Positions 1 through 64,000 of a stretch of DNA of 64,000 bases are shown one piece after another (within the stretch, counting starts at the first letter, position 1; every line of letters starts with the position of its first letter). The DNA is from Xenorhabdus miraniensis. Its GTDB lineage: Bacteria > Pseudomonadota > Gammaproteobacteria > Enterobacterales > Enterobacteriaceae. The stretch is from contig NZ_NITZ01000005.1 of the NCBI RefSeq assembly GCF_002632615.1, positions 1-64,000 of the forward strand, read 5' to 3'. The notes below the pieces were generated by a model, which had not been told where the DNA came from, did no database searches, and saw only the letters and a list, made by a program, of their open reading frames with translations. The translations under genes and the position numbers were made by a program.

Positions 1-490
1 TTTGGCTCATGACATGGCTAGGCGAGTTACCTGAGTATTGTGTGATAGCTGATGCAGGAATGGCATTTTTCGCCAGCTCCACCGTTCCCGCCAAACCAAG
101 GTTTTTCACAAACTCTTTTTTATTTGGAATGTCCGCACCGTTCTCTCGTTTAGACAGCCTGCTATTAGCGTTTTCATTAATTTCAGTCACCAGTTTCTGG
201 CTGGCAGCCATTCTGCTGCTATTGCCTGTTCTGTCTGTCAGCGTAATGCCATTAGAAACAATGGCCTTTATCGCCACCGCTAATTGATTTAGCCGACTTT
301 TATCGGGTGTGATACCTCCTTCTCTTAGTACACCCAACAATTCAGCCTGAACCTGGTTAAACCATTCCTGACCAGGATAACTGGCACTTAACCCAGCGCC
401 ACCTTCAGTGAACCACAGAGGCATCGCATTATTGGCGGGGGGGATGGCAGGCATCACACTGATACCTGACGGGTTATCAAGTCCGAACAT
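1..490 (-). CDS. Phage tail fibre protein, N-terminal part (cut by window edge)
   Basis: An open frame runs from ATG at 490 to the window edge, giving about 163 residues starting MFGLDNPSGIS. The beginning resembles the N-terminal, baseplate-attaching part of tail fibres of Mu-like and lambdoid phages (a segment with PLWFTEGG, then a stretch like AELLGVLREGGITPD). The receptor-binding C-terminus is outside the window. A Shine-Dalgarno-like TGAGGA lies upstream, at the end of the gp48-like gene 9 bases away. Position after the gp48 gene is that of the Mu S fibre gene. The fibre would set host range; in Mu relatives a DNA inversion system may follow, but none is visible here. Confidence 0.8.
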   Translation of the reverse strand, partial: MFGLDNPSGISVMPAIPPANNAMPLWFTEGGAGLSASYPGQEWFNQVQAELLGVLREGGITPDKSRLNQLAVAIKAIVSNGITLTDRTGNSSRMAASQKLVTEINENANSRLSKRENGADIPNKKEFVKNLGLAGTVELAKNAIPASAITQYSGNSPSHVMSQ

Positions 491-499
491 CGTTATTCC

Positions 500-1081
500 T
501 CACTCATATATAAAAACAAATTCGGTTTCGGCGGGGGCGTAACGCTCCAGCAGACATTCCAGATCGGCAGCGTCAGCAATGCGAAGGCGTTGCTGGCAGT
601 TATCCAAAACAGTGGCAAAGTGGGTCGCTCTGTCCGCAACGTGGACGAACACGCGAAACCAGTTGATATCAGGGTAAATGGGATAGTTGCAGTCACGCAG
701 GCAGTGATGTGGGTAGCGCTCTTCCAGTCTGATACGATAGCCACGGTCTGCGGCCAGGCGTTCATAGAACTGATTGCACAGACTGCCAGACATAATCAGT
801 TTGGCTTTCACCGCTTGGCGGCGACTTTGAATAGAAGACGCTTTATCAATGCTACAGTCAGGCAGTCCGGTAAAGTCTTCCCAGTCGTCCAGTAATATAA
901 ATGCCCGGTCAGCATAGATTTCTTCTAACAGTGCGGCATTAACAGCATCAACCCGAGCAAATTCTTCCCCTGTGGCCAGCATCAACTTAGCCAGATTACT
1001 GTCGGGGTCTTTTGACCAAGCCAGACCGTTTGGCAGCAATTGCAGCCCCGAACGTTGGTAATCTTTCGCTGTCATCGCCAT
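500..1081 (-). CDS. Mu gp48-like baseplate/tail protein (DUF2313 type)
   Basis: A 193-residue protein resembling the Mu gp48 / YmfQ family, which links the baseplate to the tail fibres. Family features seen are the N-terminal MTAKDYQRSGLQLLPNG segment and an internal DDWEDFTGLPD segment. It lies between the gp47-like gene and the fibre gene, the standard Mu order. The start at 1081 is chosen because GGAGG sits six bases upstream; a second ATG at 1075 overlaps the stop of the upstream gene, so translational coupling is likely either way. No sign of damage. The assignment rests on both sequence resemblance and position. Confidence 0.85.
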   Translation of the reverse strand: MAMTAKDYQRSGLQLLPNGLAWSKDPDSNLAKLMLATGEEFARVDAVNAALLEEIYADRAFILLDDWEDFTGLPDCSIDKASSIQSRRQAVKAKLIMSGSLCNQFYERLAADRGYRIRLEERYPHHCLRDCNYPIYPDINWFRVFVHVADRATHFATVLDNCQQRLRIADAADLECLLERYAPAETEFVFIYE

Positions 1082-2145
1082 GTGATACCTCCCAGCACAA
1101 AAATTTCATTTTCTGCCGCATGAATATCGCTGGCCGGGCTGATCACCGTGTTATCAATCTCACCGGGGGCGTTAGAAATAGTTGCGCGAATTTCAGACAG
1201 AAATGCCAGTCCACCGGGACGCAGGCTGTCCAGATAGGTTTTTAGGTTCGTTTTGACAGCGCCGCGTACTTCTTCAGTATTGGGTGCCAGACGAATAATG
1301 AAGTGAACCACTTTCGCGGTCGGACTCATTACAATAAGCTCCGCCCCTGTCGTTTTTCCTTCCACCTGATTGGTGACGGGATTGATATGTCCGGTTAGGT
1401 AGTCTTTCACGCGATTCAGGTCAGTGTTTCCGGGGAAGATATCTGGCTCTTCATCCATGACGAACATGACGCCGACTGTACCATGCCCCCGATAACGGGG
1501 AATGCACCAGGCACGGGTAACTCCAGGGACTTCCAGCGCCCAGCGTTCGTAGTCATAGCGGTTACCGCCAGATGGTGGATATTGCACCCGAAACAACAGG
1601 CGTGAGCGCAGCGAATCAATGGATTCCTGTTCAGCGCCGCCACCGATGTATCGGCAAATGGCCTGTGTCTGGACATTCACCACAGGCGAAATTAATTCCA
1701 GTGAGACGCCTTCAGCGGTATTCCCTTTGCGGCCAGCATCAATGGCGGCTACCGATATCGGATTATCACCCGCGATGACATGGACATCATCGAGCGATTC
1801 AAATACCACGCCATCGGGGCGCTGCCAACGTGTCCCTGCCGGGATCAACGTATCCGTAGAAACGCTCACGGTTAATGTACCATTGGCGTTCGTGGCGGCT
1901 TTACGCCAGACCCCCCAGAATTCGCAGTGCTCCAGCAACTTATCATCATCGGCCAGATGCGGAACAACCTGACGGCTTGTCCAGGCTAAGTGGTCATGGA
2001 GGGCGGCAGCATTGCCTGCGTTGGCAAATGCGATAGCACGGGTGGTACGAAACGCAGTTCTGGAATAGGTTCCCGGCAACCGGCTTTCAATGTCGGCCTG
2101 ATTGCGGGCAATCAGTGTTGAAAGTGAAGGTGATTTATACGGCAT
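1072..2145 (-). CDS. Baseplate J-like protein (Mu gp47)
   Basis: A 357-residue protein of the baseplate J family, the wedge component of contractile-tail baseplates. It is the usual length for Mu gp47. The N-terminus (SLSTLIARNQADIESRLPG), a central GGGAEQESIDSLRSRLL segment and a C-terminal LRPGGLAFLSEI region are typical of this family. It starts one base after the stop of the gp46 gene and ends inside the start of the gp48 gene, so the three are probably co-translated. It should assemble with gp45, gp46 and gp48 homologues into the baseplate. Confidence 0.92.
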   Translation of the reverse strand: MPYKSPSLSTLIARNQADIESRLPGTYSRTAFRTTRAIAFANAGNAAALHDHLAWTSRQVVPHLADDDKLLEHCEFWGVWRKAATNANGTLTVSVSTDTLIPAGTRWQRPDGVVFESLDDVHVIAGDNPISVAAIDAGRKGNTAEGVSLELISPVVNVQTQAICRYIGGGAEQESIDSLRSRLLFRVQYPPSGGNRYDYERWALEVPGVTRAWCIPRYRGHGTVGVMFVMDEEPDIFPGNTDLNRVKDYLTGHINPVTNQVEGKTTGAELIVMSPTAKVVHFIIRLAPNTEEVRGAVKTNLKTYLDSLRPGGLAFLSEIRATISNAPGEIDNTVISPASDIHAAENEIFVLGGITWR

Positions 2146-2595
2146 TTAAACCCTGCTTAATGATGTTTTAAATGGCATTGGCAGCACGCTGCCATTGAAT
2201 AGCGTAATAGTGACCGTCAACAGCAGAACGCCGGAGGCTGGCGCGGTGGCAGTAACGTCGACTTTTTTCACATGGCCATCATCAATCAGCCAGACCAGCG
2301 CTTCATCGGCGTAGGCTTTGGCGCGGTGCAGAACAGCAGACAGTTGTTTTTCACGGGCGAGCAGCCAAAGTCGACTGCCAATAGGACGGTCGTTAAAGGT
2401 ATCACCCCACCAACCACGTCGGTCTGTGCCCGTGCCTGTCGGGAGTTCGTCGGAATCCAGCGCCCGGCGGTCAGTGAATAAGGAAATAATAACGGCTGTG
2501 CTGAGTGAATCATCCAAGACAATATCTGCATTATCGATAACGATATCGGCACCGTTGAGTTGCCATTGTAAAGCGATATCATGTATTGCATTCAT
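2146..2595 (-). CDS. Baseplate protein Mu gp46 (gpW-like)
   Basis: A 149-residue protein matching the Mu gp46 family, a small wedge protein related to gpW/gp25 baseplate proteins. The segment LFTDRRALDSDELPTG followed by DRRGWWGD is the recognisable family signature. Its ATG at 2595 overlaps the TGA of the spike gene upstream, and its stop directly abuts the gp47 gene. Role: connects the sheath initiation ring to the J-like wedge; taken from the family. Confidence 0.9.
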   Translation of the reverse strand: MNAIHDIALQWQLNGADIVIDNADIVLDDSLSTAVIISLFTDRRALDSDELPTGTGTDRRGWWGDTFNDRPIGSRLWLLAREKQLSAVLHRAKAYADEALVWLIDDGHVKKVDVTATAPASGVLLLTVTITLFNGSVLPMPFKTSLSRV

Positions 2596-3134
2596 CGGGG
2601 TTTGCTCGTATTGTATCCGTCATGCTCATGGTGAATATGGTCTTTACCGCTCGTCTGGCCTGACAGATGGTCTTTAGCCTGACTGACGCCGACTATATCC
2701 ACATTGCCTGTAAAGCGGGTTTGTGGCGTGTCAAACACAACTTCTTCAGCCACCACTTCCAGCCGTTTACACTGAATGCGAATAACACCATTCTCAGTCA
2801 GTAAGATGTGATGTCCTTCCAGATGATAAACTGCACTGTCACCACTCTTGAGATTTCCCAGACGGCAACTGCGGTTATCCACGGCAATGGCGACCAGATG
2901 CTGGCGAACGCCGCCCACGGATAGCACGATCGCTTCACTGCCCTCTGGGGGAACACTGGTCTGCCCATAGTTCTGGAACCGCTCAACGTCATCGGCCGTC
3001 TCTTCAGCCAGCAATGACACCTGAATATTTTGTTGTTTCAGGGTGTCATTGACGAAATTAACCACACCACGAGAAACCAGCAGCCGGATACGGCGGGACA
3101 GGCTGGCAGTAAATTTGTTGAACTGCGTTATCAT
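2592..3134 (-). CDS. Baseplate spike protein (Mu gp45, gpV-like)
   Basis: A 180-residue spike protein of the Mu gp45 / P2 gpV type. The N-terminal helix and OB-like domain (VSLLAEETADDVERFQNYG, then SVPPEGSEAIVLSVGG) precede a beta-helical, metal-capped tip; the C-terminal HDHIHHEHD-like histidine cluster (residues near 165-172) fits the iron-binding tip described for Mu gp45. The start is placed at 3134 rather than the GTG at 3143 because AGGTGG is then correctly spaced and the ATGA overlaps the upstream stop. It would puncture the outer membrane during infection. Confidence 0.9.
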   Translation of the reverse strand: MITQFNKFTASLSRRIRLLVSRGVVNFVNDTLKQQNIQVSLLAEETADDVERFQNYGQTSVPPEGSEAIVLSVGGVRQHLVAIAVDNRSCRLGNLKSGDSAVYHLEGHHILLTENGVIRIQCKRLEVVAEEVVFDTPQTRFTGNVDIVGVSQAKDHLSGQTSGKDHIHHEHDGYNTSKPR

Positions 3135-4219
3135 GGTTTCCACCTGACATCTTCGACTTTCTTTTCCGGGTCAGCGGGTTCGGTGAATCCGTCGCGGGGC
3201 ATCAATTCCAGCCGGGTTATCGTGCCGTTGTCGTTATCCAGCAGATAATTAACAGAGACGATTAACAACGGATCATCGGGAAATCCCGCCTGAGACGCCT
3301 GTAATTGCACCATTTCATTAGGTTGCCAGAGCTGGCCATCCGGTTTGAACCAACCACGAATTCCCACCGTTGCGGTTGTGGCGTGTGCCATTGCACGCTT
3401 TTGTTCCCACGCTGCGCGGGCGGTGCCTTTGGCTTTCGTCATGTTGTCATCAGCCAGAAATATGGTCGGGCGGTAACGGGTAATGACAGGATCGCGCGCA
3501 TCCATATAAATGGCCGTTGACTGTACCGGGGTTTGGGTTTCTCCCCAGCGGCCACCTGCGGCACTGGCGCCCTTAACACGATAGAGGCTAAACCGCTCTT
3601 GCCAGGACAATGAGGTATCGAGGGTTTTGATTTTGATGCCTGTTTTCTGTCCATTGCTCAATACGAGTGTTGCCACGGACTGGCTGCCTGCGGTGGTAAA
3701 GACCAGCTCCCCAGCGGCGTTACTGGTCACTATTACCCCACGATGCCGGGCGGCGCGGGACAGGTTATCAAAAACCGTCTCACCGGGTTCGATCTGCCAT
3801 TGGCGAAATGCAGTTGCGGCGGCTGAATCCTGAACCTGCCAGCGAACAGTGACCCCGAACGGCTGACACAGGTCTTTAGCAATCGTCGCCAGACTGACAT
3901 TGCGCCACTGCCCCTTGCCATGAATGGCGGCACAGTCAACCAGATCGCCTGTTTTGTCCCGACCCGATAACGTAATGGTGCGCTCATCGGCATTGATGCC
4001 CACATCAACCGCATCAATGTAGCCTGTGATCACGCGCTGGCCGTTAATGTCCAGCCGGCAGGCATGACCGGGCTTCAGTACCAAGGGGGAATCGTTATTT
4101 CTGACGGTAATGCCCAGACTAAACTGGCCGGACATCTCTTCCAGACTGCGGGTGACATCCAGTGTTTTCCAGCCGGAATAGATGTTATTGCCCAGAACCA
4201 ACTCAATGGTATCAGCCAT
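3131..4219 (-). CDS. Baseplate hub protein (Mu gpP / gp44, gpD-like)
   Basis: A 362-residue protein matching Mu P, the hub protein equivalent to gp27 of T4. N-terminal IELVLGNNIYSGWKTLDVTRS and the central RDKTGDLVDC element (HGKGQWRNVSL following) are typical of Mu P. Length agrees with the family. A strong GGAGGTGAT precedes the ATG, and the start overlaps the end of the gpN-like gene by eight bases. The spike protein gene overlaps its stop. Together they form the central hub and needle of the baseplate. Confidence 0.9.
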   Translation of the reverse strand: MADTIELVLGNNIYSGWKTLDVTRSLEEMSGQFSLGITVRNNDSPLVLKPGHACRLDINGQRVITGYIDAVDVGINADERTITLSGRDKTGDLVDCAAIHGKGQWRNVSLATIAKDLCQPFGVTVRWQVQDSAAATAFRQWQIEPGETVFDNLSRAARHRGVIVTSNAAGELVFTTAGSQSVATLVLSNGQKTGIKIKTLDTSLSWQERFSLYRVKGASAAGGRWGETQTPVQSTAIYMDARDPVITRYRPTIFLADDNMTKAKGTARAAWEQKRAMAHATTATVGIRGWFKPDGQLWQPNEMVQLQASQAGFPDDPLLIVSVNYLLDNDNGTITRLELMPRDGFTEPADPEKKVEDVRWKP

Positions 4220-5558
4220 TAATCACCTCCACGCCCAGCCCACCCGGGACGAATGCAGGATGACGTATCCCGTTGCGGCGGATAAAGCGGGTAATTTGGG
4301 CGGCACTGCCTGTTTCACGGTACAACGTGACCAATGCGGGTTCAGTCCCCACAACCTGAATAACCCGGGCCGTGGGTAAAGCGCTGGCGGTAACCTGCAT
4401 CTGTTGCAGCAACACAATTCTAAAATCACGTAACTGCTCTGACGTTCGGAACCAGCCCATATCTCCGGTATCCACCATGAGTTGCACCAGGGTGTCATCC
4501 AGTTCAGCACTGGTCTGGCGGACATCCCCCAGGGTTTCTATCAAGGGGATCACCGTTTCAGTAACCGCTGTCGATTCGGTGGCAGCCAGGCCCGCCTCAA
4601 GCGGCATTAAGCCCCGCTGAAACGGTACCTGAGTGAGCGCAGGTGCAAGCTGTTGGCCCCGTGCCGACGCTGACGCAGCATTCAGGGTTAAGATGGATAA
4701 CTCTTTTGCAATGAAAATGCCCGTAGTGGTATTGACCACATGCTGGAGTTTGGCGACGGTGGGCACATTGGATCGAAAGGATGACTGAAGACCACTGGCT
4801 GTCTTATGCAAAGCCCGGTTGGCGACATCAGGCGTGGCAACATCTATCATGCCGGAAATCAGGCCGCTGATATCACCAAACAATTGCTCAGGGGCATTGA
4901 TTATGTTCTTCAGGGAACCTTTTAGCCCCAATGCAGCACCCAGCAATTGATTCATACCCGAATTAGCAGGCAGGCTGCGGATACCATTAACGATGGTATT
5001 GACGGTATTTTCAACTGCATTCAGGCGTTCAGTGGCCTGGTTGACAGCATGGGTGAAGGTTTTCCAATGCCGGGTAACATCGGCCAGTGTGCTGTCGTTG
5101 ACGGCCTGACCATTCAGTTCTGGTCGCTGTGAGACGTTGGGGGCTGTATTATTGGCTGAGGGCACAAATGTCACGGAAAACAGTGCACCCCCGCCTGTAT
5201 AGCAGGATTCACGAACGGTGTAGGTCTCTATCTGAACCTGCTGTTTGCCGTAATAGGGATGATCCATTTCTCCTGGATCGGCTTTTTCCAGCGCAGTTAT
5301 CAGGGCATCACGCTGGTTAAAATAATTGTCTCCAAACACCACCGCCGTAAAGGCGTATTCCCGTGTGGTCAGTCCCATATCTTCGGTTTCGCCGTCATCC
5401 CGCAACGGGTATTCATGACGAACAACACGGCGGCCACCGGAAACGGTGGCATCATCAATAATGTAAAACGGCACATTGCGAAATGTCCCTTTTCCTGTCC
5501 CAATGCGGCTGCGCCATGACGTGTCATTAAACAGCGTCATAAGCTGATCAAATTCCAT
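4212..5558 (-). CDS. Tail/DNA circularisation protein (Mu gpN / gp43)
   Basis: A 448-residue protein of the Mu N family, often named DNA circularisation protein because of an N-terminal domain shared with other phages; in Mu it is a baseplate or tail-tip component. The N-terminal part includes WRSRIGTGKG and a VRHEYPLRDD element; the C-terminal part is helical. It follows the tape measure gene with a TGATG overlap and precedes gpP, the Mu order. No damage seen. The exact structural position of the protein is less certain than its family. Confidence 0.88.
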   Translation of the reverse strand: MEFDQLMTLFNDTSWRSRIGTGKGTFRNVPFYIIDDATVSGGRRVVRHEYPLRDDGETEDMGLTTREYAFTAVVFGDNYFNQRDALITALEKADPGEMDHPYYGKQQVQIETYTVRESCYTGGGALFSVTFVPSANNTAPNVSQRPELNGQAVNDSTLADVTRHWKTFTHAVNQATERLNAVENTVNTIVNGIRSLPANSGMNQLLGAALGLKGSLKNIINAPEQLFGDISGLISGMIDVATPDVANRALHKTASGLQSSFRSNVPTVAKLQHVVNTTTGIFIAKELSILTLNAASASARGQQLAPALTQVPFQRGLMPLEAGLAATESTAVTETVIPLIETLGDVRQTSAELDDTLVQLMVDTGDMGWFRTSEQLRDFRIVLLQQMQVTASALPTARVIQVVGTEPALVTLYRETGSAAQITRFIRRNGIRHPAFVPGGLGVEVING

Positions 5559-7414
5559 CAGTAACTTCTCCCGTAGCTATACCCAGTGTTAACCCGTAAA
5601 TCGATATTTTCCGCTTGCACGGATTTAGTTCTGACCTTCAAATCGTCAGCGGATTCAACGAATACGGTGATTTTGCCATCGGCAGGTTTGACAGGCGGGG
5701 GCTCCGGCTTCTGACGGGCTGCTGCCAGTTGGGCCGCGGGATAATACGGCCAGTTTCCAAATGAATTGGGACGTTCACCTGTTAAATAGGGTGAGGGTTT
5801 AATGCCCTCTGTTTTAATCTTTTCATCGCGCTTATACCACCAGTTGGTCAGGGGAGCAGGCAACCAACCTGAACCTTTCTCAGCATGAGGATATTCGTCA
5901 TTTAATTTGCTCAGATATTTTTGCAGTTTTTCTTTCCCTTCTTCATCAGACAAAAACGGTAATGCAGCAATGGAGGTTATTGCTGAGCCTCTCAAAAGAT
6001 TTCGTCTATTTCGGCCATTATCTTGGCCACCACCATTATTGTTACCATCATTATTATTGCCGTTGCTTCGGTCTCCCCAGTTAGTGACATAAACGGGGAC
6101 AATTTCTGAACCACCATCACCTAATCCACCACCTCCGCTGTCGCCTGCGCCTCCGGTTCCTGGACCATTTTTGAGGTACTGGGCATAGTTAAAGATTTTT
6201 TTACCTGTACGATAAGCGTAACGGGCAGCCACAGCAGCACCAATGGCAATCGCTGCTTTCTCAATGGCGGCAGCGTATTTATCCAGCTCTTCAGGAGTCA
6301 GATCATTGATGGCATCTGCCAGCTCCTGAACTGGCTTGGCCAGCCTGAGCTGGGCGAATCGCTCTCCGGCATTGGCCAGCGAAATTAACGCGGCATTCAG
6401 GGTTTGCACATTTTGGGTGGCTTTTTCTTCCAGTAACCCATCCTGGATATTGGTGGGATGGGCAATCGTCTTGGCTAAATCCCGTTTTTGGGGATCAGCA
6501 AACACCATCGCCAGTTTGAGCGTATCGCCGTCAAAAATATCTTTCAGGTTATTTTCTTTTTGATACGCTTGCTTACCTGTTTCAAACAGCAAATCAGCGG
6601 GGTGTTTTAACTGCCCATTTTTATCTGTGGGTTTAACCCGGCCACGCTGCCATAACGTTTTCAGTTTTTCTGGGTCATTGATGACATCGAAAAATCCCTG
6701 TACAGCGCCAGCGGCCTGAGATGGGTCATTAAATTCGGCATTGGCAACACGGATTAAGGCCAGCATCTGCTGCTGATCTATTTGTCCTTTCCACTGAGAG
6801 TTTTTCCCCAGTCCCCGCAGGGCACTTAATTGGTCAGTGATATTGCCCGTGCCGTATCGGCTGGCGGACGCAATGCCATCCAGCCATTTTCGCATTTTCT
6901 CCGGGGAGTGATAGCCGACATTAAACATGGCGCCCAGCTCTGTCCCCGCCGACGCCGCCTCCATTGTGATGCCATTAATACTAAGGGCAATATTGTCAAG
7001 TTGCGTCAGTGTGGCATCCAGATTATTGGTTTGTCCCAGAAACGCTGCCGCCGCGGTGGTTAAATCGGCGGTACTCAGCTTACGGCGGCCCGCCACTTTT
7101 GAGATGGCACCATCCAGTGCCGTCACCTGATCGGCGGTCAGGTTGTATTGGGTACCCAGTTCGGTCATCACCTGTTGATGGTCAGCTACTTTCTTGGCAG
7201 CCACCGCCAGCCCACCCCCGGTCACAAAGCCCGTCAGGCGGTTATCAAATTTGTCCAGTAACCCGTTGGCGCCCGTCACGGCGCCGGAAAACAGCCGCAT
7301 CGAGCGGCTGCCTTCAGACCCGAAACGGCGGATACTGGCCCCGAACTGGCGGGCGCGTTGGGTCACATTGCCCACCAAATCAACAATAAACTGGGCGCGG
7401 TTACGGGTTGTCAT
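5558..7414 (-). CDS. Tail tape measure protein (Mu gp42 position)
   Basis: A 618-residue tape measure protein that sets tail length. The start MTTRNRAQ at 7414 is preferred over a longer frame from 7447, because its ATGA overlaps the stop of the frameshifted chaperone frame. Residues 1-350 resemble phage tape measures (TADQVTALDGAISKVAG and AAASAGTELGAMFNVG segments); a hydrophobic stretch follows near residue 400. A low-complexity Gly/Asn linker (residues about 430-475, with runs such as NNNDGNNNGGG) separates the C-terminal Pro-rich tail. The linker is long and unusual for a tape measure, but the frame is intact. Confidence 0.88.
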   Translation of the reverse strand: MTTRNRAQFIVDLVGNVTQRARQFGASIRRFGSEGSRSMRLFSGAVTGANGLLDKFDNRLTGFVTGGGLAVAAKKVADHQQVMTELGTQYNLTADQVTALDGAISKVAGRRKLSTADLTTAAAAFLGQTNNLDATLTQLDNIALSINGITMEAASAGTELGAMFNVGYHSPEKMRKWLDGIASASRYGTGNITDQLSALRGLGKNSQWKGQIDQQQMLALIRVANAEFNDPSQAAGAVQGFFDVINDPEKLKTLWQRGRVKPTDKNGQLKHPADLLFETGKQAYQKENNLKDIFDGDTLKLAMVFADPQKRDLAKTIAHPTNIQDGLLEEKATQNVQTLNAALISLANAGERFAQLRLAKPVQELADAINDLTPEELDKYAAAIEKAAIAIGAAVAARYAYRTGKKIFNYAQYLKNGPGTGGAGDSGGGGLGDGGSEIVPVYVTNWGDRSNGNNNDGNNNGGGQDNGRNRRNLLRGSAITSIAALPFLSDEEGKEKLQKYLSKLNDEYPHAEKGSGWLPAPLTNWWYKRDEKIKTEGIKPSPYLTGERPNSFGNWPYYPAAQLAAARQKPEPPPVKPADGKITVFVESADDLKVRTKSVQAENIDLRVNTGYSYGRSY

Positions 7415-7897
7415 GAACGTTTCTCCAGCCAGGATGAATACAGCCACAGTTTCGGCAGGGGCAGCGCCAGCGCCCAGGCGGGGCCACCCCGCAGATGGAT
7501 ACCGACATACAATGCAGTGCGTTCAATGGCACGAACGCACTGCAAACTATCGCCCCTCGTCAGCCATCCGTACCACTGTCTCCAATGCCGCCGTGCGTTG
7601 CAGGTCAGCCTGTTGGGCAATCAGGGCCAGATCATCCTGGTGCAGGGTTTTCAGCATCACTAACGGAATAGGCCCCGCTATCTTGCCGATACGGGCAATG
7701 GTCCGGCGCAGCAGTTCATATCCCATCAGCGCCGGACTGGACAACAACGCCGGGCCGTTAGGCGTGACAACCACCCGTTCACTGGCGGTTTCTGCGTCAA
7801 TCAGGTCACCAGCGGTCAGCTGGCGCAGTTCAACCGCAAATTGCAGCTCGGCATCATTATCTTTGCCATAGGCCAGACCGTGTTTTAATTCAAACAT
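7411..7897 (-). CDS. Tail assembly chaperone, -2 frameshift fusion product
   Basis: The short chaperone frame ends at GGGGCGA followed by TAG (slippery heptamer at 7550-7556). A shift of -2 after the CGA codon continues as DSLQCVRAIE and gives 46 further residues, ending at 7411 with the TGA that overlaps the tape measure start. The predicted fusion is 162 residues. Paired short and long tail chaperones made by frameshifting are general in long-tailed phages, and a -2 shift is known for Mu. The extension ORF has no start codon context of its own, and its stop overlaps the next start, which supports real use. Only protein data can prove the shift. Confidence 0.65.
7547..7897 (-). CDS. Tail assembly chaperone, short form (Mu gp41)
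   Basis: A 116-residue helical protein starting MFELKHGLAYG, lying between the tail tube gene and the tape measure gene, the invariable position of tail assembly chaperones. It matches Mu gp41-type proteins (DNDAELQFAVELRQLTAGD segment; later ALLSSPALMGYELL). It would bind the tape measure protein and keep it soluble while tube subunits assemble. The frame ends in a GGGGCGATAG sequence that is the probable frameshift site. Start begins directly after the tube gene stop, so the two are translationally linked. Confidence 0.85.
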   Translation of the reverse strand: MFELKHGLAYGKDNDAELQFAVELRQLTAGDLIDAETASERVVVTPNGPALLSSPALMGYELLRRTIARIGKIAGPIPLVMLKTLHQDDLALIAQQADLQRTAALETVVRMADEGR

Positions 7898-8257
7898 TTA
7901 AATCTCCTTACATTCCACGGCAATAAATTCTGCCGAAATCTCCCCCTTGCTGGTCAGCGAGGTATTGCCGTCACACCAGGCATTGGCCAGCATAAATTTT
8001 TCGCCCGTATCACATTCAAATGAAATGGTGGTGTCGATGGCGTTCTTAATGCTAAACAGGCTGACCCCGGGTCCCTGTGGGATAACACAACTCAGGCGGG
8101 CTTCTTTGGGAGTCTGCTGCCAGCCGTAGACGCGGGCCCCAATCACCGGATCACGGCTGAAGCCGCCCGGTGTCAATGTCGCGCCGTCTTTGGTCGGCAG
8201 TTCCTTCCCGTTCAGGTGAATATAGGCAATGCCCGTATACTGGTATGGACTGGTCAT
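7898..8257 (-). CDS. Tail tube protein (Mu gpM)
   Basis: A 119-residue tail tube protein, the same length as Mu M. The segment HLNGKELPTKDGATLTPGG followed by GYGWQQTPKEARLSC-like sequence is characteristic of this family. It follows the sheath gene by 15 bases and precedes the chaperone, as in all Mu-like phages. It polymerises inside the sheath around the tape measure protein. Nothing unusual is seen. Confidence 0.92.
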   Translation of the reverse strand: MTSPYQYTGIAYIHLNGKELPTKDGATLTPGGFSRDPVIGARVYGWQQTPKEARLSCVIPQGPGVSLFSIKNAIDTTISFECDTGEKFMLANAWCDGNTSLTSKGEISAEFIAVECKEI

Positions 8258-8272
8258 CGGTATGTGTCCTTA

Positions 8273-9745
8273 TTACAAAATAAACTGAATGGCATGGGCA
8301 TAGATGCGGAACTGGTTAACCAGGTCAGGGTTGCTGCGTACGTTCAGGCGGTTACGGTCATTCTGATCCCGCTCCACCAGCAACGTTTTCTTGAATGTGT
8401 CAAAATCCTCAACCAGGCCCGCGAATTCATGTTCAGTAAACAGGGCCAGCAGTTCGGTGCGAATGACCGAGGGGGTCACCACGGCCTGCCCGGCACTGAT
8501 ACGGGTACCGTCGTTCGCCAGCTTATGGCGCGGGTATTTCTGGGTAATGCGTACCCGGGTGGCATAACGCAGATAGGACAATGTCGCGATGGTTTCCACA
8601 TCCAGATAACTGGGGTCAGGGTCGCCGAATGCATTCTGGCGGTACATGGTGATCATGCGCTCAATCTGCACGTGACCGCCCGTATCGACGGTAAATGTGG
8701 AAATACCGTCATACAGCAACAGGTTGCGTTCATTCAGCGCCCAACGATCACCCCGGGCAGGGGGCAGAATACCCGGCAGTTGCAGTGTTTGCAGGGGACG
8801 TGCCGGATCAATACTCAGTGACCCCACAGCGACCCCGGCCAGCGTTGCCGCCCAGAGGTACGGTGGTTGAGGGGAAATGCCCGTAGCCAGTGTCGAAAAC
8901 AGATAATCATTGCGGGCCGTGCCAAACGTCGTGAGTTGCGCCAGTGTGCCGCGTTTCGCCATCCAGCACAGGCCATCAATCATTTTCAGCGGCCCCCAAC
9001 GGTGCTTCAGCTCATCACGCAACAGATTCAGGTTGAAGGTATCAGTAAACGGATTGACGATATAATTCCACCAGGTATCGCCGAAGGCCGTGATGGCGGC
9101 GGACAAATCCGGATTCCCCGTCGCGCTCCCCAACGGGGTGATCCCCACATTGATCCCCACAGGCAGCATTTCACCGTCGTAGTAGTTTACCCGGACATCA
9201 ATATCATTCCCGGTGGCCCCTGACCATTTGGCGGTTAACAGCACCGTATCAGACAGGGCATCACTGCTGGCGGTCACTGGCAGCCTGTCATTGGCGTTGA
9301 GGGCATCACGCACTTTTCCTGCCATCGCGGCCGCATCATCGCCGGCCTTGACTGTGACTCGGACTGAAATGCCTGCCACCATCAGGGCAATCTGGCCTGT
9401 CTGGGCGACATTACCCACCAGCTGAATTTTGCCCCTGGCTGTCACCCCGTTGACATCATCGTCAACGGCCAACCCCCACAGGTCGGCAAAGGCGTTACCA
9501 CGAATAAAGGCCGCCGCCATTTCAGCCAGCATGGAGCCACGGCCAAACGCCGCTTCAGCCGCACTGACAGAGGTAATGCGGAACGGTTGTCCGGCAGGCA
9601 CCTGACCGGACGCGGTGCGCAACCCCAACAGCAGGGTTTTATGCAACGTGGGCGGGGTACCGGTGACGGCCGCTGAATTGTCAAACTCGATGTAACACAA
9701 CGGCACACGGATATTGGACGGGATGTCATTAAATGAGATCGCCAT
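8273..9745 (-). CDS. Contractile tail sheath protein (Mu gpL)
   Basis: A 490-residue sheath subunit, close to the 495 residues of Mu L. Sequence features include the N-terminal SFNDIPSNIRVPLCYIEFDNS and the conserved C-terminal domain with YLDVETIATLSYLRYATRVRIT-like sequence (quoted in part) that forms the inter-subunit strands. The ATG overlaps the TAA of the 59-residue gp38-like gene as TAATG. The presence of sheath, spike and baseplate wedges shows that this is a myovirus. Confidence 0.94.
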   Translation of the reverse strand: MAISFNDIPSNIRVPLCYIEFDNSAAVTGTPPTLHKTLLLGLRTASGQVPAGQPFRITSVSAAEAAFGRGSMLAEMAAAFIRGNAFADLWGLAVDDDVNGVTARGKIQLVGNVAQTGQIALMVAGISVRVTVKAGDDAAAMAGKVRDALNANDRLPVTASSDALSDTVLLTAKWSGATGNDIDVRVNYYDGEMLPVGINVGITPLGSATGNPDLSAAITAFGDTWWNYIVNPFTDTFNLNLLRDELKHRWGPLKMIDGLCWMAKRGTLAQLTTFGTARNDYLFSTLATGISPQPPYLWAATLAGVAVGSLSIDPARPLQTLQLPGILPPARGDRWALNERNLLLYDGISTFTVDTGGHVQIERMITMYRQNAFGDPDPSYLDVETIATLSYLRYATRVRITQKYPRHKLANDGTRISAGQAVVTPSVIRTELLALFTEHEFAGLVEDFDTFKKTLLVERDQNDRNRLNVRSNPDLVNQFRIYAHAIQFIL

Positions 9746-9924
9746 TATTGTGCTCCTTTCTTCTTAAGGGGAACGACTTCAACTTCAGTCACGTCGCCGT
9801 CTCTCAGGCGGCGCAGCCAATATGCAGTACGGGGTTTGGCTTCTCCGCCCTCAGACAAGGGGGCGTAGGTTTCAGGGTCACGGACAATCAATCCGCCGAC
9901 GGGTTTCAGATGCAGTTCAGTCAT
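9745..9924 (-). CDS. Small tail protein, Mu gp38 / DUF2635 family
   Basis: A 59-residue frame that is easily overlooked: it begins MTELHLKPVGGLIVRDP and ends in a lysine-rich VPLKKKGAQ. The pattern (K-P at the start, then LPxxGxxV-like and a W-RR-LRDGDV-x-V segment) is the DUF2635 pattern found between the gp37 and sheath genes of Mu-like phages. Its start overlaps the upstream stop by ATGA and its stop overlaps the sheath start, so it is translated as part of the operon. Function unknown in the family. Confidence 0.88.
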   Translation of the reverse strand: MTELHLKPVGGLIVRDPETYAPLSEGGEAKPRTAYWLRRLRDGDVTEVEVVPLKKKGAQ

Positions 9925-10463
9925 GGCGTATCCTGAAGGGGTAAGTGGATCAGGGCTTCCTGCTCAGGTGTGCCGTCAGGCTGCGTCCATTGCTGGTAGT
10001 GGGTGGCATAGTCATCCAGTCCTCTGGGGTCAATGGGATCAGGCAACGGCTGCGGTGCCTCAAAATAGAGACCGTAGACGGAAACCCCGGCTGCACTTTG
10101 CACATCACTCCACAGGTTGCTCACCTGTGTCAGTGTGAACGTACCCGCAGGCGCTATCCGCCGCCTATTCAGCCAGCCTGTCAGCCGTTCGACGATTTGG
10201 TAAATACCCAGCACATGGGTTTGCCTGCCGTTCAAAACCTTAGCGCTGACAAAAATACCCCAGCTGGAAATAGCGGTATGGCGGATCTCCCCCTGACGGC
10301 TGCCAAGCCAGGCGACATAAACGGCAGGTGCGGTGTTGATAATCAACTTGACCGCCGAATCACTCCACTGGCCCGGATGGGTATCTACCTTGCGCAGGGT
10401 TCCGCCAAACAGTTCTTTAATACCGGCTATCAGGCTGTCTGAAATATCACTGGTGATGGCCAT
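9921..10463 (-). CDS. Mu gp37-like tail protein (DUF1834)
   Basis: A 180-residue protein resembling Mu gp37 (DUF1834), a tail-completion type protein at the head-tail junction. The N-terminal SDSLIAGIKELFGG and a central AVYVAWLGSRQGEIRHT segment are recognisable. It overlaps neighbours at both ends by four bases or fewer. Its position between the gp36 and sheath genes supports the call. No damage is seen. Confidence 0.85.
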   Translation of the reverse strand: MAITSDISDSLIAGIKELFGGTLRKVDTHPGQWSDSAVKLIINTAPAVYVAWLGSRQGEIRHTAISSWGIFVSAKVLNGRQTHVLGIYQIVERLTGWLNRRRIAPAGTFTLTQVSNLWSDVQSAAGVSVYGLYFEAPQPLPDPIDPRGLDDYATHYQQWTQPDGTPEQEALIHLPLQDTP

Positions 10464-10915
10464 CAGATAAACCCCTGCGATTTCTGGCGGCTCCAGACAC
10501 TGCCGCTACTGGTGATGATGGCTACATCCCCGCTGGCGGGACGTTCGGCCTCTTTACTCAGTCCCAGACTGACATCACCCGCCGCCACTTTCTCGAGTAA
10601 CCGGATGGCGTCTTCCTGATCTTTGGTCGCTTTCTCGGTGGCGGCACCTTCTTCCAGCGCAAAGCGGGCCAGCACACAGGCAATTCTGACCAGCACAACA
10701 GGCACAGTTTTCAGGGGCAAGGTGGCACGGCCATCGATATAACCATCAATGGTGGCTGCCGCATCATTCAGGGCAATCTGGATCAAGCGCTCCCGGGTGC
10801 TTTTTAGTTCTTCGGCTGACAGGTGGTGAACATCATCAATCTTGCTGTCTGCCAGCGTATGCAGGGCTTCATGGCTATAACGGGCGTACATGTCGCCCAG
10901 GGTGGCGTAGCTCAT
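10463..10915 (-). CDS. Mu gp36-like head-tail connector protein (DUF1320)
   Basis: A 150-residue protein of the DUF1320 family (Mu gp36). The start SYATLGDMYARYSHEAL, a central DGYIDGRATLPL motif and the helical DQEDAIRLLEKVAAGD region are the family hallmarks. It probably acts in head completion or as a connector ring, by analogy with gp6-like proteins. It overlaps the gp35 gene upstream by four bases. Confidence 0.9.
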   Translation of the reverse strand: MSYATLGDMYARYSHEALHTLADSKIDDVHHLSAEELKSTRERLIQIALNDAAATIDGYIDGRATLPLKTVPVVLVRIACVLARFALEEGAATEKATKDQEDAIRLLEKVAAGDVSLGLSKEAERPASGDVAIITSSGSVWSRQKSQGFI

Positions 10916-11226
10916 TTTTTACCCCGCTTATCTTTGGTCGGTGCTGGCGGTGGCAGGTTTATGGTCTCATCTGGATTTGTTTGATTCTCCAGCCCCCCCG
11001 TTTGGTCATCATCAGGATCTGCCGTAATAACCGTAACAGACAGACGGGGGTCAGCCTCCAGCGCCTGAAGTTCAGACTGCGTAACGGACGGCAGGGTATT
11101 TTCCCCTGGCTGTAAAATAAACCCCGCACGCCGATAACCCGCGTGCGCAGTATTGACGACACTGACCGCCACCCTCTCAACAAGGGGACTGGGAACCAGT
11201 GCCGCAACATTCGTTTCATCAGACAT
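10912..11226 (-). CDS. Mu gp35-like protein
   Basis: A 104-residue protein in the gp35 position immediately downstream of the major head protein. It has the family core with RRAGFILQPGEN and a later LEADPRLSVTVI element, plus an acidic then Pro/Lys-rich C-terminus. Homologues in Haemophilus and Mu prophages are of unknown function, possibly head decoration or completion. A hairpin separates it from the capsid gene, so its mRNA level may differ from that of the capsid. Confidence 0.8.
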   Translation of the reverse strand: MSDETNVAALVPSPLVERVAVSVVNTAHAGYRRAGFILQPGENTLPSVTQSELQALEADPRLSVTVITADPDDDQTGGLENQTNPDETINLPPPAPTKDKRGKK

Positions 11227-11253
11227 AACATTTCAGCTCCTGTTAAAGCGGCA

Positions 11254-11279
11254 TTAAACGGGGTGTAAACCCCGTTTAA
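11254..11279 (-). terminator. Hairpin between major head gene and gp35 gene
   Basis: A perfect 10-bp inverted repeat TTAAACGGGG / CCCCGTTTAA with a six-base loop lies in the 60-bp gap after the capsid gene. There is no run of T after it on the transcribed strand, so partial termination or 3'-end stabilisation of the capsid mRNA is more likely than full termination. Confidence 0.5.
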
Positions 11280-11286
11280 CCTGTGC

Positions 11287-12210
11287 TTAAAGGTAATCAC
11301 CCACAATCAGTTCCAGACGGCCTTTCATCTCGTTACTGATAGTGCCGCCCTGACTGTCTACCGTCAGCTCCCGTTCCAGTAACTGGGTCGCCTGTTTCTC
11401 CATTGAAGGCGGGACAACCAGATGGGTTGGACGGATAGCCAGCGGGCGTCCGCCATCAGCCTTAAACCCACGCATGGCAGAAATGACCGACCAGACGTTA
11501 TCTGACGTCAGTGCCGCTTTAGCTGCATACGCCAACTGCCAGAACGAGTACCCGGCTTCGCAGCGTGTATCGACGCCGTAGCGGATGAGCTTGCGCATGA
11601 AGTTCTGCTCATCATCCACCTTGTCCATCGCCACCAGTTCCGGTGCCTTACGCTGCTGGAAGATCACGGGCTTGATGGCGCGGGAACAGTCGAGCACAAA
11701 CCACGGCTGCCCTTTGTAGCCCTCTTCTATCAAAATATTACTGACGTGTTGGGCGGCTTCTTTGCCATCAACGGTCGGATAAACCGGATGGTCGGTATCA
11801 AAGAAGTTCTGCTTGTCGTAACAGAGGGTTTTGAATCCATCACTCAGGGCACTGAAACACATCTCATCAGGCTGAACCCCGGCCGCACGCCCCATTTCCG
11901 TAAACAGCGGGGCATAAATTCCCACGTTGTCATCTTCAATGTCGTCACGGTCAACCCCGACGGTGCTTTCAAACGGGCGGTTGACAATCTGATAACCGTG
12001 CGCCTGCATGTCATTGATAACGCGGTCACCAATCCATTCCCGCATGCCCGGGAATTTCCCCAGCCAGCCATAGGTATTGGACTTGGTGGTACTGGGGACG
12101 ACGGTGGCAATTTTTTCGTACTGACTGGGCGCGTCTTCCAGCCCGTTCTGAAAGTCGCCGTTCCAGCCTGTGAATAACGATTTGATTAACGCCGGAGTAA
12201 CAATAGCCAT
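11287..12210 (-). CDS. Major head (capsid) protein, Mu gpT
   Basis: A 307-residue major capsid protein of the Mu T family, HK97-type fold by family knowledge. The N-terminus TPALIKSLFTGWNGDFQNG and the WLGKFPGMREWIGDRVI segment are highly characteristic of gpT. Length fits Mu T (about 305). The start overlaps the TAA of the protease/scaffold gene. A hairpin follows it. It would assemble on the scaffold encoded in the 3' part of the upstream gene. Confidence 0.95.
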   Translation of the reverse strand: MAIVTPALIKSLFTGWNGDFQNGLEDAPSQYEKIATVVPSTTKSNTYGWLGKFPGMREWIGDRVINDMQAHGYQIVNRPFESTVGVDRDDIEDDNVGIYAPLFTEMGRAAGVQPDEMCFSALSDGFKTLCYDKQNFFDTDHPVYPTVDGKEAAQHVSNILIEEGYKGQPWFVLDCSRAIKPVIFQQRKAPELVAMDKVDDEQNFMRKLIRYGVDTRCEAGYSFWQLAYAAKAALTSDNVWSVISAMRGFKADGGRPLAIRPTHLVVPPSMEKQATQLLERELTVDSQGGTISNEMKGRLELIVGDYL

Positions 12211-12860
12211 TACTTTTTGGCTCCTTTTTTACGTTTCAGAAATTCAGTTTCAGACAGCCCTTGCAGGCGGGCAGCTTCTTTGTCTGCCGCCGACAGCACG
12301 GCCAGACGCTTGCCCGGTTGGCGGTATTGGGGGGTCTGACGGCGGGTCAGGGCACTGATACCACGACGGCCGGAAATGGCCGCATTCAGGGCCGCAATGC
12401 CATGTTGGTTGGCAACGGCACGCAAATAAGGCACTTCAGCCGCACAAACACGTCCGGTACGACGGGCAGCGGCAATGAGGCTTTCTGTACTGCCGCCTTT
12501 GGCCTGGGCACTCAGTACCGCCGCCTGACGGGCCAGCAGGTGGTAAGCACGGGCGGGGACATATTTAGTCAGGTCAACCCCGTTGAGCGCCGCTTCTTCA
12601 AGAATCAGTTCAGCCTCGGTGAGATCGGCGGTGCTGTCATCAATAATGGACGTGACTTCCGTGGAAATTGCATCAGGGTCTGGCGTTGTTTCAATCACAT
12701 CTTGCGTGTCTAAGGCGACCTGGGCGCTGGCTTTCAGGGTATCCAGTGCCGCCAGTGCCTGTGTTAGCAAGTCATTTAATGCCTCGTCGGTCAGTTCAGC
12801 GGTGTCTTCAGGCAGTTCAATGCCTAATTGTTCCAGCAACTGAAGCAGCATTTCATTCAT
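12210..12860 (-). CDS. Scaffold protein Z, internal in-frame start within the protease gene
   Basis: An ATG at 12860 within the protease gene starts MNEMLLQLLEQLG and is preceded by AGAGGA at a suitable distance. It would give a 216-residue acidic, helix-rich scaffold identical to the C-terminal half of the protease protein. In Mu the scaffold Z is made from just such an internal start. Evidence is position, ribosome binding site and family precedent. Confidence 0.65.
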   Translation of the reverse strand: MNEMLLQLLEQLGIELPEDTAELTDEALNDLLTQALAALDTLKASAQVALDTQDVIETTPDPDAISTEVTSIIDDSTADLTEAELILEEAALNGVDLTKYVPARAYHLLARQAAVLSAQAKGGSTESLIAAARRTGRVCAAEVPYLRAVANQHGIAALNAAISGRRGISALTRRQTPQYRQPGKRLAVLSAADKEAARLQGLSETEFLKRKKGAKK

Positions 12861-13424
12861 GGGGGTGTCCTCTGTGGTAGGGGATGGGGAAATCAGGGTA
12901 TTGTGCTGCGCATTCAGGGCAGCCATAGATTGCATCCCTGTCAGACCGGGGTCATTGGTCAATGCCCCCAGTCGCAGATAGAGTGGGTGACCCGATTCGT
13001 CATAGGGAAATACGGCGGACAGGTACGCCCATTCGCGGTTATCTACGGCCTGCTGCGCCGCGGGTGTCAATGACAGCCGGACGAACAATCCCACCCCCTC
13101 ACGCCATTGCATATCGTTACTGGGGTCGCGCAGCCAGCCCGCCGCCCGTGCCTCGGTACACGCGGCAGGGGAATCATCCTGTTTCAGTGTCACATGGTTA
13201 TAGTCAAACAACACGGGCTGACCGATGGCAGCCGTGGCGGCAATAAATTGCCCGGCAATGTTGGCATCAATAAACCACTGCCCGCCGGGAACATCTTCCG
13301 GGCGGCCATCCCGGGCACTGAAATACCCGGCAGGCAGAAGCTGATACCAGCCATCAGTGCTGTCTGAAATTGCCGCACTTAAAATGGCAACACGGTGTTT
13401 GGGGGTGAGGGTTCTGGTTTTCAT
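12210..13424 (-). CDS. Head maturation protease with fused scaffold (Mu gpI)
   Basis: A 404-residue protein with an N-terminal Mu I protease domain (residues 1-175: DGWYQLLPAGYFSARDGRP, FDYNHVTL with a probable catalytic histidine, and YLSAVFPYD with a probable catalytic serine) and an acidic, helical scaffold C-terminus (from residue about 189). The start at 13424 (MKTRTLTPKHRVAILS) is used because the upstream 32 codons do not resemble the family. Mu makes protease I and scaffold Z from overlapping frames in the same way. The protease cleaves the scaffold and itself during head maturation. Confidence 0.88.
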   Translation of the reverse strand: MKTRTLTPKHRVAILSAAISDSTDGWYQLLPAGYFSARDGRPEDVPGGQWFIDANIAGQFIAATAAIGQPVLFDYNHVTLKQDDSPAACTEARAAGWLRDPSNDMQWREGVGLFVRLSLTPAAQQAVDNREWAYLSAVFPYDESGHPLYLRLGALTNDPGLTGMQSMAALNAQHNTLISPSPTTEDTPMNEMLLQLLEQLGIELPEDTAELTDEALNDLLTQALAALDTLKASAQVALDTQDVIETTPDPDAISTEVTSIIDDSTADLTEAELILEEAALNGVDLTKYVPARAYHLLARQAAVLSAQAKGGSTESLIAAARRTGRVCAAEVPYLRAVANQHGIAALNAAISGRRGISALTRRQTPQYRQPGKRLAVLSAADKEAARLQGLSETEFLKRKKGAKK

Positions 13425-13518
13425 GCCGCCATTGTGAATGGGGAGGGCAAGCGAGCGGGTTTGTGGTAAATCACACCTTGGCAGGACCGGGAAAAGAAAG
13501 GCGGGTGAGGTTCGGTAC

Positions 13519-13568
13519 ACTATACCGCGTTTAAAACCCGTTTAAAAACGTCAGGTGTCGTTTAAACG
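13519..13568 (-). promoter_or_regulatory. Repeat-rich gap upstream of the protease gene
   Basis: The 167-bp gap between the gpG and protease genes has three copies of CGTTTAAA (starting at 13529, 13539 and 13559) next to a TATAGT element on the minus strand (13519-13524). It may hold a promoter or a binding site, but no good -35 box is seen. Confidence 0.3.
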
Positions 13569-13591
13569 GGTCAAAGATAAACAATCCCCTG

Positions 13592-14062
13592 TCAGCGCGG
13601 CTGTAATGCCTCAGCGTGTTTCTGGTTAATGATTTCCACGATATCGGCAACACCCTGCGCAGACAGCCCCATATAGGAACGGGCAGGCACGGCCGCCGGA
13701 CCGGGCGGCATGGTCGGCAGGCCGCCCCATTGGTGGAGAGCGGCATAGACCTTATTTGAGCCAATGGCAGCGCTCACCGCATCATAGGTGGTGGACAGTG
13801 ACAGCGCCAGTCCGCCCTGTGTCCGTTGCAACAGGGGGCCATTGTGCCCGCTGGCATCCAGTTTTGCCTGATAGCGCGGTGTCAACGGCGTCCACGGTTG
13901 CCCGGTGTCCGGGTCTGCCTGATTGGCGAAGGCGTCTTCACTTTCGCCCGCCAATACCGCCGCAACAGCGCGGGTAATGGGGGTTGAATCCATGCCCAGC
14001 TGCATCACGCGCTGAAAGGCCAGCTGAATATCCCGGTCATCAAACCGGACATCCAATCTCAT
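13592..14062 (-). CDS. Virion morphogenesis protein (Mu gpG, tail-completion S family)
   Basis: A 156-residue protein of the phage virion morphogenesis family (Mu G). Segments RLDVRFDDRDIQLAFQR, then EDAFANQADPDTGQPWTPL and LQRTQGGLALSLS, match the family well; the F-x-x-x-x-D-P-x-T-G-x-x-W pattern is its signature. Its ATG overlaps the stop of the gpF gene. In Mu it acts in joining heads and tails. Confidence 0.9.
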   Translation of the reverse strand: MRLDVRFDDRDIQLAFQRVMQLGMDSTPITRAVAAVLAGESEDAFANQADPDTGQPWTPLTPRYQAKLDASGHNGPLLQRTQGGLALSLSTTYDAVSAAIGSNKVYAALHQWGGLPTMPPGPAAVPARSYMGLSAQGVADIVEIINQKHAEALQPR

Positions 14063-15351
14063 AGTTGCCCCTCCAGTAATTCATAACGCCCGTTTTGTAA
14101 CCCTGTGCGTAAAGCTGACAGCGGGATCGCAGAGACCTGAACCGCCCGACCTGTCAGGCTTTCCCCGGGGCTGTGCCGGACAGGGACCGTCACAACCGTT
14201 TGGCCTGCCTCGCGTCCGGTGGCACTGATATACAGTAACTGCTGGCTGCGGGTATCCAGCATGACCGCCGCAGGCTGACCAATAATGGCGGGCAGTGACT
14301 GGTATTCTGCCAGGGTTCTACCTGATTTCAGGGTGGCTTCAGTGACGGTCAGCAAACGCGGGGCTGACTGACCGAACCGCTGTTCGAGAGTCTCCGCGAG
14401 TCTGTCTGTCACAAAACCCAGTGATTGCTGTCCCTGTCCTGTCTGACGGCTTGTCATCACCTGACCGACCCATTGTGCAAAAGCCCGTTGCCGGGCAGGC
14501 GCATTATTCAGGGACTGGATCACCTGCTGGCGCAGTTCACGGCTCTGCAACTCAAGCAGTTTACGGGCCATACTGATATCTGCCCCCATGGCCAGTTGCC
14601 CGGCATTGTTTGACCAGCCAGCACCTGTGGTCATTTTCTGGTGACCGCGCTGGAACGTCGTTGTTTCGGACTGGTAAATTTCCCCCGTCCGTTTATCAAT
14701 GCCGGTTTCCACCTGCTGGCTGCTAATGGCGCCTGTGCTGGATTCGACGGTTAACCCCCTCCGTTTGACCTGTGCTGCCGTCAGGGTACGCACCCGGCAA
14801 CGACAGCCCCAGTCATTGGGCGGATAGAGTTTGTTCCAGAGGGGATCGTCATAGTGGAAAACCCGGCCATGCATCGCGGCGTGGCTTTTCCGGGTTCGTC
14901 CGTCCATGATGGCAATGTATTGCCAATACGGATGGGTATCCGCGCTGGCAAGCTGCTGTTGATAGCGTCCGGCCTGATAGGCGGTGGCTACATTGGTGCG
15001 GTATATTGTCGCCAGCCGTGATGGGCTGCCCAGCTGGACAACCTCAGCTCCGCCTGCACTGTCAACAAGGGTCTGTTCGCCCCACCAGCCCTTTTTTTGT
15101 AAGCGGGGCGTCAGCGTCTGGATAAAATCCCGTTGTGTCGTTCCCTGACTAATGGCGTTATCCACCTCCTCATGGAGAGTGTGCAAAATATCCAGCCGGG
15201 CGGCCTTGGCCACTGTAAACGCCTGGGCATGGGTCGCTGCATTCGCTTCCTGCCAGTTCCAGGTAATTTCATAACCTTTGGCGCGGAAATAATCGACGGC
15301 CAGTTTCGGTTCCAGTCTGGCGGCATAGCCTAAATCAATGGGTTGTGGCAT
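14059..15351 (-). CDS. Minor head protein (Mu gpF / gp30, SPP1 gp7-like)
   Basis: A 430-residue head morphogenesis protein. It carries the Mu F domain: YRTNVATAYQAGRYQQ, HPYWQYIAIMDGRTRKSHAAMHG and YPPNDWGCRCRVRTLT, which are the diagnostic motifs of the family. The C-terminal 150 residues are of the type found in Mu F homologues. It overlaps the portal gene by 17 bases. It probably enters the head and may protect or guide injected DNA, by analogy with SPP1 gp7. Confidence 0.92.
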   Translation of the reverse strand: MPQPIDLGYAARLEPKLAVDYFRAKGYEITWNWQEANAATHAQAFTVAKAARLDILHTLHEEVDNAISQGTTQRDFIQTLTPRLQKKGWWGEQTLVDSAGGAEVVQLGSPSRLATIYRTNVATAYQAGRYQQQLASADTHPYWQYIAIMDGRTRKSHAAMHGRVFHYDDPLWNKLYPPNDWGCRCRVRTLTAAQVKRRGLTVESSTGAISSQQVETGIDKRTGEIYQSETTTFQRGHQKMTTGAGWSNNAGQLAMGADISMARKLLELQSRELRQQVIQSLNNAPARQRAFAQWVGQVMTSRQTGQGQQSLGFVTDRLAETLEQRFGQSAPRLLTVTEATLKSGRTLAEYQSLPAIIGQPAAVMLDTRSQQLLYISATGREAGQTVVTVPVRHSPGESLTGRAVQVSAIPLSALRTGLQNGRYELLEGQL

Positions 15352-16921
15352 TTAATCGTCCCCACAGTTCGGCGACAAACATCGCCCGGTGTAACATATC
15401 GGTCAACTGCGCATCATCCATCCCGGCATAAAGTTCGGCGGCTTTTTGTTGTGCCGCCGCATATCCACCCGTTTCCAGTGCCTGAATCAGGGGGGTCAAC
15501 AATGGATCAACACTGGACTGCCATTCCTGCCCACTGACTGCGTCCGGCATCGTATTGACTGAAACCACTGCCGGATCTGCCGACAGTCCGGCTTCCGGTA
15601 GCCGGGCACTCAACATGGCGGCGGAAAAATCCGGTGCTGAGGGCGTTGCGGGCGGCGTCAGGCAATCTTCATCATCGGAGGCCATCGGAATTTGCAGCTT
15701 GTCATGCGCCCATTGCACCGGGATTTTCATCCCCATACTGACCAATTGCGGCAGTGCGGTGGCGTAGGCGGTGACATCTTCCGGCTCCGATAAATCAAAC
15801 TCAAACAAAGGCTTGCGGCGCTGGTTATCAAATGACTGGCAGTTCAGGGCATACAGGGGAAAGACCAGATCACGGGTCAGGGTAGCCGCCAACTGGGTGG
15901 CGTCGCTGTTGCGCACTTCAAACCTGACCTCGTTATGCACGTTACCCAGCGCATTGGTACTGGTGGCCCCGTCGGCCTGACTGGTGAGCGTTCCGCCCAG
16001 AATCGCCTTTGACATGCTTAACTCGGCCCACGACATCATGCCCATAAACGGATCAGCAGTCCCGTCCGCGGCGTTCTTGAAATCAATCATCATGGAGCGG
16101 GGAATAATCCCGCCTGCATTGTGGCCGATAGACATCACGGCATTGAGCAATGTGCGTTTCTCATTGTCTGTGGCGCCAGCGGGGTATTGCCCGACCCGGA
16201 TAGGCAAGCCATAGATTTCCAGAAATTCCGCCAGATCACGCACCGAATAGTTTTTAAAGATAAACGGCCAGACCAGTGTCCGGATAAGTCCGGAGCGGGC
16301 CAGATAGCCCGATTTGGATTTGGCCACGTGCTGTATCCAGCCGAATGGTTGCAACTCTGCACCGTCGGCAGTGCCATCCCGCAGGCGCAGTTCATTGCGT
16401 TCATCCTGCGGTGTTTGAAACCACGCCGGGTCACGCCATTCAACAGTGCGTGGAATAATCAGATCACCGACCGTTTCCCACTCAATTTCCTGACACGAAA
16501 AGCCTTTTAGGATCGCGTCAGTGGCATCAAAGATACAATCCGGCAACCAGTCCGCATCCCGCAGGATTTCAGTCAGCAGTTCTGCATCGTGGGTCTCTTC
16601 GCGGCTGGCGTTCGACGGTGGAGTAATTTTCCAGTCCAGTGACTGAAGGGCTCGGCGGCGCTTGCCCAGTTCTGATTGCAAGTGCGCATCCCGCTCCTCC
16701 ATATCTTCCGCCAGTTCACACTGTGCCAGCAGTTGCCCACGCTCGGCATTAATCAGGATCTCCGCCGCCCGCGCAGGTGTCAGGCCACTGACCGGATGAT
16801 CCCCGTAATAGCGATACAGTTGCGAGACACGGGACTCATCATCCTGCGTCTGCCTGCCTGATTTAAACCAGAAACGACGCCCCACGGCATCGACCAGTCG
16901 GTTGAGTATTTTCACCAGCAC
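15335..16921 (-). CDS. Portal protein (Mu gp29, DUF935)
   Basis: A 528-residue portal protein of the DUF935 family. Typical motifs include SGLTPARAAEILINAERG, RRRALQSLDWKI and KNYSVRDLAEFLEIYGLPIRVG (shortened). Length agrees with Mu gp29 (about 510). It starts within the last codons of the terminase gene. As the dodecameric portal it forms the DNA gateway at one vertex and docks the terminase. No damage. Confidence 0.93.
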   Translation of the reverse strand: MLVKILNRLVDAVGRRFWFKSGRQTQDDESRVSQLYRYYGDHPVSGLTPARAAEILINAERGQLLAQCELAEDMEERDAHLQSELGKRRRALQSLDWKITPPSNASREETHDAELLTEILRDADWLPDCIFDATDAILKGFSCQEIEWETVGDLIIPRTVEWRDPAWFQTPQDERNELRLRDGTADGAELQPFGWIQHVAKSKSGYLARSGLIRTLVWPFIFKNYSVRDLAEFLEIYGLPIRVGQYPAGATDNEKRTLLNAVMSIGHNAGGIIPRSMMIDFKNAADGTADPFMGMMSWAELSMSKAILGGTLTSQADGATSTNALGNVHNEVRFEVRNSDATQLAATLTRDLVFPLYALNCQSFDNQRRKPLFEFDLSEPEDVTAYATALPQLVSMGMKIPVQWAHDKLQIPMASDDEDCLTPPATPSAPDFSAAMLSARLPEAGLSADPAVVSVNTMPDAVSGQEWQSSVDPLLTPLIQALETGGYAAAQQKAAELYAGMDDAQLTDMLHRAMFVAELWGRLNATTH

Positions 16922-18471
16922 CCCCGCTCAAAATTCGGTAAGTCGTCGTCATCATTGGCTGCGTGTTTATCCGGCAGCGGTATAAATTCAATCAGCTGAC
17001 CATCCATATAGGTGGCCCGGGTGAACATCAGATACGCCCCTGCGCTGTCGCCGTGGCGTTTTTTACCATCAGCCCCTGTCTTGCGGGATTTATCTATTTT
17101 GGGCACCCCCCGAATATTCTGTATCTGACGCTGGTCACTGATAATGTCTTCATCCCTGGGGATTGTAATATCATGGGATTCGTACAACGCCTTGTATTTG
17201 GGCGACCATTCCCGATACCAGTTATCCGTGATATGGACAGCATCGACCATATCTTCCCCATAGCGCAGCAATATCGCCTCACCCAGATAGCCGCCGTTCC
17301 CGGTGGCATCCAAGGCGATACCAACTAACCGGGGTACCCGGTCAATAATGAAAATGGCTATCTGGCGCTGCTGGTTATACGGCACATCATGCAGCTCAAT
17401 GGTCAGATGCAGAATACGGCGGGTATCCTGTTCGACACTGCCCACCCCAATCACCGACAGATCCCCCGAACGGGCAAAGTCCTGTCCATAGGCATGGCGG
17501 GTATCAGGGTTGAGTGTCTGCAATACTGGCAACAATGTTTCTTCACAAAACGCGAGAACCGTTTGTTGGCGTTCGTCCTCTGTCCAGGTCATGTACCCCT
17601 GGGGCATGGTGAAGCGTACGACCGTGCATTTTTCATCGGTCGCCCGGTCAATCAGTACGCGGGGAATATAGGCGCCGCTGCCTTGCTTCGGCACGCAATA
17701 ATATTCTTCCAGCGCGTCTTCTTCGGTGGCGGTGTCTTTCAGCAGGTTGGCTTTCCATTCCGCCTCAGTATCCGGTGACCACGGCTGACGCCTGACTTGA
17801 CAGATACGCCGATATAACCCCTCGTTGCAGGCATCATCCAGCGTAATGGTGTGAATAGCATACCGTTTACGTCCGGCACGGGAGTCCTGGATCAATTCAT
17901 TAAACAGGTTTTCATTGCCGTTGTGAGTGGAAATAATGCGGACTTTGGCTCCCCACATGGTGAGTGCCAGTGCCGCTTTCAGGACTTCCGCCAGCTTCTC
18001 GTGGAAAGCGGCCTCATCAATGGTCACGTTCCCCTGCATACCGCGCAGGTTCTTGGGATTGCTGGACAATGCCTGCACTTTAAACCCGCTGCTGAAATAG
18101 ATCACAAAAGTCAGAATGTCTTTGTCTTCATCCTCAAACACCTCTTCACCCACTTCGCCTGCGGCCAGACCGTAGGCTTTGGCCCACATCGCGGCCGCAT
18201 CGATAAACTCCCGTGCCATTTCTTTATTTGACCCGATATAGAAATGGTTGGTGCCGCCCGCTTCACGCGACTGCGCTGCCGTCAGTGAGGCATCTGCCGC
18301 CTCCGCCCAGGTCAGCCCTGTCCGGCGGGATTTCTCGGCAATCTTGAGTACTGAATCATCGGCTATCCAACGGCGCTGATAGCCCAGCAACACGGCATTG
18401 GGATCAAACGTCCCGTCATTAACGGCATTGATGATAAATTCCGTTGCAGGATTTTGTTGCGCGCTTTGCAT
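16912..18471 (-). CDS. Terminase large subunit (Mu gp28)
   Basis: A 519-residue packaging ATPase and nuclease. The ATPase motif is EKSRRTGLTWAEA (residues 43-55, the K-x-x-R-T-G-x-T variant used by Mu gp28), Walker B is NVTIDEAAFHE near residue 150, and the nuclease acidic motif is QDFARSGDLSV near residue 325. It follows the gp27-like small terminase gene with an overlapping start. It should package by headful, including host flanks, as in Mu. Confidence 0.94.
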   Translation of the reverse strand: MQSAQQNPATEFIINAVNDGTFDPNAVLLGYQRRWIADDSVLKIAEKSRRTGLTWAEAADASLTAAQSREAGGTNHFYIGSNKEMAREFIDAAAMWAKAYGLAAGEVGEEVFEDEDKDILTFVIYFSSGFKVQALSSNPKNLRGMQGNVTIDEAAFHEKLAEVLKAALALTMWGAKVRIISTHNGNENLFNELIQDSRAGRKRYAIHTITLDDACNEGLYRRICQVRRQPWSPDTEAEWKANLLKDTATEEDALEEYYCVPKQGSGAYIPRVLIDRATDEKCTVVRFTMPQGYMTWTEDERQQTVLAFCEETLLPVLQTLNPDTRHAYGQDFARSGDLSVIGVGSVEQDTRRILHLTIELHDVPYNQQRQIAIFIIDRVPRLVGIALDATGNGGYLGEAILLRYGEDMVDAVHITDNWYREWSPKYKALYESHDITIPRDEDIISDQRQIQNIRGVPKIDKSRKTGADGKKRHGDSAGAYLMFTRATYMDGQLIEFIPLPDKHAANDDDDLPNFERGCW

Positions 18472-19043
18472 CAGGCGATCCCCAATATCTGGCGGCGAAT
18501 GTCCGCGGCAGCTTCGGCGGTCAGTCCGGCCTGTTTCACGATATTTTCAGCCTGTTCTGCTGCTTCAGCCGCAAAGGCCGCCCGGATCTCTTTTTCACGT
18601 TTGGTGCTGGTCATGGCCGCCTGTTCAATACGGGCGGCCACCAGTGCCAATTGAGAGAGGGCTTTAGGTTCAACCACGTCGTCACTTTCCGCCAGTTTCA
18701 TACTGGTTTCAAAGGCGAGCGACTTAACAAATTCCTGCAACAGCTTACCCACATCAGAGGTGGGAGCCGACCCCAGACGGGACACCCAGACATCAGCAAT
18801 TTCGCGCCCCTCCCGAATACGCGCCCCTAATGTTTCCATGCGGGAGGCATAGCGGTTGAGACCCGTCCGGGAGATTTTGAGATCGTCCGGCAGCCCCGCA
18901 TCGTCAATCAGTTCGTTAACGGCGGCACGGATATCTTCCTGTGTATGGCGTTTATCACGTAACAGCGCGTGCAACTGGTCACGAATGGCCGCAGGCAGCA
19001 GATCAATTTTTGACGGGCGGCCCCGTGTTTTTTTATCGGTCAT
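18471..19043 (-). CDS. Small terminase-type protein (Mu gp27, DUF3486)
   Basis: A 190-residue protein of the DUF3486 family, which supplies the small terminase function in Mu-like phages. It begins with a RGRPSKIDLLP element typical of the DNA-binding N-terminus, followed by helix-rich sequence including ISRTGLNRYASRME and an Ala/Glu-rich C-terminus. It overlaps the large terminase start. It probably recognises the packaging site near the phage end. Confidence 0.9.
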   Translation of the reverse strand: MTDKKTRGRPSKIDLLPAAIRDQLHALLRDKRHTQEDIRAAVNELIDDAGLPDDLKISRTGLNRYASRMETLGARIREGREIADVWVSRLGSAPTSDVGKLLQEFVKSLAFETSMKLAESDDVVEPKALSQLALVAARIEQAAMTSTKREKEIRAAFAAEAAEQAENIVKQAGLTAEAAADIRRQILGIA

Positions 19044-19044
19044 A

Positions 19045-19341
19045 TTACCCCCGGGGGCGCGGGCGTTTCACACCGGGCACCGTGCTGCGGCCGTCGGCAA
19101 CATCGGCCCCGCGTCCAGTCAGGGTAGCGACCAGACAGCCAGAAATATCGCTGACAGACACCAGCCCTTGCTCATCCAGCCAGAACAGATGCGAGCGCAC
19201 CACGTCGCGGCTGATACGATGACCGTAAGCATCCAGACAGGTCTGTAATACCGATTCATTGGCGTCACCGCCGCATTCGGTCAGCGAACGCAGTACCACC
19301 AACCGCTGATCCGCATTTAAGATTTCACGCATGGATGACAT
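19045..19341 (-). CDS. Winged-helix phage protein (VpaChn25_0724 type, Mu gp26 position)
   Basis: A 98-residue protein with a winged-helix look: LNADQRLVVLRSLTECGGDAN, then SRDVVRSHLFWLDEQGLV and a C-terminal GVKRPRPRG. This pattern is the small family annotated as VpaChn25_0724 phage protein found between DUF2730 and DUF3486 genes in Mu-like phages. It may bind DNA; function has not been shown to my knowledge. It overlaps the gene upstream by one base. Confidence 0.82.
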   Translation of the reverse strand: MSSMREILNADQRLVVLRSLTECGGDANESVLQTCLDAYGHRISRDVVRSHLFWLDEQGLVSVSDISGCLVATLTGRGADVADGRSTVPGVKRPRPRG

Positions 19342-19643
19342 TAACTCTTTTCCTTTAATTCGTTCTGTAACAACAAATCACTCAAATTACGTAATTGACG
19401 TAATTCCGGTAACACCGCACTGAGGTCACCCCGCAAGTTGGCAATTTCCAGTTGCAGTGTGTGCAGTTCCTGTCTGTTAGGTAACGTTGACAGTGATGTT
19501 TCCAGTTGACGAACCTGCATCTTGAGCACTTCCACCTCATCACGTTTGGCGTAGGTTTTACTGAGCAAAACCAGAATGACGTTAAACGCCGTGGTCGCGG
19601 CGGCCCAGACCATCGCCCAGTTTTCTCTAAGGACGTCTAGCAT
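19341..19643 (-). CDS. DUF2730-type membrane-anchored coiled-coil protein (Mu gp25)
   Basis: A 100-residue protein with one N-terminal membrane helix (residues 8-28, MVWAAATTAFNVILVLL) followed by a coiled coil of Leu/Glu/Gln heptads to the end. This is the DUF2730 arrangement. The start at 19643 is used because the longer frame upstream overlaps the zinc-finger gene and has no family match. Function unknown; the topology resembles accessory lysis or spanin-like proteins but it sits in the packaging operon. Confidence 0.8.
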   Translation of the reverse strand: MLDVLRENWAMVWAAATTAFNVILVLLSKTYAKRDEVEVLKMQVRQLETSLSTLPNRQELHTLQLEIANLRGDLSAVLPELRQLRNLSDLLLQNELKEKS

Positions 19644-19848
19644 GTTTCTCCCAGAATTCGATAAATTCCTGACACCCGATGCACCGTTCAAAGACCGGAT
19701 TAATGGCCAGCCGGGCAGGATCAATGGCCTCGCCACAGTCACGGCAAATACCCTTGCCCGCCTGTGCCGGACGCTGACGGTGAGCCGCCAGTGCCCATTC
19801 ACGATGCCATTGTTCCAGTTCACTGGCTTTGTCCATCAGTTTGCTCAT
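19627..19848 (-). CDS. TraR/DksA-type C4 zinc-finger protein
   Basis: A 73-residue protein with a C4 zinc finger: C-R-D-C-G at about residues 36-39 and C-I-G-C about 57-60, followed by QEFIEFWEKH. This is the TraR/DksA pattern common in Mu and P2 relatives. TraR-like proteins bind the RNA polymerase secondary channel and mimic ppGpp-DksA; whether this one does is inferred. The start at 19848 gives MSKLMDKASELEQ, the family N-terminus; acidic residues at the tip needed for activity could not be judged with certainty. Confidence 0.82.
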   Translation of the reverse strand: MSKLMDKASELEQWHREWALAAHRQRPAQAGKGICRDCGEAIDPARLAINPVFERCIGCQEFIEFWEKHARRP

Positions 19849-20116
19849 GGTGCCGTTCCTGTTGCTGGGCCGCCCAGACCTGAATGGCGGACAGCCTGTG
19901 TTCCAGTTCTTGACTCCACTGGCCGTACTGGCTGGCATGGGCCAGCAGGGCAGCGGGGGTGCCTGACAAGGGTTTGGGCGGTTTGGGGGGCAGCTGAAGC
20001 AGGGACGCGGGGATCACCGGACAGGTTGACACGATCAGCGGCGGCGTGACCGTAACCGAAGGCGCTCTGGTAGAGCTGCAACCCGTCAGGGCCAATACCG
20101 TTATAACCAGCCCCAT
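19820..20116 (-). CDS. Rz1 outer-membrane spanin, nested in another frame of Rz
   Basis: A 98-residue lipoprotein lying mostly inside the Rz gene in a different frame. The start MGLVITVLALTGC gives a signal peptide with lipobox LTGC at residues 10-13, and the mature part is proline-rich (LPPKPPKP). This is the hallmark of Rz1. It would be anchored in the outer membrane and bind Rz to fuse the membranes at the end of lysis. The upstream ATG of the longer frame has no signal peptide and was not used. Confidence 0.85.
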   Translation of the reverse strand: MGLVITVLALTGCSSTRAPSVTVTPPLIVSTCPVIPASLLQLPPKPPKPLSGTPAALLAHASQYGQWSQELEHRLSAIQVWAAQQQERHHEQTDGQSQ

Positions 20117-20444
20117 CACGGTCCAGTGCCGCGGGTATCTGGGTTTCAATCCGTTTTGCCGCCTGTGATAACCCGGTGAGGGCGGCATACAGTTTGTTGG
20201 ATAAGTCTGCATTTTTCTGTAACTGTACCTGTTGTTCTGTCACCAGTTGATGAAGGGCGGCGGCGTTCAGTTCTGCCGTGGCTTTCTGCGACTGATAGAA
20301 GGTCAGTTCTGCCGCCTGACGGTTCTGGATCTCGGCATCAACAGCAGCCTGCATGGATTTGGCCACCCACCCTGCCACCATTCCCCCGCTCAGTGCCGCA
20401 CTGACAATAGCCGTCAGGCCATAGCGCCAGAGAATGTTAGTCAT
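19845..20444 (-). CDS. Rz inner-membrane spanin
   Basis: A 199-residue protein with an N-terminal membrane anchor (residues 5-28) followed by an Ala/Gln-rich coiled coil to about residue 110, as expected for Rz i-spanins. AAGGAGGT lies before the ATG. From about residue 110 the protein overlaps Rz1 in another frame; this C-terminal part is Pro/Arg-rich and poorly conserved, so its length may reflect the constraint of the nested gene. It acts with Rz1 across the periplasm. Confidence 0.82.
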   Translation of the reverse strand: MTNILWRYGLTAIVSAALSGGMVAGWVAKSMQAAVDAEIQNRQAAELTFYQSQKATAELNAAALHQLVTEQQVQLQKNADLSNKLYAALTGLSQAAKRIETQIPAALDRDGAGYNGIGPDGLQLYQSAFGYGHAAADRVNLSGDPRVPASAAPQTAQTLVRHPRCPAGPCQPVRPVESRTGTQAVRHSGLGGPATGTAP

Positions 20445-20670
20445 GAATCCCTACCTCCTTATCCCGCTTGATGGCCGCCTGTTTGGATGCCTGATTTTGG
20501 GTCACCCACGCCGCCAGATAGCCGACAAACAGCCATTCGGACAATTGACCGGAAACCGCCGCCCACAGCAGCACGACGGTACTGGCCACCCAGGCACCCA
20601 GCAGGGTGGTATCAGAAGTAGAAAAACGCCCGGTGGGATTACTGATTAACTGTTTAAGTAGCGTTAGCAT
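20437..20670 (-). CDS. DUF2644-type small membrane protein, possible holin
   Basis: A 77-residue protein with two hydrophobic segments (about residues 24-41 and 44-58) and a basic C-terminus. The N-terminus LISNPTGRFSTSDTTLLGAW matches the DUF2644 family found in lysis modules of Mu-like phages of Pasteurellaceae and Enterobacterales. Its place between the lysozyme and spanin genes makes a holin or holin partner likely, but this is inference. Confidence 0.72.
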   Translation of the reverse strand: MLTLLKQLISNPTGRFSTSDTTLLGAWVASTVVLLWAAVSGQLSEWLFVGYLAAWVTQNQASKQAAIKRDKEVGIHD

Positions 20671-20917
20671 GCCTGCCCTCCGTTTTCGCCTGTGCCAGAC
20701 GGATATCCTGGGCGTTCACTGACGCCCAGCCTTTGCGGAACAGGGACTGATAAGTGGTATTGTGGCTGTACAGCGGCACCTGGCTGATATCGTCTCCGGC
20801 CAGTGCCTGCTGTAAACAGCGTTCACGGCCTGCGCAGAAAATGGCGTAATAGCGTGGGTTGCGCAACGCGGGGATTTGTTTTTTCAGCAGGGGTTCCGGT
20901 ATGGGGTGCGGCAGCAT
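20654..20917 (-). CDS. Conserved phage lysis-region protein of unknown function
   Basis: An 87-residue protein from the ATG at 20917, which overlaps the stop of the lysozyme gene. It has no membrane segment. The core FCAGRERCLQQALAGDD and QSLFRKGW resembles small proteins found beside GH108 lysozymes in Mu-like prophages. The longer frame from 20968 lies inside the lysozyme gene and lacks family resemblance. GGAGGG for the next gene lies in its last codons. Function unknown. Confidence 0.65.
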   Translation of the reverse strand: MLPHPIPEPLLKKQIPALRNPRYYAIFCAGRERCLQQALAGDDISQVPLYSHNTTYQSLFRKGWASVNAQDIRLAQAKTEGRHANAT

Positions 20918-21435
20918 TAGACCACCTCCAGCGCAGCCTGAACCAGATGATCCAGACGGTTGAACCACCCGTTTAAGAACCGTTGTTGCAGGGGATTACG
21001 GGCGATAATCTGGGCATAGTAGCGGGCACGCTGATTGAGCAACCGGTGCAACAGATAATCCGGTGCCGTGGCGGCCAGGGCAGTCTGTGTCTGGCTGCCC
21101 AGAATACCGTCATCACGCACGGCAACAGCGCGTTGCAATAGCCGGATGGCCGACACCACCCCATGCTGAACGGCACTGTCAAACACTACCAATGAGATAC
21201 CTGACGGTATACGTTCGCAGCCTGCCGTCAGCCAGAAATCCCGATAGTAGATTTCAGTGGCGTCTGCTTTCGTTAAGGTGCGAATATCCAGATGGGGGTA
21301 ACTGCGTTTGCTGATACCGTACCGGGTTTCACCCCCCCGATCATGGGGGTCATTGACATAACCGCCCTCAACAGGCAGCAGGTAATGAATGGCATGGAGA
21401 AAAGCGACACTGTAGGAGTGGGAACTGTGAGTCAT
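20917..21435 (-). CDS. Phage endolysin, glycoside hydrolase family 108
   Basis: A 172-residue muramidase. The N-terminus has the GH108 signature PVEGGYVNDPHDRGGETRYGIS (residues 21-42, with the catalytic Glu at 23), followed by ATEIYYRDFW and a C-terminal peptidoglycan-binding-type half with RDDGILGSQT. There is no signal peptide, so release depends on a holin. It is the first gene of the late (lysis and morphogenesis) operon, preceded by a dyad and by the terminator of the mor gene, the position where the Mu late activator would act. Confidence 0.92.
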   Translation of the reverse strand: MTHSSHSYSVAFLHAIHYLLPVEGGYVNDPHDRGGETRYGISKRSYPHLDIRTLTKADATEIYYRDFWLTAGCERIPSGISLVVFDSAVQHGVVSAIRLLQRAVAVRDDGILGSQTQTALAATAPDYLLHRLLNQRARYYAQIIARNPLQQRFLNGWFNRLDHLVQAALEVV

Positions 21436-21468
21436 GATGGCTACCTGTCAATAAAGGGTAGCTCATCA
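21434..21468 (-). promoter_or_regulatory. Imperfect dyad at the start of the late/lysis operon
   Basis: ATGATG-GCTACC and GGTAGC-TCATCAT form an inverted repeat (one inserted base) separated by 11 bases, touching the lysozyme start codon. Mor/C-type activators bind dyads, so it could be an activator site, or an mRNA hairpin that limits lysozyme translation. Confidence 0.4.
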
Positions 21469-21510
21469 TCGGTTGTAGGCGGGGAGTGTTGGGTTTGTGG
21501 GGTATCAAAC

Positions 21511-21532
21511 AAAAACCGCCGTAGCGGGTTTT
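21511..21532 (-). terminator. Terminator after the mor gene
   Basis: On the minus strand a short stem CCGC-TACG-GCGG is followed by TTTTTGTTT, directly after the mor stop codon. It separates the early/middle transcript from the lysis and late genes. Confidence 0.65.
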
Positions 21533-21534
21533 AT

Positions 21535-21960
21535 TCAGTCAAACAGTTCAGGCTGGTAGCGTTTACGGTGCAGCGCTAACTGTTGCCGCAGTATCGCATA
21601 AACGGTCGAATTGGTCAGAGAATATTTTCGGGCTAATAAATCGACATTCCCCCGGGAACGGCTCCATTCACTGAATAACTGGTTATCCCGCAGCGCGGCT
21701 TTCAAGGTCTCGCCCGTGGGCAGATAAACAGCACGGCCGCCATAATAGTGAGCCAGAGAGCCAACCAGTTTACTGGCAGATAGCCGGGCAGCCTGTTCAT
21801 CATACCCCTGTCGCTGTAGCTCAGTGCTGAACAAATCAACCATATCAGCCAGTAACTGAGGCCAGCGTTTCTGGAGTTCAGCCTCCGGGATATTATCCAA
21901 TTGATCTAAAATCTGGCCTAATTCGGCATGGCTATCGGCAAAGAGTGGTAGATTATTCAT
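21535..21960 (-). CDS. mor: Mor-family transcription activator
   Basis: A 141-residue protein of the Mor family (Mu middle operon regulator / C). Residues about 30-75 form the dimerisation domain, with a AHYYGGRAVYLPTG segment that joins it to the C-terminal helix-turn-helix (RGNVDLLARKYSLTNSTVYAILRQQ, quoted in part). These are the family hallmarks. It should activate the lysis and morphogenesis operon that starts 100 bases downstream. Mu has both Mor and C; only one such gene is visible here, so it may cover both steps. Confidence 0.92.
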   Translation of the reverse strand: MNNLPLFADSHAELGQILDQLDNIPEAELQKRWPQLLADMVDLFSTELQRQGYDEQAARLSASKLVGSLAHYYGGRAVYLPTGETLKAALRDNQLFSEWSRSRGNVDLLARKYSLTNSTVYAILRQQLALHRKRYQPELFD

Positions 21961-21972
21961 AGCAGTAACTCG

Positions 21973-22290
21973 TTAATAGCTAAAGTAAAAAAGCCAAATT
22001 ACACACGCACTGAGTATTGACATGACTAAGATCCCGATACTTTTATCACTGCTGGCTGGATACTTTTGTGCCATTGCCAGTAGTGTCTTACGCCGAATAA
22101 GGTATAGGGGAAAGAAGACAATGAGTAACAATAAAGTACACGCTCCCCACCAGACTGGCGAATGTCCGCGAAGTCGGTTCTGTTCATCACGATATGTTCC
22201 AATCCGATTATGATATGCATCAAAATACACCCAGAACGCAACCGCAATCAGTACCAATGTAACGAAGAAATCGCTAAATTCACTCTCCAT
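21973..22290 (-). CDS. Small three-helix membrane protein of unknown function
   Basis: A 105-residue protein with three predicted membrane segments (about residues 8-24, 47-65 and 86-104) and a basic loop between. No family is recognised. It sits between the gene for a CxxC protein and mor, and its DNA looks more AT-rich than the neighbouring phage genes. It could be a cargo (moron) gene, for example superinfection exclusion or stress-related, but nothing in the sequence shows this. Start overlaps the upstream stop by 11 bases. Confidence 0.7.
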   Translation of the reverse strand: MESEFSDFFVTLVLIAVAFWVYFDAYHNRIGTYRDEQNRLRGHSPVWWGACTLLLLIVFFPLYLIRRKTLLAMAQKYPASSDKSIGILVMSILSACVIWLFYFSY

Positions 22291-22801
22291 TTACCTCTCC
22301 TTTCTGTTGCTCTAACCACTCTTTGCCTCTGGGTAGTGTAGTCAAATCAACACCATATTGCTGCATTTGTCTGAAGTAGGCATCACGGCTATCTGAACCA
22401 GATACCTGCTGTTTTTCCCTGGTACTGATATGGCTGCTTTGGGCAAACTGTTGCTCAGATGACTGATAAACCGTTTTCAGATAGTTGTGGTTGGTCAGGG
22501 GCTTATTGTCTCCCTGTGCCCGCTTTTCCCGAATACGTTCAACAGTTTCGCTCAGTGCGTGCCCCAAGACCCGATTGGCAGAATAAAGTGCCAGCACTTC
22601 TTCCGCTAATTTTAATGCCCGGCTGTTGGACAGGTTATTTTTCTCCCGGCGAAAGAGACCGATATACGCCACCAGATGACGGGCACAGCCAGCAGGAAGA
22701 TCAACCAGTTTTGCTAATAGCTGACGGCTGGCTTCATCCTCAAATACGGCATCCAGATGAAAATCAGAATGACAAACCGGGCAACGGCCAATTTTCATCA
22801 T
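22280..22801 (-). CDS. Conserved Mu-like phage protein with CPVCH motif
   Basis: A 173-residue protein. The N-terminus IGRCPVCHSDFHLDAVFED has one CxxCH element, and the central part (CARHLVAYIGLFRREKNNLSNSRA, quoted in parts) is helical. Similar proteins occur downstream of gemA in Mu-like prophages; I have no function for them. ATGA overlap with the gemA stop indicates coupling. The C-terminus contains SRDAYFRQMQQYGVDL, reminiscent of replication-associated small proteins, which is only an impression. Confidence 0.72.
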   Translation of the reverse strand: MMKIGRCPVCHSDFHLDAVFEDEASRQLLAKLVDLPAGCARHLVAYIGLFRREKNNLSNSRALKLAEEVLALYSANRVLGHALSETVERIREKRAQGDNKPLTNHNYLKTVYQSSEQQFAQSSHISTREKQQVSGSDSRDAYFRQMQQYGVDLTTLPRGKEWLEQQKGEVNGE

Positions 22802-23331
22802 GCTTTCCCCATATTGTACGCATCACACAGGGCATCATACCCCCGCCGTTCCGGCAGGTGCTGACCCCGCACATGCATAACGCCCAACATTAGCCGACCG
22901 TGCCACTGTTTCAGGGACTCCAAAACCTGACAGGCCAGTGGCGCATCAAGCCAGCCCACTTCGGCCACACCGACACCCCCATTGATTTTGGCTGTCTGAC
23001 GCTGGACAAACTGGTTAAGCGCGGCTTCAGAACCGTCAATCACAAATTTTTGTTGGTGCATGGTGATCCATATTGCTCTGATTTTGGCAATTTCCGGTGC
23101 TCTGGTTTGACCGTTTAAACCGGGTTTAACCCGTTGGTGATCACGTTTAAAACGGCGTTTGAATCCGCGTTCAACAAATGCGCTATAGGTTGATTTTAAC
23201 TCCGCGTGGGACATATCACGACAGGACGATTTACCTGTAGCGGCAACCAACGCCGCACGGTAGGTTTCGTCATCCAACTTAAGTTGGGTTTTTGCAATAT
23301 GAATGAGGCGAATAAGCTGTTGACTTGTCAT
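22798..23331 (-). CDS. gemA: GemA-like regulatory protein (Mu gp16, DUF1018)
   Basis: A 177-residue protein matching the GemA/gp16 family. The N-terminal pattern LIRLIHIAKTQLKLDDETYRAAL, followed by GKSSCRDMSHAEL, is the DUF1018 signature. In Mu, gemA modulates host gene expression and DNA topology and is part of the early-to-middle region. It follows the 75-residue cysteine protein gene by 11 bases and overlaps the next gene. Confidence 0.9.
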   Translation of the reverse strand: MTSQQLIRLIHIAKTQLKLDDETYRAALVAATGKSSCRDMSHAELKSTYSAFVERGFKRRFKRDHQRVKPGLNGQTRAPEIAKIRAIWITMHQQKFVIDGSEAALNQFVQRQTAKINGGVGVAEVGWLDAPLACQVLESLKQWHGRLMLGVMHVRGQHLPERRGYDALCDAYNMGKA

Positions 23332-23342
23332 TTAATATTACC

Positions 23343-23570
23343 TCACTTATATGCCACACAGCCGGGCTGGCAACCCCCACGTGGCCAATCATTGCAGTTG
23401 TCACAAAGATTGCGCTCAGGTGTTTCGGGTTGATCGAATGCAGCACAGATAGCATCGGCTGCGGCAACGATGGCATTAAACTGTTCCTGATTGATGGTGA
23501 TACTGGGCTGTTGGTTATCAAGCTCTTTTGTAATGGCAACAACAAGTGCAAGTTGTTTAATCTTAATCAT
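23343..23570 (-). CDS. Small cysteine-rich early phage protein
   Basis: A 75-residue protein with helical N-terminus and a C-terminal cluster NLCDNCNDWPRGGCQPGC (four cysteines, C-x2-C and C-x3-C), which suggests a bound metal ion. I do not recognise a family. It lies in the early operon just upstream of gemA. Start is the only ATG with an upstream purine-rich stretch (GAGAGAAG). Confidence 0.62.
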   Translation of the reverse strand: MIKIKQLALVVAITKELDNQQPSITINQEQFNAIVAAADAICAAFDQPETPERNLCDNCNDWPRGGCQPGCVAYK

Positions 23571-23623
23571 GGTCTTCTCTCAATAACGTTAAATTAATGT
23601 CATCAATAACGCCTTATCGGAAT

Positions 23624-23659
23624 TTTGGCGTAAGCCAGCCCCGGCGGGTTTACGCCAAA
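23624..23659 (-). terminator. Stem-loop in the early operon
   Basis: TTTGGCGTAA and TTACGCCAAA form a perfect 10-bp stem with a 16-base GC-rich loop between the 62-residue and 75-residue genes. No T-run follows on the minus strand, so it may be an attenuator or an RNA-processing site rather than a full terminator. Confidence 0.45.
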
Positions 23660-23690
23660 TTAAAAAGCGATTAATTTTTAGTGTCTTACA

Positions 23691-23879
23691 TTACGCTGGT
23701 GTTAAATGTTCAATTCGAACTAAATACGGTTCGGTGCTGATTTCAACCACGGTCATATTTGTTAAGTCCTGTGCGGGTTCAATCGTTCTGACTGCCTGAC
23801 CACCGCGTAAAAATTGATTGGGTTGGTAAATAAAACCCTGTCCCACAGGAAAACGTTGATTAAACTGCTGCGCTTTCAT
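23691..23879 (-). CDS. Small early phage protein of unknown function
   Basis: A 62-residue protein starting MKAQQFNQRFPVG at 23879, a start chosen because the longer frame runs through the upstream gene and has no ribosome binding site, while GGGGAAAGATC precedes this ATG. The sequence (FIYQPNQFLRGGQAVRTIEPA) looks like a small beta-rich fold and resembles short proteins in Mu-like early operons. Function unknown. It overlaps the upstream gene by 20 bases. Confidence 0.6.
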   Translation of the reverse strand: MKAQQFNQRFPVGQGFIYQPNQFLRGGQAVRTIEPAQDLTNMTVVEISTEPYLVRIEHLTPA

Positions 23880-24108
23880 TGATCTTTCCCCATCCTTTTT
23901 CTGCCGCGTTGTAACAGAACTCGCTGCGCCGTTCTGCCCAAAAACGAGCGGGTGCACTGCGGGCAGTACTGGCCGCTTTGTCCCATAAAGACGCAGCATT
24001 CAGATAATGAGCGTCGCGTTCTGCGCGGGCAGCACCCAATGAATAGGCGGCATAGTTATTCTGTGCGCTGTTTTCGTGAATACGTCCGGCCATCTCATAC
24101 CCCCGCAA
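23860..24108 (-). CDS. Small early phage protein (ANR-like family)
   Basis: An 82-residue protein with a repeated small helical pattern (SAQNNYAAYSLGAARAERDAHYLNAASLWDKAA, quoted for its A-x-x-x-W-x-x-A character; positions 13-45) and RFWAERRSEFCYNAAEKGW. This is typical of the small family annotated as ANR in Enterobacterales prophages. ANR proteins in enteropathogens bind AraC-type regulators; whether that applies here is unknown. Overlaps both neighbours. Confidence 0.55.
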   Translation of the reverse strand: MRGYEMAGRIHENSAQNNYAAYSLGAARAERDAHYLNAASLWDKAASTARSAPARFWAERRSEFCYNAAEKGWGKINESAAV

Positions 24109-24727
24109 TATCTAATGCTATAGGCTGGTATTGATCGCTATCACCTATGCGCTCATAGACGCGCAGATAGGATTTACTGCCAACGATCTGTAGCGCTTCA
24201 CCTATCGCCATCATGGCGCTGTTCCAGCGCTCATCATCAATATTCAATCGGCGAAGTGCCAGAACACGCCCTGCATTGATTTCACCCTCTTTATCAGTAA
24301 TAAAAGCCTGGTTAATCAACGTCTGGATTTCAGGTCTGGCACCTTCCGTCCAGTCAGCGAGACATTCATCAATCAGCATCTTGGCCGCCTGTAAACGTTC
24401 ATCAAAGGCAATTCTGTCCTGCATGGCACGCTGAATCTTGTAGCGGCCGTCATAGGAATACAGGGTTACATTGCCTTTTTTGCCACCTTTTGTTGCACCG
24501 TACTTTTCGGCAGAGAGATCAACGAATGCCTGTATGTCAGCAAACGCCCGTGATTTCAGCTCCTCCAGTGCCTCGTTCACACTGACGGCCTGTTTCACGA
24601 TTTCCCCGACCAGACTATCCCGCTCCAGGTCGATTTCTTTGATGATCCTGACAGGGGTTAAAACACCTTTGGCATCAACCCAATAATCTTCAGGACACTG
24701 CTGTTGAGTAAATTGTTTAGTGGACAT
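24095..24727 (-). CDS. DUF3164 family protein
   Basis: A 210-residue protein of the DUF3164 family, regularly found in early operons of Mu-like phages and of unknown function. The N-terminus CPEDYWVDAKGVLTPVRIIKEIDLERD (partly quoted), the KYGATKGGKKGNVTLYSYDGRYKIQ stretch and the C-terminal WNSAMMAIGEALQIVGSKSYLRVYER stretch are family hallmarks. The large alpha-helical N-terminal half precedes a mixed C-terminal half. The start overlaps the upstream gene by 11 bases. It takes the place where Mu has gam, and no gam homologue is visible. Confidence 0.9.
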   Translation of the reverse strand: MSTKQFTQQQCPEDYWVDAKGVLTPVRIIKEIDLERDSLVGEIVKQAVSVNEALEELKSRAFADIQAFVDLSAEKYGATKGGKKGNVTLYSYDGRYKIQRAMQDRIAFDERLQAAKMLIDECLADWTEGARPEIQTLINQAFITDKEGEINAGRVLALRRLNIDDERWNSAMMAIGEALQIVGSKSYLRVYERIGDSDQYQPIALDIAGV

Positions 24728-24920
24728 GTTGACTGACCTCCTGCATATGAACCACTGTGTCGTGGGTCTCTTTTAATGAATGCTGAATAACCTTGATAAT
24801 GTCATACGCGGCCTGACGTTCTTGATGGGTATATGACCCGTTCTCTCCGCCCGCCAGATACTCGTAATTGAGTTTTCCGTTAACACTGCCGCTGATAATT
24901 ATTTGAACTTTGACTGCCAT
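24717..24920 (-). CDS. Small early phage protein
   Basis: A 67-residue protein beginning MAVKVQIIISGSVNGKLNYEY. No family is recognised. Predicted as a short beta-alpha fold, with a His-containing C-terminus. It is followed by DUF3164 with a small overlap. GGGGGA lies upstream of its ATG. Confidence 0.6.
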   Translation of the reverse strand: MAVKVQIIISGSVNGKLNYEYLAGGENGSYTHQERQAAYDIIKVIQHSLKETHDTVVHMQEVSQHVH

Positions 24921-24932
24921 AAATCCCCCTGA

Positions 24933-25187
24933 TTAATGTAATGATTCCGACCAATAAACCTGACAACCGTATTGCGTAAACCAGCCCTGCCGACCATAGC
25001 GGCCCAGATGCCGATAGCTCGCCTGGCCATTCTGAATTAAATGATCACATTGTGTATGACGGGCAATTTGAATGCGTGGGGCACTGCCGCGTATCATCAC
25101 ACTGATTACAGTAAATCCGCGTGCGGTAAGTGCAGAGGTAGCCCGCTCTGCATATGTGAAGGCTTGTGCCAGGCAATTGCTGTTCAT
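24933..25187 (-). CDS. Small early phage protein next to MuB
   Basis: An 84-residue protein (MNSNCLAQAFTYAERATSALTARG at its start). The ATG overlaps the MuB stop codon as ATGA, so it is translated with MuB. Similar short basic proteins occur at this place in other Mu-like prophages. Function unknown. Confidence 0.62.
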   Translation of the reverse strand: MNSNCLAQAFTYAERATSALTARGFTVISVMIRGSAPRIQIARHTQCDHLIQNGQASYRHLGRYGRQGWFTQYGCQVYWSESLH

Positions 25188-26137
25188 AATGCTGTTCCCT
25201 CCAGATCTTTAACTGCTGCCCGAATGTGTTTTTCATTCAGTGCCTCATTAGCCCCTGTCGCAAACATGGCTGCCAACCGCAATGTATGGGATACCGTGCG
25301 CAATGCCCCCGGCCGCTCTGCCAGCTGCTGAACCAGTGCGCGTTCTTGTTGCCCCAGTCCCCACGCGGCAGAAATAGCCTGAACATCCTCTTTCTTGGTT
25401 TTCAGGATGGCCACTTTTTTGGCGATGCGGCTAAACAGACGGGCAAAGTCCACATTGCGGGAGTTACCACCTGTCAGCTTGGAATACACCTGGTGATTGC
25501 CGACCAGTGCCAGTCCGATACCTGTGTCTTCCTGCAAAATCCGCAGCTCTTCCAGTACGGGGTAATCCAGATGATCGGCCTCATCAATAACCAGTAAACC
25601 CGATGTACCGCGTAATTTACGACGAACAGCACGCCCCAACTGACCCGCCCGGCGGGGTGCATCCCCGATGCCCAGTTCCAGCGCCAGTTCATACAGGCAT
25701 TCGCTCAGACTGGCACGGGAAGGCGAAACCGTTATCAGCCAGACATTAGGGCGTTCATTGGCAAACTGTTGCAGCGACTTGGTCTTACCCACGCCCGGAC
25801 TGCCATAAATCACACTGATACATTGCGCCAGTTGGGCATATTGCAGGGCACTCCAGATTTGCTTGACCGTTTTGGTTTGCACAAAGTCAGGCGCCTCGGG
25901 CATTTCATTGGCACGGCGGGCACGGTTTTCCAGCCAGAGCACCAGTTTGCTGGCAACACTTTCATTATCACCACGATAGCTTTCGTTCATAAACTGAGAC
26001 AGCGCCGTGCCGGAGAGGCCGCTTTCGCGGGCGATATTGCTGTACGTCATCCCGTCGTTATTGACCACATTTCGGATGGCTGCACGAATGTCAGCCTGTG
26101 CAGTCTGCGCCTGTGTTAATTCAATAATATTGCTCAT
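25184..26137 (-). CDS. MuB-like target-selection ATPase
   Basis: A 317-residue AAA+ ATPase, matching Mu B (312 residues). Residues about 30-75 form the helix-turn-helix N-domain (YSNIARESGLSGTALSQFM), Walker A is GSPGVGKTKS near residue 112, Walker B is LLVIDEADHL near residue 185. MuB binds DNA as filaments, directs MuA to target sites and gives target immunity. The gene directly follows the transposase gene with nine bases between. Confidence 0.94.
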   Translation of the reverse strand: MSNIIELTQAQTAQADIRAAIRNVVNNDGMTYSNIARESGLSGTALSQFMNESYRGDNESVASKLVLWLENRARRANEMPEAPDFVQTKTVKQIWSALQYAQLAQCISVIYGSPGVGKTKSLQQFANERPNVWLITVSPSRASLSECLYELALELGIGDAPRRAGQLGRAVRRKLRGTSGLLVIDEADHLDYPVLEELRILQEDTGIGLALVGNHQVYSKLTGGNSRNVDFARLFSRIAKKVAILKTKKEDVQAISAAWGLGQQERALVQQLAERPGALRTVSHTLRLAAMFATGANEALNEKHIRAAVKDLEGTAL

Positions 26138-26145
26138 AGTTCCCC

Positions 26146-28134
26146 CTAAATCGTATTTTTCTGTCGTTGTTCATGTAACTGGGCGACAGCATTTTCAAAG
26201 GCATAGTCGTAATCGTTGTCTGTCTCGGCGTGTATATCGATAATCTCACGGCGGACGGTATTACCTGTGGGCCTGTAAATCTCAACAACACGCGTTTCAG
26301 GCGGTTCAGGGGCAACGGTTTCTGGCATCAGTTCCGCGACTTCCAGTGCTGTCATGCGGCGCTGCGCTGTGGCAGCCTCTTTCGTCCGTTTGACAAAGCG
26401 TGTCCGGTTACGGATATGTTCACGGGCAGCCTGAGTATCACCGAAGCCCGATTTTTCAATACACTGGGCAGTACAAATAAAGCGGCCATCCAGCGTGTAA
26501 CACAGTACCGATTCATGCAGCGACCGCGGGTCAAACCGAATGACCACCTTATTGGGTTTAATGCCCAGCAATTGCTCGTGGTAGTAACGGTTCTTGCGTG
26601 CTGCAATCTTGCCACCTGCATTCAGGGTGAATGCACCATTATTGACCGTGACCGCCTCAGCAGGCAGCAACAATAAGTGACGCTGTTCAGCTGTTGCTTT
26701 GCGGATCGCACTCTCCTGATAGCTCTGTTCAAAAGCGGCATCAAAAGACAGCACCCCCCGGCACACTTCAGTATCCCGTTTCGGTTGTCGGTTCCAGAAC
26801 GCGATCCCCTCCGCCAGCACCTGTAAAAAGGTTTCGGCATCAATCACCCGGTCACCATAATTATCCGGTTTTGCCATGGGATTAGGACCTGTATACGCCC
26901 CCGATAACGCCGGATGACGGTCAACCACTTCCCCTAACCCACCGTGGGAAAAGGCCCGCTCAATCGGTTTGGCCTGACCATGACCGCGACCAAACAAAAC
27001 ACTGGTCCAATGCAACTGGATACCCAGCAGGGGAATAATCCCTTTTGGATCATCTTCTTTCACCTTGAAGCGGTAACGGTTTGGTACACCGCCTGTCATC
27101 CACTTGTTTGCAGCGGCTCGCGTGTTATCAATCGTGACATGTTTGGGGATGCCGTATTGTTCAACCACATCAGCCAGCGCCAGACGAATACTGTCACTGT
27201 TCTCGGAAACATCAGTACGCCAGGCCAGAATTTTGCGCGTGCGGATGTCCTGCCAGACCCATGTTTTTGGGCGGAGGATTTCACCATTAAACCAGCGTAC
27301 AAAGACGTTATGCTGATAGCCGTCACCGTTGATCCACTCCATTGCATCCAGGTCCAGCACGGTACGCTCCTGGGCGGGGTACAACCGCATCAGGGCATGT
27401 TCCCCCTCGCGCAGCAATACCACTTGCTCGGCGGGCACGTCACGTTCCAGCTTCCGGCGCAGGGAGGACAGGCTGGGTATCGCCCAATCATGTTCTGCCG
27501 CCGCTTCTGCCAAACGGGCATAGCATGTACGCAATGCAGGCTGTTCAGGGCGCAGATAGTCCGCCAGAAAGAAATCCCAGGCGGCTGTGCTGCACTCTGC
27601 CTCTTTCTTCCTGCGGGCTGATAAATTATGGCCATGTTGGCTGACCAGTGCAGCCAGCCAGTCCGAACGGTCAAACGGCTTCGCCTGATAGTACCAACGG
27701 CGGATAGAGGCAGGGGCAATGGTCAATGCTTCCCCCACCGAATCAAACGCGGTCAACGTATCTATGCCACTGTCCAGCAGTTCCGCCACGGCGATGATCG
27801 CCTCACAGCGTTCGCGTGCTTTTCCACGCTGCTTGTCATTAGCGTTGTTCCACCCCTGCCACAGCAGTTCGCGGGAATAGCTGTCGGTCTGACGTTTTTT
27901 AATTTCAATGGGATTGCCTGAAACTTCGATAACGCCTTGCTTTTTCAATACCGCAGCGCGGGCAACAGGAGGCAGACAGTTAATAGGGTATTCAAAAGAC
28001 TTTGAACCTGAGCGCTTGCGGCGATGCTCTCCAGCGAGCTTATCCAGATTCGCACGAATGTTGTGCTGCATTGTTGGTAAGCCTGGCAGACCAATACATT
28101 CTTTAGCAGTAATCCAAATATCCATCAGTTTCAT
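26146..28134 (-). CDS. MuA-like DDE transposase
   Basis: A 662-residue transposase, the same size as MuA (663). The N-terminal MuA end/enhancer-binding part begins WITAKECIGLPGLP. The catalytic core has the DDE triad: D271 in INGDGYQHNVF, D336 in VTIDNTRAA, and E392 in KPIERAFSHGG, with spacing as in MuA. The C-terminal part binds MuB and ClpX. Domain order and the catalytic residues are complete, so transposition should be possible. MuA drives both integration and replicative transposition. Confidence 0.96.
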   Translation of the reverse strand: MKLMDIWITAKECIGLPGLPTMQHNIRANLDKLAGEHRRKRSGSKSFEYPINCLPPVARAAVLKKQGVIEVSGNPIEIKKRQTDSYSRELLWQGWNNANDKQRGKARERCEAIIAVAELLDSGIDTLTAFDSVGEALTIAPASIRRWYYQAKPFDRSDWLAALVSQHGHNLSARRKKEAECSTAAWDFFLADYLRPEQPALRTCYARLAEAAAEHDWAIPSLSSLRRKLERDVPAEQVVLLREGEHALMRLYPAQERTVLDLDAMEWINGDGYQHNVFVRWFNGEILRPKTWVWQDIRTRKILAWRTDVSENSDSIRLALADVVEQYGIPKHVTIDNTRAAANKWMTGGVPNRYRFKVKEDDPKGIIPLLGIQLHWTSVLFGRGHGQAKPIERAFSHGGLGEVVDRHPALSGAYTGPNPMAKPDNYGDRVIDAETFLQVLAEGIAFWNRQPKRDTEVCRGVLSFDAAFEQSYQESAIRKATAEQRHLLLLPAEAVTVNNGAFTLNAGGKIAARKNRYYHEQLLGIKPNKVVIRFDPRSLHESVLCYTLDGRFICTAQCIEKSGFGDTQAAREHIRNRTRFVKRTKEAATAQRRMTALEVAELMPETVAPEPPETRVVEIYRPTGNTVRREIIDIHAETDNDYDYAFENAVAQLHEQRQKNTI

Positions 28135-28164
28135 ACCTTTAAATAGGCGGGATTACCCCGCAAC

Positions 28165-28389
28165 CTAGTTATGTTTTGAGTAACGGCTCGGCCAAATAAT
28201 TGCTGGTTCAACCCCAATAGCCTGAGCGATGATCTTTTCTCCTTTGGGCCACGGTCTGACTAACGCATTACGTAATGTATCTGCCGCCAACCCAGCCTTT
28301 ACTGATAGTGTGCGTAGATTTGTGCCACGTTTTTCTAATGCCGCGCGGATATCTGCGCGGTGCCAATCTTGCGAGTTTACTGACATCAT
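28165..28389 (-). CDS. Ner/Nlp-type DNA-binding regulator
   Basis: A 74-residue helix-turn-helix protein of the Ner/Nlp (SfsB) family. QDWHRADIRAALEKRGTNLRTLSVKAGL and ALVRPWPKGEKIIAQAIG (shown in part) are the family hallmarks. In Mu, Ner is the first early gene and turns down early and repressor transcription. A second ATG at 28386 is better spaced from AAGGA than the first. It faces the repressor gene across the operator region. Confidence 0.92.
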   Translation of the reverse strand: MMSVNSQDWHRADIRAALEKRGTNLRTLSVKAGLAADTLRNALVRPWPKGEKIIAQAIGVEPAIIWPSRYSKHN

Positions 28390-28411
28390 GCGATCCTTAT
28401 AATTATCTGCC

Positions 28412-28435
28412 CCGATAATCTATAATGATTATCGG
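28412..28435. promoter_or_regulatory. Operator palindrome 1 (early control region)
   Basis: CCGATAATC-TATAAT-GATTATCGG is a perfect 9-bp inverted repeat with a six-base centre, just upstream of the Ner-like gene. It is a strong candidate binding site for the repressor or Ner. The TATAAT at its centre could be a -10 box for rightward (repressor) transcription. Confidence 0.7.
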
Positions 28436-28460
28436 CGTTGATATAAATATATCGTCAAAT

Positions 28461-28489
28461 AATCCGAATGTAAAGCGAATGATCGGATT
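28461..28489. promoter_or_regulatory. Operator palindrome 2
   Basis: AATCCGA (28461-28467) and TCGGATT (28483-28489) form a perfect 7-bp inverted repeat with a 15-base spacer. It shares an AATC core with palindrome 1. Probably another repressor or Ner site. Confidence 0.5.
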
Positions 28490-28491
28490 TT

Positions 28492-28503
28492 TTGACTAGT
28501 CAA
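28492..28503. promoter_or_regulatory. Palindrome TTGACTAGTCAA upstream of the repressor gene
   Basis: A perfect 12-bp palindrome containing TTGACT in both directions, so it could overlap -35 boxes. It lies 41 bases before the repressor start. No clear -10 at 17 bases is visible in the repressor direction. Confidence 0.45.
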
Positions 28504-28543
28504 TTTGTATAAGTTTTGACTTTAATTTTTTCGGTAAAAAACA

Positions 28544-29188
28544 ATGAGTTATAACAAAAGTGAATCTGTAGCAAGGAAAAAACCGACTCGGATTATTAGT
28601 GAGGAACAAATAAACCGATTTGGCGAACGTCTAAGAATGGCAATGAATGGTATGTCCAATAACGCATTTGCAAAGCAATGCGGCTGGTCAGAGAAGGTCA
28701 TACGTAACTATTTAAACGGGGATACCTATCCGTCTCTTGATAGATTGGCTGTTATAGCCAATGTAAGCGGCTGCTCTATTGGCTGGCTAGCGTCTGGAGA
28801 AAATGACGAGACTTCGGATTTTATGACTAACGAAGAGCCGGAAGTTACAAAGTCATCTCATGCTACTCCTGAGCAACAACAGTTATGGAAAGAGATACTA
28901 GATAGAATGACGCCAACAGAAAGAGAGGCTGTTCTTGATAAGGTTTTTAGACAAGGTATTAACACATTGTTAAGTACAACCCAAACAGGCAAACCAACAT
29001 CAGGCGGGCAATTCCCGTGGTCAGAAGACGCACCTGAAAAACTGGGGGTATCCAATCATGCCCTGGTAGTAGCCCATATGTATGAATCGCTATCCATTGA
29101 AGAACGGAAGAGTTTTTTGGAGTCTCTCGAAGAAGAAGCGCAAGAGCCAGCAAGCCACCATGTAAGCAGCAAAAACAAAGCTAGCTAA
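28544..29188 (+). CDS. Prophage repressor (CI-like, helix-turn-helix)
   Basis: A 214-residue protein with an N-terminal Cro/C1-type helix-turn-helix (residues about 26-85: FGERLRMAMNGMSNNAFAKQCG, SEKVIRNYLNGDTYPSLDRLAVIA in part, ending IGWLASGE). The C-terminal part is acidic and helical and has no LexA/S24 peptidase motif, so RecA-dependent self-cleavage is not expected; control by ClpX or by temperature as in Mu is possible. It is the only phage gene on the plus strand and stands at the left end, as in Mu. Confidence 0.88.
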   Translation: MSYNKSESVARKKPTRIISEEQINRFGERLRMAMNGMSNNAFAKQCGWSEKVIRNYLNGDTYPSLDRLAVIANVSGCSIGWLASGENDETSDFMTNEEPEVTKSSHATPEQQQLWKEILDRMTPTEREAVLDKVFRQGINTLLSTTQTGKPTSGGQFPWSEDAPEKLGVSNHALVVAHMYESLSIEERKSFLESLEEEAQEPASHHVSSKNKAS

Positions 29189-29207
29189 TGGGCTGCTTAG
29201 CCCATTA
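29186..29207 (+). terminator. Hairpin at the repressor stop codon
   Basis: TAATGGGCT and AGCCCATTA form a perfect 9-bp stem with a GCTT loop; the stop codon lies in the stem. Only a weak T/A tract follows (GTTAAAAAG), so termination may be incomplete. Confidence 0.5.
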
Positions 29208-29258
29208 GTTAAAAAGTATTTAAAGATGGTTTAAACAGAAGATTGTGCACACCCTACA

Positions 29259-29316
29259 TTTACCAAAATAAGTGAATCAAAAATGTCTAACAAAAATTTT
29301 TTCTCATTTTGGTAAG
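29259..29316. other. Probable prophage left-end region with inverted repeat
   Basis: On the minus strand, TGTTAGACATTTTTGATTCACTT begins at 29292 and contains the TGATTCACTT that I recall from the Mu left terminus; TG is the required terminal dinucleotide. An inverted repeat of CTYATTTTGGTAAR (29259-29272 and 29303-29316) flanks it. The end could also lie a few bases either way. Between 29317 and 29495 I see no gene; this is probably host DNA upstream of the sigma-54 regulator. Confidence 0.38.
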
Positions 29317-29495
29317 TTTGCACGAGAAGCTGGAATCGTTCTATAAGACATATCCCAACTCTGTGAATTTCTTGAAATTATTCCAACTAAATCCCGTTTA
29401 TTTTCGCCAATTCCCTATATCTTTTTATTTCTCATTCTTTGTGGTTCATAACATGAAGTTAAATTGAACAGCTAGAAGGGTATGATTTTTCGTAG

Positions 29496-29537
29496 TATTA
29501 TGAAATTTAATAACTTAAATTACGAAATTTCATAATA
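29496..29537. promoter_or_regulatory. 13-bp palindrome overlapping the start of the sigma-54 activator gene
   Basis: TATTATGAAATTT (29496-29508) and AAATTTCATAATA (29525-29537) form a perfect 13-bp inverted repeat whose right arm ends on the first base of the start codon. TTTCGTA (29488-29494) and TACGAAA (29521-29527) offer a competing pairing. It may be an autoregulatory operator or an mRNA switch. Confidence 0.6.
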
Positions 29538-31477
29538 TGAATAATATAAATCGCATGAACACGGCGGACTTTATCTCGGACTGGGTAACAACTGAGGACT
29601 CTATTCGTCCATTGGTGTTTGAACACACATCACAGGCATTAATTGTATTAGATCCACACCAAAACCAATTTATTGATGTGAATATCAGAGCTACTCAACT
29701 ATTACGATATGAACGTCATGAAATTATTCAAAAAACGGTGACTTCTGTTTTCGGTCATTTCAGTCAACTGCCACACCTTTTGGCATTTACCGAAGAAGCG
29801 TTGGAAAAAGGTTGGGCCTGGAGTAATGAACTGTATGCCTTTGATAAAAACGGCGGAAAAACTCAGTTGGATATTAATTCCATTTCATTACCTTATAAAA
29901 ATAAAACATTGCTGATATGGTCGCTGGCGGATATCAAAGAATTAGAATTGCACCAATACAATAAAAATGACGATAAAGCCATCCAGACAGATTTAAAAGA
30001 ATGGCAAGCCTTACAAGAATTGTTTATAGACTCCGACACAGGCAAGCATTTATTGCTGAGCTCAGTGGGTGACGGTATTTACAGTATTAACAAACAAGGT
30101 TTGTGCACCTTTATTAACCCCGCCGGGGCTAAAATGTTGGGGCTGCAAGCTGAAGATGTGCTGAGTAACAATATCCATGAGATTCATCATCATACTCATG
30201 AAAATGGCGAGCCTTATCCTGTAGAAGAGTGCCCGATTTACGCGGCGGTACATGATGGTATTGTGTATGAAGGTATTCAGGAAATTTTCTGGCGCCGTGA
30301 TGGCAGTTGCTTTCCCGTGGAATTTACCAGTACACCTGTGATTCGTGATGGTGAAATTATTGGCGCAGTAGTCGTATTCCGTGATATTACCGATAGGTTG
30401 AATACTGAGAAACAACTGACCCACGCCCTTGAAGAGTTGCGAGATTTAAAAAGCCGGCTGGAACAGCAAAACGAATATCTGCAAGAAGAAATTTTACAGG
30501 AAAATAAATACCATGAAATTATCGGCAATAGTGCATCCATTTTACAGATTATTGAAAAAATCAAGGTCGTTGCCTCAACTGATGCCAATGTGATGATTTA
30601 TGGTGATTCAGGCACTGGCAAGGAACTGATCGCCCGCGCGATTCACCAATCCAGTCACCGTAAACAGCAACCACTAATTCGGGTCAATTGTGCTGCCATT
30701 CCTTCGGAACTCTTTGAAAGTGAATTTTTTGGGCATATTAAAGGGGCATTTACCGGGGCTGTGCGTGATCGTGTCGGACGTTTTGAACTGGCTGATCAAG
30801 GCACTCTGTTTTTAGATGAAATTGGCGAAATTCCGCTGGAGCAACAAAGTAAACTGCTGCGTGTGTTACAAGAAGGAACCTTTGAGCGGGTAGGAGAAGA
30901 AAAAACACGGCAAGTGAATGTGCGGATTATCGCTGCCACCAACCGTAATTTAAAAGAAGAAGTGAAACAGAAACGATTTCGCGAAGATTTGTATTTTCGT
31001 TTAAATGTTTTCCCGATTCATTCACCAGCCTTACGTGAGCGTAAAGAAGATATTCCGCTTTTGGTAACACACTTTACCAAGTTAATTTGTGACAATCGTA
31101 AAATTAATTATCTGCCATTTTCACAAAAACTTATTTTAGAACTACAGCAATATGACTGGCCCGGCAATATCCGTGAACTGCAAAATGTTATTGAACGTGC
31201 ACTTATTACAGCAAAACAGGGTGCTGTTTCCTTTAAGTATTTATTGGAACAAGATCAACAGACTAAAACGCTACATCAGAATATTCATAATGAATTTCAA
31301 AAAACAGAAGAGATATTGACAATAAAACAACTCAAAGCGTTAGAAATTAACAGTCTCTCTCTTGCCGTTAAACAATGTAAAGGAAAAATTTTTGGTGATG
31401 ACGGGGCAGCAAAATTGTTGGGAATAAACCCAACAACATTGATCTCACGCTTAAAGAAATTGGGGATTGATTATTAA
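29537..31477 (+). CDS. Sigma-54-dependent activator with two PAS domains
   Basis: A 646-residue enhancer-binding protein. Residues about 25-135 and 170-290 look like PAS sensor domains, joined by a coiled coil (290-325) to an AAA+ domain: Walker A GDSGTGKE at 356-363, the sigma-54 contact GAFTGA at 403-408, Walker B TLFLDEIGE at 423-431. The C-terminus is a Fis-type helix-turn-helix (AAKLLGINPTTLISRLKKLG). It should open promoters with sigma-54 polymerase in response to a small molecule or redox signal. No receiver domain or histidine kinase is present. The target genes are unknown. Confidence 0.93.
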   Translation: MNNINRMNTADFISDWVTTEDSIRPLVFEHTSQALIVLDPHQNQFIDVNIRATQLLRYERHEIIQKTVTSVFGHFSQLPHLLAFTEEALEKGWAWSNELYAFDKNGGKTQLDINSISLPYKNKTLLIWSLADIKELELHQYNKNDDKAIQTDLKEWQALQELFIDSDTGKHLLLSSVGDGIYSINKQGLCTFINPAGAKMLGLQAEDVLSNNIHEIHHHTHENGEPYPVEECPIYAAVHDGIVYEGIQEIFWRRDGSCFPVEFTSTPVIRDGEIIGAVVVFRDITDRLNTEKQLTHALEELRDLKSRLEQQNEYLQEEILQENKYHEIIGNSASILQIIEKIKVVASTDANVMIYGDSGTGKELIARAIHQSSHRKQQPLIRVNCAAIPSELFESEFFGHIKGAFTGAVRDRVGRFELADQGTLFLDEIGEIPLEQQSKLLRVLQEGTFERVGEEKTRQVNVRIIAATNRNLKEEVKQKRFREDLYFRLNVFPIHSPALRERKEDIPLLVTHFTKLICDNRKINYLPFSQKLILELQQYDWPGNIRELQNVIERALITAKQGAVSFKYLLEQDQQTKTLHQNIHNEFQKTEEILTIKQLKALEINSLSLAVKQCKGKIFGDDGAAKLLGINPTTLISRLKKLGIDY

Positions 31478-31614
31478 CATAGCTTTGTAACTCACTTCCA
31501 TCTGAGTTAAGTTATCAGAATTATCCTTATTTTAATATGGAATATTTATATATTACTCGGTTAATATCCAAGTGATGTCTGACAAAGCTAATCCATAGAA
31601 ATAAGGTGAATACT

Positions 31615-31974
31615 ATGATAAACAAAAAAATAAGTGTTTTTGCTGGGTTATTTTTATTTTTGAATGCCGGAATAGGACTGGCTTCGGAGAAAGCAGTAAT
31701 TAAAAATTTAGGCGTTGTTTCACCTGATAATTTTCATTGTACAAAAACAATGACATCAGGTAATTATATAGGGAAATTAGATTATGCAATTTCTTTAGAA
31801 GATTTGAGTACAACTGTTTATTGGTTTGTAGGATTAGAATCAAATGATATAGGATGTGTTAGTGTTGATGGATCTAAAGTAAGGCATGCTGGCGTTGTCC
31901 ATGATGCTTTTATCCAAGGGAAAACCGTAAAAATAAAACTCGAAGGGCATTTTATAAAGGCAATCGTATATTAA
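31615..31974 (+). CDS. Small secreted protein of unknown function
   Basis: A 119-residue protein with an N-terminal signal peptide (IKKISVFAGLFLFLNAGIGLAS-type; cleavage likely near residue 24). The mature part is about 95 residues, beta-rich, with two cysteines (SPDNFHCTKT and NDIGCVSV) that may form a disulfide. The ATG at 31615 is preferred over GTG at 31606 because AAGGTG then serves as the ribosome binding site. No family recognised. DNA is AT-rich, like its neighbours. Confidence 0.7.
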   Translation: MINKKISVFAGLFLFLNAGIGLASEKAVIKNLGVVSPDNFHCTKTMTSGNYIGKLDYAISLEDLSTTVYWFVGLESNDIGCVSVDGSKVRHAGVVHDAFIQGKTVKIKLEGHFIKAIVY

Positions 31975-32081
31975 TCTGTCTTTCATAAACGTGTATGAAA
32001 TGTTATTTCGTTAAACCAGTGCGTTAATGTCGCTGGTTTTTAAATGATCTTGAACTTTAACGAATAAAAAGTGAGAGGATT

Positions 32082-32633
32082 ATGTCTGAATTTAATAAGG
32101 CAGAGATTGTTGCAGCAGATACAGAAAATATGTTGGTTGTTGATATTATTTTAGGAATGAGCCGGGTTGGTTTACCCGATTCAGATATGCCGCCAGTGAT
32201 CAGGTGGGGATACCAGAGCGAAGCAGGAGCAAGTGAAAACTGGCCCTCTTATGGTTCTTTAATTGTAATCGAAAACAGCACACCTATTGATATTGGTAAA
32301 ACAGAAGCATTTTTTTGGACAGAGATACCAAAATTAAATGGTGTTGATTGTTTTATTCAATGGAATGTGTCTTCTTATGCAAATAAAGAAAGTTATCAGA
32401 GAATGCAAGATCTATTTAAAAATAAAGTTCTTTATATAAAAGTTGATGATGTGACCTATAATTTTGGTAAATATTCAAACATTATAGTCGGTGGTAATAT
32501 CCCTCCCAGTTATACAATTGGCTATAATTATTTTAGCCAGACCACGCCTGATGCAGAAAAATTAGGTGCTATATTAAAGCAGAAGGGGGTAACTAAACGC
32601 TTTTATATTAACTGGCATGATAGCTCTAAATGA
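32082..32633 (+). CDS. Hypothetical protein
   Basis: A 183-residue cytoplasmic-type protein (no signal peptide or membrane helix). It is rich in aromatic residues and predicted beta strands (IRWGYQSEAGASENWPSYGS, IGKTEAFFWTEIP). A typical AAGTGAGAGGA ribosome binding site precedes the ATG. No family is recognised. It lies alone between the secreted protein gene and a transposase relic, so it may be accessory DNA. A structural comparison with actinoporin- or aegerolysin-like folds might help, but that is only a guess. Confidence 0.65.
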   Translation: MSEFNKAEIVAADTENMLVVDIILGMSRVGLPDSDMPPVIRWGYQSEAGASENWPSYGSLIVIENSTPIDIGKTEAFFWTEIPKLNGVDCFIQWNVSSYANKESYQRMQDLFKNKVLYIKVDDVTYNFGKYSNIIVGGNIPPSYTIGYNYFSQTTPDAEKLGAILKQKGVTKRFYINWHDSSK

Positions 32634-32726
32634 CTAAAATTTATGTTCTGAATTTAAGGTTGCGTTCCGGCGTAGCTTTTTTGTTGCGGTTATAAAGTTG
32701 AAGAAATGCCTTTATCTATCCGTTAA

Positions 32727-32873
32727 TGGGATTGTCCTAATTTCGGAGCTAAAGAAATTGACAGGGATTTAGATGCCGCCCTCAATATTCGTGATAAAGG
32801 TATTCTGAAATTAAAGGCGGCTGTACAAGTCATTACTGTTTTCGGAGGCTTACGTAATTCTAGTCACGAATGA
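32727..32873 (+). pseudogene. TnpB (IS200/IS605-family OrfB) C-terminal relic
   Basis: The frame reads CPNFGAKEIDRDLDAALNIRDKG and ends in a VITVFGGLRNSS-type tail, the C-terminal zinc-ribbon and RuvC-III region of TnpB from IS605-type elements. The second cysteine of the usual C-x-x-C pair is replaced by Phe, and the rest of the gene is missing. The sequence to about 32930 resembles the right-end hairpin region of such elements. It shows past insertion of an IS here. Confidence 0.75.
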
Positions 32874-32933
32874 GTTTCAGCCCAAGAAACAAGAAGTATC
32901 GCCCGATAGGATAGTGAGAAGTCACTTATAAAT

Positions 32934-33347
32934 TTAATATTTCTTCAACACCAATAGTGGGAGATTTTCCTTTGTTGTTCTAATTTCAAGTTTATAATCC
33001 CCCTTACCTTTAGCTGAATCACCAGACATAACCTGCTTATTGCTAAACTGTTTACTACTGTCTGTAAAATAGATGTAACTGCCATGTTGAAACATGTAGT
33101 TCACAATATCAGAGGCCTTCTTTTTACTAAAAGTGATTTTGATATAATGACCAGCATCAAGAGCTTTCTGATTATCACACCACGGAGTCCACATACCACC
33201 GGTAGATGAATCCTTCCCAGGAGAAACAGTCACATGGTCAGGAATGATGGGAAATAATTTATTTGCTGATTCCTGATTAAATAACCTTACGTCATATTCA
33301 CAACCAAATCTATTATCAACATTAATAATATTACGAATATCTGACAT
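32934..33347 (-). CDS. Hypothetical protein
   Basis: A 137-residue protein without signal peptide or membrane helix. Sequence is polar with aromatic and glycine-rich turns (SPGKDSSTGGMWTPWCDNQ, MFQHGSYIYFTDSSKQ). No family recognised. It faces the TnpB relic. The ribosome binding site AAGGATGAATT precedes the ATG on the minus strand. Base composition is that of the AT-rich accessory DNA around it. Confidence 0.62.
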   Translation of the reverse strand: MSDIRNIINVDNRFGCEYDVRLFNQESANKLFPIIPDHVTVSPGKDSSTGGMWTPWCDNQKALDAGHYIKITFSKKKASDIVNYMFQHGSYIYFTDSSKQFSNKQVMSGDSAKGKGDYKLEIRTTKENLPLLVLKKY

Positions 33348-33491
33348 AATAATTCATCCTTATATGATTTAAAGAACTTTTTACTTTGATCACATATCGA
33401 AGGAACTATAATGTAATATACATACATTCGTCAATAGGATTTACCTGTATGGGGTTATCGGATAGCTCAGCGGAAAAGGTCGTTGAGCAGG

Positions 33492-33581
33492 GACTAATAA
33501 AATAATAAGAGAAGAATCAATAAAATTTGTCAGTCTGCTAATAAAACTTAGCATCTATCAAATTAAGCTATTTTATTAGTC
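33492..33581. repeat. MITE-like 90-bp element with 13-bp terminal inverted repeats
   Basis: GACTAATAAAATA (33492-33504) and TATTTTATTAGTC (33569-33581) are perfect inverted repeats enclosing about 64 bases, with CTAATAAAA again inside (33537 onward). It lies in a gene-free stretch (33348-33708). It could be a miniature transposable element or a structured RNA segment; no target duplication is obvious. Confidence 0.4.
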
Positions 33582-33645
33582 TCTTTGAACAAGAAATTCT
33601 AAGTTTTCATTTTTGGGCTGAAAAATGCACCTACCTTGAAAGCTG

Positions 33646-33693
33646 CAAGATAAGAATATTAGATGTCTTTTTCAGTCTAATATTCTTATCTTG
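33646..33693 (-). terminator. 18-bp perfect inverted repeat downstream of dauA
   Basis: CAAGATAAGAATATTAGA and TCTAATATTCTTATCTTG with a 12-base loop, 15 bases after the dauA stop codon. The stem is long but AT-rich and no T-run follows on either strand, so termination or mRNA 3'-end protection of dauA is likely but not certain. Confidence 0.5.
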
Positions 33694-33708
33694 GTATAGG
33701 CAATGAGG

Positions 33709-35397
33709 TTACTCTATTTCTTCCAACGCCTTGGCTAAAGTAGCATAAAAACTTAATTGCCCTTTGAGCGGCTCGATTTTGGCTCTTGCCAGCGTTTTCA
33801 AAGGCTGAAAGGAGATATCACATACAACGATATGTTTCTCTTTTCCCGTCTCCCGAACAAATCCCTGAAAAGCATGCAATCCACCCGCATCCAGCACCGG
33901 AACAGCATCCCACTGCATAATAATGGTTTGATAGTCAGCACCTTTTTCTTTCAACTCAGCAAAAATACGCTCTGCGGCAGCGAAAAACAGAGGGCCGTTA
34001 ATTCGTACAACCAGCAGACCTCTATCACTATTTGTTGAAGGAGAAATGCTGATTCGGGTCATATTGGCAATTTTGCGCATAAACAAGAGCGATGCCAGAA
34101 CAATACCGATCGTGATTGCTATCACCATATCAAACAGAACCGTCAGTGACAGACACAACAGCATGACGATGATATCGTCTTTAGGAGCACGGCGGATTAA
34201 ATCCACAACTTTATGGGCTTCACTCATATTCCACGCCACAATCAGCAAAATAGCTGACATCGCAGCAAGTGGGAGATAAGAGAGCATCGGTGCGAGAACC
34301 AGCAGCGTCAATAATACCAGCAGAGAGTGGACAACAGCAGCAATCGGTGAAGTTGCTCCTGCACGCACATTGGCGGCTGAACGGGCGATAGCGGCGGTTG
34401 CGGTAATTCCGCCAAAGAAAGGGGCGACAATATTGCCCATTCCCTGACCAATCAACTCACCATTGGAATGATGTTTTTTTCCGGTCATGCCATCCAGAAT
34501 AACGGCACACAACAAAGATTCAATTGCCCCTAACATGGCCATTGAAAATGCAGCGGGCAGCAGTGCTGATACTGTATTCCAACTAATATCGAAGGAATGG
34601 GTATCAGGCAAATTCCACGGCAGAATGAATTGGGGGAGAATAGGCGGAATACCTTGGCCTTGTGTGCCATCTTCCAGAATGTAGCTGAATGATGAGCCAA
34701 TCGTTTCTACATCGTGGCCTAGCAAGTGCATGATACCCATGACGCCAGTCCCTGCAATCAAAGCCGGTAAGTGACCCGGTAACTTTAATCCCAGTTTTGG
34801 CCAGAAAATCAATACCAACAGCGTGGTAAAACCGATAAGTGTATCGCTCAACTGTAATGAAGGGAACGCTTGGGAGAGAGCAATGAGTTTATCGATATAA
34901 TTTTCTGGTACATGCTCCAGTTTTAGGCCAAAGAAGTTTTGTACCTGCATGGTGGCGATAGTCATCGCAATACCAGAAGTAAACCCCAGCGTGACGGATA
35001 AGGGAATATATTCAATCAATCTCCCCAATCGTGCTAACCCCATGACAACCAGAATAATGCCTGACATAAGTGTGGCGATAAGTAGACCGCTTAAGCCAAA
35101 CTGTTGTGACACGGGGTAGAGGATCACCACAAACGCCGCCGTTGGCCCGGAAACGCTATAACGAGATCCTCCGGTGAGAGCAATAACAATCCCTGCAATA
35201 GCGGCTGTATATAGGCCATATTGCGGTGCAACACCACTGCCGATTGCCAAAGCCATTGCCAGAGGAATTGCAATAATTCCCACTGTGATCCCGGCAATTA
35301 TATCCTTGATAAAACGAGAGAAAGAGTAAGGTTCCTTCCAACAAGAGTCAATAAATGCACTAAATGGACGTATCCCCTTAATTTTACGAGTATTCAT
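33709..35397 (-). CDS. dauA: C4-dicarboxylate transporter DauA (SulP family)
   Basis: A 562-residue SulP permease closely resembling E. coli DauA (YchM) along its length. The N-terminal [28 protein letters not shown] region, the [22 protein letters not shown] stretch, and [17 protein letters not shown] (all partial quotes) are nearly the same. About 11-14 membrane segments are followed by a C-terminal STAS domain (from residue about 440, with [16 protein letters not shown]). In E. coli it takes up succinate and other dicarboxylates under acid and aerobic conditions. I place the start at 35397 (MNTRKIKG); the ATG at 35457 adds 20 hydrophobic residues that the E. coli protein lacks. Confidence 0.92.
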
Positions 35398-35787
35398 TGA
35401 AATAAAAACCAAAAATAAGACATCAAATGACGTGCTGAAAAAAAGAGAAGACAGCATATCGCTTTTATCAGCGCAGAAAGGTGTTATATGTCAAAAAGTT
35501 AACTAATAGATTAGCGCTCGTGAAATAAAAATCAAATAATTAAATTGGCTTTGTTAATGCCACGTAATCCCAAAGAGAAACTATATTCAATTTCGCATGC
35601 TTTTGGGAACTGCTTATCTCATCAAGATAAACAGTAAAAGCATTCCAAATTGTAGCACCAAACTTATCACTGCCCGTTTTAACAATGAGATTGAACCAGT
35701 ACCGAAAATGCGGATAAACCCGAAACAAAGCGCCAACTTTGTAGTGTGGTAATAACCACTTTGTTTGTCAGATTTTCTGGCTGCATA
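35398..35787. other. Gene-free stretch between dauA and ynbD
   Basis: No convincing gene is seen. A minus-strand fragment (about 35540-35728) reads like a decayed coding sequence but I cannot name its family. The dauA promoter should lie just upstream of its start on this stretch; no strong box is visible. Confidence 0.4.
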
Positions 35788-37131
35788 TTACATTCTCCGG
35801 TCACGATAACATTCTGTCCATTGAACAAGGGCATCCAAATGTGTTTGCCTGAAAGTAACATGGGGTCTGGCTTGGCGAAGCATATCAATGGCAGTGGAAA
35901 TATCGTATTCAGGATGCTGTTTCAGTAACCATGCCGCTACTACCATTGCACTACGGGACAGCCCAAGTGTGCAATGAATGAATACGCTCCCTTTTTGGTG
36001 CAAATTGTTCAGCGTACAAACGGCGGATTGTAGTGCTTCAGGTCCCAATGGCAATAAATCGATTTGGGGTTGGCAAATATAGTCTGTTGTATAGATATCA
36101 GGTTTCCTGTGCCATTCTGCCGTCATGTCCAACACACTGACTGTATTGGCTGATTTGGTGATTGACGGGTGTGGCAAACTACCAAGAATGATCCCTTCCA
36201 CGATTTGATTATAAGGCGCGCTTTTTCGCCTGAACCAAAGGTAAGATAACCAGACACCTAATTGGTAGGGAGCCATTACCCAGCGTGCAGACAGTGACAT
36301 TCGGCCATCGGCTTGTTTTTGAAACACTGAACTGCCCAATCCAGCATAGCCGAGAGCGACCATCAATAAGGATATAGCAGGCCATAACAAGATCCAGAAA
36401 GCGCCGCCTAATCCAAATGCCATCAGCGCAGACAATAAGCTACCTGCTGCATAATAGGCAAATAATTTTCTGGCATAGCTGTCTTGGCTTGGTTGCCAGT
36501 GCCAACGGTGTGTAATAGGGAGCAGGTAACTGATTATGACTCCCACGGCAAGACCGGTGATCACATCAATAAAATGATGCTGCCAGGTCGTGAGAACCGA
36601 TAATGCAATGAGAGCAGACCAGATATGCAGCAATCCACGCCAATAACCATGTAAGTGCGCGGCATAGCGCAACCAGAGTAACCATAGCAGGATAATATGT
36701 AATGAAGGTGCCTGATTATAGGGCAGGTCAAACAGCTCCAGTTGATCGAATAACCACCCAAAAACACCTTCGGTCGTGGGACGAGAAAATGAAAATTTCA
36801 GCGGAAATAGCAGAAACCCAACACAGGCAATCAGTGACGCTGTCACTAATCGCCAGCCGTGAATCCATTGCTCACGGCGGCAGGTACAGATAAACAGTGA
36901 TATTCCGTAAAATAAATCGATACTCCAGTAAGGAATAATCGTCCATGACCAGAAAGGAATGTAATGTTCCCAACTGAACACCATAACTTCTACATCGTCT
37001 CTTTGCGCGGTGAGTTGATTGATTTGCCCGTAGGTAATAAAAAAGAACGGTGCCAGAAGCAACAGCCAGATAGCGGCTGTCAGCCACAAACGCGGGCGAT
37101 TATTGTGAGGACGTTTTGTCGGGTGTTTCAT
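35788..37131 (-). CDS. ynbD: PAP2 / dual-specificity phosphatase fusion, YnbD-like
   Basis: A 447-residue protein with an N-terminal membrane PAP2-type part (about five to nine helices; lipid-phosphatase motifs are degenerate: KFSFSRP, APSLH, HHFIDV) and a C-terminal dual-specificity phosphatase domain with HCTLGLSRSA (H386, C387, R393), the HCx5R catalytic loop. This fusion is the E. coli YnbD architecture (about 430 residues). It is the last gene of a ynbA-ynbC-ynbD operon and may dephosphorylate a lipid or protein made by the partners. Substrate unknown. Confidence 0.9.
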   Translation of the reverse strand: MKHPTKRPHNNRPRLWLTAAIWLLLLAPFFFITYGQINQLTAQRDDVEVMVFSWEHYIPFWSWTIIPYWSIDLFYGISLFICTCRREQWIHGWRLVTASLIACVGFLLFPLKFSFSRPTTEGVFGWLFDQLELFDLPYNQAPSLHIILLWLLWLRYAAHLHGYWRGLLHIWSALIALSVLTTWQHHFIDVITGLAVGVIISYLLPITHRWHWQPSQDSYARKLFAYYAAGSLLSALMAFGLGGAFWILLWPAISLLMVALGYAGLGSSVFQKQADGRMSLSARWVMAPYQLGVWLSYLWFRRKSAPYNQIVEGIILGSLPHPSITKSANTVSVLDMTAEWHRKPDIYTTDYICQPQIDLLPLGPEALQSAVCTLNNLHQKGSVFIHCTLGLSRSAMVVAAWLLKQHPEYDISTAIDMLRQARPHVTFRQTHLDALVQWTECYRDRRM

Positions 37132-37141
37132 CCGTTTATTC

Positions 37142-38977
37142 TCAATATTGGATTTTTTTTGCGATCGATACAGTGAAAATGCCCCAGTTATCAGTTAATT
37201 GGTATTGCTTTTCAAAACCAGCGGCTTCTACCAGTGCATCCATTTCTCCCTGAGTACGCCGACGCATAATCCATGGTTGGTTTTCACGATGGCTGGAAAG
37301 AACACGGGCGATCATTTCAAGTTGTGGATGCCAAGGTTGCCCGGTATATATCTGGTAGCCGTTTTCTGCGATGGCACTGGCAAGGCCACGTAAAGAATCT
37401 TTGATTAGCGCATTGTCGGGGAATAACTCATAAAGGCCGGAAACAATGCCCAATGTTGGCGTTGGGGTAATGGATGCAATGCTGTCAGCATTAAACGCAT
37501 CACCGATAACAAAACGAATTTTATCTGCAAGGTGGCGTTCTTCAATATACTCTTGTCCTTGAATAACATTGAGTTCGCTGTAATCCCTTAATAAAACGGA
37601 ATCAACTTTGCTGAAATCATTGATTGCATCAAGAACGTAACGCCCATGTCCGGCAGCTATATCAACAATATGAACAGGATGGTTTTGTTGATGTAAATAG
37701 CGAATGGCCTGACGGATTAATGTCTCCATATTGATTTTTCGTTGCCGTATGCCACGCCAGCCAACGTTGCCTCTGAGATATTGTTGATCCAGTGTTCTCC
37801 CGAAAATTCCCTGGCCTTGTGGTTGATTGCGATAGACATAATCCAGTGTGGAACCGGAATCAAAACCTGTTTCCAGACCGAGGCGAATGCCTTCCGACGT
37901 TCTGCCCAGGCGTGTATTCATTGCCTTACGCATCAGTTTATAACTGAGGTTCTTGGGGCAGAGAGGTGGTAATGGAAGTGATAATTCCCGAAACTCGTCT
38001 GCGGTATGACTCCAAATATCTTCATGGCTGTAATCATGTTGATAACGCGGGATCGCAAAAATGCGATCAATAAATGTACGTATTTTACTGAAAACCAAAT
38101 GGCGGTCTTTTTCGCCCAGTGTATCGTGGTAGAACCCTTCCATTACATGTTTTTCTTTAATTGGGGTGTTCAACCGCTGGTAAAATTGATGCTGTGGTTT
38201 ATGGTGTACAACATAATCGCTGCCAGAAATAAATAGTTGGGTTGGTAATGTAATGGCGCTGGCATCTTTCACTACACGTTCTGCGGTTTGATAAAGCTCT
38301 AATAGAATATTGACGGCGATTTCGCGGGTAATGAGAGGATCATTGTCATAAGAGGTGATGCGGGCTTCATCGTGGGTCAGGAATTTTGCTTTCACATAAG
38401 AACTGACGAAAAAAACGCCCCGCATTTTTTGCATTAGTTGCAATCCTTGCACCGCAAAGGGGACATACAGCTTGATATCAAACGTAGGTGCAGCGAGGAT
38501 CATTGCCCGAATTTTGGGAGCGTAGTCATGTACCCAAGCAGACACTAACACCGCGCCAACACTTTGACCAATCACCACAATATTTTCCATTTCAATATCG
38601 TACTTTGCGGTAATAAACCTCACGAATTCATCAACATCACGAATCGACGTACCCATCGATGGGCTATAACCTCGTGGCCCTTCTGTTTTTCCGTGTCCAC
38701 GGGCATCCCAGGCGAACATGGGTACATCGGGCAGATTGAGTTCATCAACGACATGCTGGATTCGCCCTGAATGTTCATGACCACGATGGAAAATAATGAT
38801 GGCTTTCCCGGCGTTAGCTGGTTCTTGCTGCGGCCAATAACGGTAAAACAGGGAAGCTGAATCTGATGTGGTGAAATAATGTTCTTCGGCAATACGTTGA
38901 GTTGCTGGTTGTGTATTCGATAAAAGCGTATTCGATAGAAGAGTATTTGATAAAAGTGCCTTCGATAACTGTGTCAT
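37142..38977 (-). CDS. ynbC: Alpha/beta hydrolase-methyltransferase fusion, YnbC-like
   Basis: A 611-residue protein. Residues about 30-325 are an alpha/beta hydrolase of the lysophospholipase type (HRGHEHSGR, WDARGHGKTEGPRGY, nucleophile GQSVG at 137-141); the C-terminal 210 residues are a SAM-dependent methyltransferase with VDIAAGHGRYVLD from 438. E. coli YnbC has the same arrangement (about 585 residues). An N-terminal LLSNT tandem repeat (residues 8-22) is extra and may be variable. Ten bases separate it from ynbA and from ynbD, so one transcript is likely. Function in phospholipid modification is inferred from the operon. Confidence 0.9.
   Translation of the reverse strand: MTQLSKALLSNTLLSNTLLSNTQPATQRIAEEHYFTTSDSASLFYRYWPQQEPANAGKAIIIFHRGHEHSGRIQHVVDELNLPDVPMFAWDARGHGKTEGPRGYSPSMGTSIRDVDEFVRFITAKYDIEMENIVVIGQSVGAVLVSAWVHDYAPKIRAMILAAPTFDIKLYVPFAVQGLQLMQKMRGVFFVSSYVKAKFLTHDEARITSYDNDPLITREIAVNILLELYQTAERVVKDASAITLPTQLFISGSDYVVHHKPQHQFYQRLNTPIKEKHVMEGFYHDTLGEKDRHLVFSKIRTFIDRIFAIPRYQHDYSHEDIWSHTADEFRELSLPLPPLCPKNLSYKLMRKAMNTRLGRTSEGIRLGLETGFDSGSTLDYVYRNQPQGQGIFGRTLDQQYLRGNVGWRGIRQRKINMETLIRQAIRYLHQQNHPVHIVDIAAGHGRYVLDAINDFSKVDSVLLRDYSELNVIQGQEYIEERHLADKIRFVIGDAFNADSIASITPTPTLGIVSGLYELFPDNALIKDSLRGLASAIAENGYQIYTGQPWHPQLEMIARVLSSHRENQPWIMRRRTQGEMDALVEAAGFEKQYQLTDNWGIFTVSIAKKIQY
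38912..38956 (-). repeat. 15-bp tandem repeat inside ynbC
   Basis: Three near-identical 15-bp units encode LLSNT three times (residues 8-22 of YnbC). Copy-number change would keep the frame. The repeat lies between the start codon and the hydrolase domain. Confidence 0.85.
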
Positions 38978-38986
38978 ATTAATTCC

Positions 38987-39610
38987 TTATTTAGATTGTG
39001 ACGTTTCATCCAGCCTGATTTCACGCAAGGCTTTAACAACACGCTGATAGCAAGTCATCAAGAGTAAAATGCCTATAAAAGGAAACAAATAGTGGCTCCA
39101 GCTCAAGGCAGAAGGGAAAATGGCAATAATCAATCCATAAGTACCGAAGACAAAAGCACGGTCGCTTTTTCCCATTGGGCCGTCATAGCGCCGTGATGCG
39201 CCAATAGTTTGAGCCAAAACGCCGATAAATTCCGTCAGGATAGCCAAGAATAAGATAACCAACACACTCGCACTGCTGACATTCGGTAAAAAGCAGAAGG
39301 GGAGATAGAGAGCGACATCGGAAATAACATCCCCAAGTTCATTATAAATAGCGCCTAAATAGGATATCTGGTGGTGCTCTCGTGCCAACATGCCATCAAT
39401 CGCATTGAGGGCCATGCGGATAAAGAGAAAAACAGGCAGTAGCCAATAGAGAGCGAAAGAAGGAAATAGGCTCAATAATGAACCAATAGCGATTGATAAA
39501 AACATCGCTCCCAATGTGACTTGATTAGCGGTAATACCATGTTTATGCAAAGAGATTACGATAGGACGTAAGAGGTTTTGAAAGCGAGGTTTCAGATTAT
39601 AGATAGTCAT
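38987..39610 (-). CDS. ynbA: CDP-alcohol phosphatidyltransferase, YnbA-like
   Basis: A 207-residue membrane enzyme with about five helices. The CDP-alcohol motif appears as NAIDGMLAREHHQISYLGAIYNELGD: compared with the canonical D-x2-DG-x2-AR-x8-G-x3-D-x3-D, the first Asp and the Asp after G-x3 are Asn. E. coli YnbA shows the same kind of substitution, so it is a family trait rather than damage. It heads the operon and would join an alcohol to CDP-diacylglycerol; the alcohol is unknown. The companion CDP-DAG synthase gene ynbB of E. coli is missing here. Confidence 0.9.
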   Translation of the reverse strand: MTIYNLKPRFQNLLRPIVISLHKHGITANQVTLGAMFLSIAIGSLLSLFPSFALYWLLPVFLFIRMALNAIDGMLAREHHQISYLGAIYNELGDVISDVALYLPFCFLPNVSSASVLVILFLAILTEFIGVLAQTIGASRRYDGPMGKSDRAFVFGTYGLIIAIFPSALSWSHYLFPFIGILLLMTCYQRVVKALREIRLDETSQSK

Positions 39611-39784
39611 CTTGCCCTAAGTTCCTTATAGGTCAAATTATCATCATTACTAATAAAATAAAAAATGTAAATCAGATAAAAGAAAAGTTGTTTGATAGAT
39701 CAATAAATTATTTATTGCTGAGAGATGATGATAAACTTTATGAGTTTTAATTAATTAGCCGATTAATGTTAAGGATACAACGCA

Positions 39785-40471
39785 TTGTCCAGAGCACAAC
39801 GTTTGTTATCTCTTATGGAGATGTTGCGTAGTTACCATTTTCCTGTACAGGGAAAAGTACTGGCACAAAAATTAGGCATTAGTTTAAGAACACTCTATCG
39901 GGATATTGCTACCTTACAGGCGCAAGGTGCAATCATCGAAGGTGAGGCTGGTATAGGCTATATTTTACGGCCGGGTTTTGTCCTGCCGCCATTGATGCTG
40001 ACGCAGAATGAAATAGAGGCTTTGGCATTGGGTGCAAGCTGGGTTGCTAAGCGTACAGATTCACAGTTAAAAACATCCGCAACCAGCGCAATCAACAAAA
40101 TTGCAGCAGTTATCCCGGCTGAGTTAAAGCAAATTTTGGAAACCAATTCATTATTAGTGGGGCCTGCTTCCACGAAAATTCAGCTTACCGTTGATATTCA
40201 GCAAGTACGGCAAGCAATCAGTGACAGACGTAAAATCACCTTTGCTTATCGGGATCTGAAAGGGAATCAATCCGAAAGGACGGTATGGCCATTTGCGTTG
40301 GGATATTTTGAAAATATCAGTATTGTCATTGGATGGTGTGAATTACGAAAAACATTTCGTCATTTCAGGTCGGATAGAATTAATCATTTAAAGGTTGAAA
40401 AATGGTGTTATCCCCGTTCAAGACAGTCATTACTTAAAGAATGGCGGGAAACACAAAAAATACCGAATTAG
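39785..40471 (+). CDS. YafY-type HTH/WYL transcriptional regulator
   Basis: A 228-residue regulator with an N-terminal HTH_11 domain (residues 5-55: QRLLSLMEMLRSYHFPV, LGISLRTLYRDIATLQAQGA in part) and a WYL domain at about 130-215 (FAYRDLKGNQSERTVWPFALGYFE, quoted partly). The start is TTG at 39785, with AAGGA ten bases upstream; starting there gives the N-terminus SRAQRLL typical of E. coli YafY. Divergent from the ynbACD operon (174 bp between), so it may regulate that operon. Ligand unknown. Confidence 0.87.
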   Translation: MSRAQRLLSLMEMLRSYHFPVQGKVLAQKLGISLRTLYRDIATLQAQGAIIEGEAGIGYILRPGFVLPPLMLTQNEIEALALGASWVAKRTDSQLKTSATSAINKIAAVIPAELKQILETNSLLVGPASTKIQLTVDIQQVRQAISDRRKITFAYRDLKGNQSERTVWPFALGYFENISIVIGWCELRKTFRHFRSDRINHLKVEKWCYPRSRQSLLKEWRETQKIPN

Positions 40472-40604
40472 TGACGCTATGTCAGTGAAAAAATGATCCC
40501 CATTGTGAGACATTACGAGTAGACAATAGCGGGTAGCCTATACTTTGCATCATGCGGGCTAGGAAAAAATTTAGACAAAATCACACCAGCGTATAAACTT
40601 AATG

Positions 40605-41510
40605 CTAGCATATTGGCGAATTGGGTATATAGGTAGTTAAAGTCGGTATAGTGAGTAATGTTTTCCATACACGCTGTTTAAAAACAATACCTTTAATCTC
40701 CAGTGGTAGATTAAATTGAGAGTGTGTTTTTTCAACAATATTAATGACCTCTGTAACCATATTCTCAAAATTTAAATCGTTACCAATAAATTTGGCATTA
40801 GAAAATTTATCTTGAAGATTGTTAAGAAGTTTGGTTGGGTTATCACCAAATGAGATAGCGCAAATCCCTTTCAATGAACGTGCGACTAGAATATTGCCTA
40901 ATGAACATTTAACAATAGCAAACTGAATTAAGACATCTTTACCACCTTTCCGATAGACACTTGGTGTCATACCTAATGAATCATCAGCTATAGCATAAAA
41001 CCTGCTACAAGAATTAAAACCGGAGTCATATATGGCATTTGTTATATTTTTATTTTCTTTAGTTAACTCACAATACATATTATCAATGCGAATGGCTGTG
41101 CTATATTGTTTAGGGGTTATGCCAATGATATTCTTAAAAATACGATGAAAAAAACAAGCACTTATTTTTACCTGTATTGATATTTCATTAAGTTTTATAT
41201 CTCCTTTTCTATCTTCTATAATCTTGCATGCTTTTATTACTAAACGTGAATTTTTTTCTGAAGTTGACTCGCCATTAGGATTACATCGTTTACATGCGCG
41301 ATAATTTTTATTTTCAGCAAGTTTGTAATTATCAAAAATCTCAATGTGATTAAGTTTAGGAGTTCTCGATGGACATGATGGGCGGCAATAAACTTTTGTC
41401 ATTATGTTGGCGTAAACGAAGAGATTATCAGCTTTGATATTTTTAGTTTTTATATCTAACCAACGGGGATCTGACTCAGTGAATAGAGTGCTGTTTTTGT
41501 TCAAGGACAT
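40605..41510 (-). CDS. Ada-like alkylation sensor with truncated methyltransferase domain
   Basis: A 301-residue homologue of Ada (E. coli 354). The N-domain zinc cysteines are present at C42, C46, C73 and C76, which correspond to Cys38, 42, 69 and 72 of Ada, and the AraC-type DNA-binding domain (about 85-185) is complete. The C-terminal O6-methylguanine methyltransferase domain stops shortly after KGIVFKQRVWKTLLTIP, so the PCHR active site (Cys321 of Ada) is absent. A +1/-1 frame change near 40620 would restore a few Ada-like residues (YTQFANML), suggesting frameshift plus deletion. The start at 41510 has AAGGAA upstream. It could act as a methyl-phosphotriester sensor and activator (AdaA type). 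It is divergent from the nitroso-type operon, 469 bp apart. Confidence 0.85.
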   Translation of the reverse strand: MSLNKNSTLFTESDPRWLDIKTKNIKADNLFVYANIMTKVYCRPSCPSRTPKLNHIEIFDNYKLAENKNYRACKRCNPNGESTSEKNSRLVIKACKIIEDRKGDIKLNEISIQVKISACFFHRIFKNIIGITPKQYSTAIRIDNMYCELTKENKNITNAIYDSGFNSCSRFYAIADDSLGMTPSVYRKGGKDVLIQFAIVKCSLGNILVARSLKGICAISFGDNPTKLLNNLQDKFSNAKFIGNDLNFENMVTEVINIVEKTHSQFNLPLEIKGIVFKQRVWKTLLTIPTLTTYIPNSPIC

Positions 41511-41979
41511 AATTAATTTCCTTAATGCTATAATAGAATACATTAGGGGCATCTATTGTTTATTAATCGATAAAGGTCACCTGGTGTAATAACAGTTAAT
41601 GTGCCAATGAAAATAATTATATAAACCGCTTGGTATTTTTAATCACTGATACAGTGATATTAGAAGTAATGTTAATTATCACTATTTCAGATGGAAATTT
41701 TTACAGGTGTTATGTTTTTCTTAACTATGCAGAATAAGCATAAAAAATAAGGCACAAGATTTTTAACTGACTATTTATCAACATGATTACTGTCATCTTT
41801 AATCTAAATCACCTGTTTTTTAACATCTTAAAGGTAAATACTATAGGCATTCTTCCTATTTCTTACTGTCAAATTCGATAATTTAAATTTTTTAAGAATT
41901 GAAAAGCAAAAAATGGGGTGTTTTCGGCGTTTTTTGGATGTAAAACAAAATTGTTATATTTATTTAGGGGAGATAACAA
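41511..41979. promoter_or_regulatory. Divergent control region between ada-like gene and the N-nitroso operon
   Basis: A 469-bp AT-rich gene-free stretch that must hold promoters for both directions. A TATATT (41955-41960) lies 20 bases before the hydrolase start, with TTGGAT 15 bases before it, a weak promoter at best. GGGGAG forms the ribosome binding site. I see no clear Ada box, but one may be degenerate. Confidence 0.5.
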
Positions 41980-42933
41980 ATGAGAGCTAAATTGACACAA
42001 TCTATGAAAGACTATGAATATGCTTGCTCAAATGCAATGTCACCAGATTTTTACCGCAAAGATATTGATTATGTTAGATATTCTTATAACGCATTGTTTT
42101 CACAGTTTCCTCCAACACCAAGAGATGGAGCTGTTTATGAAGATTTGCAATGCAAAAGTTCAGTAACCGGCAAAGCAATTGATGTCCGGATTTATTCACC
42201 CAATGAACAGGTTGAATCAAAGCGAACTTTACCCTGTATTATATATGCTCACGGTGGTGGCTTTGTAAGCGGCGATTTGAGCGTTGTTGATACTATGGGG
42301 AGGGATTTAGTTCTTGATCTAAATATAAGCGTTGTTACTTTTAATTACCGACTTGCTCCAGAACATCCACATCCTGCCGCTCTTGAAGATTGCTGTGATG
42401 TTTATCTTTTTATACGTAAGATTGCAAAACAAAAAGATATTAATATTGACCAAATTTATTTTGCAGGTGAGAGTTGTGGTGGGAGTTGGTCAATAGCATT
42501 ACCACTTTGGTTACGGGATAACAACTTACCACAGTTGGCCGGTTCTATTGCTATCAATCCTGTATTGGATGTTCATCGATGGGCTCAAAAGGCCGTTAGC
42601 GATGTATCTAAAGAATTTTGTGATGAAATGTATTTCTTTACAAAATCATACCTTGGTCAGAATGAAAATAAACTTGTTCCATACGCATCTCCGTTACTTG
42701 CTGACAACCTTTCAGGGTTACCTCCTGCTGTATTTTGGGCTGCTGCGATTGACCCATTGTCTGATGATGTGAAAAAAATGTCAGCTCGTATGAAGCAGAA
42801 TGGAATTAAAGTTTATGTCAATATTGAAGATGAAGCTATACATGGTTGTTTACGAGCAAGATATCATTATCTATTTGCAAAAAAAGGATATGACAATTTA
42901 TTGTCATTAATAATGAAGTTAATTGATTCTTAG
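41980..42933 (+). CDS. HSL-family alpha/beta hydrolase, first gene of the N-nitroso operon
   Basis: A 317-residue carboxylesterase of the hormone-sensitive lipase (group IV) family. It has the oxyanion motif HGGG at 91-94, the nucleophile elbow GESCG at 163-167 (Ser165), Asp258 in AAIDPLSDD and His288 in EAIHGCL as catalytic triad. No signal peptide. It has GGGGAG before the ATG and is followed after 62 bases by the methyltransferase gene. In the pathway it could hydrolyse an ester or amide of the nitroso product or serve as resistance/tailoring enzyme; its substrate is unknown. AT-rich codon use matches the next three genes. Confidence 0.88.
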   Translation: MRAKLTQSMKDYEYACSNAMSPDFYRKDIDYVRYSYNALFSQFPPTPRDGAVYEDLQCKSSVTGKAIDVRIYSPNEQVESKRTLPCIIYAHGGGFVSGDLSVVDTMGRDLVLDLNISVVTFNYRLAPEHPHPAALEDCCDVYLFIRKIAKQKDINIDQIYFAGESCGGSWSIALPLWLRDNNLPQLAGSIAINPVLDVHRWAQKAVSDVSKEFCDEMYFFTKSYLGQNENKLVPYASPLLADNLSGLPPAVFWAAAIDPLSDDVKKMSARMKQNGIKVYVNIEDEAIHGCLRARYHYLFAKKGYDNLLSLIMKLIDS

Positions 42934-42995
42934 ATGGAAAATTAATATTTAATATACTCACAAGAATAAATTGGCTAATATATAAGGGGGATGTC

Positions 42996-43862
42996 ATGCT
43001 TAACAATAGCGTGAGGTCATTTGACAGTTGGCATTTCTCTATGTTAAATGATAAAGCGAGAACATTAGCGTTAGAAAGTGCTATTAAGGAGCTTGACTTA
43101 AAAGGTAAAAGTATTTTTGAAATTGGTACAGGTGCTGGTTTAATATCAATGATGTTTGCAAAATATGGAGCCAAAAGGGTATTGACTTGTGAAACGAACA
43201 GGCAATTATCTAAACAAGCAGCTTTAATATTTAAACTAAATAACTTAGATAAACGTATTACTTTATTAAATAAATCCAGTTTCCAAGTGATAGAGGATGG
43301 TGATCTGGATTTTACTCCTGATATTATTTTTACTGAAACTATTGATTGTGGTGTTATAGGTGAGGGTTTTTATTCTATTGCAGAGGATATAAAAAAAATA
43401 GCACAGCCAAAAACTATAATTATGCCTTGTAAAATAGAGCAATATGGTTACCTTGTAGACAGTAAAGAAATATATAATCTAAATAATGTTGCTATTGTTA
43501 ATGGCTTGGATTTATCTCCACTAAATCGCTATAGCACAAAAAGTTTCTTTCCTGTCAGAGCGTGTCTTTATGAAAGCCGACTTCTGACTTCTATTACTAA
43601 TATAAAAAATTATGATTATTTAAAAGAGGTTTCAAAAACTGAAAATCCGATATTTTCAATAAAGGAAGAAGGTACTTGTTATGGAATGTTATCTTTCTTT
43701 ATTGCCAGGTTTGGTTCATTCAATGTTTCAAATAAAGTAGGTTTGCAAAGCCATTGGCATCAGGCATTCCATCCGTTACATACGCCAAAAAAAGTGCTAA
43801 AAGATAAAAAATATCGTGGATCTCTGGAATGTAATGGCAAGTTCACACTTGAGGAGTTTTAA
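42996..43862 (+). CDS. PRMT-like arginine N-methyltransferase (SznE-like)
   Basis: A 288-residue class I SAM methyltransferase. Motif I is FEIGTGAG at 41-48 and the acidic ribose contact is in TCETN (65-68). It also has the protein-arginine-methyltransferase hallmarks: a double-Glu loop E114-x8-E123 (ETIDCGVIGE) and a THW-like loop SHW at 252-254. The SznE enzyme of streptozotocin biosynthesis is a PRMT-like protein that methylates free L-arginine to N-omega-methyl-L-arginine, the substrate of SznF. The next gene encodes a SznF-like protein, so the same role is inferred. TAAGGGGG precedes the ATG. Confidence 0.88.
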   Translation: MLNNSVRSFDSWHFSMLNDKARTLALESAIKELDLKGKSIFEIGTGAGLISMMFAKYGAKRVLTCETNRQLSKQAALIFKLNNLDKRITLLNKSSFQVIEDGDLDFTPDIIFTETIDCGVIGEGFYSIAEDIKKIAQPKTIIMPCKIEQYGYLVDSKEIYNLNNVAIVNGLDLSPLNRYSTKSFFPVRACLYESRLLTSITNIKNYDYLKEVSKTENPIFSIKEEGTCYGMLSFFIARFGSFNVSNKVGLQSHWHQAFHPLHTPKKVLKDKKYRGSLECNGKFTLEEF

Positions 43863-43863
43863 A

Positions 43864-45291
43864 ATGAATAAGAAATCTATACGTGACTATCGGAAAATCG
43901 AAAATTTTGATGATATGAATATTGGCAGAGATGCGGTTCTTGCTTTTTCTGATTCAGAGCAATGTATTGATAATGAAAATATTTACGAAGAAAAGTTTTA
44001 TGGCCGCAGGATCAGGCCACATGTTCTTAAGTATATTGATTTTTCAAATCCTTTAACCAGAGATATTGCTTTAACCTATGGTGCATTCGCTGCAAACAGA
44101 ACACTTTTTACCATGAATGAAATGGATTTTTTAATGCTTCCTGAACAGGATGAGTTTGTATGGAATGACTATCAGAAATTCTATTCGGATGAGAGATTTA
44201 TTACCTCTAATATAGGGATTCGATTTTTGGAAAAATATCTTTTCTCTTTTCTTGATGATGAAATAAGCATTACTGGAAATTGGAATAAAGAAAAAGTCAA
44301 AGAGTATTTTTTTTATTTCGCAAATGAATCACTGAAATGCACCTCTCTTCCATCAGAGAATGCGATTTTAACATCGTTAGATCCTGTTACAACTGCAAAA
44401 GATTGGCTGATTCAGCTATCTTTGGATTTCTTGATTGAATCAAGCCCTATGGCCAGATATGCTAGTGGAAGCTATGGAGAAATTGGCAGTTCTTTATTTA
44501 AGATTATTATTGATGAGCTTGGATATGGCGATTTTTCTAAAAAACATTCAAAGCTATATCAAGATACGCTTAATTCAGTTAATTTAAATCCTACACCTCA
44601 CTATTACTGGCAATATTATCTTAATGGCAGCTTACTATTAGCAAACTATTATAATATGGTTACCAAAGATAAGCGGAAGTTTTTTCGTTATATCGGTGCG
44701 ATTTACCAAGCAGAGACATCTTTTATTACAAGTTGTAAAATTTGGAGAAATGTACTCAAAGAAACATTGCCAAATATTAATGTAAAATACTTCAATGAGC
44801 ATTGTCATATAGATATAGATCATTCAAGAATGGTATTTGAAGGATTGGTTTCACCTTCTATAGATAAATATGGGCAAATTGCAGCAACAGAAATAATCAG
44901 AGGCTTTGAGGAATCACGTTTAATCGGTGAGATCAGCGAACAAGACTTTATACACCAGATAAAATGGAAGGATAATTGTGAGAAAAATAAAAATATACAT
45001 AATAAAATCATAACAAAAGTAAAAGAAGCCGCGAGTAAAAACATTATCCCTTGTGTTAAGCTCACGGAGCCATTCAATGAATTGTCAATAACTCACTCCC
45101 ATGATCAAAATGAGCTATGTCATGTTAAATCAGGGACTATGGAGTTTTTGAACGGTTTTGGGAAATCCACAATTTTAAAATCTGGAGAAGGGATTGTTAT
45201 AGAAAATAATCGATTGCATGGTGCATTAATTAATTCAGCGTCTTGCGATTATGAAATTTATACAATAGGAGATTTAGATAAATGGGAGTAA
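43864..45291 (+). CDS. N-nitrosourea-forming diiron oxygenase with C-terminal cupin (SznF-like)
   Basis: A 475-residue protein, SznF being 471. Residues 180-330 form a haem-oxygenase-like diiron domain with E192, E218, H228, E284, H313, D317 and H320 (H-x3-D-x2-H as HCHIDIDH). As I recall, SznF uses E189, E215, H225, E281, H311, D315 and H318, so the spacing agrees within one residue. The cupin domain has H411, H413 and H452, matching H407, H409 and H448 of SznF. SznF hydroxylates N-methylarginine twice and its cupin rearranges the product to an N-nitrosourea. ATG at 43864 starts two bases after the methyltransferase stop. Confidence 0.9.
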   Translation: MNKKSIRDYRKIENFDDMNIGRDAVLAFSDSEQCIDNENIYEEKFYGRRIRPHVLKYIDFSNPLTRDIALTYGAFAANRTLFTMNEMDFLMLPEQDEFVWNDYQKFYSDERFITSNIGIRFLEKYLFSFLDDEISITGNWNKEKVKEYFFYFANESLKCTSLPSENAILTSLDPVTTAKDWLIQLSLDFLIESSPMARYASGSYGEIGSSLFKIIIDELGYGDFSKKHSKLYQDTLNSVNLNPTPHYYWQYYLNGSLLLANYYNMVTKDKRKFFRYIGAIYQAETSFITSCKIWRNVLKETLPNINVKYFNEHCHIDIDHSRMVFEGLVSPSIDKYGQIAATEIIRGFEESRLIGEISEQDFIHQIKWKDNCEKNKNIHNKIITKVKEAASKNIIPCVKLTEPFNELSITHSHDQNELCHVKSGTMEFLNGFGKSTILKSGEGIVIENNRLHGALINSASCDYEIYTIGDLDKWE

Positions 45292-45596
45292 AACAAATCA
45301 ACTATAGCGGGGCATTGCTTATTAATTTCCCTGCGGAAAATGAGAGGGTTGTAGTTTATGTTGAGAATAATAAAATTATTGCCCTTAATGATAAATGCCC
45401 CCATAGAGGAGGCCCTATACATCTTTGCAAAAAGCACGCGGACGGAACATTAGAGTGTCTCTGGCATGGGAATATAATAAAAAAACCTGCAATGTCAAAA
45501 AACATATCAGCAATTTATTATCGATCTACTGGAAAAGTTATTCTTGTATCTGTGACTAAAATGGATAGAGAATGGCCGGTGAAAACGATATCCTAG
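45282..45596 (+). CDS. Small Rieske [2Fe-2S] protein
   Basis: A 104-residue Rieske ferredoxin with C39-P-H41-RGG and C59-L-W-H62-GN, the CxH...CxxH cluster ligands. It overlaps the SznF-like gene by ten bases, so the two are translated together. The most direct idea is electron supply to the diiron or cupin site of the SznF-like enzyme, or to a reductase partner elsewhere. No reductase gene is in the operon. No terminator is seen after it. Confidence 0.87.
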   Translation: MGVKQINYSGALLINFPAENERVVVYVENNKIIALNDKCPHRGGPIHLCKKHADGTLECLWHGNIIKKPAMSKNISAIYYRSTGKVILVSVTKMDREWPVKTIS

Positions 45597-46093
45597 CCGT
45601 AAAATTAGTTTCGAAAAATAGATATGCTGAGATATTATTGCATGATCAAAAAAGAATTTTTTTGTTATATATTAACCAGTGTTACAATAAAAAATCATTG
45701 ATGTATTAATTTTTATGGAAGATTTTTGGGCACTGGTTACTCGTTTTGAAAATTATGACAATATTTTTTATTAAATAAAGTTATAAAAAATTATCTTTAT
45801 CATTTATTATCATTGCACATTAAATAGTATAGGAATAACATTATCTTCACCTCTCAATTATCCCACCTTTTATTTTAAGTAGCCATGAAAATTATAAGAG
45901 CTAATATGATTTTCTGAGAATTCTGGCAAGTGTAAAACACGTTTATTACTGTATAATTGATGATTATCCAATAGATATTTTCTCTGATATTTAAATATAG
46001 AAAACACTACTGACAAAAACTGTCACACCAGATTGCTACTCTGTGAACTCTACAACATGTTTTGAGTCAGCTATCTAACTATTGGAGTTTTTC
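45597..46093. other. Gene-free AT-rich stretch after the N-nitroso operon
   Basis: About 500 bp without a supported gene. It should contain the promoter of the SRPBCC-VOC gene. No hairpin terminator, repeat or transfer RNA was found. Confidence 0.5.
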
Positions 46094-46918
46094 ATGTTAA
46101 CCCTAACTTTTTCTATATCGATAAACGCAAAACCATCTCAGATTTGGGCTCATTATGTTGATTTTGATTTGCGGAAAAAATGGGAGACTGATCTCGAATA
46201 TCTTAAATTCGAAGGTGAAGTGAAAACTGGGCAATATGGCAGAATGGTATTAGGTGGTATGCCTGAGATACGCTTCTATCTTGCAAAGGTAGAAGTGAAT
46301 AAAGAGTTCACCGATCAGGTTAAACTGCCACAGGTGGGAATATTAACTTTCTGTCACCAAATTTTGACCGATGAAAATAGCATGGCAAAGCGCATTCAGG
46401 TAACTGTGACTTTTGAGCCTGAGATGAATATGCTAAATGCTCAGGCTGAGGGCTTCTTCAAACAAGTGACACAAAATCTGGTTGATACGATATCAAGGCT
46501 TAAGGCGATCGTTGAACAAAATGAAGTTGAAACAAATGAAATGGTAGATTCCATCCTTGTTAACCCTAATCTTCAACTGATTTATGTTTCTGATATCGGG
46601 CGTTCTACGGTTTTTTATAAAACTATTTTCAATGCTGAACCAATCTTTGCCAGCCCACGTTATGTCGCATTTTCTGCGGGTAAGGCAGCAGTCTTTGCGA
46701 TTTGGAGCGGAGGTGCAAAGCCTGATAGCGCTATTCCGAGATTTTCTGAGATTGGTATTATGTTGTCCTCCAACGAGGACGTCAATCGACTCTTTGAAAG
46801 ATGGCAAAAGAACTCAAACATTGAGATTAAACAAGAACCTTATAATGATGTGTTTGGACGCACTTTCCTCGTGAAAGATCCTGATGGTCATATTATTCGA
46901 GTGTGTCCTTTGGATTAA
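46094..46918 (+). CDS. SRPBCC (START-like) and VOC (glyoxalase-like) fusion protein
   Basis: A 274-residue protein with two small-molecule-binding domains. Residues 1-140 look like an SRPBCC/polyketide-cyclase fold (SISINAKPSQIWAHYVDFDLRKKWE, partly quoted) and residues 155-274 like a VOC domain (LIYVSDIGRSTVFYKTIFNAEPIF, ending DPDGHIIRVCP). The ATG at 46094 is chosen because TTGGAG upstream is its ribosome binding site; a TTG four codons earlier is part of that site. The VOC half resembles lactoylglutathione lyase/antibiotic-binding proteins. Function could be resistance or an aromatic-ring tailoring step. I do not know of this exact fusion as a named family. Confidence 0.78.
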   Translation: MLTLTFSISINAKPSQIWAHYVDFDLRKKWETDLEYLKFEGEVKTGQYGRMVLGGMPEIRFYLAKVEVNKEFTDQVKLPQVGILTFCHQILTDENSMAKRIQVTVTFEPEMNMLNAQAEGFFKQVTQNLVDTISRLKAIVEQNEVETNEMVDSILVNPNLQLIYVSDIGRSTVFYKTIFNAEPIFASPRYVAFSAGKAAVFAIWSGGAKPDSAIPRFSEIGIMLSSNEDVNRLFERWQKNSNIEIKQEPYNDVFGRTFLVKDPDGHIIRVCPLD

Positions 46919-46939
46919 GAGCCTATCCCATTAGGCTCT
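46918..46939 (+). terminator. Hairpin between the SRPBCC-VOC and hydrolase genes
   Basis: AGAGCCTA and TAGGCTCT form a perfect 8-bp stem with a six-base loop, starting at the stop codon. No T-run follows, so it may reduce or process rather than end transcription into the hydrolase gene. Confidence 0.4.
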
Positions 46940-46960
46940 AAGGTAAATGAAGGAGATATT

Positions 46961-47734
46961 ATGTTAGGTTTTAATCATCAAAATGGCAGTTACTTAGAAA
47001 TTGATGGCGCTCATATTTATTACGAGCGGCAAGGCAATCCAAATGGATATCCACTAATTTTTTTGCATGGTGGTTTAAGTGATATTGAGACATTTAACCG
47101 AATTGTGGACGATCTTGGAAACAGTTACCAACTTATTGGGATAGATAGCAGGGGGCAGGGTAAATCGACATTAGGGCAAGGAAATTTATCGTATAAACAG
47201 CTTCAACAAGATGTAGAAGCTGTTGTCAGATATTTAACGTTAGGAAAATGCAGCATTATTGGTCACAGTGACGGAGGTATTGTGGCGTTACGACTGGCTG
47301 CGGCGGGAAGTATCCCAATTGATAAAATAGTAATTATAGGCGCTCATTGGACATTAAAAGAAGAGGATCCGACGAGAGAGATATTTACCTTGGTGACGGC
47401 AGATAGTTGGCGAGCAATGTTACCTGATAGCTATGAAAGTTATCATAGGCTGAACCCAAAAGCCGATTTCAACAAATTGTTCAGCAGCATTGTCCCTATG
47501 TGGCTTGATAATAGTGAGAGCGGTTACCCTAATGAAACTATCAGCAGAATAACGTGTAAGTTGCTGGTGGTTCGGGGAGATCATGATAGCTTGGTTTCTC
47601 GCAGCAATTCGGCGGAATTAGCCGATAAAGTCACTCATTCTTGTTTTTTAAATATTCCTTTTACGAGACATTCGCCCCATGAAGAAAAACCAGAGTTGTT
47701 GATACCGTTTTTGAAAGAATTTTTATCAAATTAG
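46961..47734 (+). CDS. Alpha/beta hydrolase
   Basis: A 257-residue soluble alpha/beta hydrolase. HGG at the oxyanion region (FLHGGLSD), the GIDSRGQGKS element, and the nucleophile IGHSDGG (Ser near 98) are clear; the Asp (RGDHDSLV) and His (TRHSPHEEKP) of the triad are at the C-terminus. GGAGAT precedes the ATG. Similar enzymes act on esters, epoxides or halogenated compounds, so the substrate cannot be told. It is probably co-transcribed with the SRPBCC-VOC gene 42 bp upstream. Confidence 0.82.
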   Translation: MLGFNHQNGSYLEIDGAHIYYERQGNPNGYPLIFLHGGLSDIETFNRIVDDLGNSYQLIGIDSRGQGKSTLGQGNLSYKQLQQDVEAVVRYLTLGKCSIIGHSDGGIVALRLAAAGSIPIDKIVIIGAHWTLKEEDPTREIFTLVTADSWRAMLPDSYESYHRLNPKADFNKLFSSIVPMWLDNSESGYPNETISRITCKLLVVRGDHDSLVSRSNSAELADKVTHSCFLNIPFTRHSPHEEKPELLIPFLKEFLSN

Positions 47735-48038
47735 ATTCTGGCTGCTAAATGAATCACGCCTGAGATATACACGATTGCATTTTTTGCTAAAAACGTAATT
47801 GTATCTCAGGCCTGTAGTTTTTTAGACTATTATTCTGCCCGATTAAATTTTCTAACCATTGCCGATAGCATTCTTTTCCGGATAAACCCACTGGTTGGTC
47901 TTATTGCAAACCAATATAAAGTGAATCCAAGTATTAAACCTGATTTTTATAACCATTATTGGTGAATAAGTGTGAGTAATGGTCTATTTTATTTAAATCA
48001 TTAATGATTTTATCAGCAATATGATAAAGGGAGGTGAT
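47735..48038. other. Gap of 304 bp with an inverted repeat
   Basis: CCTGAGATA (47759-47767) and TATCTCAGG (47802-47810) are perfect arms with a 34-base loop and are followed by TTTTTT, so a terminator of the hydrolase transcript is likely. The remainder shows no gene. Confidence 0.45.
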
Positions 48039-48554
48039 ATGTCGATTCTGACCATTTTGAAAGATACGCCACTCTGGGTTTGGATTTTATTTGCTTTTTT
48101 AATTAAACGAGGTATCAATGCGTTATATGACAGGAAAATGCGGATTGAACGTCTGTTCTTTTTACCAATATTGTTTTTTATATGGGGTGGTTATAATGTA
48201 TTGAATGAAACAGTATTTACAAATATTGCATTATTAATGTTCATATTGGGGATATTAGCGGGGGGAGTTGCAGGATGGATGTTATGGAAAAACCAACCTA
48301 GATTAAGAAAAGGAAGTGACAGTGGATTCATTATTCGATCAGGAACGCCTTTGACTTTAATCCTCATTCTTGTGGTTTTTATAGTAAAATTCATTATTTC
48401 TGCCATGTCAGGTGTTAATCCTGTATTGTTACATTATTTCAATTTTAATCTGATGTTTGGTTTTGTGAGTGGTTTGTCCGATGGCGTTTTTTGGGGCGGG
48501 GCACTGAATTTATTTATCCATTATTACAGAAACAAGCCTAAAAATATGCTGTGA
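48039..48554 (+). CDS. Membrane protein of the DUF6622 type
   Basis: A 171-residue inner-membrane protein with four to five hydrophobic segments. The start MSILTILKDTPLWVWILFA is like the family annotated as DUF6622/YcxB-like small membrane proteins with two TPLWVW repeats. AAGGGAGGTGAT directly before the ATG at 48039 is a near-perfect ribosome binding site, which decides the start. Function unknown. It stands alone, followed by the tRNA genes on the other strand. Confidence 0.75.
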   Translation: MSILTILKDTPLWVWILFAFLIKRGINALYDRKMRIERLFFLPILFFIWGGYNVLNETVFTNIALLMFILGILAGGVAGWMLWKNQPRLRKGSDSGFIIRSGTPLTLILILVVFIVKFIISAMSGVNPVLLHYFNFNLMFGFVSGLSDGVFWGGALNLFIHYYRNKPKNML

Positions 48555-48645
48555 GATAATCTTATGTTCTCTTTTAATCAGATTGGATATATGCAGATTT
48601 TTATTGTTGAGAGGTATATAAATTGAGAGAGACATATAAATGTAA

Positions 48646-48671
48646 AAAGCCCGAACTGATGTTCGGGCTTT
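48646..48671. terminator. Bidirectional rho-independent terminator
   Basis: AAAGCCCGAAC-TGAT-GTTCGGGCTTT is a perfect 11-bp stem with A-run before and T-run after. It ends the tRNA-Ser transcript on the minus strand and probably the membrane protein transcript on the plus strand. Confidence 0.85.
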
Positions 48672-48682
48672 CACACATAAAA

Positions 48683-48772
48683 TGGCGGTGAGGGAGGGAT
48701 TCGAACCCTCGATACGTTTTCACGTATACACACTTTCCAGGCGTGCTCCTTCAGCCTCTCGGACACCTCACC
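48683..48772 (-). tRNA. tRNA-Ser (GGA anticodon), copy 1
   Basis: A 90-base tRNA-Ser. The minus strand begins GGTGAGGTGTCCGAG, has CTGGAAA in the anticodon loop (GGA) and a long variable arm with AACGTAT, and ends in CACCGCCA with encoded CCA. It is identical to copy 2. Confidence 0.95.
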
Positions 48773-48852
48773 AAATTTTGTTTTTGCAGTATTCTATAAA
48801 GAACACCTTTCGCTACATGCCCGATCATTTTTGATTGGGAAGGCACTAAAAA

Positions 48853-48875
48853 AGCCTGAGCGTTTTGTTCAGGCT
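48853..48875 (-). terminator. Hairpin between the two tRNA-Ser genes
   Basis: On the minus strand AGCCTGA...TCAGGCT is followed by TTTTTT; it lies after copy 2. It could end part of the transcripts before copy 1. Confidence 0.6.
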
Positions 48876-48888
48876 CTTTCAAAGAATA

Positions 48889-48978
48889 TGGCGGTGAGGG
48901 AGGGATTCGAACCCTCGATACGTTTTCACGTATACACACTTTCCAGGCGTGCTCCTTCAGCCTCTCGGACACCTCACC
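48889..48978 (-). tRNA. tRNA-Ser (GGA anticodon), copy 2
   Basis: A second 90-base tRNA-Ser with the same sequence as copy 1, 116 bases upstream in transcription. The same acceptor, anticodon GGA and CCA end are seen. Confidence 0.95.
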
Positions 48979-49031
48979 ATATTTTGTTATTGCAGTTAAC
49001 TCGTTTAAGTTCATCGCTGCAACGGGGCGCT

Positions 49032-49060
49032 ACTATAGGGAAAAGCAGAGCAGGCGTCAA
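49032..49060 (-). promoter_or_regulatory. Sigma-70 promoter of the tRNA-Ser genes
   Basis: On the minus strand TTGACG, a 17-base spacer and TATAGT, followed by a GC-rich discriminator (AGCGCCCCG) typical of stringently controlled stable-RNA promoters. It lies 54 bases before copy 2. Confidence 0.85.
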
Positions 49061-49292
49061 CAGGGTTGTGATGATTTTTTTCCGGCTTTTTGATTGATTA
49101 GACAAATAAAAAACAATTTGCATGTCTGGCAACCAATTATGAAAGTGAATGCACTTTTTCTGCAACGAACCATGGCAAATATGTTAAGTAGATAACATTA
49201 TTAATATTTTCATTCCCGTCTTCTCACCGGAAGCTTGCAACCTTACGGCAATAGGTTAACCCTATTAGAAAAACAAAAAGGAATGAGATTTT

Positions 49293-50240
49293 ATGAACAT
49301 CATTTTTTATCACCCTTCCTTTAATTTTAACGCTGATAAATGGATTCAGGGAATACAAACCAGATTACCTGAGGCTAAAGTCCGGCAGTGGGTTCATGGT
49401 GATGATGCTCCCGCTGATTATGCGCTAGTCTGGTTACCCCCCTATGAAATGTTAGCAAGTCGTCAGAATATAAAAGGTATATTTGCACTTGGCGCAGGCG
49501 TGGATGCTGTCCTTAAACAAGAATTGGAAAATCCGGGCACGCTGCCTGCGGGGGTTCCGCTAATACGCCTTGAAGATACAGGAATGGCACGGCAGATGCA
49601 GGAATATGCCGTTAATGCCGTTTTATACTATTTTCGCCGCATGGACGAATATAAACAATTTCAGGAGCAGCGCATCTGGAAGCCAGTGGCTCCCCATAAC
49701 CGGAAAAAGTTTGTTATCGGTGTCTTAGGCGCAGGGGTTTTAGGGCGGAGTGTTATTGAAAAATTGCGGGAATTTGATTTCAACGTTCGTTGCTGGAGCC
49801 GTACTCCAAAACAAATCGACAATGTTGAAAGCTTTTACGGAGAAGAGCAACTAAGTGATTTTCTTTCTGAATGCAAGGTGTTGATTAATATCCTGCCAAA
49901 TACGCCGGAAACTCATGGTATCCTCAATTTTTCATTATTTAGTCAGTTAAAATCTGGTGCATATGTGATTAATATAGCACGAGGTGATCAGCTCGTTGAA
50001 CAGGATTTATTGACTGCTATTGATGAAGGCTATGTCGCTGGTGCAACGCTTGACGTATTTGTTAAGGAGCCATTATCAAATCTTCATCCTTTCTGGACTC
50101 ATCCACGCATTAATATCACTCCGCATATTGCGGCGATTACCATTCCTGATGAGGCGATGGATGTTATTTGTGAAAATATTCGACGAATCGAAAATGGGGA
50201 GTTACCCACAGGTCTCGTCGATATAGCTCGTGGCTACTAG
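49293..50240 (+). CDS. ghrA: Glyoxylate/hydroxypyruvate reductase A
   Basis: A 315-residue D-2-hydroxyacid dehydrogenase, similar along its length to E. coli GhrA (YcdW, 312 residues). It has the NAD(P)-binding GVLGAGVLGRSV loop near residue 145, the catalytic Arg in NIARGDQLVEQ, Glu in FVKEPLS and His in ITPHIAA. It reduces glyoxylate and hydroxypyruvate with NADPH. AAGGAATGAG lies before the ATG. In E. coli it is followed by ycdX and ycdY; here ycdX is missing and ycdY follows after 94 bases. Confidence 0.95.
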   Translation: MNIIFYHPSFNFNADKWIQGIQTRLPEAKVRQWVHGDDAPADYALVWLPPYEMLASRQNIKGIFALGAGVDAVLKQELENPGTLPAGVPLIRLEDTGMARQMQEYAVNAVLYYFRRMDEYKQFQEQRIWKPVAPHNRKKFVIGVLGAGVLGRSVIEKLREFDFNVRCWSRTPKQIDNVESFYGEEQLSDFLSECKVLINILPNTPETHGILNFSLFSQLKSGAYVINIARGDQLVEQDLLTAIDEGYVAGATLDVFVKEPLSNLHPFWTHPRINITPHIAAITIPDEAMDVICENIRRIENGELPTGLVDIARGY

Positions 50241-50334
50241 TGGCTGCTAAATAAGTTGCTTTACAGCAAGGCAGACGATTAGGGACAATAACCGTGTTTA
50301 TTATTTAAATAAGTTATTGAAATTGGATGAAATC

Positions 50335-50877
50335 ATGAACGAATTTTCTATTGTTTGCCGTATCTTGGGAACATTATTTAACCGTGCACCACAAGATCCT
50401 GTTCTGCAACCTTTGATTGCCATGATTGCAGAGGGGAAACTGAAACAGGCATGGCCTTTGGAACAGGACGAATTACTGGAGCGATTACAGCAACACAGTG
50501 AATTATCAGTGATTGAAGCGGATTATCAATCTCTGTTTATTGGAGAATCTGCTGGCGTGTCCGTTTGCCGTTCTGATTATACTGATGAAAAAGAAAGTGA
50601 AGTCCGTCAGTTTTTAGCAGAACGGGGTATGCCTTTGTCTGAAACTCCTGCTGATCAATTCGGTTCTTTATTGTTGGCTGCGTCATGGTTGGAAGATCAG
50701 GCGGCAGAAGACGAAGTTCAGGCTCAGATTACCTTGTTTGATGAGTATTTGTTACCTTGGTGTGGGCAATTTCTTGGTAAAGTTGAAGCCCATGCAACCA
50801 GTGGTTTTTATCGGACTTTAGCGATTGTCACTCGCGAAGCATTGCAGGCGTTGCGTGAAGAGCTTGAATCTGAGTGA
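50335..50877 (+). CDS. ycdY: TorD-family chaperone YcdY
   Basis: A 180-residue chaperone of the TorD/DmsD family, similar to E. coli YcdY. The start MNEFSIVCRILG at 50335 is the same N-terminus as in E. coli; the TTG six codons earlier was not used. The internal DYQSLFIGES and the C-terminal LPWCGQFLGKVEAHATSGF are recognisable. E. coli YcdY is thought to activate the zinc hydrolase YcdX, which is missing next to it in this window. Confidence 0.93.
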   Translation: MNEFSIVCRILGTLFNRAPQDPVLQPLIAMIAEGKLKQAWPLEQDELLERLQQHSELSVIEADYQSLFIGESAGVSVCRSDYTDEKESEVRQFLAERGMPLSETPADQFGSLLLAASWLEDQAAEDEVQAQITLFDEYLLPWCGQFLGKVEAHATSGFYRTLAIVTREALQALREELESE

Positions 50878-50955
50878 CAATGTCACTTTATCGATTTAGC
50901 GTCTGTCTTAAAAAGACAAGCTTAATTGATAAATCCATTGTTAACTAAGAGGTAA

Positions 50956-50985
50956 AATAAAGGCAATTAATTAATTGCCTTTATT
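50956..50985. terminator. Bidirectional terminator between ycdY and yceB
   Basis: AATAAAGGCAATTAA and TTAATTGCCTTTATT form a perfect 15-bp palindrome with T-rich sequence after it on the plus strand. It separates the two converging genes. Confidence 0.8.
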
Positions 50986-51004
50986 ATTTTATTGGTAATG
51001 AAAA

Positions 51005-51568
51005 TTATTTATCAGTCAAACTGATAACCAATTTTCCAGGCTTAACTTCTAATCCTTTGGCTAATGTTACAGCAGCAGCTTCCGCTTTGCTTTTTTCTGG
51101 ATTTAGCACATAAACCGGATGAGTATCAAAGAATTCGCTCAACGAAGTATTCAAGTAAGGCATCAAAGCCTTAATCGGAGTGGCGGCTTTTTCTGGCGTT
51201 GTCTGGTAGTCGGCAACTTCTAAATTTTTAATGAAAATAGCCCTTTTTTCTGCATTGAATACCGGCTTAGCTTTGATAGTCAGTTTCATGTCAGCTTGAG
51301 TCGCTCCCAACAAACTCACCAATTGAACTTTTGCTTGAGTTGATAGTTCAATTTTTTCTGGATCTTGACGACCCACCTGACTGGTTAAATCACCCAGTGT
51401 GATATTGGCTTGGGCTACCCCGGGAATACTGATTTGCTTTTGATAATGAACTTTTTTTAATAAATAGTCATTAAGTAAACCTTCGCTGATGCTGACTTCC
51501 TTGAATTGATCACAGCCGCTGATTAAACCCACCAGTACCAATACTGCGCCTAAGAAAAATCTTCTCAT
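51005..51568 (-). CDS. yceB: Lipoprotein YceB (DUF1439)
   Basis: A 187-residue predicted lipoprotein. The signal peptide ends with lipobox LISGC (Cys19). It matches E. coli YceB in the DUF1439 fold, a lipid-binding TULIP-like family by annotation (SISEGLLNDYLL, VHYQKQISIPGVAQANITLGDL segments). Aspartate follows the cysteine (CDQ), which in Enterobacterales can favour retention in the inner membrane. It is not in an operon with mdtH, which lies 52 bases upstream in the same direction, although read-through is possible. Confidence 0.92.
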   Translation of the reverse strand: MRRFFLGAVLVLVGLISGCDQFKEVSISEGLLNDYLLKKVHYQKQISIPGVAQANITLGDLTSQVGRQDPEKIELSTQAKVQLVSLLGATQADMKLTIKAKPVFNAEKRAIFIKNLEVADYQTTPEKAATPIKALMPYLNTSLSEFFDTHPVYVLNPEKSKAEAAAVTLAKGLEVKPGKLVISLTDK

Positions 51569-51620
51569 ATTGTCTCCTTTTTATCTTCAACAGGCAGATT
51601 TTACACGATTAATAGTGTAA

Positions 51621-52826
51621 TTAATGTCTGTTAATCATGACAGGTTTAATCTTTTTCTGATTGAATTGGCGATTCAGGGCATAAATAGTTATTAAGCCCG
51701 CTAATCCCAGCAAAAGCCACGGTAATTGCGGCATATTCAAGTTCTTGCCTGTATCATAAAGCCATCCACCGCCGGTATAACCGAATGCGCCGCCCAGCGC
51801 CAACCCCAGCCGACTGAATCCCATATAACTGCCACGAGCGCGGGGATCAGCCAGTGATGCACTTAATGTTTCACGGGCAGGTTCTGCTGTTACCATCCCC
51901 AGATAGAATACGCTTATTAAACCAAATATGAGATGCAATTGACTGACCCAACCGATCGGGAACATGCAGATACTCATTAAAAGCAGACCCGCCATCAATC
52001 GTTGTTCCTGACGGAAATATTTTTCACTCCAGCGCGCGATGGGATAGAGCAGTGTCAGGGAAATCACCGCTTCAATAGCATACATCCACTTAACGGCAGT
52101 CGCCGTACCGGAAATTTCATGGATAATGATCGGGAACATCAACATGACTTGTACTGACAAAATAAAATAACCGGTCAACGTCAGCACATAGTAAAAGAAC
52201 CGACGATCTTTGATGACACGACCCATTCCTTCTTTGATGGGTGTCCGGGTTGTTGATATACGGTATGCAGGCAGGAGCCAGGCATTAAATAAGGCGGCGA
52301 GCACAAACACCGCTGCACCAATCCAACAGACGATATTGAAATTATATTGCAGCAACCAGCTTCCTATCAGTGCGCCAATGACGGCTCCTGCGCTGTCCTG
52401 CATCAATAAGAGTGAATAAAAGCGTCCTCGTTCATGGGGGCGGGTCAATTTAATAATCAGTGCCGCTCTTGGAGGATCAAATAATGTTCCACCCAATCCC
52501 GATAAAACACAGGAGAAAATCAATATCCAAGGCTCAGAAGCGATTGCCATCAGGGCAAAACCCAATGCACGCAATAACATGCCCGTGACAATCATTGGCT
52601 TGGCACCGAACCTGTCTGCAATAGCACCGCCAAAAATACCCAATCCTTGTTGTACAAGCTGGCGCAGACCCAGAGCCAAGCCCACGATAACGGCGGCCCA
52701 ACCCAGTTGTTCGACGAAACGAATTGAAATCAGGGGAAAAACAACAAAAAATCCTAAAACGACTAATAAATTATCCAATAAAAGAAAATATTTACCCAAG
52801 CTGCGTGCTTGTGAAACTAATGACAT
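51621..52826 (-). CDS. mdtH: MFS multidrug transporter MdtH
   Basis: A 401-residue, 12-helix MFS transporter close to E. coli MdtH (402 residues). Near-identical stretches are [28 protein letters not shown] (part) and [18 protein letters not shown]. In E. coli it gives resistance to fluoroquinolones such as norfloxacin. It diverges from rimJ with 174 bp between, as in E. coli, showing conserved core-genome order here. Confidence 0.95.
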
Positions 52827-53000
52827 TTTGCACCATTGAAATGTGAAAAAATAAATGTGATTTTTTATTATTTTGAACTTAATTTGAGCTTTAAGGTAGG
52901 GGGAATATAGATGATATTTTTTTATCGTAAGAGGGTGATTATAATTTCTATAAAAGCTAAATTATTGAAGAAATTTTCAAGATAAATATCAGGAGAAGGC

Positions 53001-53585
53001 ATGTTTGGTTATCGTTCTGCATCGCCAAAAATTCGCTTTATTACAGATAGGATGGTCGTTCGTTTGGTGTATGAGCGGGATGCTTATCGATTGGCTGAAT
53101 ATTATGCAGAAAATAAAGATTTTCTTAAGCCATGGGAGCCAACAAGGGATGGTAGTTTTTATCAACCTTCGGGATGGACAAATAGATTGAGTTATATTGC
53201 GGAATTGCAACGGAAGGAGGCGACATTTAATTTCTTGTTATTAGACCCTGATGAAAATGAAGTCATGGGCGTGGCTAATTTCACCAATGTTATGCGTGGA
53301 GCATTTCATTCCTGTTTCCTTGGTTATTCCTTAGGCGAAAAATGGCAGGGACAGGGGTTAATGTATGAAGCATTGTTGCCGGCAATTCGTTATATGCAGC
53401 GCTATCAGAAAATGCACCGGATTATGGCTAATTATATGCCGCATAACCATCGCAGTGGAAATCTGCTCAAGAAGCTCGGTTTCGAACAAGAAGGTTATGC
53501 CAAGAATTACTTAATGATTGATGGTATTTGGCAAGATCATATACTGACAGCGCTGACCGATCATTTATGGGGTGTTGGGTTATAA
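53001..53585 (+). CDS. rimJ: Ribosomal protein S5 alanine N-acetyltransferase RimJ
   Basis: A 194-residue GNAT acetyltransferase matching E. coli RimJ (194). The acetyl-CoA-binding [14 protein letters not shown] segment and the N-terminal [13 protein letters not shown] region are typical. It acetylates the N-terminus of ribosomal protein S5. AGGAGA lies before the ATG. In E. coli, rimJ is followed by yceH and mviM; here a converging T6SS operon follows after 41 bases. Confidence 0.95.
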
Positions 53586-53626
53586 GTCAGAAATATTCTG
53601 CAAGATAGGTGGTTTTGATTAGCTGT

Positions 53627-56275
53627 CTAATCAGTGAACTGGAATTGAAACTCACCTTGCTCAAGGGATACCTGCAATTGACGATAGTGTTCATCGTGGG
53701 CACTGGCAAAAAGCAGTTGCCGGCTGATTTGCGGTAGCAAAGTATTTGTCAGGATCGCATCAACCATGCGCCCACCTGATTCAATTTCTGTACATCTGCT
53801 GACGATATGCTCAACCATTGCATCATCAAATGTCGCTGTAATGCCATGATTTTCCAATAGGCGTTTTTTAATTCTTCCCAATTGTAGATGCACAATATTG
53901 GTCATCACTTCATCACTTAACGGATAGTAAGGAATGACCAGCAATCGCCCCAGCAGGGCCGCCGGAAAGACATTCAGTAACGGCTTACGTAATGCAGTGC
54001 TGAGTTCATCTGGCGCAGGGATAGTGTCTTGTTGAGTGCAGTATGTGCTGACTAAATCAGCACCGACATTGGATGTCAGGATAATGATCGTATTCTTGAA
54101 ATCAATGTGGCGTCCTTCTCCATCTTCCATCCAGCCTTTATCAAAGACCTGGAAGAAAATTTCATGGACATCGGGATGTGCTTTTTCTATTTCATCCAAC
54201 AATACCACACTGTAAGGACGGCGTCGGACAGCTTCAGTCAGCACACCGCCTTCACCATAACCTACATAGCCGGGCGGGGCCCCTTTCAAGGTCGATACCG
54301 TATGCGCTTCCTGAAACTCACTCATATTGATGGTAATGAGGTTTTGTTCTCCACCATACAGCGTCTCTGCAAGGGCGAGTGCCGTTTCAGTTTTACCCAC
54401 GCCAGAAGGGCCGCATAACATGAACACGCCGACCGGTTTATTGGGATCATCCAGTTTGGCGCGTGAAGTGCGTACACGTTTAGCGATTAACTCTAACCCA
54501 TGATACTGACCAATGACGCGCTGGCTGAGTGTGTCAGCCAACTGTAATACGGCATCAATTTCGTCTTTTACCATCCGGTTGAGAGGAATGCCCGTCCAGT
54601 CTGACACAACTGAAGAAACAACATTGTCATCTACGGCAGCAAAGATAAGGGGTTCTTCTCCTTGCAAAGTTTTCAATTGTTGTTGTAATTCTGACAGTTC
54701 AGCGTGTTTTGTCTCAAATTCATCATGCTGTTCTCCGTGTAATTCCATTCGCAGATGAATAATTTTATTGGTCAATAAAAGTTCTTGCTCCCAGCGTTCT
54801 TGCAACTGCGTTCTTTGTTCTTCCAAAGTCAATAGTTCATTAAGAATGGGTTCTGAACGTTGTTTATCACCGATGCCGACTTTAGATTCTCGTTCGGCAA
54901 TTTCCAGTTCAATTTGCAATGCCTCTATGCGGTGACGACAATTTTCCAGTTGCGGCGGTTCTGCATGTTGGCTGACGGCAACTCTGGCACAAGCGGTATC
55001 GAGCAGGGCCACCGCCTTATCTGGTAACTGGCGGGCAGGGATATAGCGATGCGAAAGACGAACGGCAGCTTCAACGGCTTCATCCAGCAAGAGCACGTGA
55101 TGATGTTGCTCCAGAGGATGGATCAGGCTGCGTAGCATGAGCAGTGCTTTGGTTTCATCAGGCTCATGAACCTGAACAACTTGAAAACGGCGGGTTAGGG
55201 CAGGATCTTTTTCGATATATTTTTTATATTCAGACCAGGTAGTGGCACCAAGAGTACGTAATTGACCACGTGCTAACGCAGGTTTCAACAGATTGGCAGC
55301 ATCCCCGGTTCCTTGTTGTCCGCCAGCCCCAATTAAGGTATGGATTTCATCAATGAACAAAATGATCGGAGTTGGGCTGGATTGCACTTCATCAATCACT
55401 TTGCGTAAACGGGATTCGAATTCGCCTTTGATGCTGGCTCCTGCTTGTAGCATTCCGATGTCCAACAGCCAAAGCTGGACATTGCGCAAAGGTGGTGGAA
55501 CTTCGCCTGCGACAATCCTTAATGCCAATCCTTCAATGACAGCGGTTTTGCCAACGCCGGCTTCACCCGTTAATAGGGGGTTGTTTTGGCGGCGGCGCAT
55601 TAGAATATCAACGATTTGACGAATTTCTTCATCACGCCCGGATACGGGATCCATTTCACCGTTACGTGCACGGGCAGTCAATTCTTGCCCATATTGTTGT
55701 AATGCTGATTGTTGTAATGCTGATTGTTGTAATGCTGAGTTTGCCCCTGCCGGTAAAGTGCTTCCCTGTGCATCTGATGGTGATGTATTTACCTGATATT
55801 CATCGCTTTCTCTGCAAATTTCATTGAAATTGTCGAGCAGAATATCCGCATTAATACGATCAAACTGAGGAGAAATGGATTTCAACGCATTGCGTAAGTT
55901 AAAGGTTTTCAATATACCTGTCAGTAAATGTGCACTGCGAATCTCATTCACGCCAAATTTAAGTGAGCCGTATACCCAGGCGCGTTCTACAGCATTATCA
56001 ATATGCTCAGAAAGATCAGAGATGGCACTGGCTCCACGTGGCAAGCGATCCAGTGCTGTAACAATATCTTTGGTCAATGCGGATTCATCCAGCGCAAAAT
56101 AGCGGATAAATTGCTGTAGATCACTGTTTTGTTGCTGCATGAGTTGATGCAACCAATGTACTAATTCGACATAAGGATTGCCGCGTAGTTTGCAAAAGGT
56201 TGTGGCATTTTCCAAGGAAGTGAACAGAATACGGTTAAGTTTGCCAAAGAGGACCGAACGGCTGATTTCTGACAT
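53627..56275 (-). CDS. clpV: T6SS ATPase ClpV (TssH)
   Basis: An 882-residue AAA+ unfoldase of the ClpV type. It has an N-terminal sheath-binding domain (1-150), Walker A1 GEAGVGKTAV (237-246), a coiled middle domain, and Walker A2 GPSGVGKTET in the second ATPase domain; Walker B IILFIDEIHT and VVLLDEIEK are also seen. ClpV takes apart contracted TssB-TssC sheaths. A SALQQ triple repeat (residues 180-194) lies in the linker after the N domain. It is the last gene of the operon. Confidence 0.96.
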   Translation of the reverse strand: MSEISRSVLFGKLNRILFTSLENATTFCKLRGNPYVELVHWLHQLMQQQNSDLQQFIRYFALDESALTKDIVTALDRLPRGASAISDLSEHIDNAVERAWVYGSLKFGVNEIRSAHLLTGILKTFNLRNALKSISPQFDRINADILLDNFNEICRESDEYQVNTSPSDAQGSTLPAGANSALQQSALQQSALQQYGQELTARARNGEMDPVSGRDEEIRQIVDILMRRRQNNPLLTGEAGVGKTAVIEGLALRIVAGEVPPPLRNVQLWLLDIGMLQAGASIKGEFESRLRKVIDEVQSSPTPIILFIDEIHTLIGAGGQQGTGDAANLLKPALARGQLRTLGATTWSEYKKYIEKDPALTRRFQVVQVHEPDETKALLMLRSLIHPLEQHHHVLLLDEAVEAAVRLSHRYIPARQLPDKAVALLDTACARVAVSQHAEPPQLENCRHRIEALQIELEIAERESKVGIGDKQRSEPILNELLTLEEQRTQLQERWEQELLLTNKIIHLRMELHGEQHDEFETKHAELSELQQQLKTLQGEEPLIFAAVDDNVVSSVVSDWTGIPLNRMVKDEIDAVLQLADTLSQRVIGQYHGLELIAKRVRTSRAKLDDPNKPVGVFMLCGPSGVGKTETALALAETLYGGEQNLITINMSEFQEAHTVSTLKGAPPGYVGYGEGGVLTEAVRRRPYSVVLLDEIEKAHPDVHEIFFQVFDKGWMEDGEGRHIDFKNTIIILTSNVGADLVSTYCTQQDTIPAPDELSTALRKPLLNVFPAALLGRLLVIPYYPLSDEVMTNIVHLQLGRIKKRLLENHGITATFDDAMVEHIVSRCTEIESGGRMVDAILTNTLLPQISRQLLFASAHDEHYRQLQVSLEQGEFQFQFTD
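55694..55738 (-). repeat. 15-bp tandem repeat inside clpV
   Basis: Three 15-bp units encode SALQQ three times in the linker between the N-terminal and first ATPase domains. It would allow in-frame length variation of the linker. Confidence 0.85.
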
Positions 56276-56365
56276 AGGATATAATCCGTAGCTTATTGTT
56301 AACAGAAGTTATGTGTGGGAATCGTGTGGAGATAGCGTGGAAATAGCATGGAAATAGAAAGTGCG

Positions 56366-57421
56366 CTAAGAAGCAATTAAGTACTCTGAGTTATAGAGCA
56401 GATCTCCGCGATGGGCTGGTTGTTCAATTTTGCCAAGCCAACTGTTCAGGCCCAGTTTTGTCGGTTCTGATAGATGAATGCCTTTTACATCAGATTGATG
56501 GAGTATCAAGCGAACATCCCATGCGTATTCAATCCCCAGATATTGATAAACCCAGTCACGCAATTGTTGTGATTTTGGCCCCCCCGGCAAGAACATGCCA
56601 TATTCAGCCAGCCTTAACGGGCCCAGTTCAATGCGAAATTTATATTGGATATCGTATAGGGCCGTCCCTAAAAAGGCAGAGATCCCTAAGCGGGGCATAT
56701 TGCGTCCGGCACTTAACTGAGCCTGATCGGGTACTCCGATTTCTAGCCATTGCGGGATATTTTGTATAATTTTCAGCGGAATATTGAAATAACCGAATAG
56801 TATTTTCGCCAGACCTTCCGCGTTATGCCCCAGTCGGGACAGGTGACCAGAGAGCGAATAACGGGCATGTTCACTAATTGAGGCTGTTTTTTTCTGAGCG
56901 GGCAATCCCATGCCTATCAGGCAGGAAAGATAGTGGCAAAAGCGTTGGTTATCCTGACGGTCTAGTGATACGGTGGGTTGGGCATTGGCCCAGGCGCGGT
57001 AAAATAACAGGATTAATCTGTGATGAAATAGATTGGTGAATGCGTTCAGGGTAGTGTCTTGATAATTATATTGCCGTGCATAAGTATATTCGGTCATGTG
57101 TAATGGCAATGGCCCATTAGGGCCAAATAAACCGAAACTGTAAATCAACATATCATAGCGTTTTGAATTCTCCCGTTGTTTGACTTCAGATAGGGTCGAT
57201 GGCGCGAAAATCATGGACGCTTTTTGCCCTAACCGCAAGAGTTCGTATTTTGGCAATGGGGCGGACCCGAGCATGTAATATTCCCCGGATTGTGCATCTA
57301 TGCGGCGCAGGGTTTGGAATAAATCGAATTGCCACGGCGCTTGGGTGAGCTGCTTCCAAAAGTCATCTGGTAAGCGACATATAGGATGAATGGAGATGGC
57401 GTTTTCTTGATTCATATTCAT
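56366..57421 (-). CDS. tssG: T6SS baseplate protein TssG
   Basis: A 351-residue baseplate wedge protein. The TssG features FDLFQTLRRIDAQ, GLFGPNGPLPLHMTEY and the CHYLSCLIGMGLP region are seen. It starts nine bases after tssF. TssG binds TssF and TssE in the wedge complex. Between it and clpV lie 90 bp with three near-copies of an 11-bp unit (about 56323-56357), possibly a small control region. Confidence 0.94.
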   Translation of the reverse strand: MNMNQENAISIHPICRLPDDFWKQLTQAPWQFDLFQTLRRIDAQSGEYYMLGSAPLPKYELLRLGQKASMIFAPSTLSEVKQRENSKRYDMLIYSFGLFGPNGPLPLHMTEYTYARQYNYQDTTLNAFTNLFHHRLILLFYRAWANAQPTVSLDRQDNQRFCHYLSCLIGMGLPAQKKTASISEHARYSLSGHLSRLGHNAEGLAKILFGYFNIPLKIIQNIPQWLEIGVPDQAQLSAGRNMPRLGISAFLGTALYDIQYKFRIELGPLRLAEYGMFLPGGPKSQQLRDWVYQYLGIEYAWDVRLILHQSDVKGIHLSEPTKLGLNSWLGKIEQPAHRGDLLYNSEYLIAS

Positions 57422-57429
57422 TTTGTCTT

Positions 57430-59304
57430 TTATATCAATTTCTTATTACCCATCTGGGCAGGCCAAAAACCGATATTGCCACGCTGCTGGCTATACAATG
57501 TCATTTCGGTAAAGGAATTCATGGTTACCAGATTAGAGAAGAGCTTTTCCAGTACGCTGCCTAACAGCCAAGGACTGGTGCCTGCAAATTCTTGTTCATT
57601 CACTTCCAACCGAATACTGACGCCACGGGCAAAAACTATCGGGCCGGGCTCAGGAACCCGTCGATAAATGGTTTTTAATGAACAATGGCGAATGCCATTA
57701 ATCTGGCGAATGATGGCTGGCTCTGCAAGGTTGGCATACAGACTTAACAATTGCCGTAATGCCTGAGTGCCTTTTTCGTCATTTTTGTCCATGAAGTGCG
57801 AGTAATTAAGTTGAAGCTGACTGATTAAGTTCCAGGAGGCTGAACCTTGCGCCAAGGCCGGGCGTGGGGCTGTAGGCCTTTTGAGGAACATAATTTTATT
57901 GATGGGAATGGAATCCAGCATGGCAAAGTTGTCGAGATCTTGTTGGCGCAGCATCGCAGATAAGTCACGGTTGGTACACATGATATCGGCAGTCAGGAAT
58001 TTTAGCTTATTGGGCCATGGAGAGTGTTGTTCATCAACAATGGAAACAAATGTTTCTGTGCCAACATAACTGGATCGCGTCCCGTATTGGCGGGCTTGTT
58101 CAGATAAAATACGGGGATCACGGCGCAAAGAAAAATAAGCGCCATAGTTATTTTTATCATCGCTGAAAGTAGACCAGAAGGGCCTGAATACTCGCGTTTC
58201 TTTATGGGTAGTATCAACGCCGCGCAGACGTTGTACCGAAAAAATTTCGTAATCCAGAGGGCGGGTATTATCAACAACCAAATGATATTCATTGGAATTT
58301 TCTTCCACTGTGACACGTTCAGTGATTTTGGGAAATAAATTAATGACAGGCGTACTATTTAAGGTCAGATAAGAGGCATCTATCAGGCGTTCCAGATCAG
58401 CATCGACTTTATTCAACAGCAGAATCAGTTCAAATTCACTCTTTTCTTCTGTTTGTTTCAGTAAAGATCCCATGCCGCTGATACTAAAGAATTGAAAACG
58501 TGCCGGAAAAGCAAAATATTCTTGAAGTTGCCGGTATCCGCTGAAATTACGGGGATCGTTAGGGAGCAATGATTGGTCATCATCAAACCCCTCATGATGT
58601 GGAAAAATATCGGGTAAAACCTGATATTGAGGGGTATCGCCAAGCGTCTTACATACCATGCCAACAGAATGTTCCATAATCAGTTCCAACAACTGTTGGG
58701 ATTGAATATCTGGCCCTGAAAGAAAAAAAACCAGTTTGTTAAGGGCCAGTTCATTGAGGAAAAATTTTTCCTTGCATTTCAGATGAATGCGCAGGGCGCT
58801 GACGGCACCATATTGGTGAAGGTTTAGTGCCACCAGTGGAAGATTGGCAGGAATTTTGCCAAGTTCAACATGTTGCAGATGTAACGGTTGTAGGGTGACA
58901 TCTTGGGTTGTGGCATAGTGAAAAGTAATGCCGTCCTTTTTCAGCGTTTGGCAGTGCATGATGGTTCCACGTGGCACTAAAAACCCATGGCTGATATCTC
59001 CCTTGCTGGTATCAGGCTGGAGTTCGACAATCGCCATTGAAGGCGTCGGAGACAGATAATTAGGATATAGCATCTCCAGTAAATGCTCGGAAAAGTGCGG
59101 AAATTCAGCATCCATTTTTAATTGGATGCGGGAAGTCAGAAAAGCAAAGCCTTCCATAAGACGTTCAACATAGGGATCGACAACGTCGATACCATGCATT
59201 CCCAGACGATTGGCGACTTTCGGATAACGTTCGGCAAATTCTTTGCCCATTTCACGCAAATACACCAATTCACGGTTATAGTACTCTAGCAGTTTACTGT
59301 CCAT
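57430..59304 (-). CDS. tssF: T6SS baseplate protein TssF
   Basis: A 624-residue baseplate protein with the typical start KLLEYYNRELVYLREMGKEFAERYPKVA (quoted in part), followed by RLMEGFAFLTSRIQLKMD and a C-terminal FARGVSIRLEVNEQEFAG region. Length is usual for TssF (600-630). It follows tssE by 33 bases. TssF and TssG form the T6SS wedge core, equal to gp6/gp7 of T4. Confidence 0.95.
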   Translation of the reverse strand: MDSKLLEYYNRELVYLREMGKEFAERYPKVANRLGMHGIDVVDPYVERLMEGFAFLTSRIQLKMDAEFPHFSEHLLEMLYPNYLSPTPSMAIVELQPDTSKGDISHGFLVPRGTIMHCQTLKKDGITFHYATTQDVTLQPLHLQHVELGKIPANLPLVALNLHQYGAVSALRIHLKCKEKFFLNELALNKLVFFLSGPDIQSQQLLELIMEHSVGMVCKTLGDTPQYQVLPDIFPHHEGFDDDQSLLPNDPRNFSGYRQLQEYFAFPARFQFFSISGMGSLLKQTEEKSEFELILLLNKVDADLERLIDASYLTLNSTPVINLFPKITERVTVEENSNEYHLVVDNTRPLDYEIFSVQRLRGVDTTHKETRVFRPFWSTFSDDKNNYGAYFSLRRDPRILSEQARQYGTRSSYVGTETFVSIVDEQHSPWPNKLKFLTADIMCTNRDLSAMLRQQDLDNFAMLDSIPINKIMFLKRPTAPRPALAQGSASWNLISQLQLNYSHFMDKNDEKGTQALRQLLSLYANLAEPAIIRQINGIRHCSLKTIYRRVPEPGPIVFARGVSIRLEVNEQEFAGTSPWLLGSVLEKLFSNLVTMNSFTEMTLYSQQRGNIGFWPAQMGNKKLI

Positions 59305-59337
59305 GGCCTCCCCTCTTAAGTTGTCTTTATCTTAACG

Positions 59338-59892
59338 TTATCCGGCTTCTCGTATGGTGAAGTAACCATTTTCCAGATCGATATCACTGCGGAATAGAAA
59401 TTCGAGTGGCCAAGGAGCACACCACAAAAACCCTTTTATTTCTATGGATAAGGTGTTGTATAAAGTCAATGAGTGGGTATCGGAAATGCAATTTATCTCA
59501 AGCTCATCGGGGATGATACGGGGTTCGAATATGTGAATAGCCCTGATGATTCTGTGCTGAATATCTTCCCATTCTATTCCTGACATGTATTTACCAGCCA
59601 GAGGAGGCAGACCAAAGTTATAAACAGAACGAAGGATCTCTGGAAATGGGCTCAAATCTTGTTCTGATTCACTATTGATACTATTGAGTAACCATTGTAA
59701 ATCTCTCAGGACACTTTGTCGCAAGGCACTGTGTGACAGAAGATAACTGTTGATAGCTTCTTGTTTTTTATCCGGTTCGTTATCTGTGAGTTTATCCAGC
59801 AAAAGAGGCTGCACTCTATCTTTGGCAGTAATACGCGCAGCTTTATTTCGGCTACGATAGCCACCATGCAGCAAAGTAATATTGTCGTTCAT
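59338..59892 (-). CDS. tssE: T6SS baseplate protein TssE (gp25-like)
   Basis: A 184-residue protein of the gp25/TssE family, longer than the usual 140-170 because of its N-terminal part. The SVLRDLQWLLNS, EILRSVYNFGLPPLAG and ILPDELEINCISDTHSL-like segments are typical, with the E-x-R-like family core preserved. It starts sheath polymerisation on the baseplate. 61 bp separate it from the FHA gene. Confidence 0.93.
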   Translation of the reverse strand: MNDNITLLHGGYRSRNKAARITAKDRVQPLLLDKLTDNEPDKKQEAINSYLLSHSALRQSVLRDLQWLLNSINSESEQDLSPFPEILRSVYNFGLPPLAGKYMSGIEWEDIQHRIIRAIHIFEPRIIPDELEINCISDTHSLTLYNTLSIEIKGFLWCAPWPLEFLFRSDIDLENGYFTIREAG

Positions 59893-59953
59893 GGGTTACC
59901 TATTGATCGTCAGGGTAATGGGGGAGTGGCGAGAAAATTGTTAGCGATAAACG

Positions 59954-61669
59954 TTATTTTTGGGTTCTGTCTTGGAAATTTTTATACCGATTAACTTCTT
60001 CTTCATAAGCTTGCAGAAAGCCTTCGCCAAACAGAACAGAATCCTGTTCAAGCTCACTGGCGGTTGCTTGATAATATTTGATGAGGTAATCCCACATTGA
60101 TGCTTTGTAGGTTGACGATAGAGACAAACGGGGTAAGCACCCTTCACTCTGTGCTTTTTGTTCAAGAATAACGGGGTGGAATAATTGCAATATGTCTGCC
60201 ACATTGGCACGTATCCCCGCAATCATTCCCAACTGATGGGCCTGTAATTCGATCAGAATATCGCGGGTGGCCTGCTCAAGTGGCATAAACCCGGGCATAT
60301 GACCACCAAATATCAGTGCCAAAATAGATTGACCAGAAGGTAAAAGCTTAAATGGATTATTTGCATCTGATTGCATTTGGGGTATGTCTGCATCTGCTTT
60401 GCGTTTAAGTAAATTACGTGAGGCGTTAAGTACCACGATGCCCTGAGATAATTGACTGACCAGTTGCCCTAATTGGTACATGTGATGTTCATCAAATTGC
60501 ACTCTGTGGAAATCTTTCAATCCCATGCCATTCAGCAAGGCCGCCAGCAATTTTCCTTCCAATATGGGTTCGTTGTTTTGATGATGGAAAGCGTTTTGAT
60601 GATGGGAAGCATTTTGATGGTGGGAAGTGTCCTGATGATGATGGAGAATTTCCTCTATGGGGTGTTTTATCTGTGCCTTAGTTGTTTCTTGTTTAGGTTT
60701 TTCTGGTTCGAAAAGTGGCGGTGAGGGAGTCTCAGGCGTAAATAGTTGTGTTTTTGGGCCTGGTCCGGGAGTCAATTGAGGCTCAGAAACATCAGAATCA
60801 GAAACATCAGAAATAGTTGTGCCATCCAAAGAATTTAGCGGGGCTGCATTATCCAACAACATGTTCAGGGGATCGTCATTATTTTTGGCATGTTGCAGGG
60901 GGCTGATTTGTTTGTCATCAAACAATGTCAGTGGGTCCACTTCCTTTTTATCTTCATCTTGATTGCCATCTGGTTCGTTGCGTTGCAATAACGTTGTAGG
61001 AGTATGATCATTCAGGATATTTTCTTGCTGGAAAGTCGTATCTGAATTGAACATAGCGATGGGATCTGTCGCCCGTAACTGTAGCGTTTCAAGAACGGTT
61101 GTTGTTTCCATCTGTGCTAAAGGATCAATCGGATTCCGCTCCTTATGCTGCTGTTCTCTTACCAGAGGATGATTATCGTTCAATCTCTGTGTCTTTGGTG
61201 CTGCCTGATGCAGACCTGAAGGAGATGAGGGATTGGATGTCGTAAGAATTTGTTCAAGATCGTCCCAAACTTCGTTGGGAATTCTTGATTCATTCGCATT
61301 CGGTTGTTGTTTATCACTGTTTGTCAGGTCAGCGGCCTGAGAGGGTGAACTCCTCTTTACATCAATGATCTGGATTTGATATTTGCCAATATTCAGCACA
61401 TCACCATCACGGATTTCAACCTGCCGATCAGGAGCCAAGGGTATCATATTCAGTAAAATATCAGATGCAGCACCCTGATTGTTAATCCGACATTCTCCAT
61501 CAGCCGAAATGGATACAATAGCTTGCAACCGGGCAATCGCCAGATCTTCATCGGGTAAACACCAGTTATTATCTGCGCTGCGGCCGATAGTGCCACCGGG
61601 AGGAAGAAAATCATGACTCTGTTGTGGAGGCTGGCTTGTACTCGTGTTTTTAACAATGGTGAATCGCAT
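59954..61669 (-). CDS. tagH: T6SS FHA-domain protein (TagH/Fha type)
   Basis: A 571-residue protein with an N-terminal forkhead-associated domain (residues 1-105: PPGGTIGRSADNNWCLPD, NNQGAASDILLNM) that binds phosphothreonine peptides. A long acidic linker follows with four copies of a DPL-type motif (IDPLAQM, TDPIAMF, VDPLTLF, DDPLNML) and a His-rich stretch of HHQNA units (about 343-366). The C-terminal 200 residues (GMGLKDFHRVQF, MPLEQATRDILIELQAHQ-like) match the TagH C-terminal domain. It starts at ATG 61669 or GTG 61675. FHA proteins act in post-translational T6SS control or assembly. Confidence 0.9.
   Translation of the reverse strand: MRFTIVKNTSTSQPPQQSHDFLPPGGTIGRSADNNWCLPDEDLAIARLQAIVSISADGECRINNQGAASDILLNMIPLAPDRQVEIRDGDVLNIGKYQIQIIDVKRSSPSQAADLTNSDKQQPNANESRIPNEVWDDLEQILTTSNPSSPSGLHQAAPKTQRLNDNHPLVREQQHKERNPIDPLAQMETTTVLETLQLRATDPIAMFNSDTTFQQENILNDHTPTTLLQRNEPDGNQDEDKKEVDPLTLFDDKQISPLQHAKNNDDPLNMLLDNAAPLNSLDGTTISDVSDSDVSEPQLTPGPGPKTQLFTPETPSPPLFEPEKPKQETTKAQIKHPIEEILHHHQDTSHHQNASHHQNAFHHQNNEPILEGKLLAALLNGMGLKDFHRVQFDEHHMYQLGQLVSQLSQGIVVLNASRNLLKRKADADIPQMQSDANNPFKLLPSGQSILALIFGGHMPGFMPLEQATRDILIELQAHQLGMIAGIRANVADILQLFHPVILEQKAQSEGCLPRLSLSSTYKASMWDYLIKYYQATASELEQDSVLFGEGFLQAYEEEVNRYKNFQDRTQK
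60572..60643 (-). repeat. His-rich tandem repeat inside the FHA gene
   Basis: About four units of a 15-18-bp repeat encode HHQNA/HHQDT-like peptides (for example HHQNASHHQNAFHHQN). The run could bind metal ions. In-frame expansion or loss is possible. Confidence 0.75.
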
Positions 61670-61697
61670 AATCACGGATACCTATTGTTGATGAAGT

Positions 61698-61738
61698 AAC
61701 TCCCCTGAGAGAGTCCTCAGAGTACCCTGAGGGGAGTT
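61698..61738 (-). terminator. Stem-loop between hcp and the FHA gene
   Basis: AACTCCCCT and AGGGGAGTT form a perfect 9-bp outer stem around a second potential hairpin (CCTCAG/CTGAGG), 26 bases after the hcp stop codon. It may stabilise or partly end the hcp mRNA, which is usually much more abundant than its neighbours. Confidence 0.5.
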
Positions 61739-61763
61739 AGTGATGTGGTTTATAGGTTGTGTA

Positions 61764-62258
61764 TCAGCCGACTTGATTAGTGTAAGAATCCCAATCGTAA
61801 CTAACTTCAGCACCTTTAGCACCCGAAGCAAATTCTTGAGAAAAGTAACTTTCTTTATGCTTTTGAAAGGCTACAACTATTGAAGAAGAGAAGCCGTTCG
61901 CTCCGTATGTCAGGATGGAATCTGCGATTAAGGCATTTGACAGTACTAACTTATACCAATCTTGTTGTTTTCCCCCCTGACGACGTACTTGAAGTGTAGT
62001 CTCTTTAATGTGTGTCCCTTTGACGATATATTGGCGCAGGGTAACGGCTGCTTTATCAAACAGAAGTTCCAGAGTTAAGCCAGAAACATCTACAATACCG
62101 GCACCCAGTCCAGTACCTTGATTTTCGTGGTTAACACGGTTAGCCAGTTGAAGAGAGAATGACTTAACGGCTGTCCAGTCCTTGAAATTTTTATCGCCTG
62201 CTTCGCCTGAAACACCTTTAAATTGAATGTAGGCATCAATGCCTGATGCAGTAGACAT
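61764..62258 (-). CDS. hcp: T6SS tube protein Hcp (TssD)
   Basis: A 164-residue Hcp protein. The start IDAYIQFKGVSGEAGDKNFKDW and the C-terminal GAEVSYDWDS are typical. Hcp forms the inner tube that is pushed out by sheath contraction, and can carry small effectors. It lies between tssC and the FHA gene, with 149 and 94 bp gaps (the ones with the hairpin), so it may have its own mRNA control. Confidence 0.95.
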   Translation of the reverse strand: MSTASGIDAYIQFKGVSGEAGDKNFKDWTAVKSFSLQLANRVNHENQGTGLGAGIVDVSGLTLELLFDKAAVTLRQYIVKGTHIKETTLQVRRQGGKQQDWYKLVLSNALIADSILTYGANGFSSSIVVAFQKHKESYFSQEFASGAKGAEVSYDWDSYTNQVG

Positions 62259-62407
62259 AATTTTTCACCTTAATTAATAAAGTTTAGTTGAATCCAATAA
62301 GTGAATATTGGGGTTATATAGGGATATGTGTGTATTGCTGTCTGAAGATTAGGGATGGGCTATTATTTAGAACATATTGGTTAGAAAGCATGATGTCTAA
62401 TGTTGCG

Positions 62408-63910
62408 TTATGCTCCTTTTAATGAAGGAAGTTTTGAAACCAGACGTAGGGAAACGGTCAAACCTTCTAGTTGATAATGGGGACGCAGGAAAAATTTAGC
62501 CTGGTAATATCCCGGATTGCTCTCGATTTCTTCTACCTGAACCTCTGCGGCTGCCAGCGGTTTTCTGGCTTTGGTTCCTTGTGATGAGTTGACAGGATCA
62601 CCATCCACATAATTTGTAATCCAATCATTCAGCCAGCGTTCCATATCAGCGCGTTCTTGGAAACTGCCTATTTTGTCGCGCACGATACATTTCAAGTAGT
62701 GGGCAAAACGACAGCAGGCGAATAAGTAGGGCAAACGTGCTGAAAGGTTAGCATTGGCAGTGGCATCAGGATCGTAGTATTCGGATGGTTTTTGCAGTGA
62801 TTGAGCACCAATAAAAGCGGCCATGTCGGTGTTTTTGCGATGCAATAATGGAATAAAACCATTTTTTGCTAATTCGGCCTCACGGCGATCGCTAATGGCA
62901 ATTTCGGTGGGGCACTTCATATCTACACCGCCATCATCAGAGGGAAACGTGTAGCAAGGGAGATTTTCCACAATACCGCCAGATTCTACACCGCGAATAG
63001 AGGTACACCAGCCATACAGTTTAAACGAGCGGTTAATATTAACGGCCATGGCATAAGCGGCATTTGACCAAGTGTAGTTGCTATGCGTCGGGCCCTCAGT
63101 GTTTTCCTCAAAATTGAAATTATCAACGGGATTTGTAAGAGCGCCGTAGGGTAAACGGGAAAGGAAACGTGGCAGTGCTAATCCGATATAACGCACGTCT
63201 TCCGATTCACGTAAACTGCGCCAGGGCGCATATTCAGTATTTTGGAAAATCTTTGTCAGATCTCTGGGATTGGCTAATTCCTGCCAGGATTCCATCTGCA
63301 TCACACTTGGCGATGCGCCTGAAATGAACGGGCAGTGTGCTGCTGCGCTAACTTGTGCCATTTGGCGCAAAAGCTCAACATCCGGTGCAGTGTGGTCGAA
63401 ATAGTAATCTCCCACCAGACAACCGAATGGTTCACCGCCAAACTGACCGTATTCCGCTTCATAGATTTTTTTGAAAATCGGGCTTTGATCCCAACTAACC
63501 CCTTTGAAACGTTTCAGTGTGTTGCTCAGCTCCTTTTTGGAGAGGCACATCACACGGATTTTCAACATTTCATCGGTTTCTGTGTTATTGATCAAATGAT
63601 GCAAACCACGCCAGGCGCCTTCCAGTTTCTGGAATTCCTCATGGTGCAAGATATGATTCATCTGCTGTGATATTTTGGAATCGATTTCAGCAATCAATGA
63701 CTGAATAGTACGATAAGTATCACCAGAGACAGTCACCGTATTTTCCAGTGCTTGCTGTGCCAGCGTTTTCACCGCATTTTCAACCGCATTGCGGGTATGA
63801 TCACTTTGCGGACGAAATTCCTTATCCAGCAAGGTGCTTAATTCATCAGGGGTATATTCTTTCGATGCTTGCCCCTGTTGCACCAGAGTGTCTTGTTCAG
63901 TTACGCTCAT
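62408..63910 (-). CDS. tssC: T6SS sheath protein TssC
   Basis: A 500-residue large sheath subunit. Recognisable TssC segments are LEGAWRGLHHLINNTETD, PFGCLVGDYYFDHTAPDVELL (part) and the C-terminal KFFLRPHYQLEGLTVSLRLVSKLP (part). The start is ATG at 63910, with AAGGAG seven bases upstream; the TTG at 63913 was rejected. It pairs with TssB, whose stop is three bases upstream, to form the contractile sheath that ClpV recycles. Confidence 0.95.
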   Translation of the reverse strand: MSVTEQDTLVQQGQASKEYTPDELSTLLDKEFRPQSDHTRNAVENAVKTLAQQALENTVTVSGDTYRTIQSLIAEIDSKISQQMNHILHHEEFQKLEGAWRGLHHLINNTETDEMLKIRVMCLSKKELSNTLKRFKGVSWDQSPIFKKIYEAEYGQFGGEPFGCLVGDYYFDHTAPDVELLRQMAQVSAAAHCPFISGASPSVMQMESWQELANPRDLTKIFQNTEYAPWRSLRESEDVRYIGLALPRFLSRLPYGALTNPVDNFNFEENTEGPTHSNYTWSNAAYAMAVNINRSFKLYGWCTSIRGVESGGIVENLPCYTFPSDDGGVDMKCPTEIAISDRREAELAKNGFIPLLHRKNTDMAAFIGAQSLQKPSEYYDPDATANANLSARLPYLFACCRFAHYLKCIVRDKIGSFQERADMERWLNDWITNYVDGDPVNSSQGTKARKPLAAAEVQVEEIESNPGYYQAKFFLRPHYQLEGLTVSLRLVSKLPSLKGA

Positions 63911-63913
63911 CAA

Positions 63914-64000
63914 TTACTCCTTAACATCTTCAGTGCCATCTCCCGAAGCGGTATCTTCAGGATTTGGCGTTTCCGCCAACGATTTCAGTAGCGCGGGATT
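63914..64000 (-). CDS. tssB: T6SS sheath protein TssB, C-terminal end (cut by window edge)
   Basis: The frame from the window edge to TAA at 63914-63916 reads 28 residues ending NPEDTASGDGTEDVKE, consistent with the acidic C-terminal tail of a small sheath protein. The place directly before tssC is the universal position of tssB. The rest is outside the window. Confidence 0.75.
   Translation of the reverse strand, partial: NPALLKSLAETPNPEDTASGDGTEDVKE

What the first reader, a model, noticed from the sequence alone, without database searches (positions are those of the whole stretch)
41980..45596. Operon with SznE- and SznF-like enzymes: a probable N-nitroso (nitrosourea) pathway from L-arginine
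Seen in the sequence: a PRMT-like methyltransferase with a double-Glu loop (E114-x8-E123) and an SHW loop, followed by a 475-residue haem-oxygenase-like diiron protein fused to a cupin. Ligand positions E192, E218, H228, E284, H313, D317, H320 and H411, H413, H452 match those I recall for SznF (E189, E215, H225, E281, H311, D315, H318; H407, H409, H448) within one residue of spacing. Known: SznE makes N-omega-methyl-L-arginine and SznF turns it into an N-nitrosourea. Inference: this operon makes a nitrosourea-type amino acid or a derivative. Such compounds would be a notable toxin, signal or NO source in an insect-associated enterobacterium. The order hydrolase-SznE-SznF-Rieske without glycosylation or assembly-line genes differs from the streptozotocin cluster, so the product could be new.
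Basis: partly seen in the sequence, partly recalled or inferred. Interest (0 to 1): 0.96.

Follow-up and report, generated by a model that had tools for sequence, protein, structure and literature searches.

The report
Damage-sensor-linked nitrosourea operon in Xenorhabdus
A bacterium of an insect-killing genus carries a small imported gene island that very probably makes a DNA-methylating nitrosourea compound from arginine, next to a gene and control sites of the kind bacteria use to sense exactly that sort of DNA damage.

Summary
Genes 42996-43862 and 43864-45291 encode a PRMT7-like methyltransferase and a full-length SznF relative (PDB SznF E about 5e-103, 40.6% identity, all ten metal ligands and Tyr459 aligned, predicted fold TM 0.90/0.93 to 6VZY). 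(2) Ada, the alkylation sensor, lies near sznF in 5 of 5 examined loci with sznE and 0 of 4 without, though the tree makes this one split. (3) An Ada-operator-like 24-bp site precedes the operon (41897-41920); its 13-bp core is identical before ada-sznF on a Pantoea plasmid, and the motif finds the E. coli ada operator. Best model: an alkylation-responsive operon making an N-methyl-N-nitroso amino acid. This Ada keeps its sensor half but lacks its O6-methylguanine-repair end. SznF-type clusters are known to be widespread, so this is a new variant of a known kind. No product has been shown.

The parts
40491..46001 (.). inserted island of about 5.5 kb carrying all five genes
   Evidence: flanks are contiguous in relative G004 (window 40490 = L050 8464, window 46002 = L050 8462); GC about 0.32-0.35 against 0.41-0.46 at 33-39 and 50-64 kb
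40605..41510 (-). ada, C-terminally truncated (301 aa; a longer start at 41552 is possible): Zn/sensor domain and AraC-type helix-turn-helix present, O6-methylguanine active-site domain absent
   Evidence: PF02805, PF12833, PF00165, PF02870 but no PF01035; E. coli Ada residues 2-283 of 354; XENO-7 relative similarly short
41852..41875 (-). weaker Ada-operator-like site facing ada
   Evidence: second-best motif hit in the 64-kb window in the leave-one-out scan, 19.9 bits
41897..41920 (+). Ada-operator-like site facing the operon (AATTGAAAAGCAA core at 41897-41909, 70 bp before the hydrolase start codon)
   Evidence: identical 13-mer upstream of ada-sznF in Pantoea L004; best motif hit in the window, 27.7 bits; 0 of 1500 shuffles as high; binding not tested
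41980..42933 (+). alpha/beta hydrolase, hormone-sensitive-lipase type (Abhydrolase_3), role unknown
   Evidence: PF07859 E 4e-46; relatives in clusters L014 (44%) and L003 (30%)
42996..43862 (+). SznE-like PRMT-fold arginine methyltransferase
   Evidence: PRMT7 E 5e-20; model pLDDT 93.9, best PDB fold PRMT7 4m38
43864..45291 (+). SznF-like diiron N-oxygenase + cupin, 475 aa
45282..45596 (+). Rieske 2Fe-2S protein overlapping the sznF-like stop; proposed electron donor
   Evidence: PF00355; CxH and CxxH in all 8 rows aligned; a Rieske gene beside sznF in 10 of 10 loci looked at

Best explanation
A horizontally acquired five-gene island in Xenorhabdus that makes an N-methyl-N-nitrosourea-type amino acid and is controlled by an Ada-type alkylation sensor. 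Step 1 (inferred from fold and residues): the SznE-like enzyme monomethylates the guanidine of free L-arginine. Step 2 (inferred from intact active sites): the SznF-like enzyme hydroxylates two guanidine nitrogens at its diiron site and its cupin rearranges the product to an N-nitrosourea, with electrons from the Rieske protein. Step 3 (speculative): the hydrolase trims or activates the product. Step 4 (parts seen in sequence, function inferred): the product methylates DNA; Ada's sensor cysteine takes a methyl group; Ada then acts at the operator at 41897-41920 and raises expression of the operon. Here Ada keeps the sensor/activator half and lacks the O6-methylguanine-repair end, so in this strain it looks like a switch rather than a shield. 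Enzyme assignment about 0.88; control by Ada about 0.65; the whole as stated about 0.6.
For: SznF identity, ligands, Tyr459 and fold; PRMT7-like fold with conserved double-Glu and HW residues; SznE/SznF linkage; insertion of exactly these five genes; Ada with sznE and sznF in 5 of 5 loci, neither Ada nor SznE in 4 of 4 others; operator motif, leave-one-out and shuffles and agreement with the E. coli ada operator; sensor cysteines 4 of 4 in this Ada; purifying selection; DNA-repair methyltransferase and 2OG-oxygenase-like genes noted in streptozotocin clusters (PMC12224297, passage).
Against: No metabolite or activity shown. The SznE/Ada association is a single split on the SznF tree. Ada is also present in 4 of the 28 Xenorhabdus genomes searched that lack sznF, so it is not specific. 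No operator-like site in L014, L026 or L003, and the Ada proteins of L014, L004 and L026 keep only 0, 0 and 1 of the four zinc cysteines. The truncated Ada could be a decaying gene; other Xenorhabdus copies show decay (in-frame stop in T228 sznF; H413Y in P0003; lone hydrolase among transposases in G021). No exporter, ligase or sugar gene in the island.
Confidence: 0.6

Rival explanations
1. The enzymes are SznE/SznF as above, but Ada is only a self-protection gene that travelled with the cluster, is now a pseudogene in this strain, and does not control the operon.
For: The O6-methylguanine end is missing; streptozotocin clusters carry such repair genes; no operator-like site in three of the relatives.
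Against: Two strains share a similar short end and the rest stays open and conserved at 85%; dN/dS 0.21 for the kept part against X. bovienii (which spans time before the truncation too); two operator-like sites in the intergenic region.
Confidence: 0.27
2. The SznF-like enzyme N-oxidises another guanidine, or stops at the dihydroxy stage, so the product is an N-hydroxyguanidine or NO-releasing metabolite rather than a stable methyl-nitrosourea.
For: The SznF product also decays to NO without enzyme (PMC11705231, passage); substrate cannot be read from sequence.
Against: All cupin ligands and Tyr459 present; sznE-like gene directly upstream.
Confidence: 0.1
3. A diazeniumdiolate (graminine-type) pathway.
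For: SznF relatives GrbD and ChmM serve such pathways (PMC10849742, passages).
Against: In the NRPS/PKS-linked SznF group that includes ChmM, all but one lack many diiron ligands; here all seven are present. No NRPS or haem N-oxygenase gene seen in the island; a PRMT-like partner is present.
Confidence: 0.03

Closest known systems
SznE/SznF (StzE/StzF) of the streptozotocin pathway, Streptomyces achromogenes
   Same: SznF-like protein: all ten ligands, Tyr459 and three-domain fold. PRMT-like gene directly before it. Alkylation-repair gene nearby, as noted for streptozotocin clusters
   Different: 40.6% identity; no sugar-attaching genes in the island; added hydrolase; Ada-type regulator with operator-like sites
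szn-type clusters counted by genome mining (PMC10849742, passages)
   Same: SznF-type gene outside NRPS/PKS context
   Different: Whether this Xenorhabdus cluster is among them is not known to me; the main text of that paper has no mention of Xenorhabdus, its supplements were not open to me
E. coli Ada adaptive response
   Same: Sensor cysteines 4 of 4, AraC-type DNA-binding part, AAT-N6-GCAA site upstream
   Different: A site faces a biosynthetic operon; the C-terminal O6-methylguanine domain is missing

Membership tests
SznF/StzF N-nitrosating enzyme | seven diiron-site ligands of the HDO domain | tested here: met
   invariant in 56 rows
SznF/StzF N-nitrosating enzyme | three cupin histidines and Tyr459 | tested here: met
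SznF/StzF N-nitrosating enzyme | overall fold of SznF (N-terminal, HDO and cupin domains) | tested here: met
   6VZY TM 0.90/0.93, predicted model
SznF/StzF N-nitrosating enzyme | conversion of N-methyl-L-arginine to the N-nitrosourea | not testable with these tools
   needs purified enzyme
SznE/StzE arginine methyltransferase | PRMT fold with double-Glu loop | tested here: met
SznE/StzE arginine methyltransferase | direct sequence similarity to SznE | not tested
   no SznE sequence was at hand
streptozotocin biosynthetic cluster | genes for attaching the nitrosourea to a sugar | tested here: not met
   the island holds only five genes, none of that kind; so not filed as a streptozotocin cluster
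graminine / diazeniumdiolate cluster | NRPS or PKS genes and haem guanidine N-oxygenase | tested here: not met
   none among the genes examined in the island
Ada regulator / DNA methyltransferase | N-terminal sensor domain with four zinc cysteines | tested here: met
Ada regulator / DNA methyltransferase | C-terminal PCHR active site | tested here: not met
   no PF01035; no PCHR in three separate frames; so Ada-type regulator, not a complete Ada
Ada operator | A box AAT, six bases, B box GCAA upstream of the target | tested here: met
   41897-41909; longer shared motif
Ada operator | binding by methylated Ada | not testable with these tools
   needs gel shift or reporter

The most novel reading that the evidence does not exclude
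A self-amplifying circuit in which a DNA-methylating natural product is its own inducer: DNA damage by the nitrosourea is read by an Ada protein cut down to its sensor-activator half, which switches on the nitrosourea operon, so that cells exposed to a neighbour's product would start making it too.
Probability: 0.4. Interest if true: 0.88.

Novelty: new variant of a known kind. Interest (0 to 1): 0.72.

Why it matters
N-nitrosoureas are DNA-methylating toxins and drugs, and SznF is described as the only enzyme identified that builds the N-nitrosourea group (PMC11705231, passage). A compact cluster in Xenorhabdus, a symbiont and insect pathogen, would give a tractable setting to ask what such compounds do in nature. 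The Ada-type sensor and operator tie the making of a methylating agent to the response against methylation; I saw no description of this in searches, of which several showed only part of their hits. The Rieske gene found beside sznF in 10 of 10 loci offers a testable answer to how SznF-type diiron sites are reduced in the cell.

Tried and rejected
AAT-N6-GCAA over the whole window: at first uninformative (12 hits, 21.4 expected; none upstream of the cluster genes in L014), and I noted it as dropped (note). Comparing promoter regions between loci revived it through the longer shared motif; by the short pattern alone 3 of 11 regions had a hit, with shuffle chances of 0.00-0.14 each, which is weak. 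Sigma-70 scan: no excess (32 found, 32.3 expected). Junction repeats of 8 bases or more: none. Rfam 38000-50000: two tRNAs only. Phage records and IMG/VR: no SznF relative. Graminine pathway rejected on ligands and gene content. The SznE/Ada association was put on a tree and is one split, so I give no P value. Dropped before the context table: SznF hits weaker than 1e-30, that is 6 of the 7 genomes hit in the class sample (369 searched) and 7 of 9 in the family sample (246 searched); the phylum sample (398) was run at 1e-30 and gave 3, G001 again included. L015 (G115) was fetched and not analysed. Plasmid hits H5-H8 (Tistrella, three Rhizobium) were not opened.
Full report
What is there. Between 41980 and 45596 lie four genes on the plus strand: an Abhydrolase_3 hydrolase (41980-42933), a PRMT-like methyltransferase (42996-43862), a 475-residue haem-oxygenase-like diiron protein fused to a cupin (43864-45291, starting 1 bp after the methyltransferase stop) and a Rieske protein (45282-45596) whose start overlaps the previous stop by 10 bp. 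Most of my queries used 43861 as start, which adds one residue; numbering here is for 43864.

SznF. Three distinct SznF sequences from the PDB match at E 4.1e-103 to 4.8e-103. From that alignment identity is 182 of 448 aligned residues (40.6%), and SznF E189, E215, H225, E281, H311, D315, H318, H407, H409, H448 and Y459 correspond to E192, E218, H228, E284, H313, D317, H320, H411, H413, H452 and Y463, all identical. In a 56-row alignment these positions are invariant except H413 (at least 90%). The AlphaFold2 model (mean pLDDT 93.3) matches 6VZY with TM 0.90/0.93 and rmsd 2.0 A; after the SznF entries comes the N-oxygenase HrmI.

SznE. Sequence search gives PRMT7 first (4c4a, E 5.2e-20). The model (pLDDT 93.9) matches Trypanosoma PRMT7 4m38 best (E 1.2e-24, TM 0.84/0.73); that PRMT7 makes only monomethylarginine is recalled. 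E114, E123, H253 and W254 are invariant in 39 rows. I had no SznE sequence, so the name rests on fold, residues and linkage. Of 59 SznF relatives whose contig lengths I entered (96 found), 21 have an SznE relative (120 listed of 126) with the same longest-contig length; shifting lengths by 1-3 bases gave 0 coincidences on average.

Organism and island. The closest SznF relative (97%) is from Xenorhabdus sp. PB62.4; others are X. bovienii (83-86%) and X. mauleonii (59%); X. khoisanae has a 93% SznE relative. Of 30 genomes of the genus held, 2 have the sznF-like gene, while the flanking regulator gene is found in 29 of 30. In G004 the flanks meet without an insert: window 40490 corresponds to L050 8464 and window 46002 to L050 8462. 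The insertion is therefore about 40491-46001. GC is 0.32-0.35 across 40-47 kb against 0.41-0.46 at 33-39 and 50-64 kb. G019, G011 and G001 have 2 to 4.5 kb of other DNA between the same flanks, so the site is variable.

Ada. The window's Ada keeps the metal-binding domain (PF02805) and AraC-type helix-turn-helix but has no PF01035. It matches E. coli Ada over residues 2-283 of 354 at 35% identity. No PCHR appears in three separate frames around and after its stop. XENO-7 has a similarly short Ada (293 aa); X. bovienii T228 has a full 357-aa one (L048). There, ada starts 280 bp from a contig end and the sznF-like gene begins 28 bp from another. The hydrolase and sznE-like genes were not found in that genome; an assembly gap or a real loss are both possible. 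In X. mauleonii-like G020 (its SznF row looks identical to P0031) the locus holds hydrolase, MFS, Oxygenase-NA (PF09859), a full-length Ada, a second Oxygenase-NA, a stand-alone Ada metal-binding protein, then convergent Rieske-SznF-SznE genes. Pantoea dispersa plasmid L004 and genome G484 (L026) have ada-sznF-Rieske-sznE-MFS-ATP-grasp. Methylobacterium indicum plasmid L003 has Oxygenase-NA, ada and alkA within about 8 kb of sznE-sznF-Rieske-ATP-grasp-hydrolase-M20. Against specificity: Ada relatives occur in 6 of 30 Xenorhabdus genomes, 4 of them without sznF.

A natural contrast. SznE and Ada occur together in the window and, by tblastn, in L003, L004, L014 and L026, 5 of 5 loci; neither is found in L005 (Gloeothece), L006 (Azospirillum), L029 and L030, 0 of 4, within the 8-10 kb fetched on each side. 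All nine have an SznF-like gene and a Rieske gene (in L029 and L030 a short match only). X. bovienii was left out because its sznE-like gene was not found. The sense would be that the methyl group from SznE makes a DNA-methylating product, which calls for Ada. Caution: on the SznF tree the two sets are parted by one well-supported branch (100/99), so this is one event, and L029 and L030 are near-copies. The window and the X. mauleonii-like copy are not sisters there. Precedent: PMC12224297 (passage) mentions two O6-methylguanine-DNA methyltransferase genes and a 2OG-oxygenase-like gene in two streptozotocin clusters.

Operator. PMC4437013 (passages) gives the E. coli operator as an A box AAT and a B box GCAA. 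The ada/hydrolase intergenic region holds AATTGAAAAGCAA at 41897-41909, 70 bp before the hydrolase start. The identical 13-mer lies 67 bp before the ada of the Pantoea plasmid; 0 of 20000 dinucleotide shuffles of that upstream region contain it, and these are the only two copies in the 485 kb fetched by then, overlapping loci included. X. bovienii has AATTTGAAAGCAA before ada. The three sites share a longer pattern, roughly AATTKRAAAGCAARAAANNGGGTR. Leave-one-out: trained on L004 and L048 only, the best two hits in the 64-kb window are 41897-41920 facing the operon (27.7 bits) and 41852-41875 facing ada (19.9); the third is 17.2, elsewhere. In 1500 shuffles of the intergenic region none reached 27.7 and one reached 19.8. 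In E. coli K-12 the motif's best site in the 154 bp upstream of ada is AATTAAAGCGCAAGATTGTTGGTT (6.9 against -3.0 for the next). Against: no such site in L014, L026 or L003, and the Ada proteins of L014, L004 and L026 keep 0, 0 and 1 of the four zinc cysteines, though L004 has the site.

How it may work. Shown by computation: gene content, catalytic residues, predicted folds, insertion, operator-like sites, purifying selection (dN/dS 0.10 SznF, 0.15 Rieske, 0.21 Ada, 0.14 hydrolase; the Ada figure covers time before the truncation as well). Inferred: L-arginine to N-methylarginine, then N-hydroxylation and rearrangement to an N-methyl-N-nitrosourea, with the Rieske protein as electron donor (a Rieske gene in 10 of 10 loci including X. 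bovienii L001). The product methylates DNA, Ada senses it and activates the operon. E. coli Ada works by positive feedback, and the C321A change raises ada expression without stress (PMC8643705, passages), so loss of the C-terminal part could favour an always-ready activator. Speculative: the hydrolase as tailoring or activating enzyme. Relatives carry an ATP-grasp protein that scores with dapdiamide synthase DdaF, below its cut-off, suggesting peptide-linked products there; the Xenorhabdus island has none. A sober alternative is a decaying cluster: T228 sznF has an in-frame stop, P0003 has Tyr at H413, and G021 keeps only the hydrolase among transposases.

Known or new. Genome mining counted 426 SznF homologues, SznF and 135 others lying in szn-type clusters (PMC10849742, passages). 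The Nature 2019 paper was not held; I recall its abstract calling such clusters widespread. So the pathway type is known. Literature searches listed no paper that, from its listing or the passages I read, describes the Xenorhabdus cluster, a Rieske partner or Ada control. Limits: most subscription papers are missing; SznF with Xenorhabdus was searched only within a three-of-six-terms query; some searches showed 40 of 402, 15 of 4,552 and 25 of 166 hits. Verdict: a new variant of a known kind, real and worth testing.

Noticed in passing
L014:7026-8108, L004:8658-9731, L026:7451-8533: Ada proteins inside three SznE/SznF clusters have lost most of the four zinc cysteines of the sensor domain (0, 0 and 1 left) while keeping the PCHR repair end, the reverse of the window's Ada.
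   Followed up: partly
L014:5832-6593, 8084-8824 and 8814-9089: Two Oxygenase-NA (PF09859) proteins and a stand-alone Ada metal-binding-domain protein sit in the X. mauleonii-like cluster; M. indicum L003 has one Oxygenase-NA plus AlkA beside ada.
   Followed up: partly
L001:28-1443: The sznF-like copy of X. bovienii T228 has one in-frame stop; full-length X. bovienii copies exist in the protein database (P0002).
   Followed up: no
P0003 (X. bovienii protein): One X. bovienii SznF-like protein has Tyr in place of the cupin ligand H413, a possible sign of decay.
   Followed up: no
L049:9258-10223: In genome G021 the hydrolase (84%) stands alone among transposase genes, with no sznF in that genome.
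   Followed up: partly
L003:6897-8732: A 611-aa protein with MOSC, FAD/NAD-binding and plant-type 2Fe-2S domains lies just upstream of sznE in M. indicum; a possible reductase for the Rieske protein.
   Followed up: no
window about 40490 / 46002: The insertion site holds nothing in G004 and different DNA in G019, G011 and G001, so it is a variable site of the genus.
   Followed up: partly
   Followed up: no
window 48683-48978: Two tandem tRNA-Ser (gga) genes on the minus strand just beyond the island.
   Followed up: no
window 46082-46918: Flanking gene encodes a polyketide-cyclase-type domain joined to a glyoxalase/VOC domain, outside the island.
   Followed up: no
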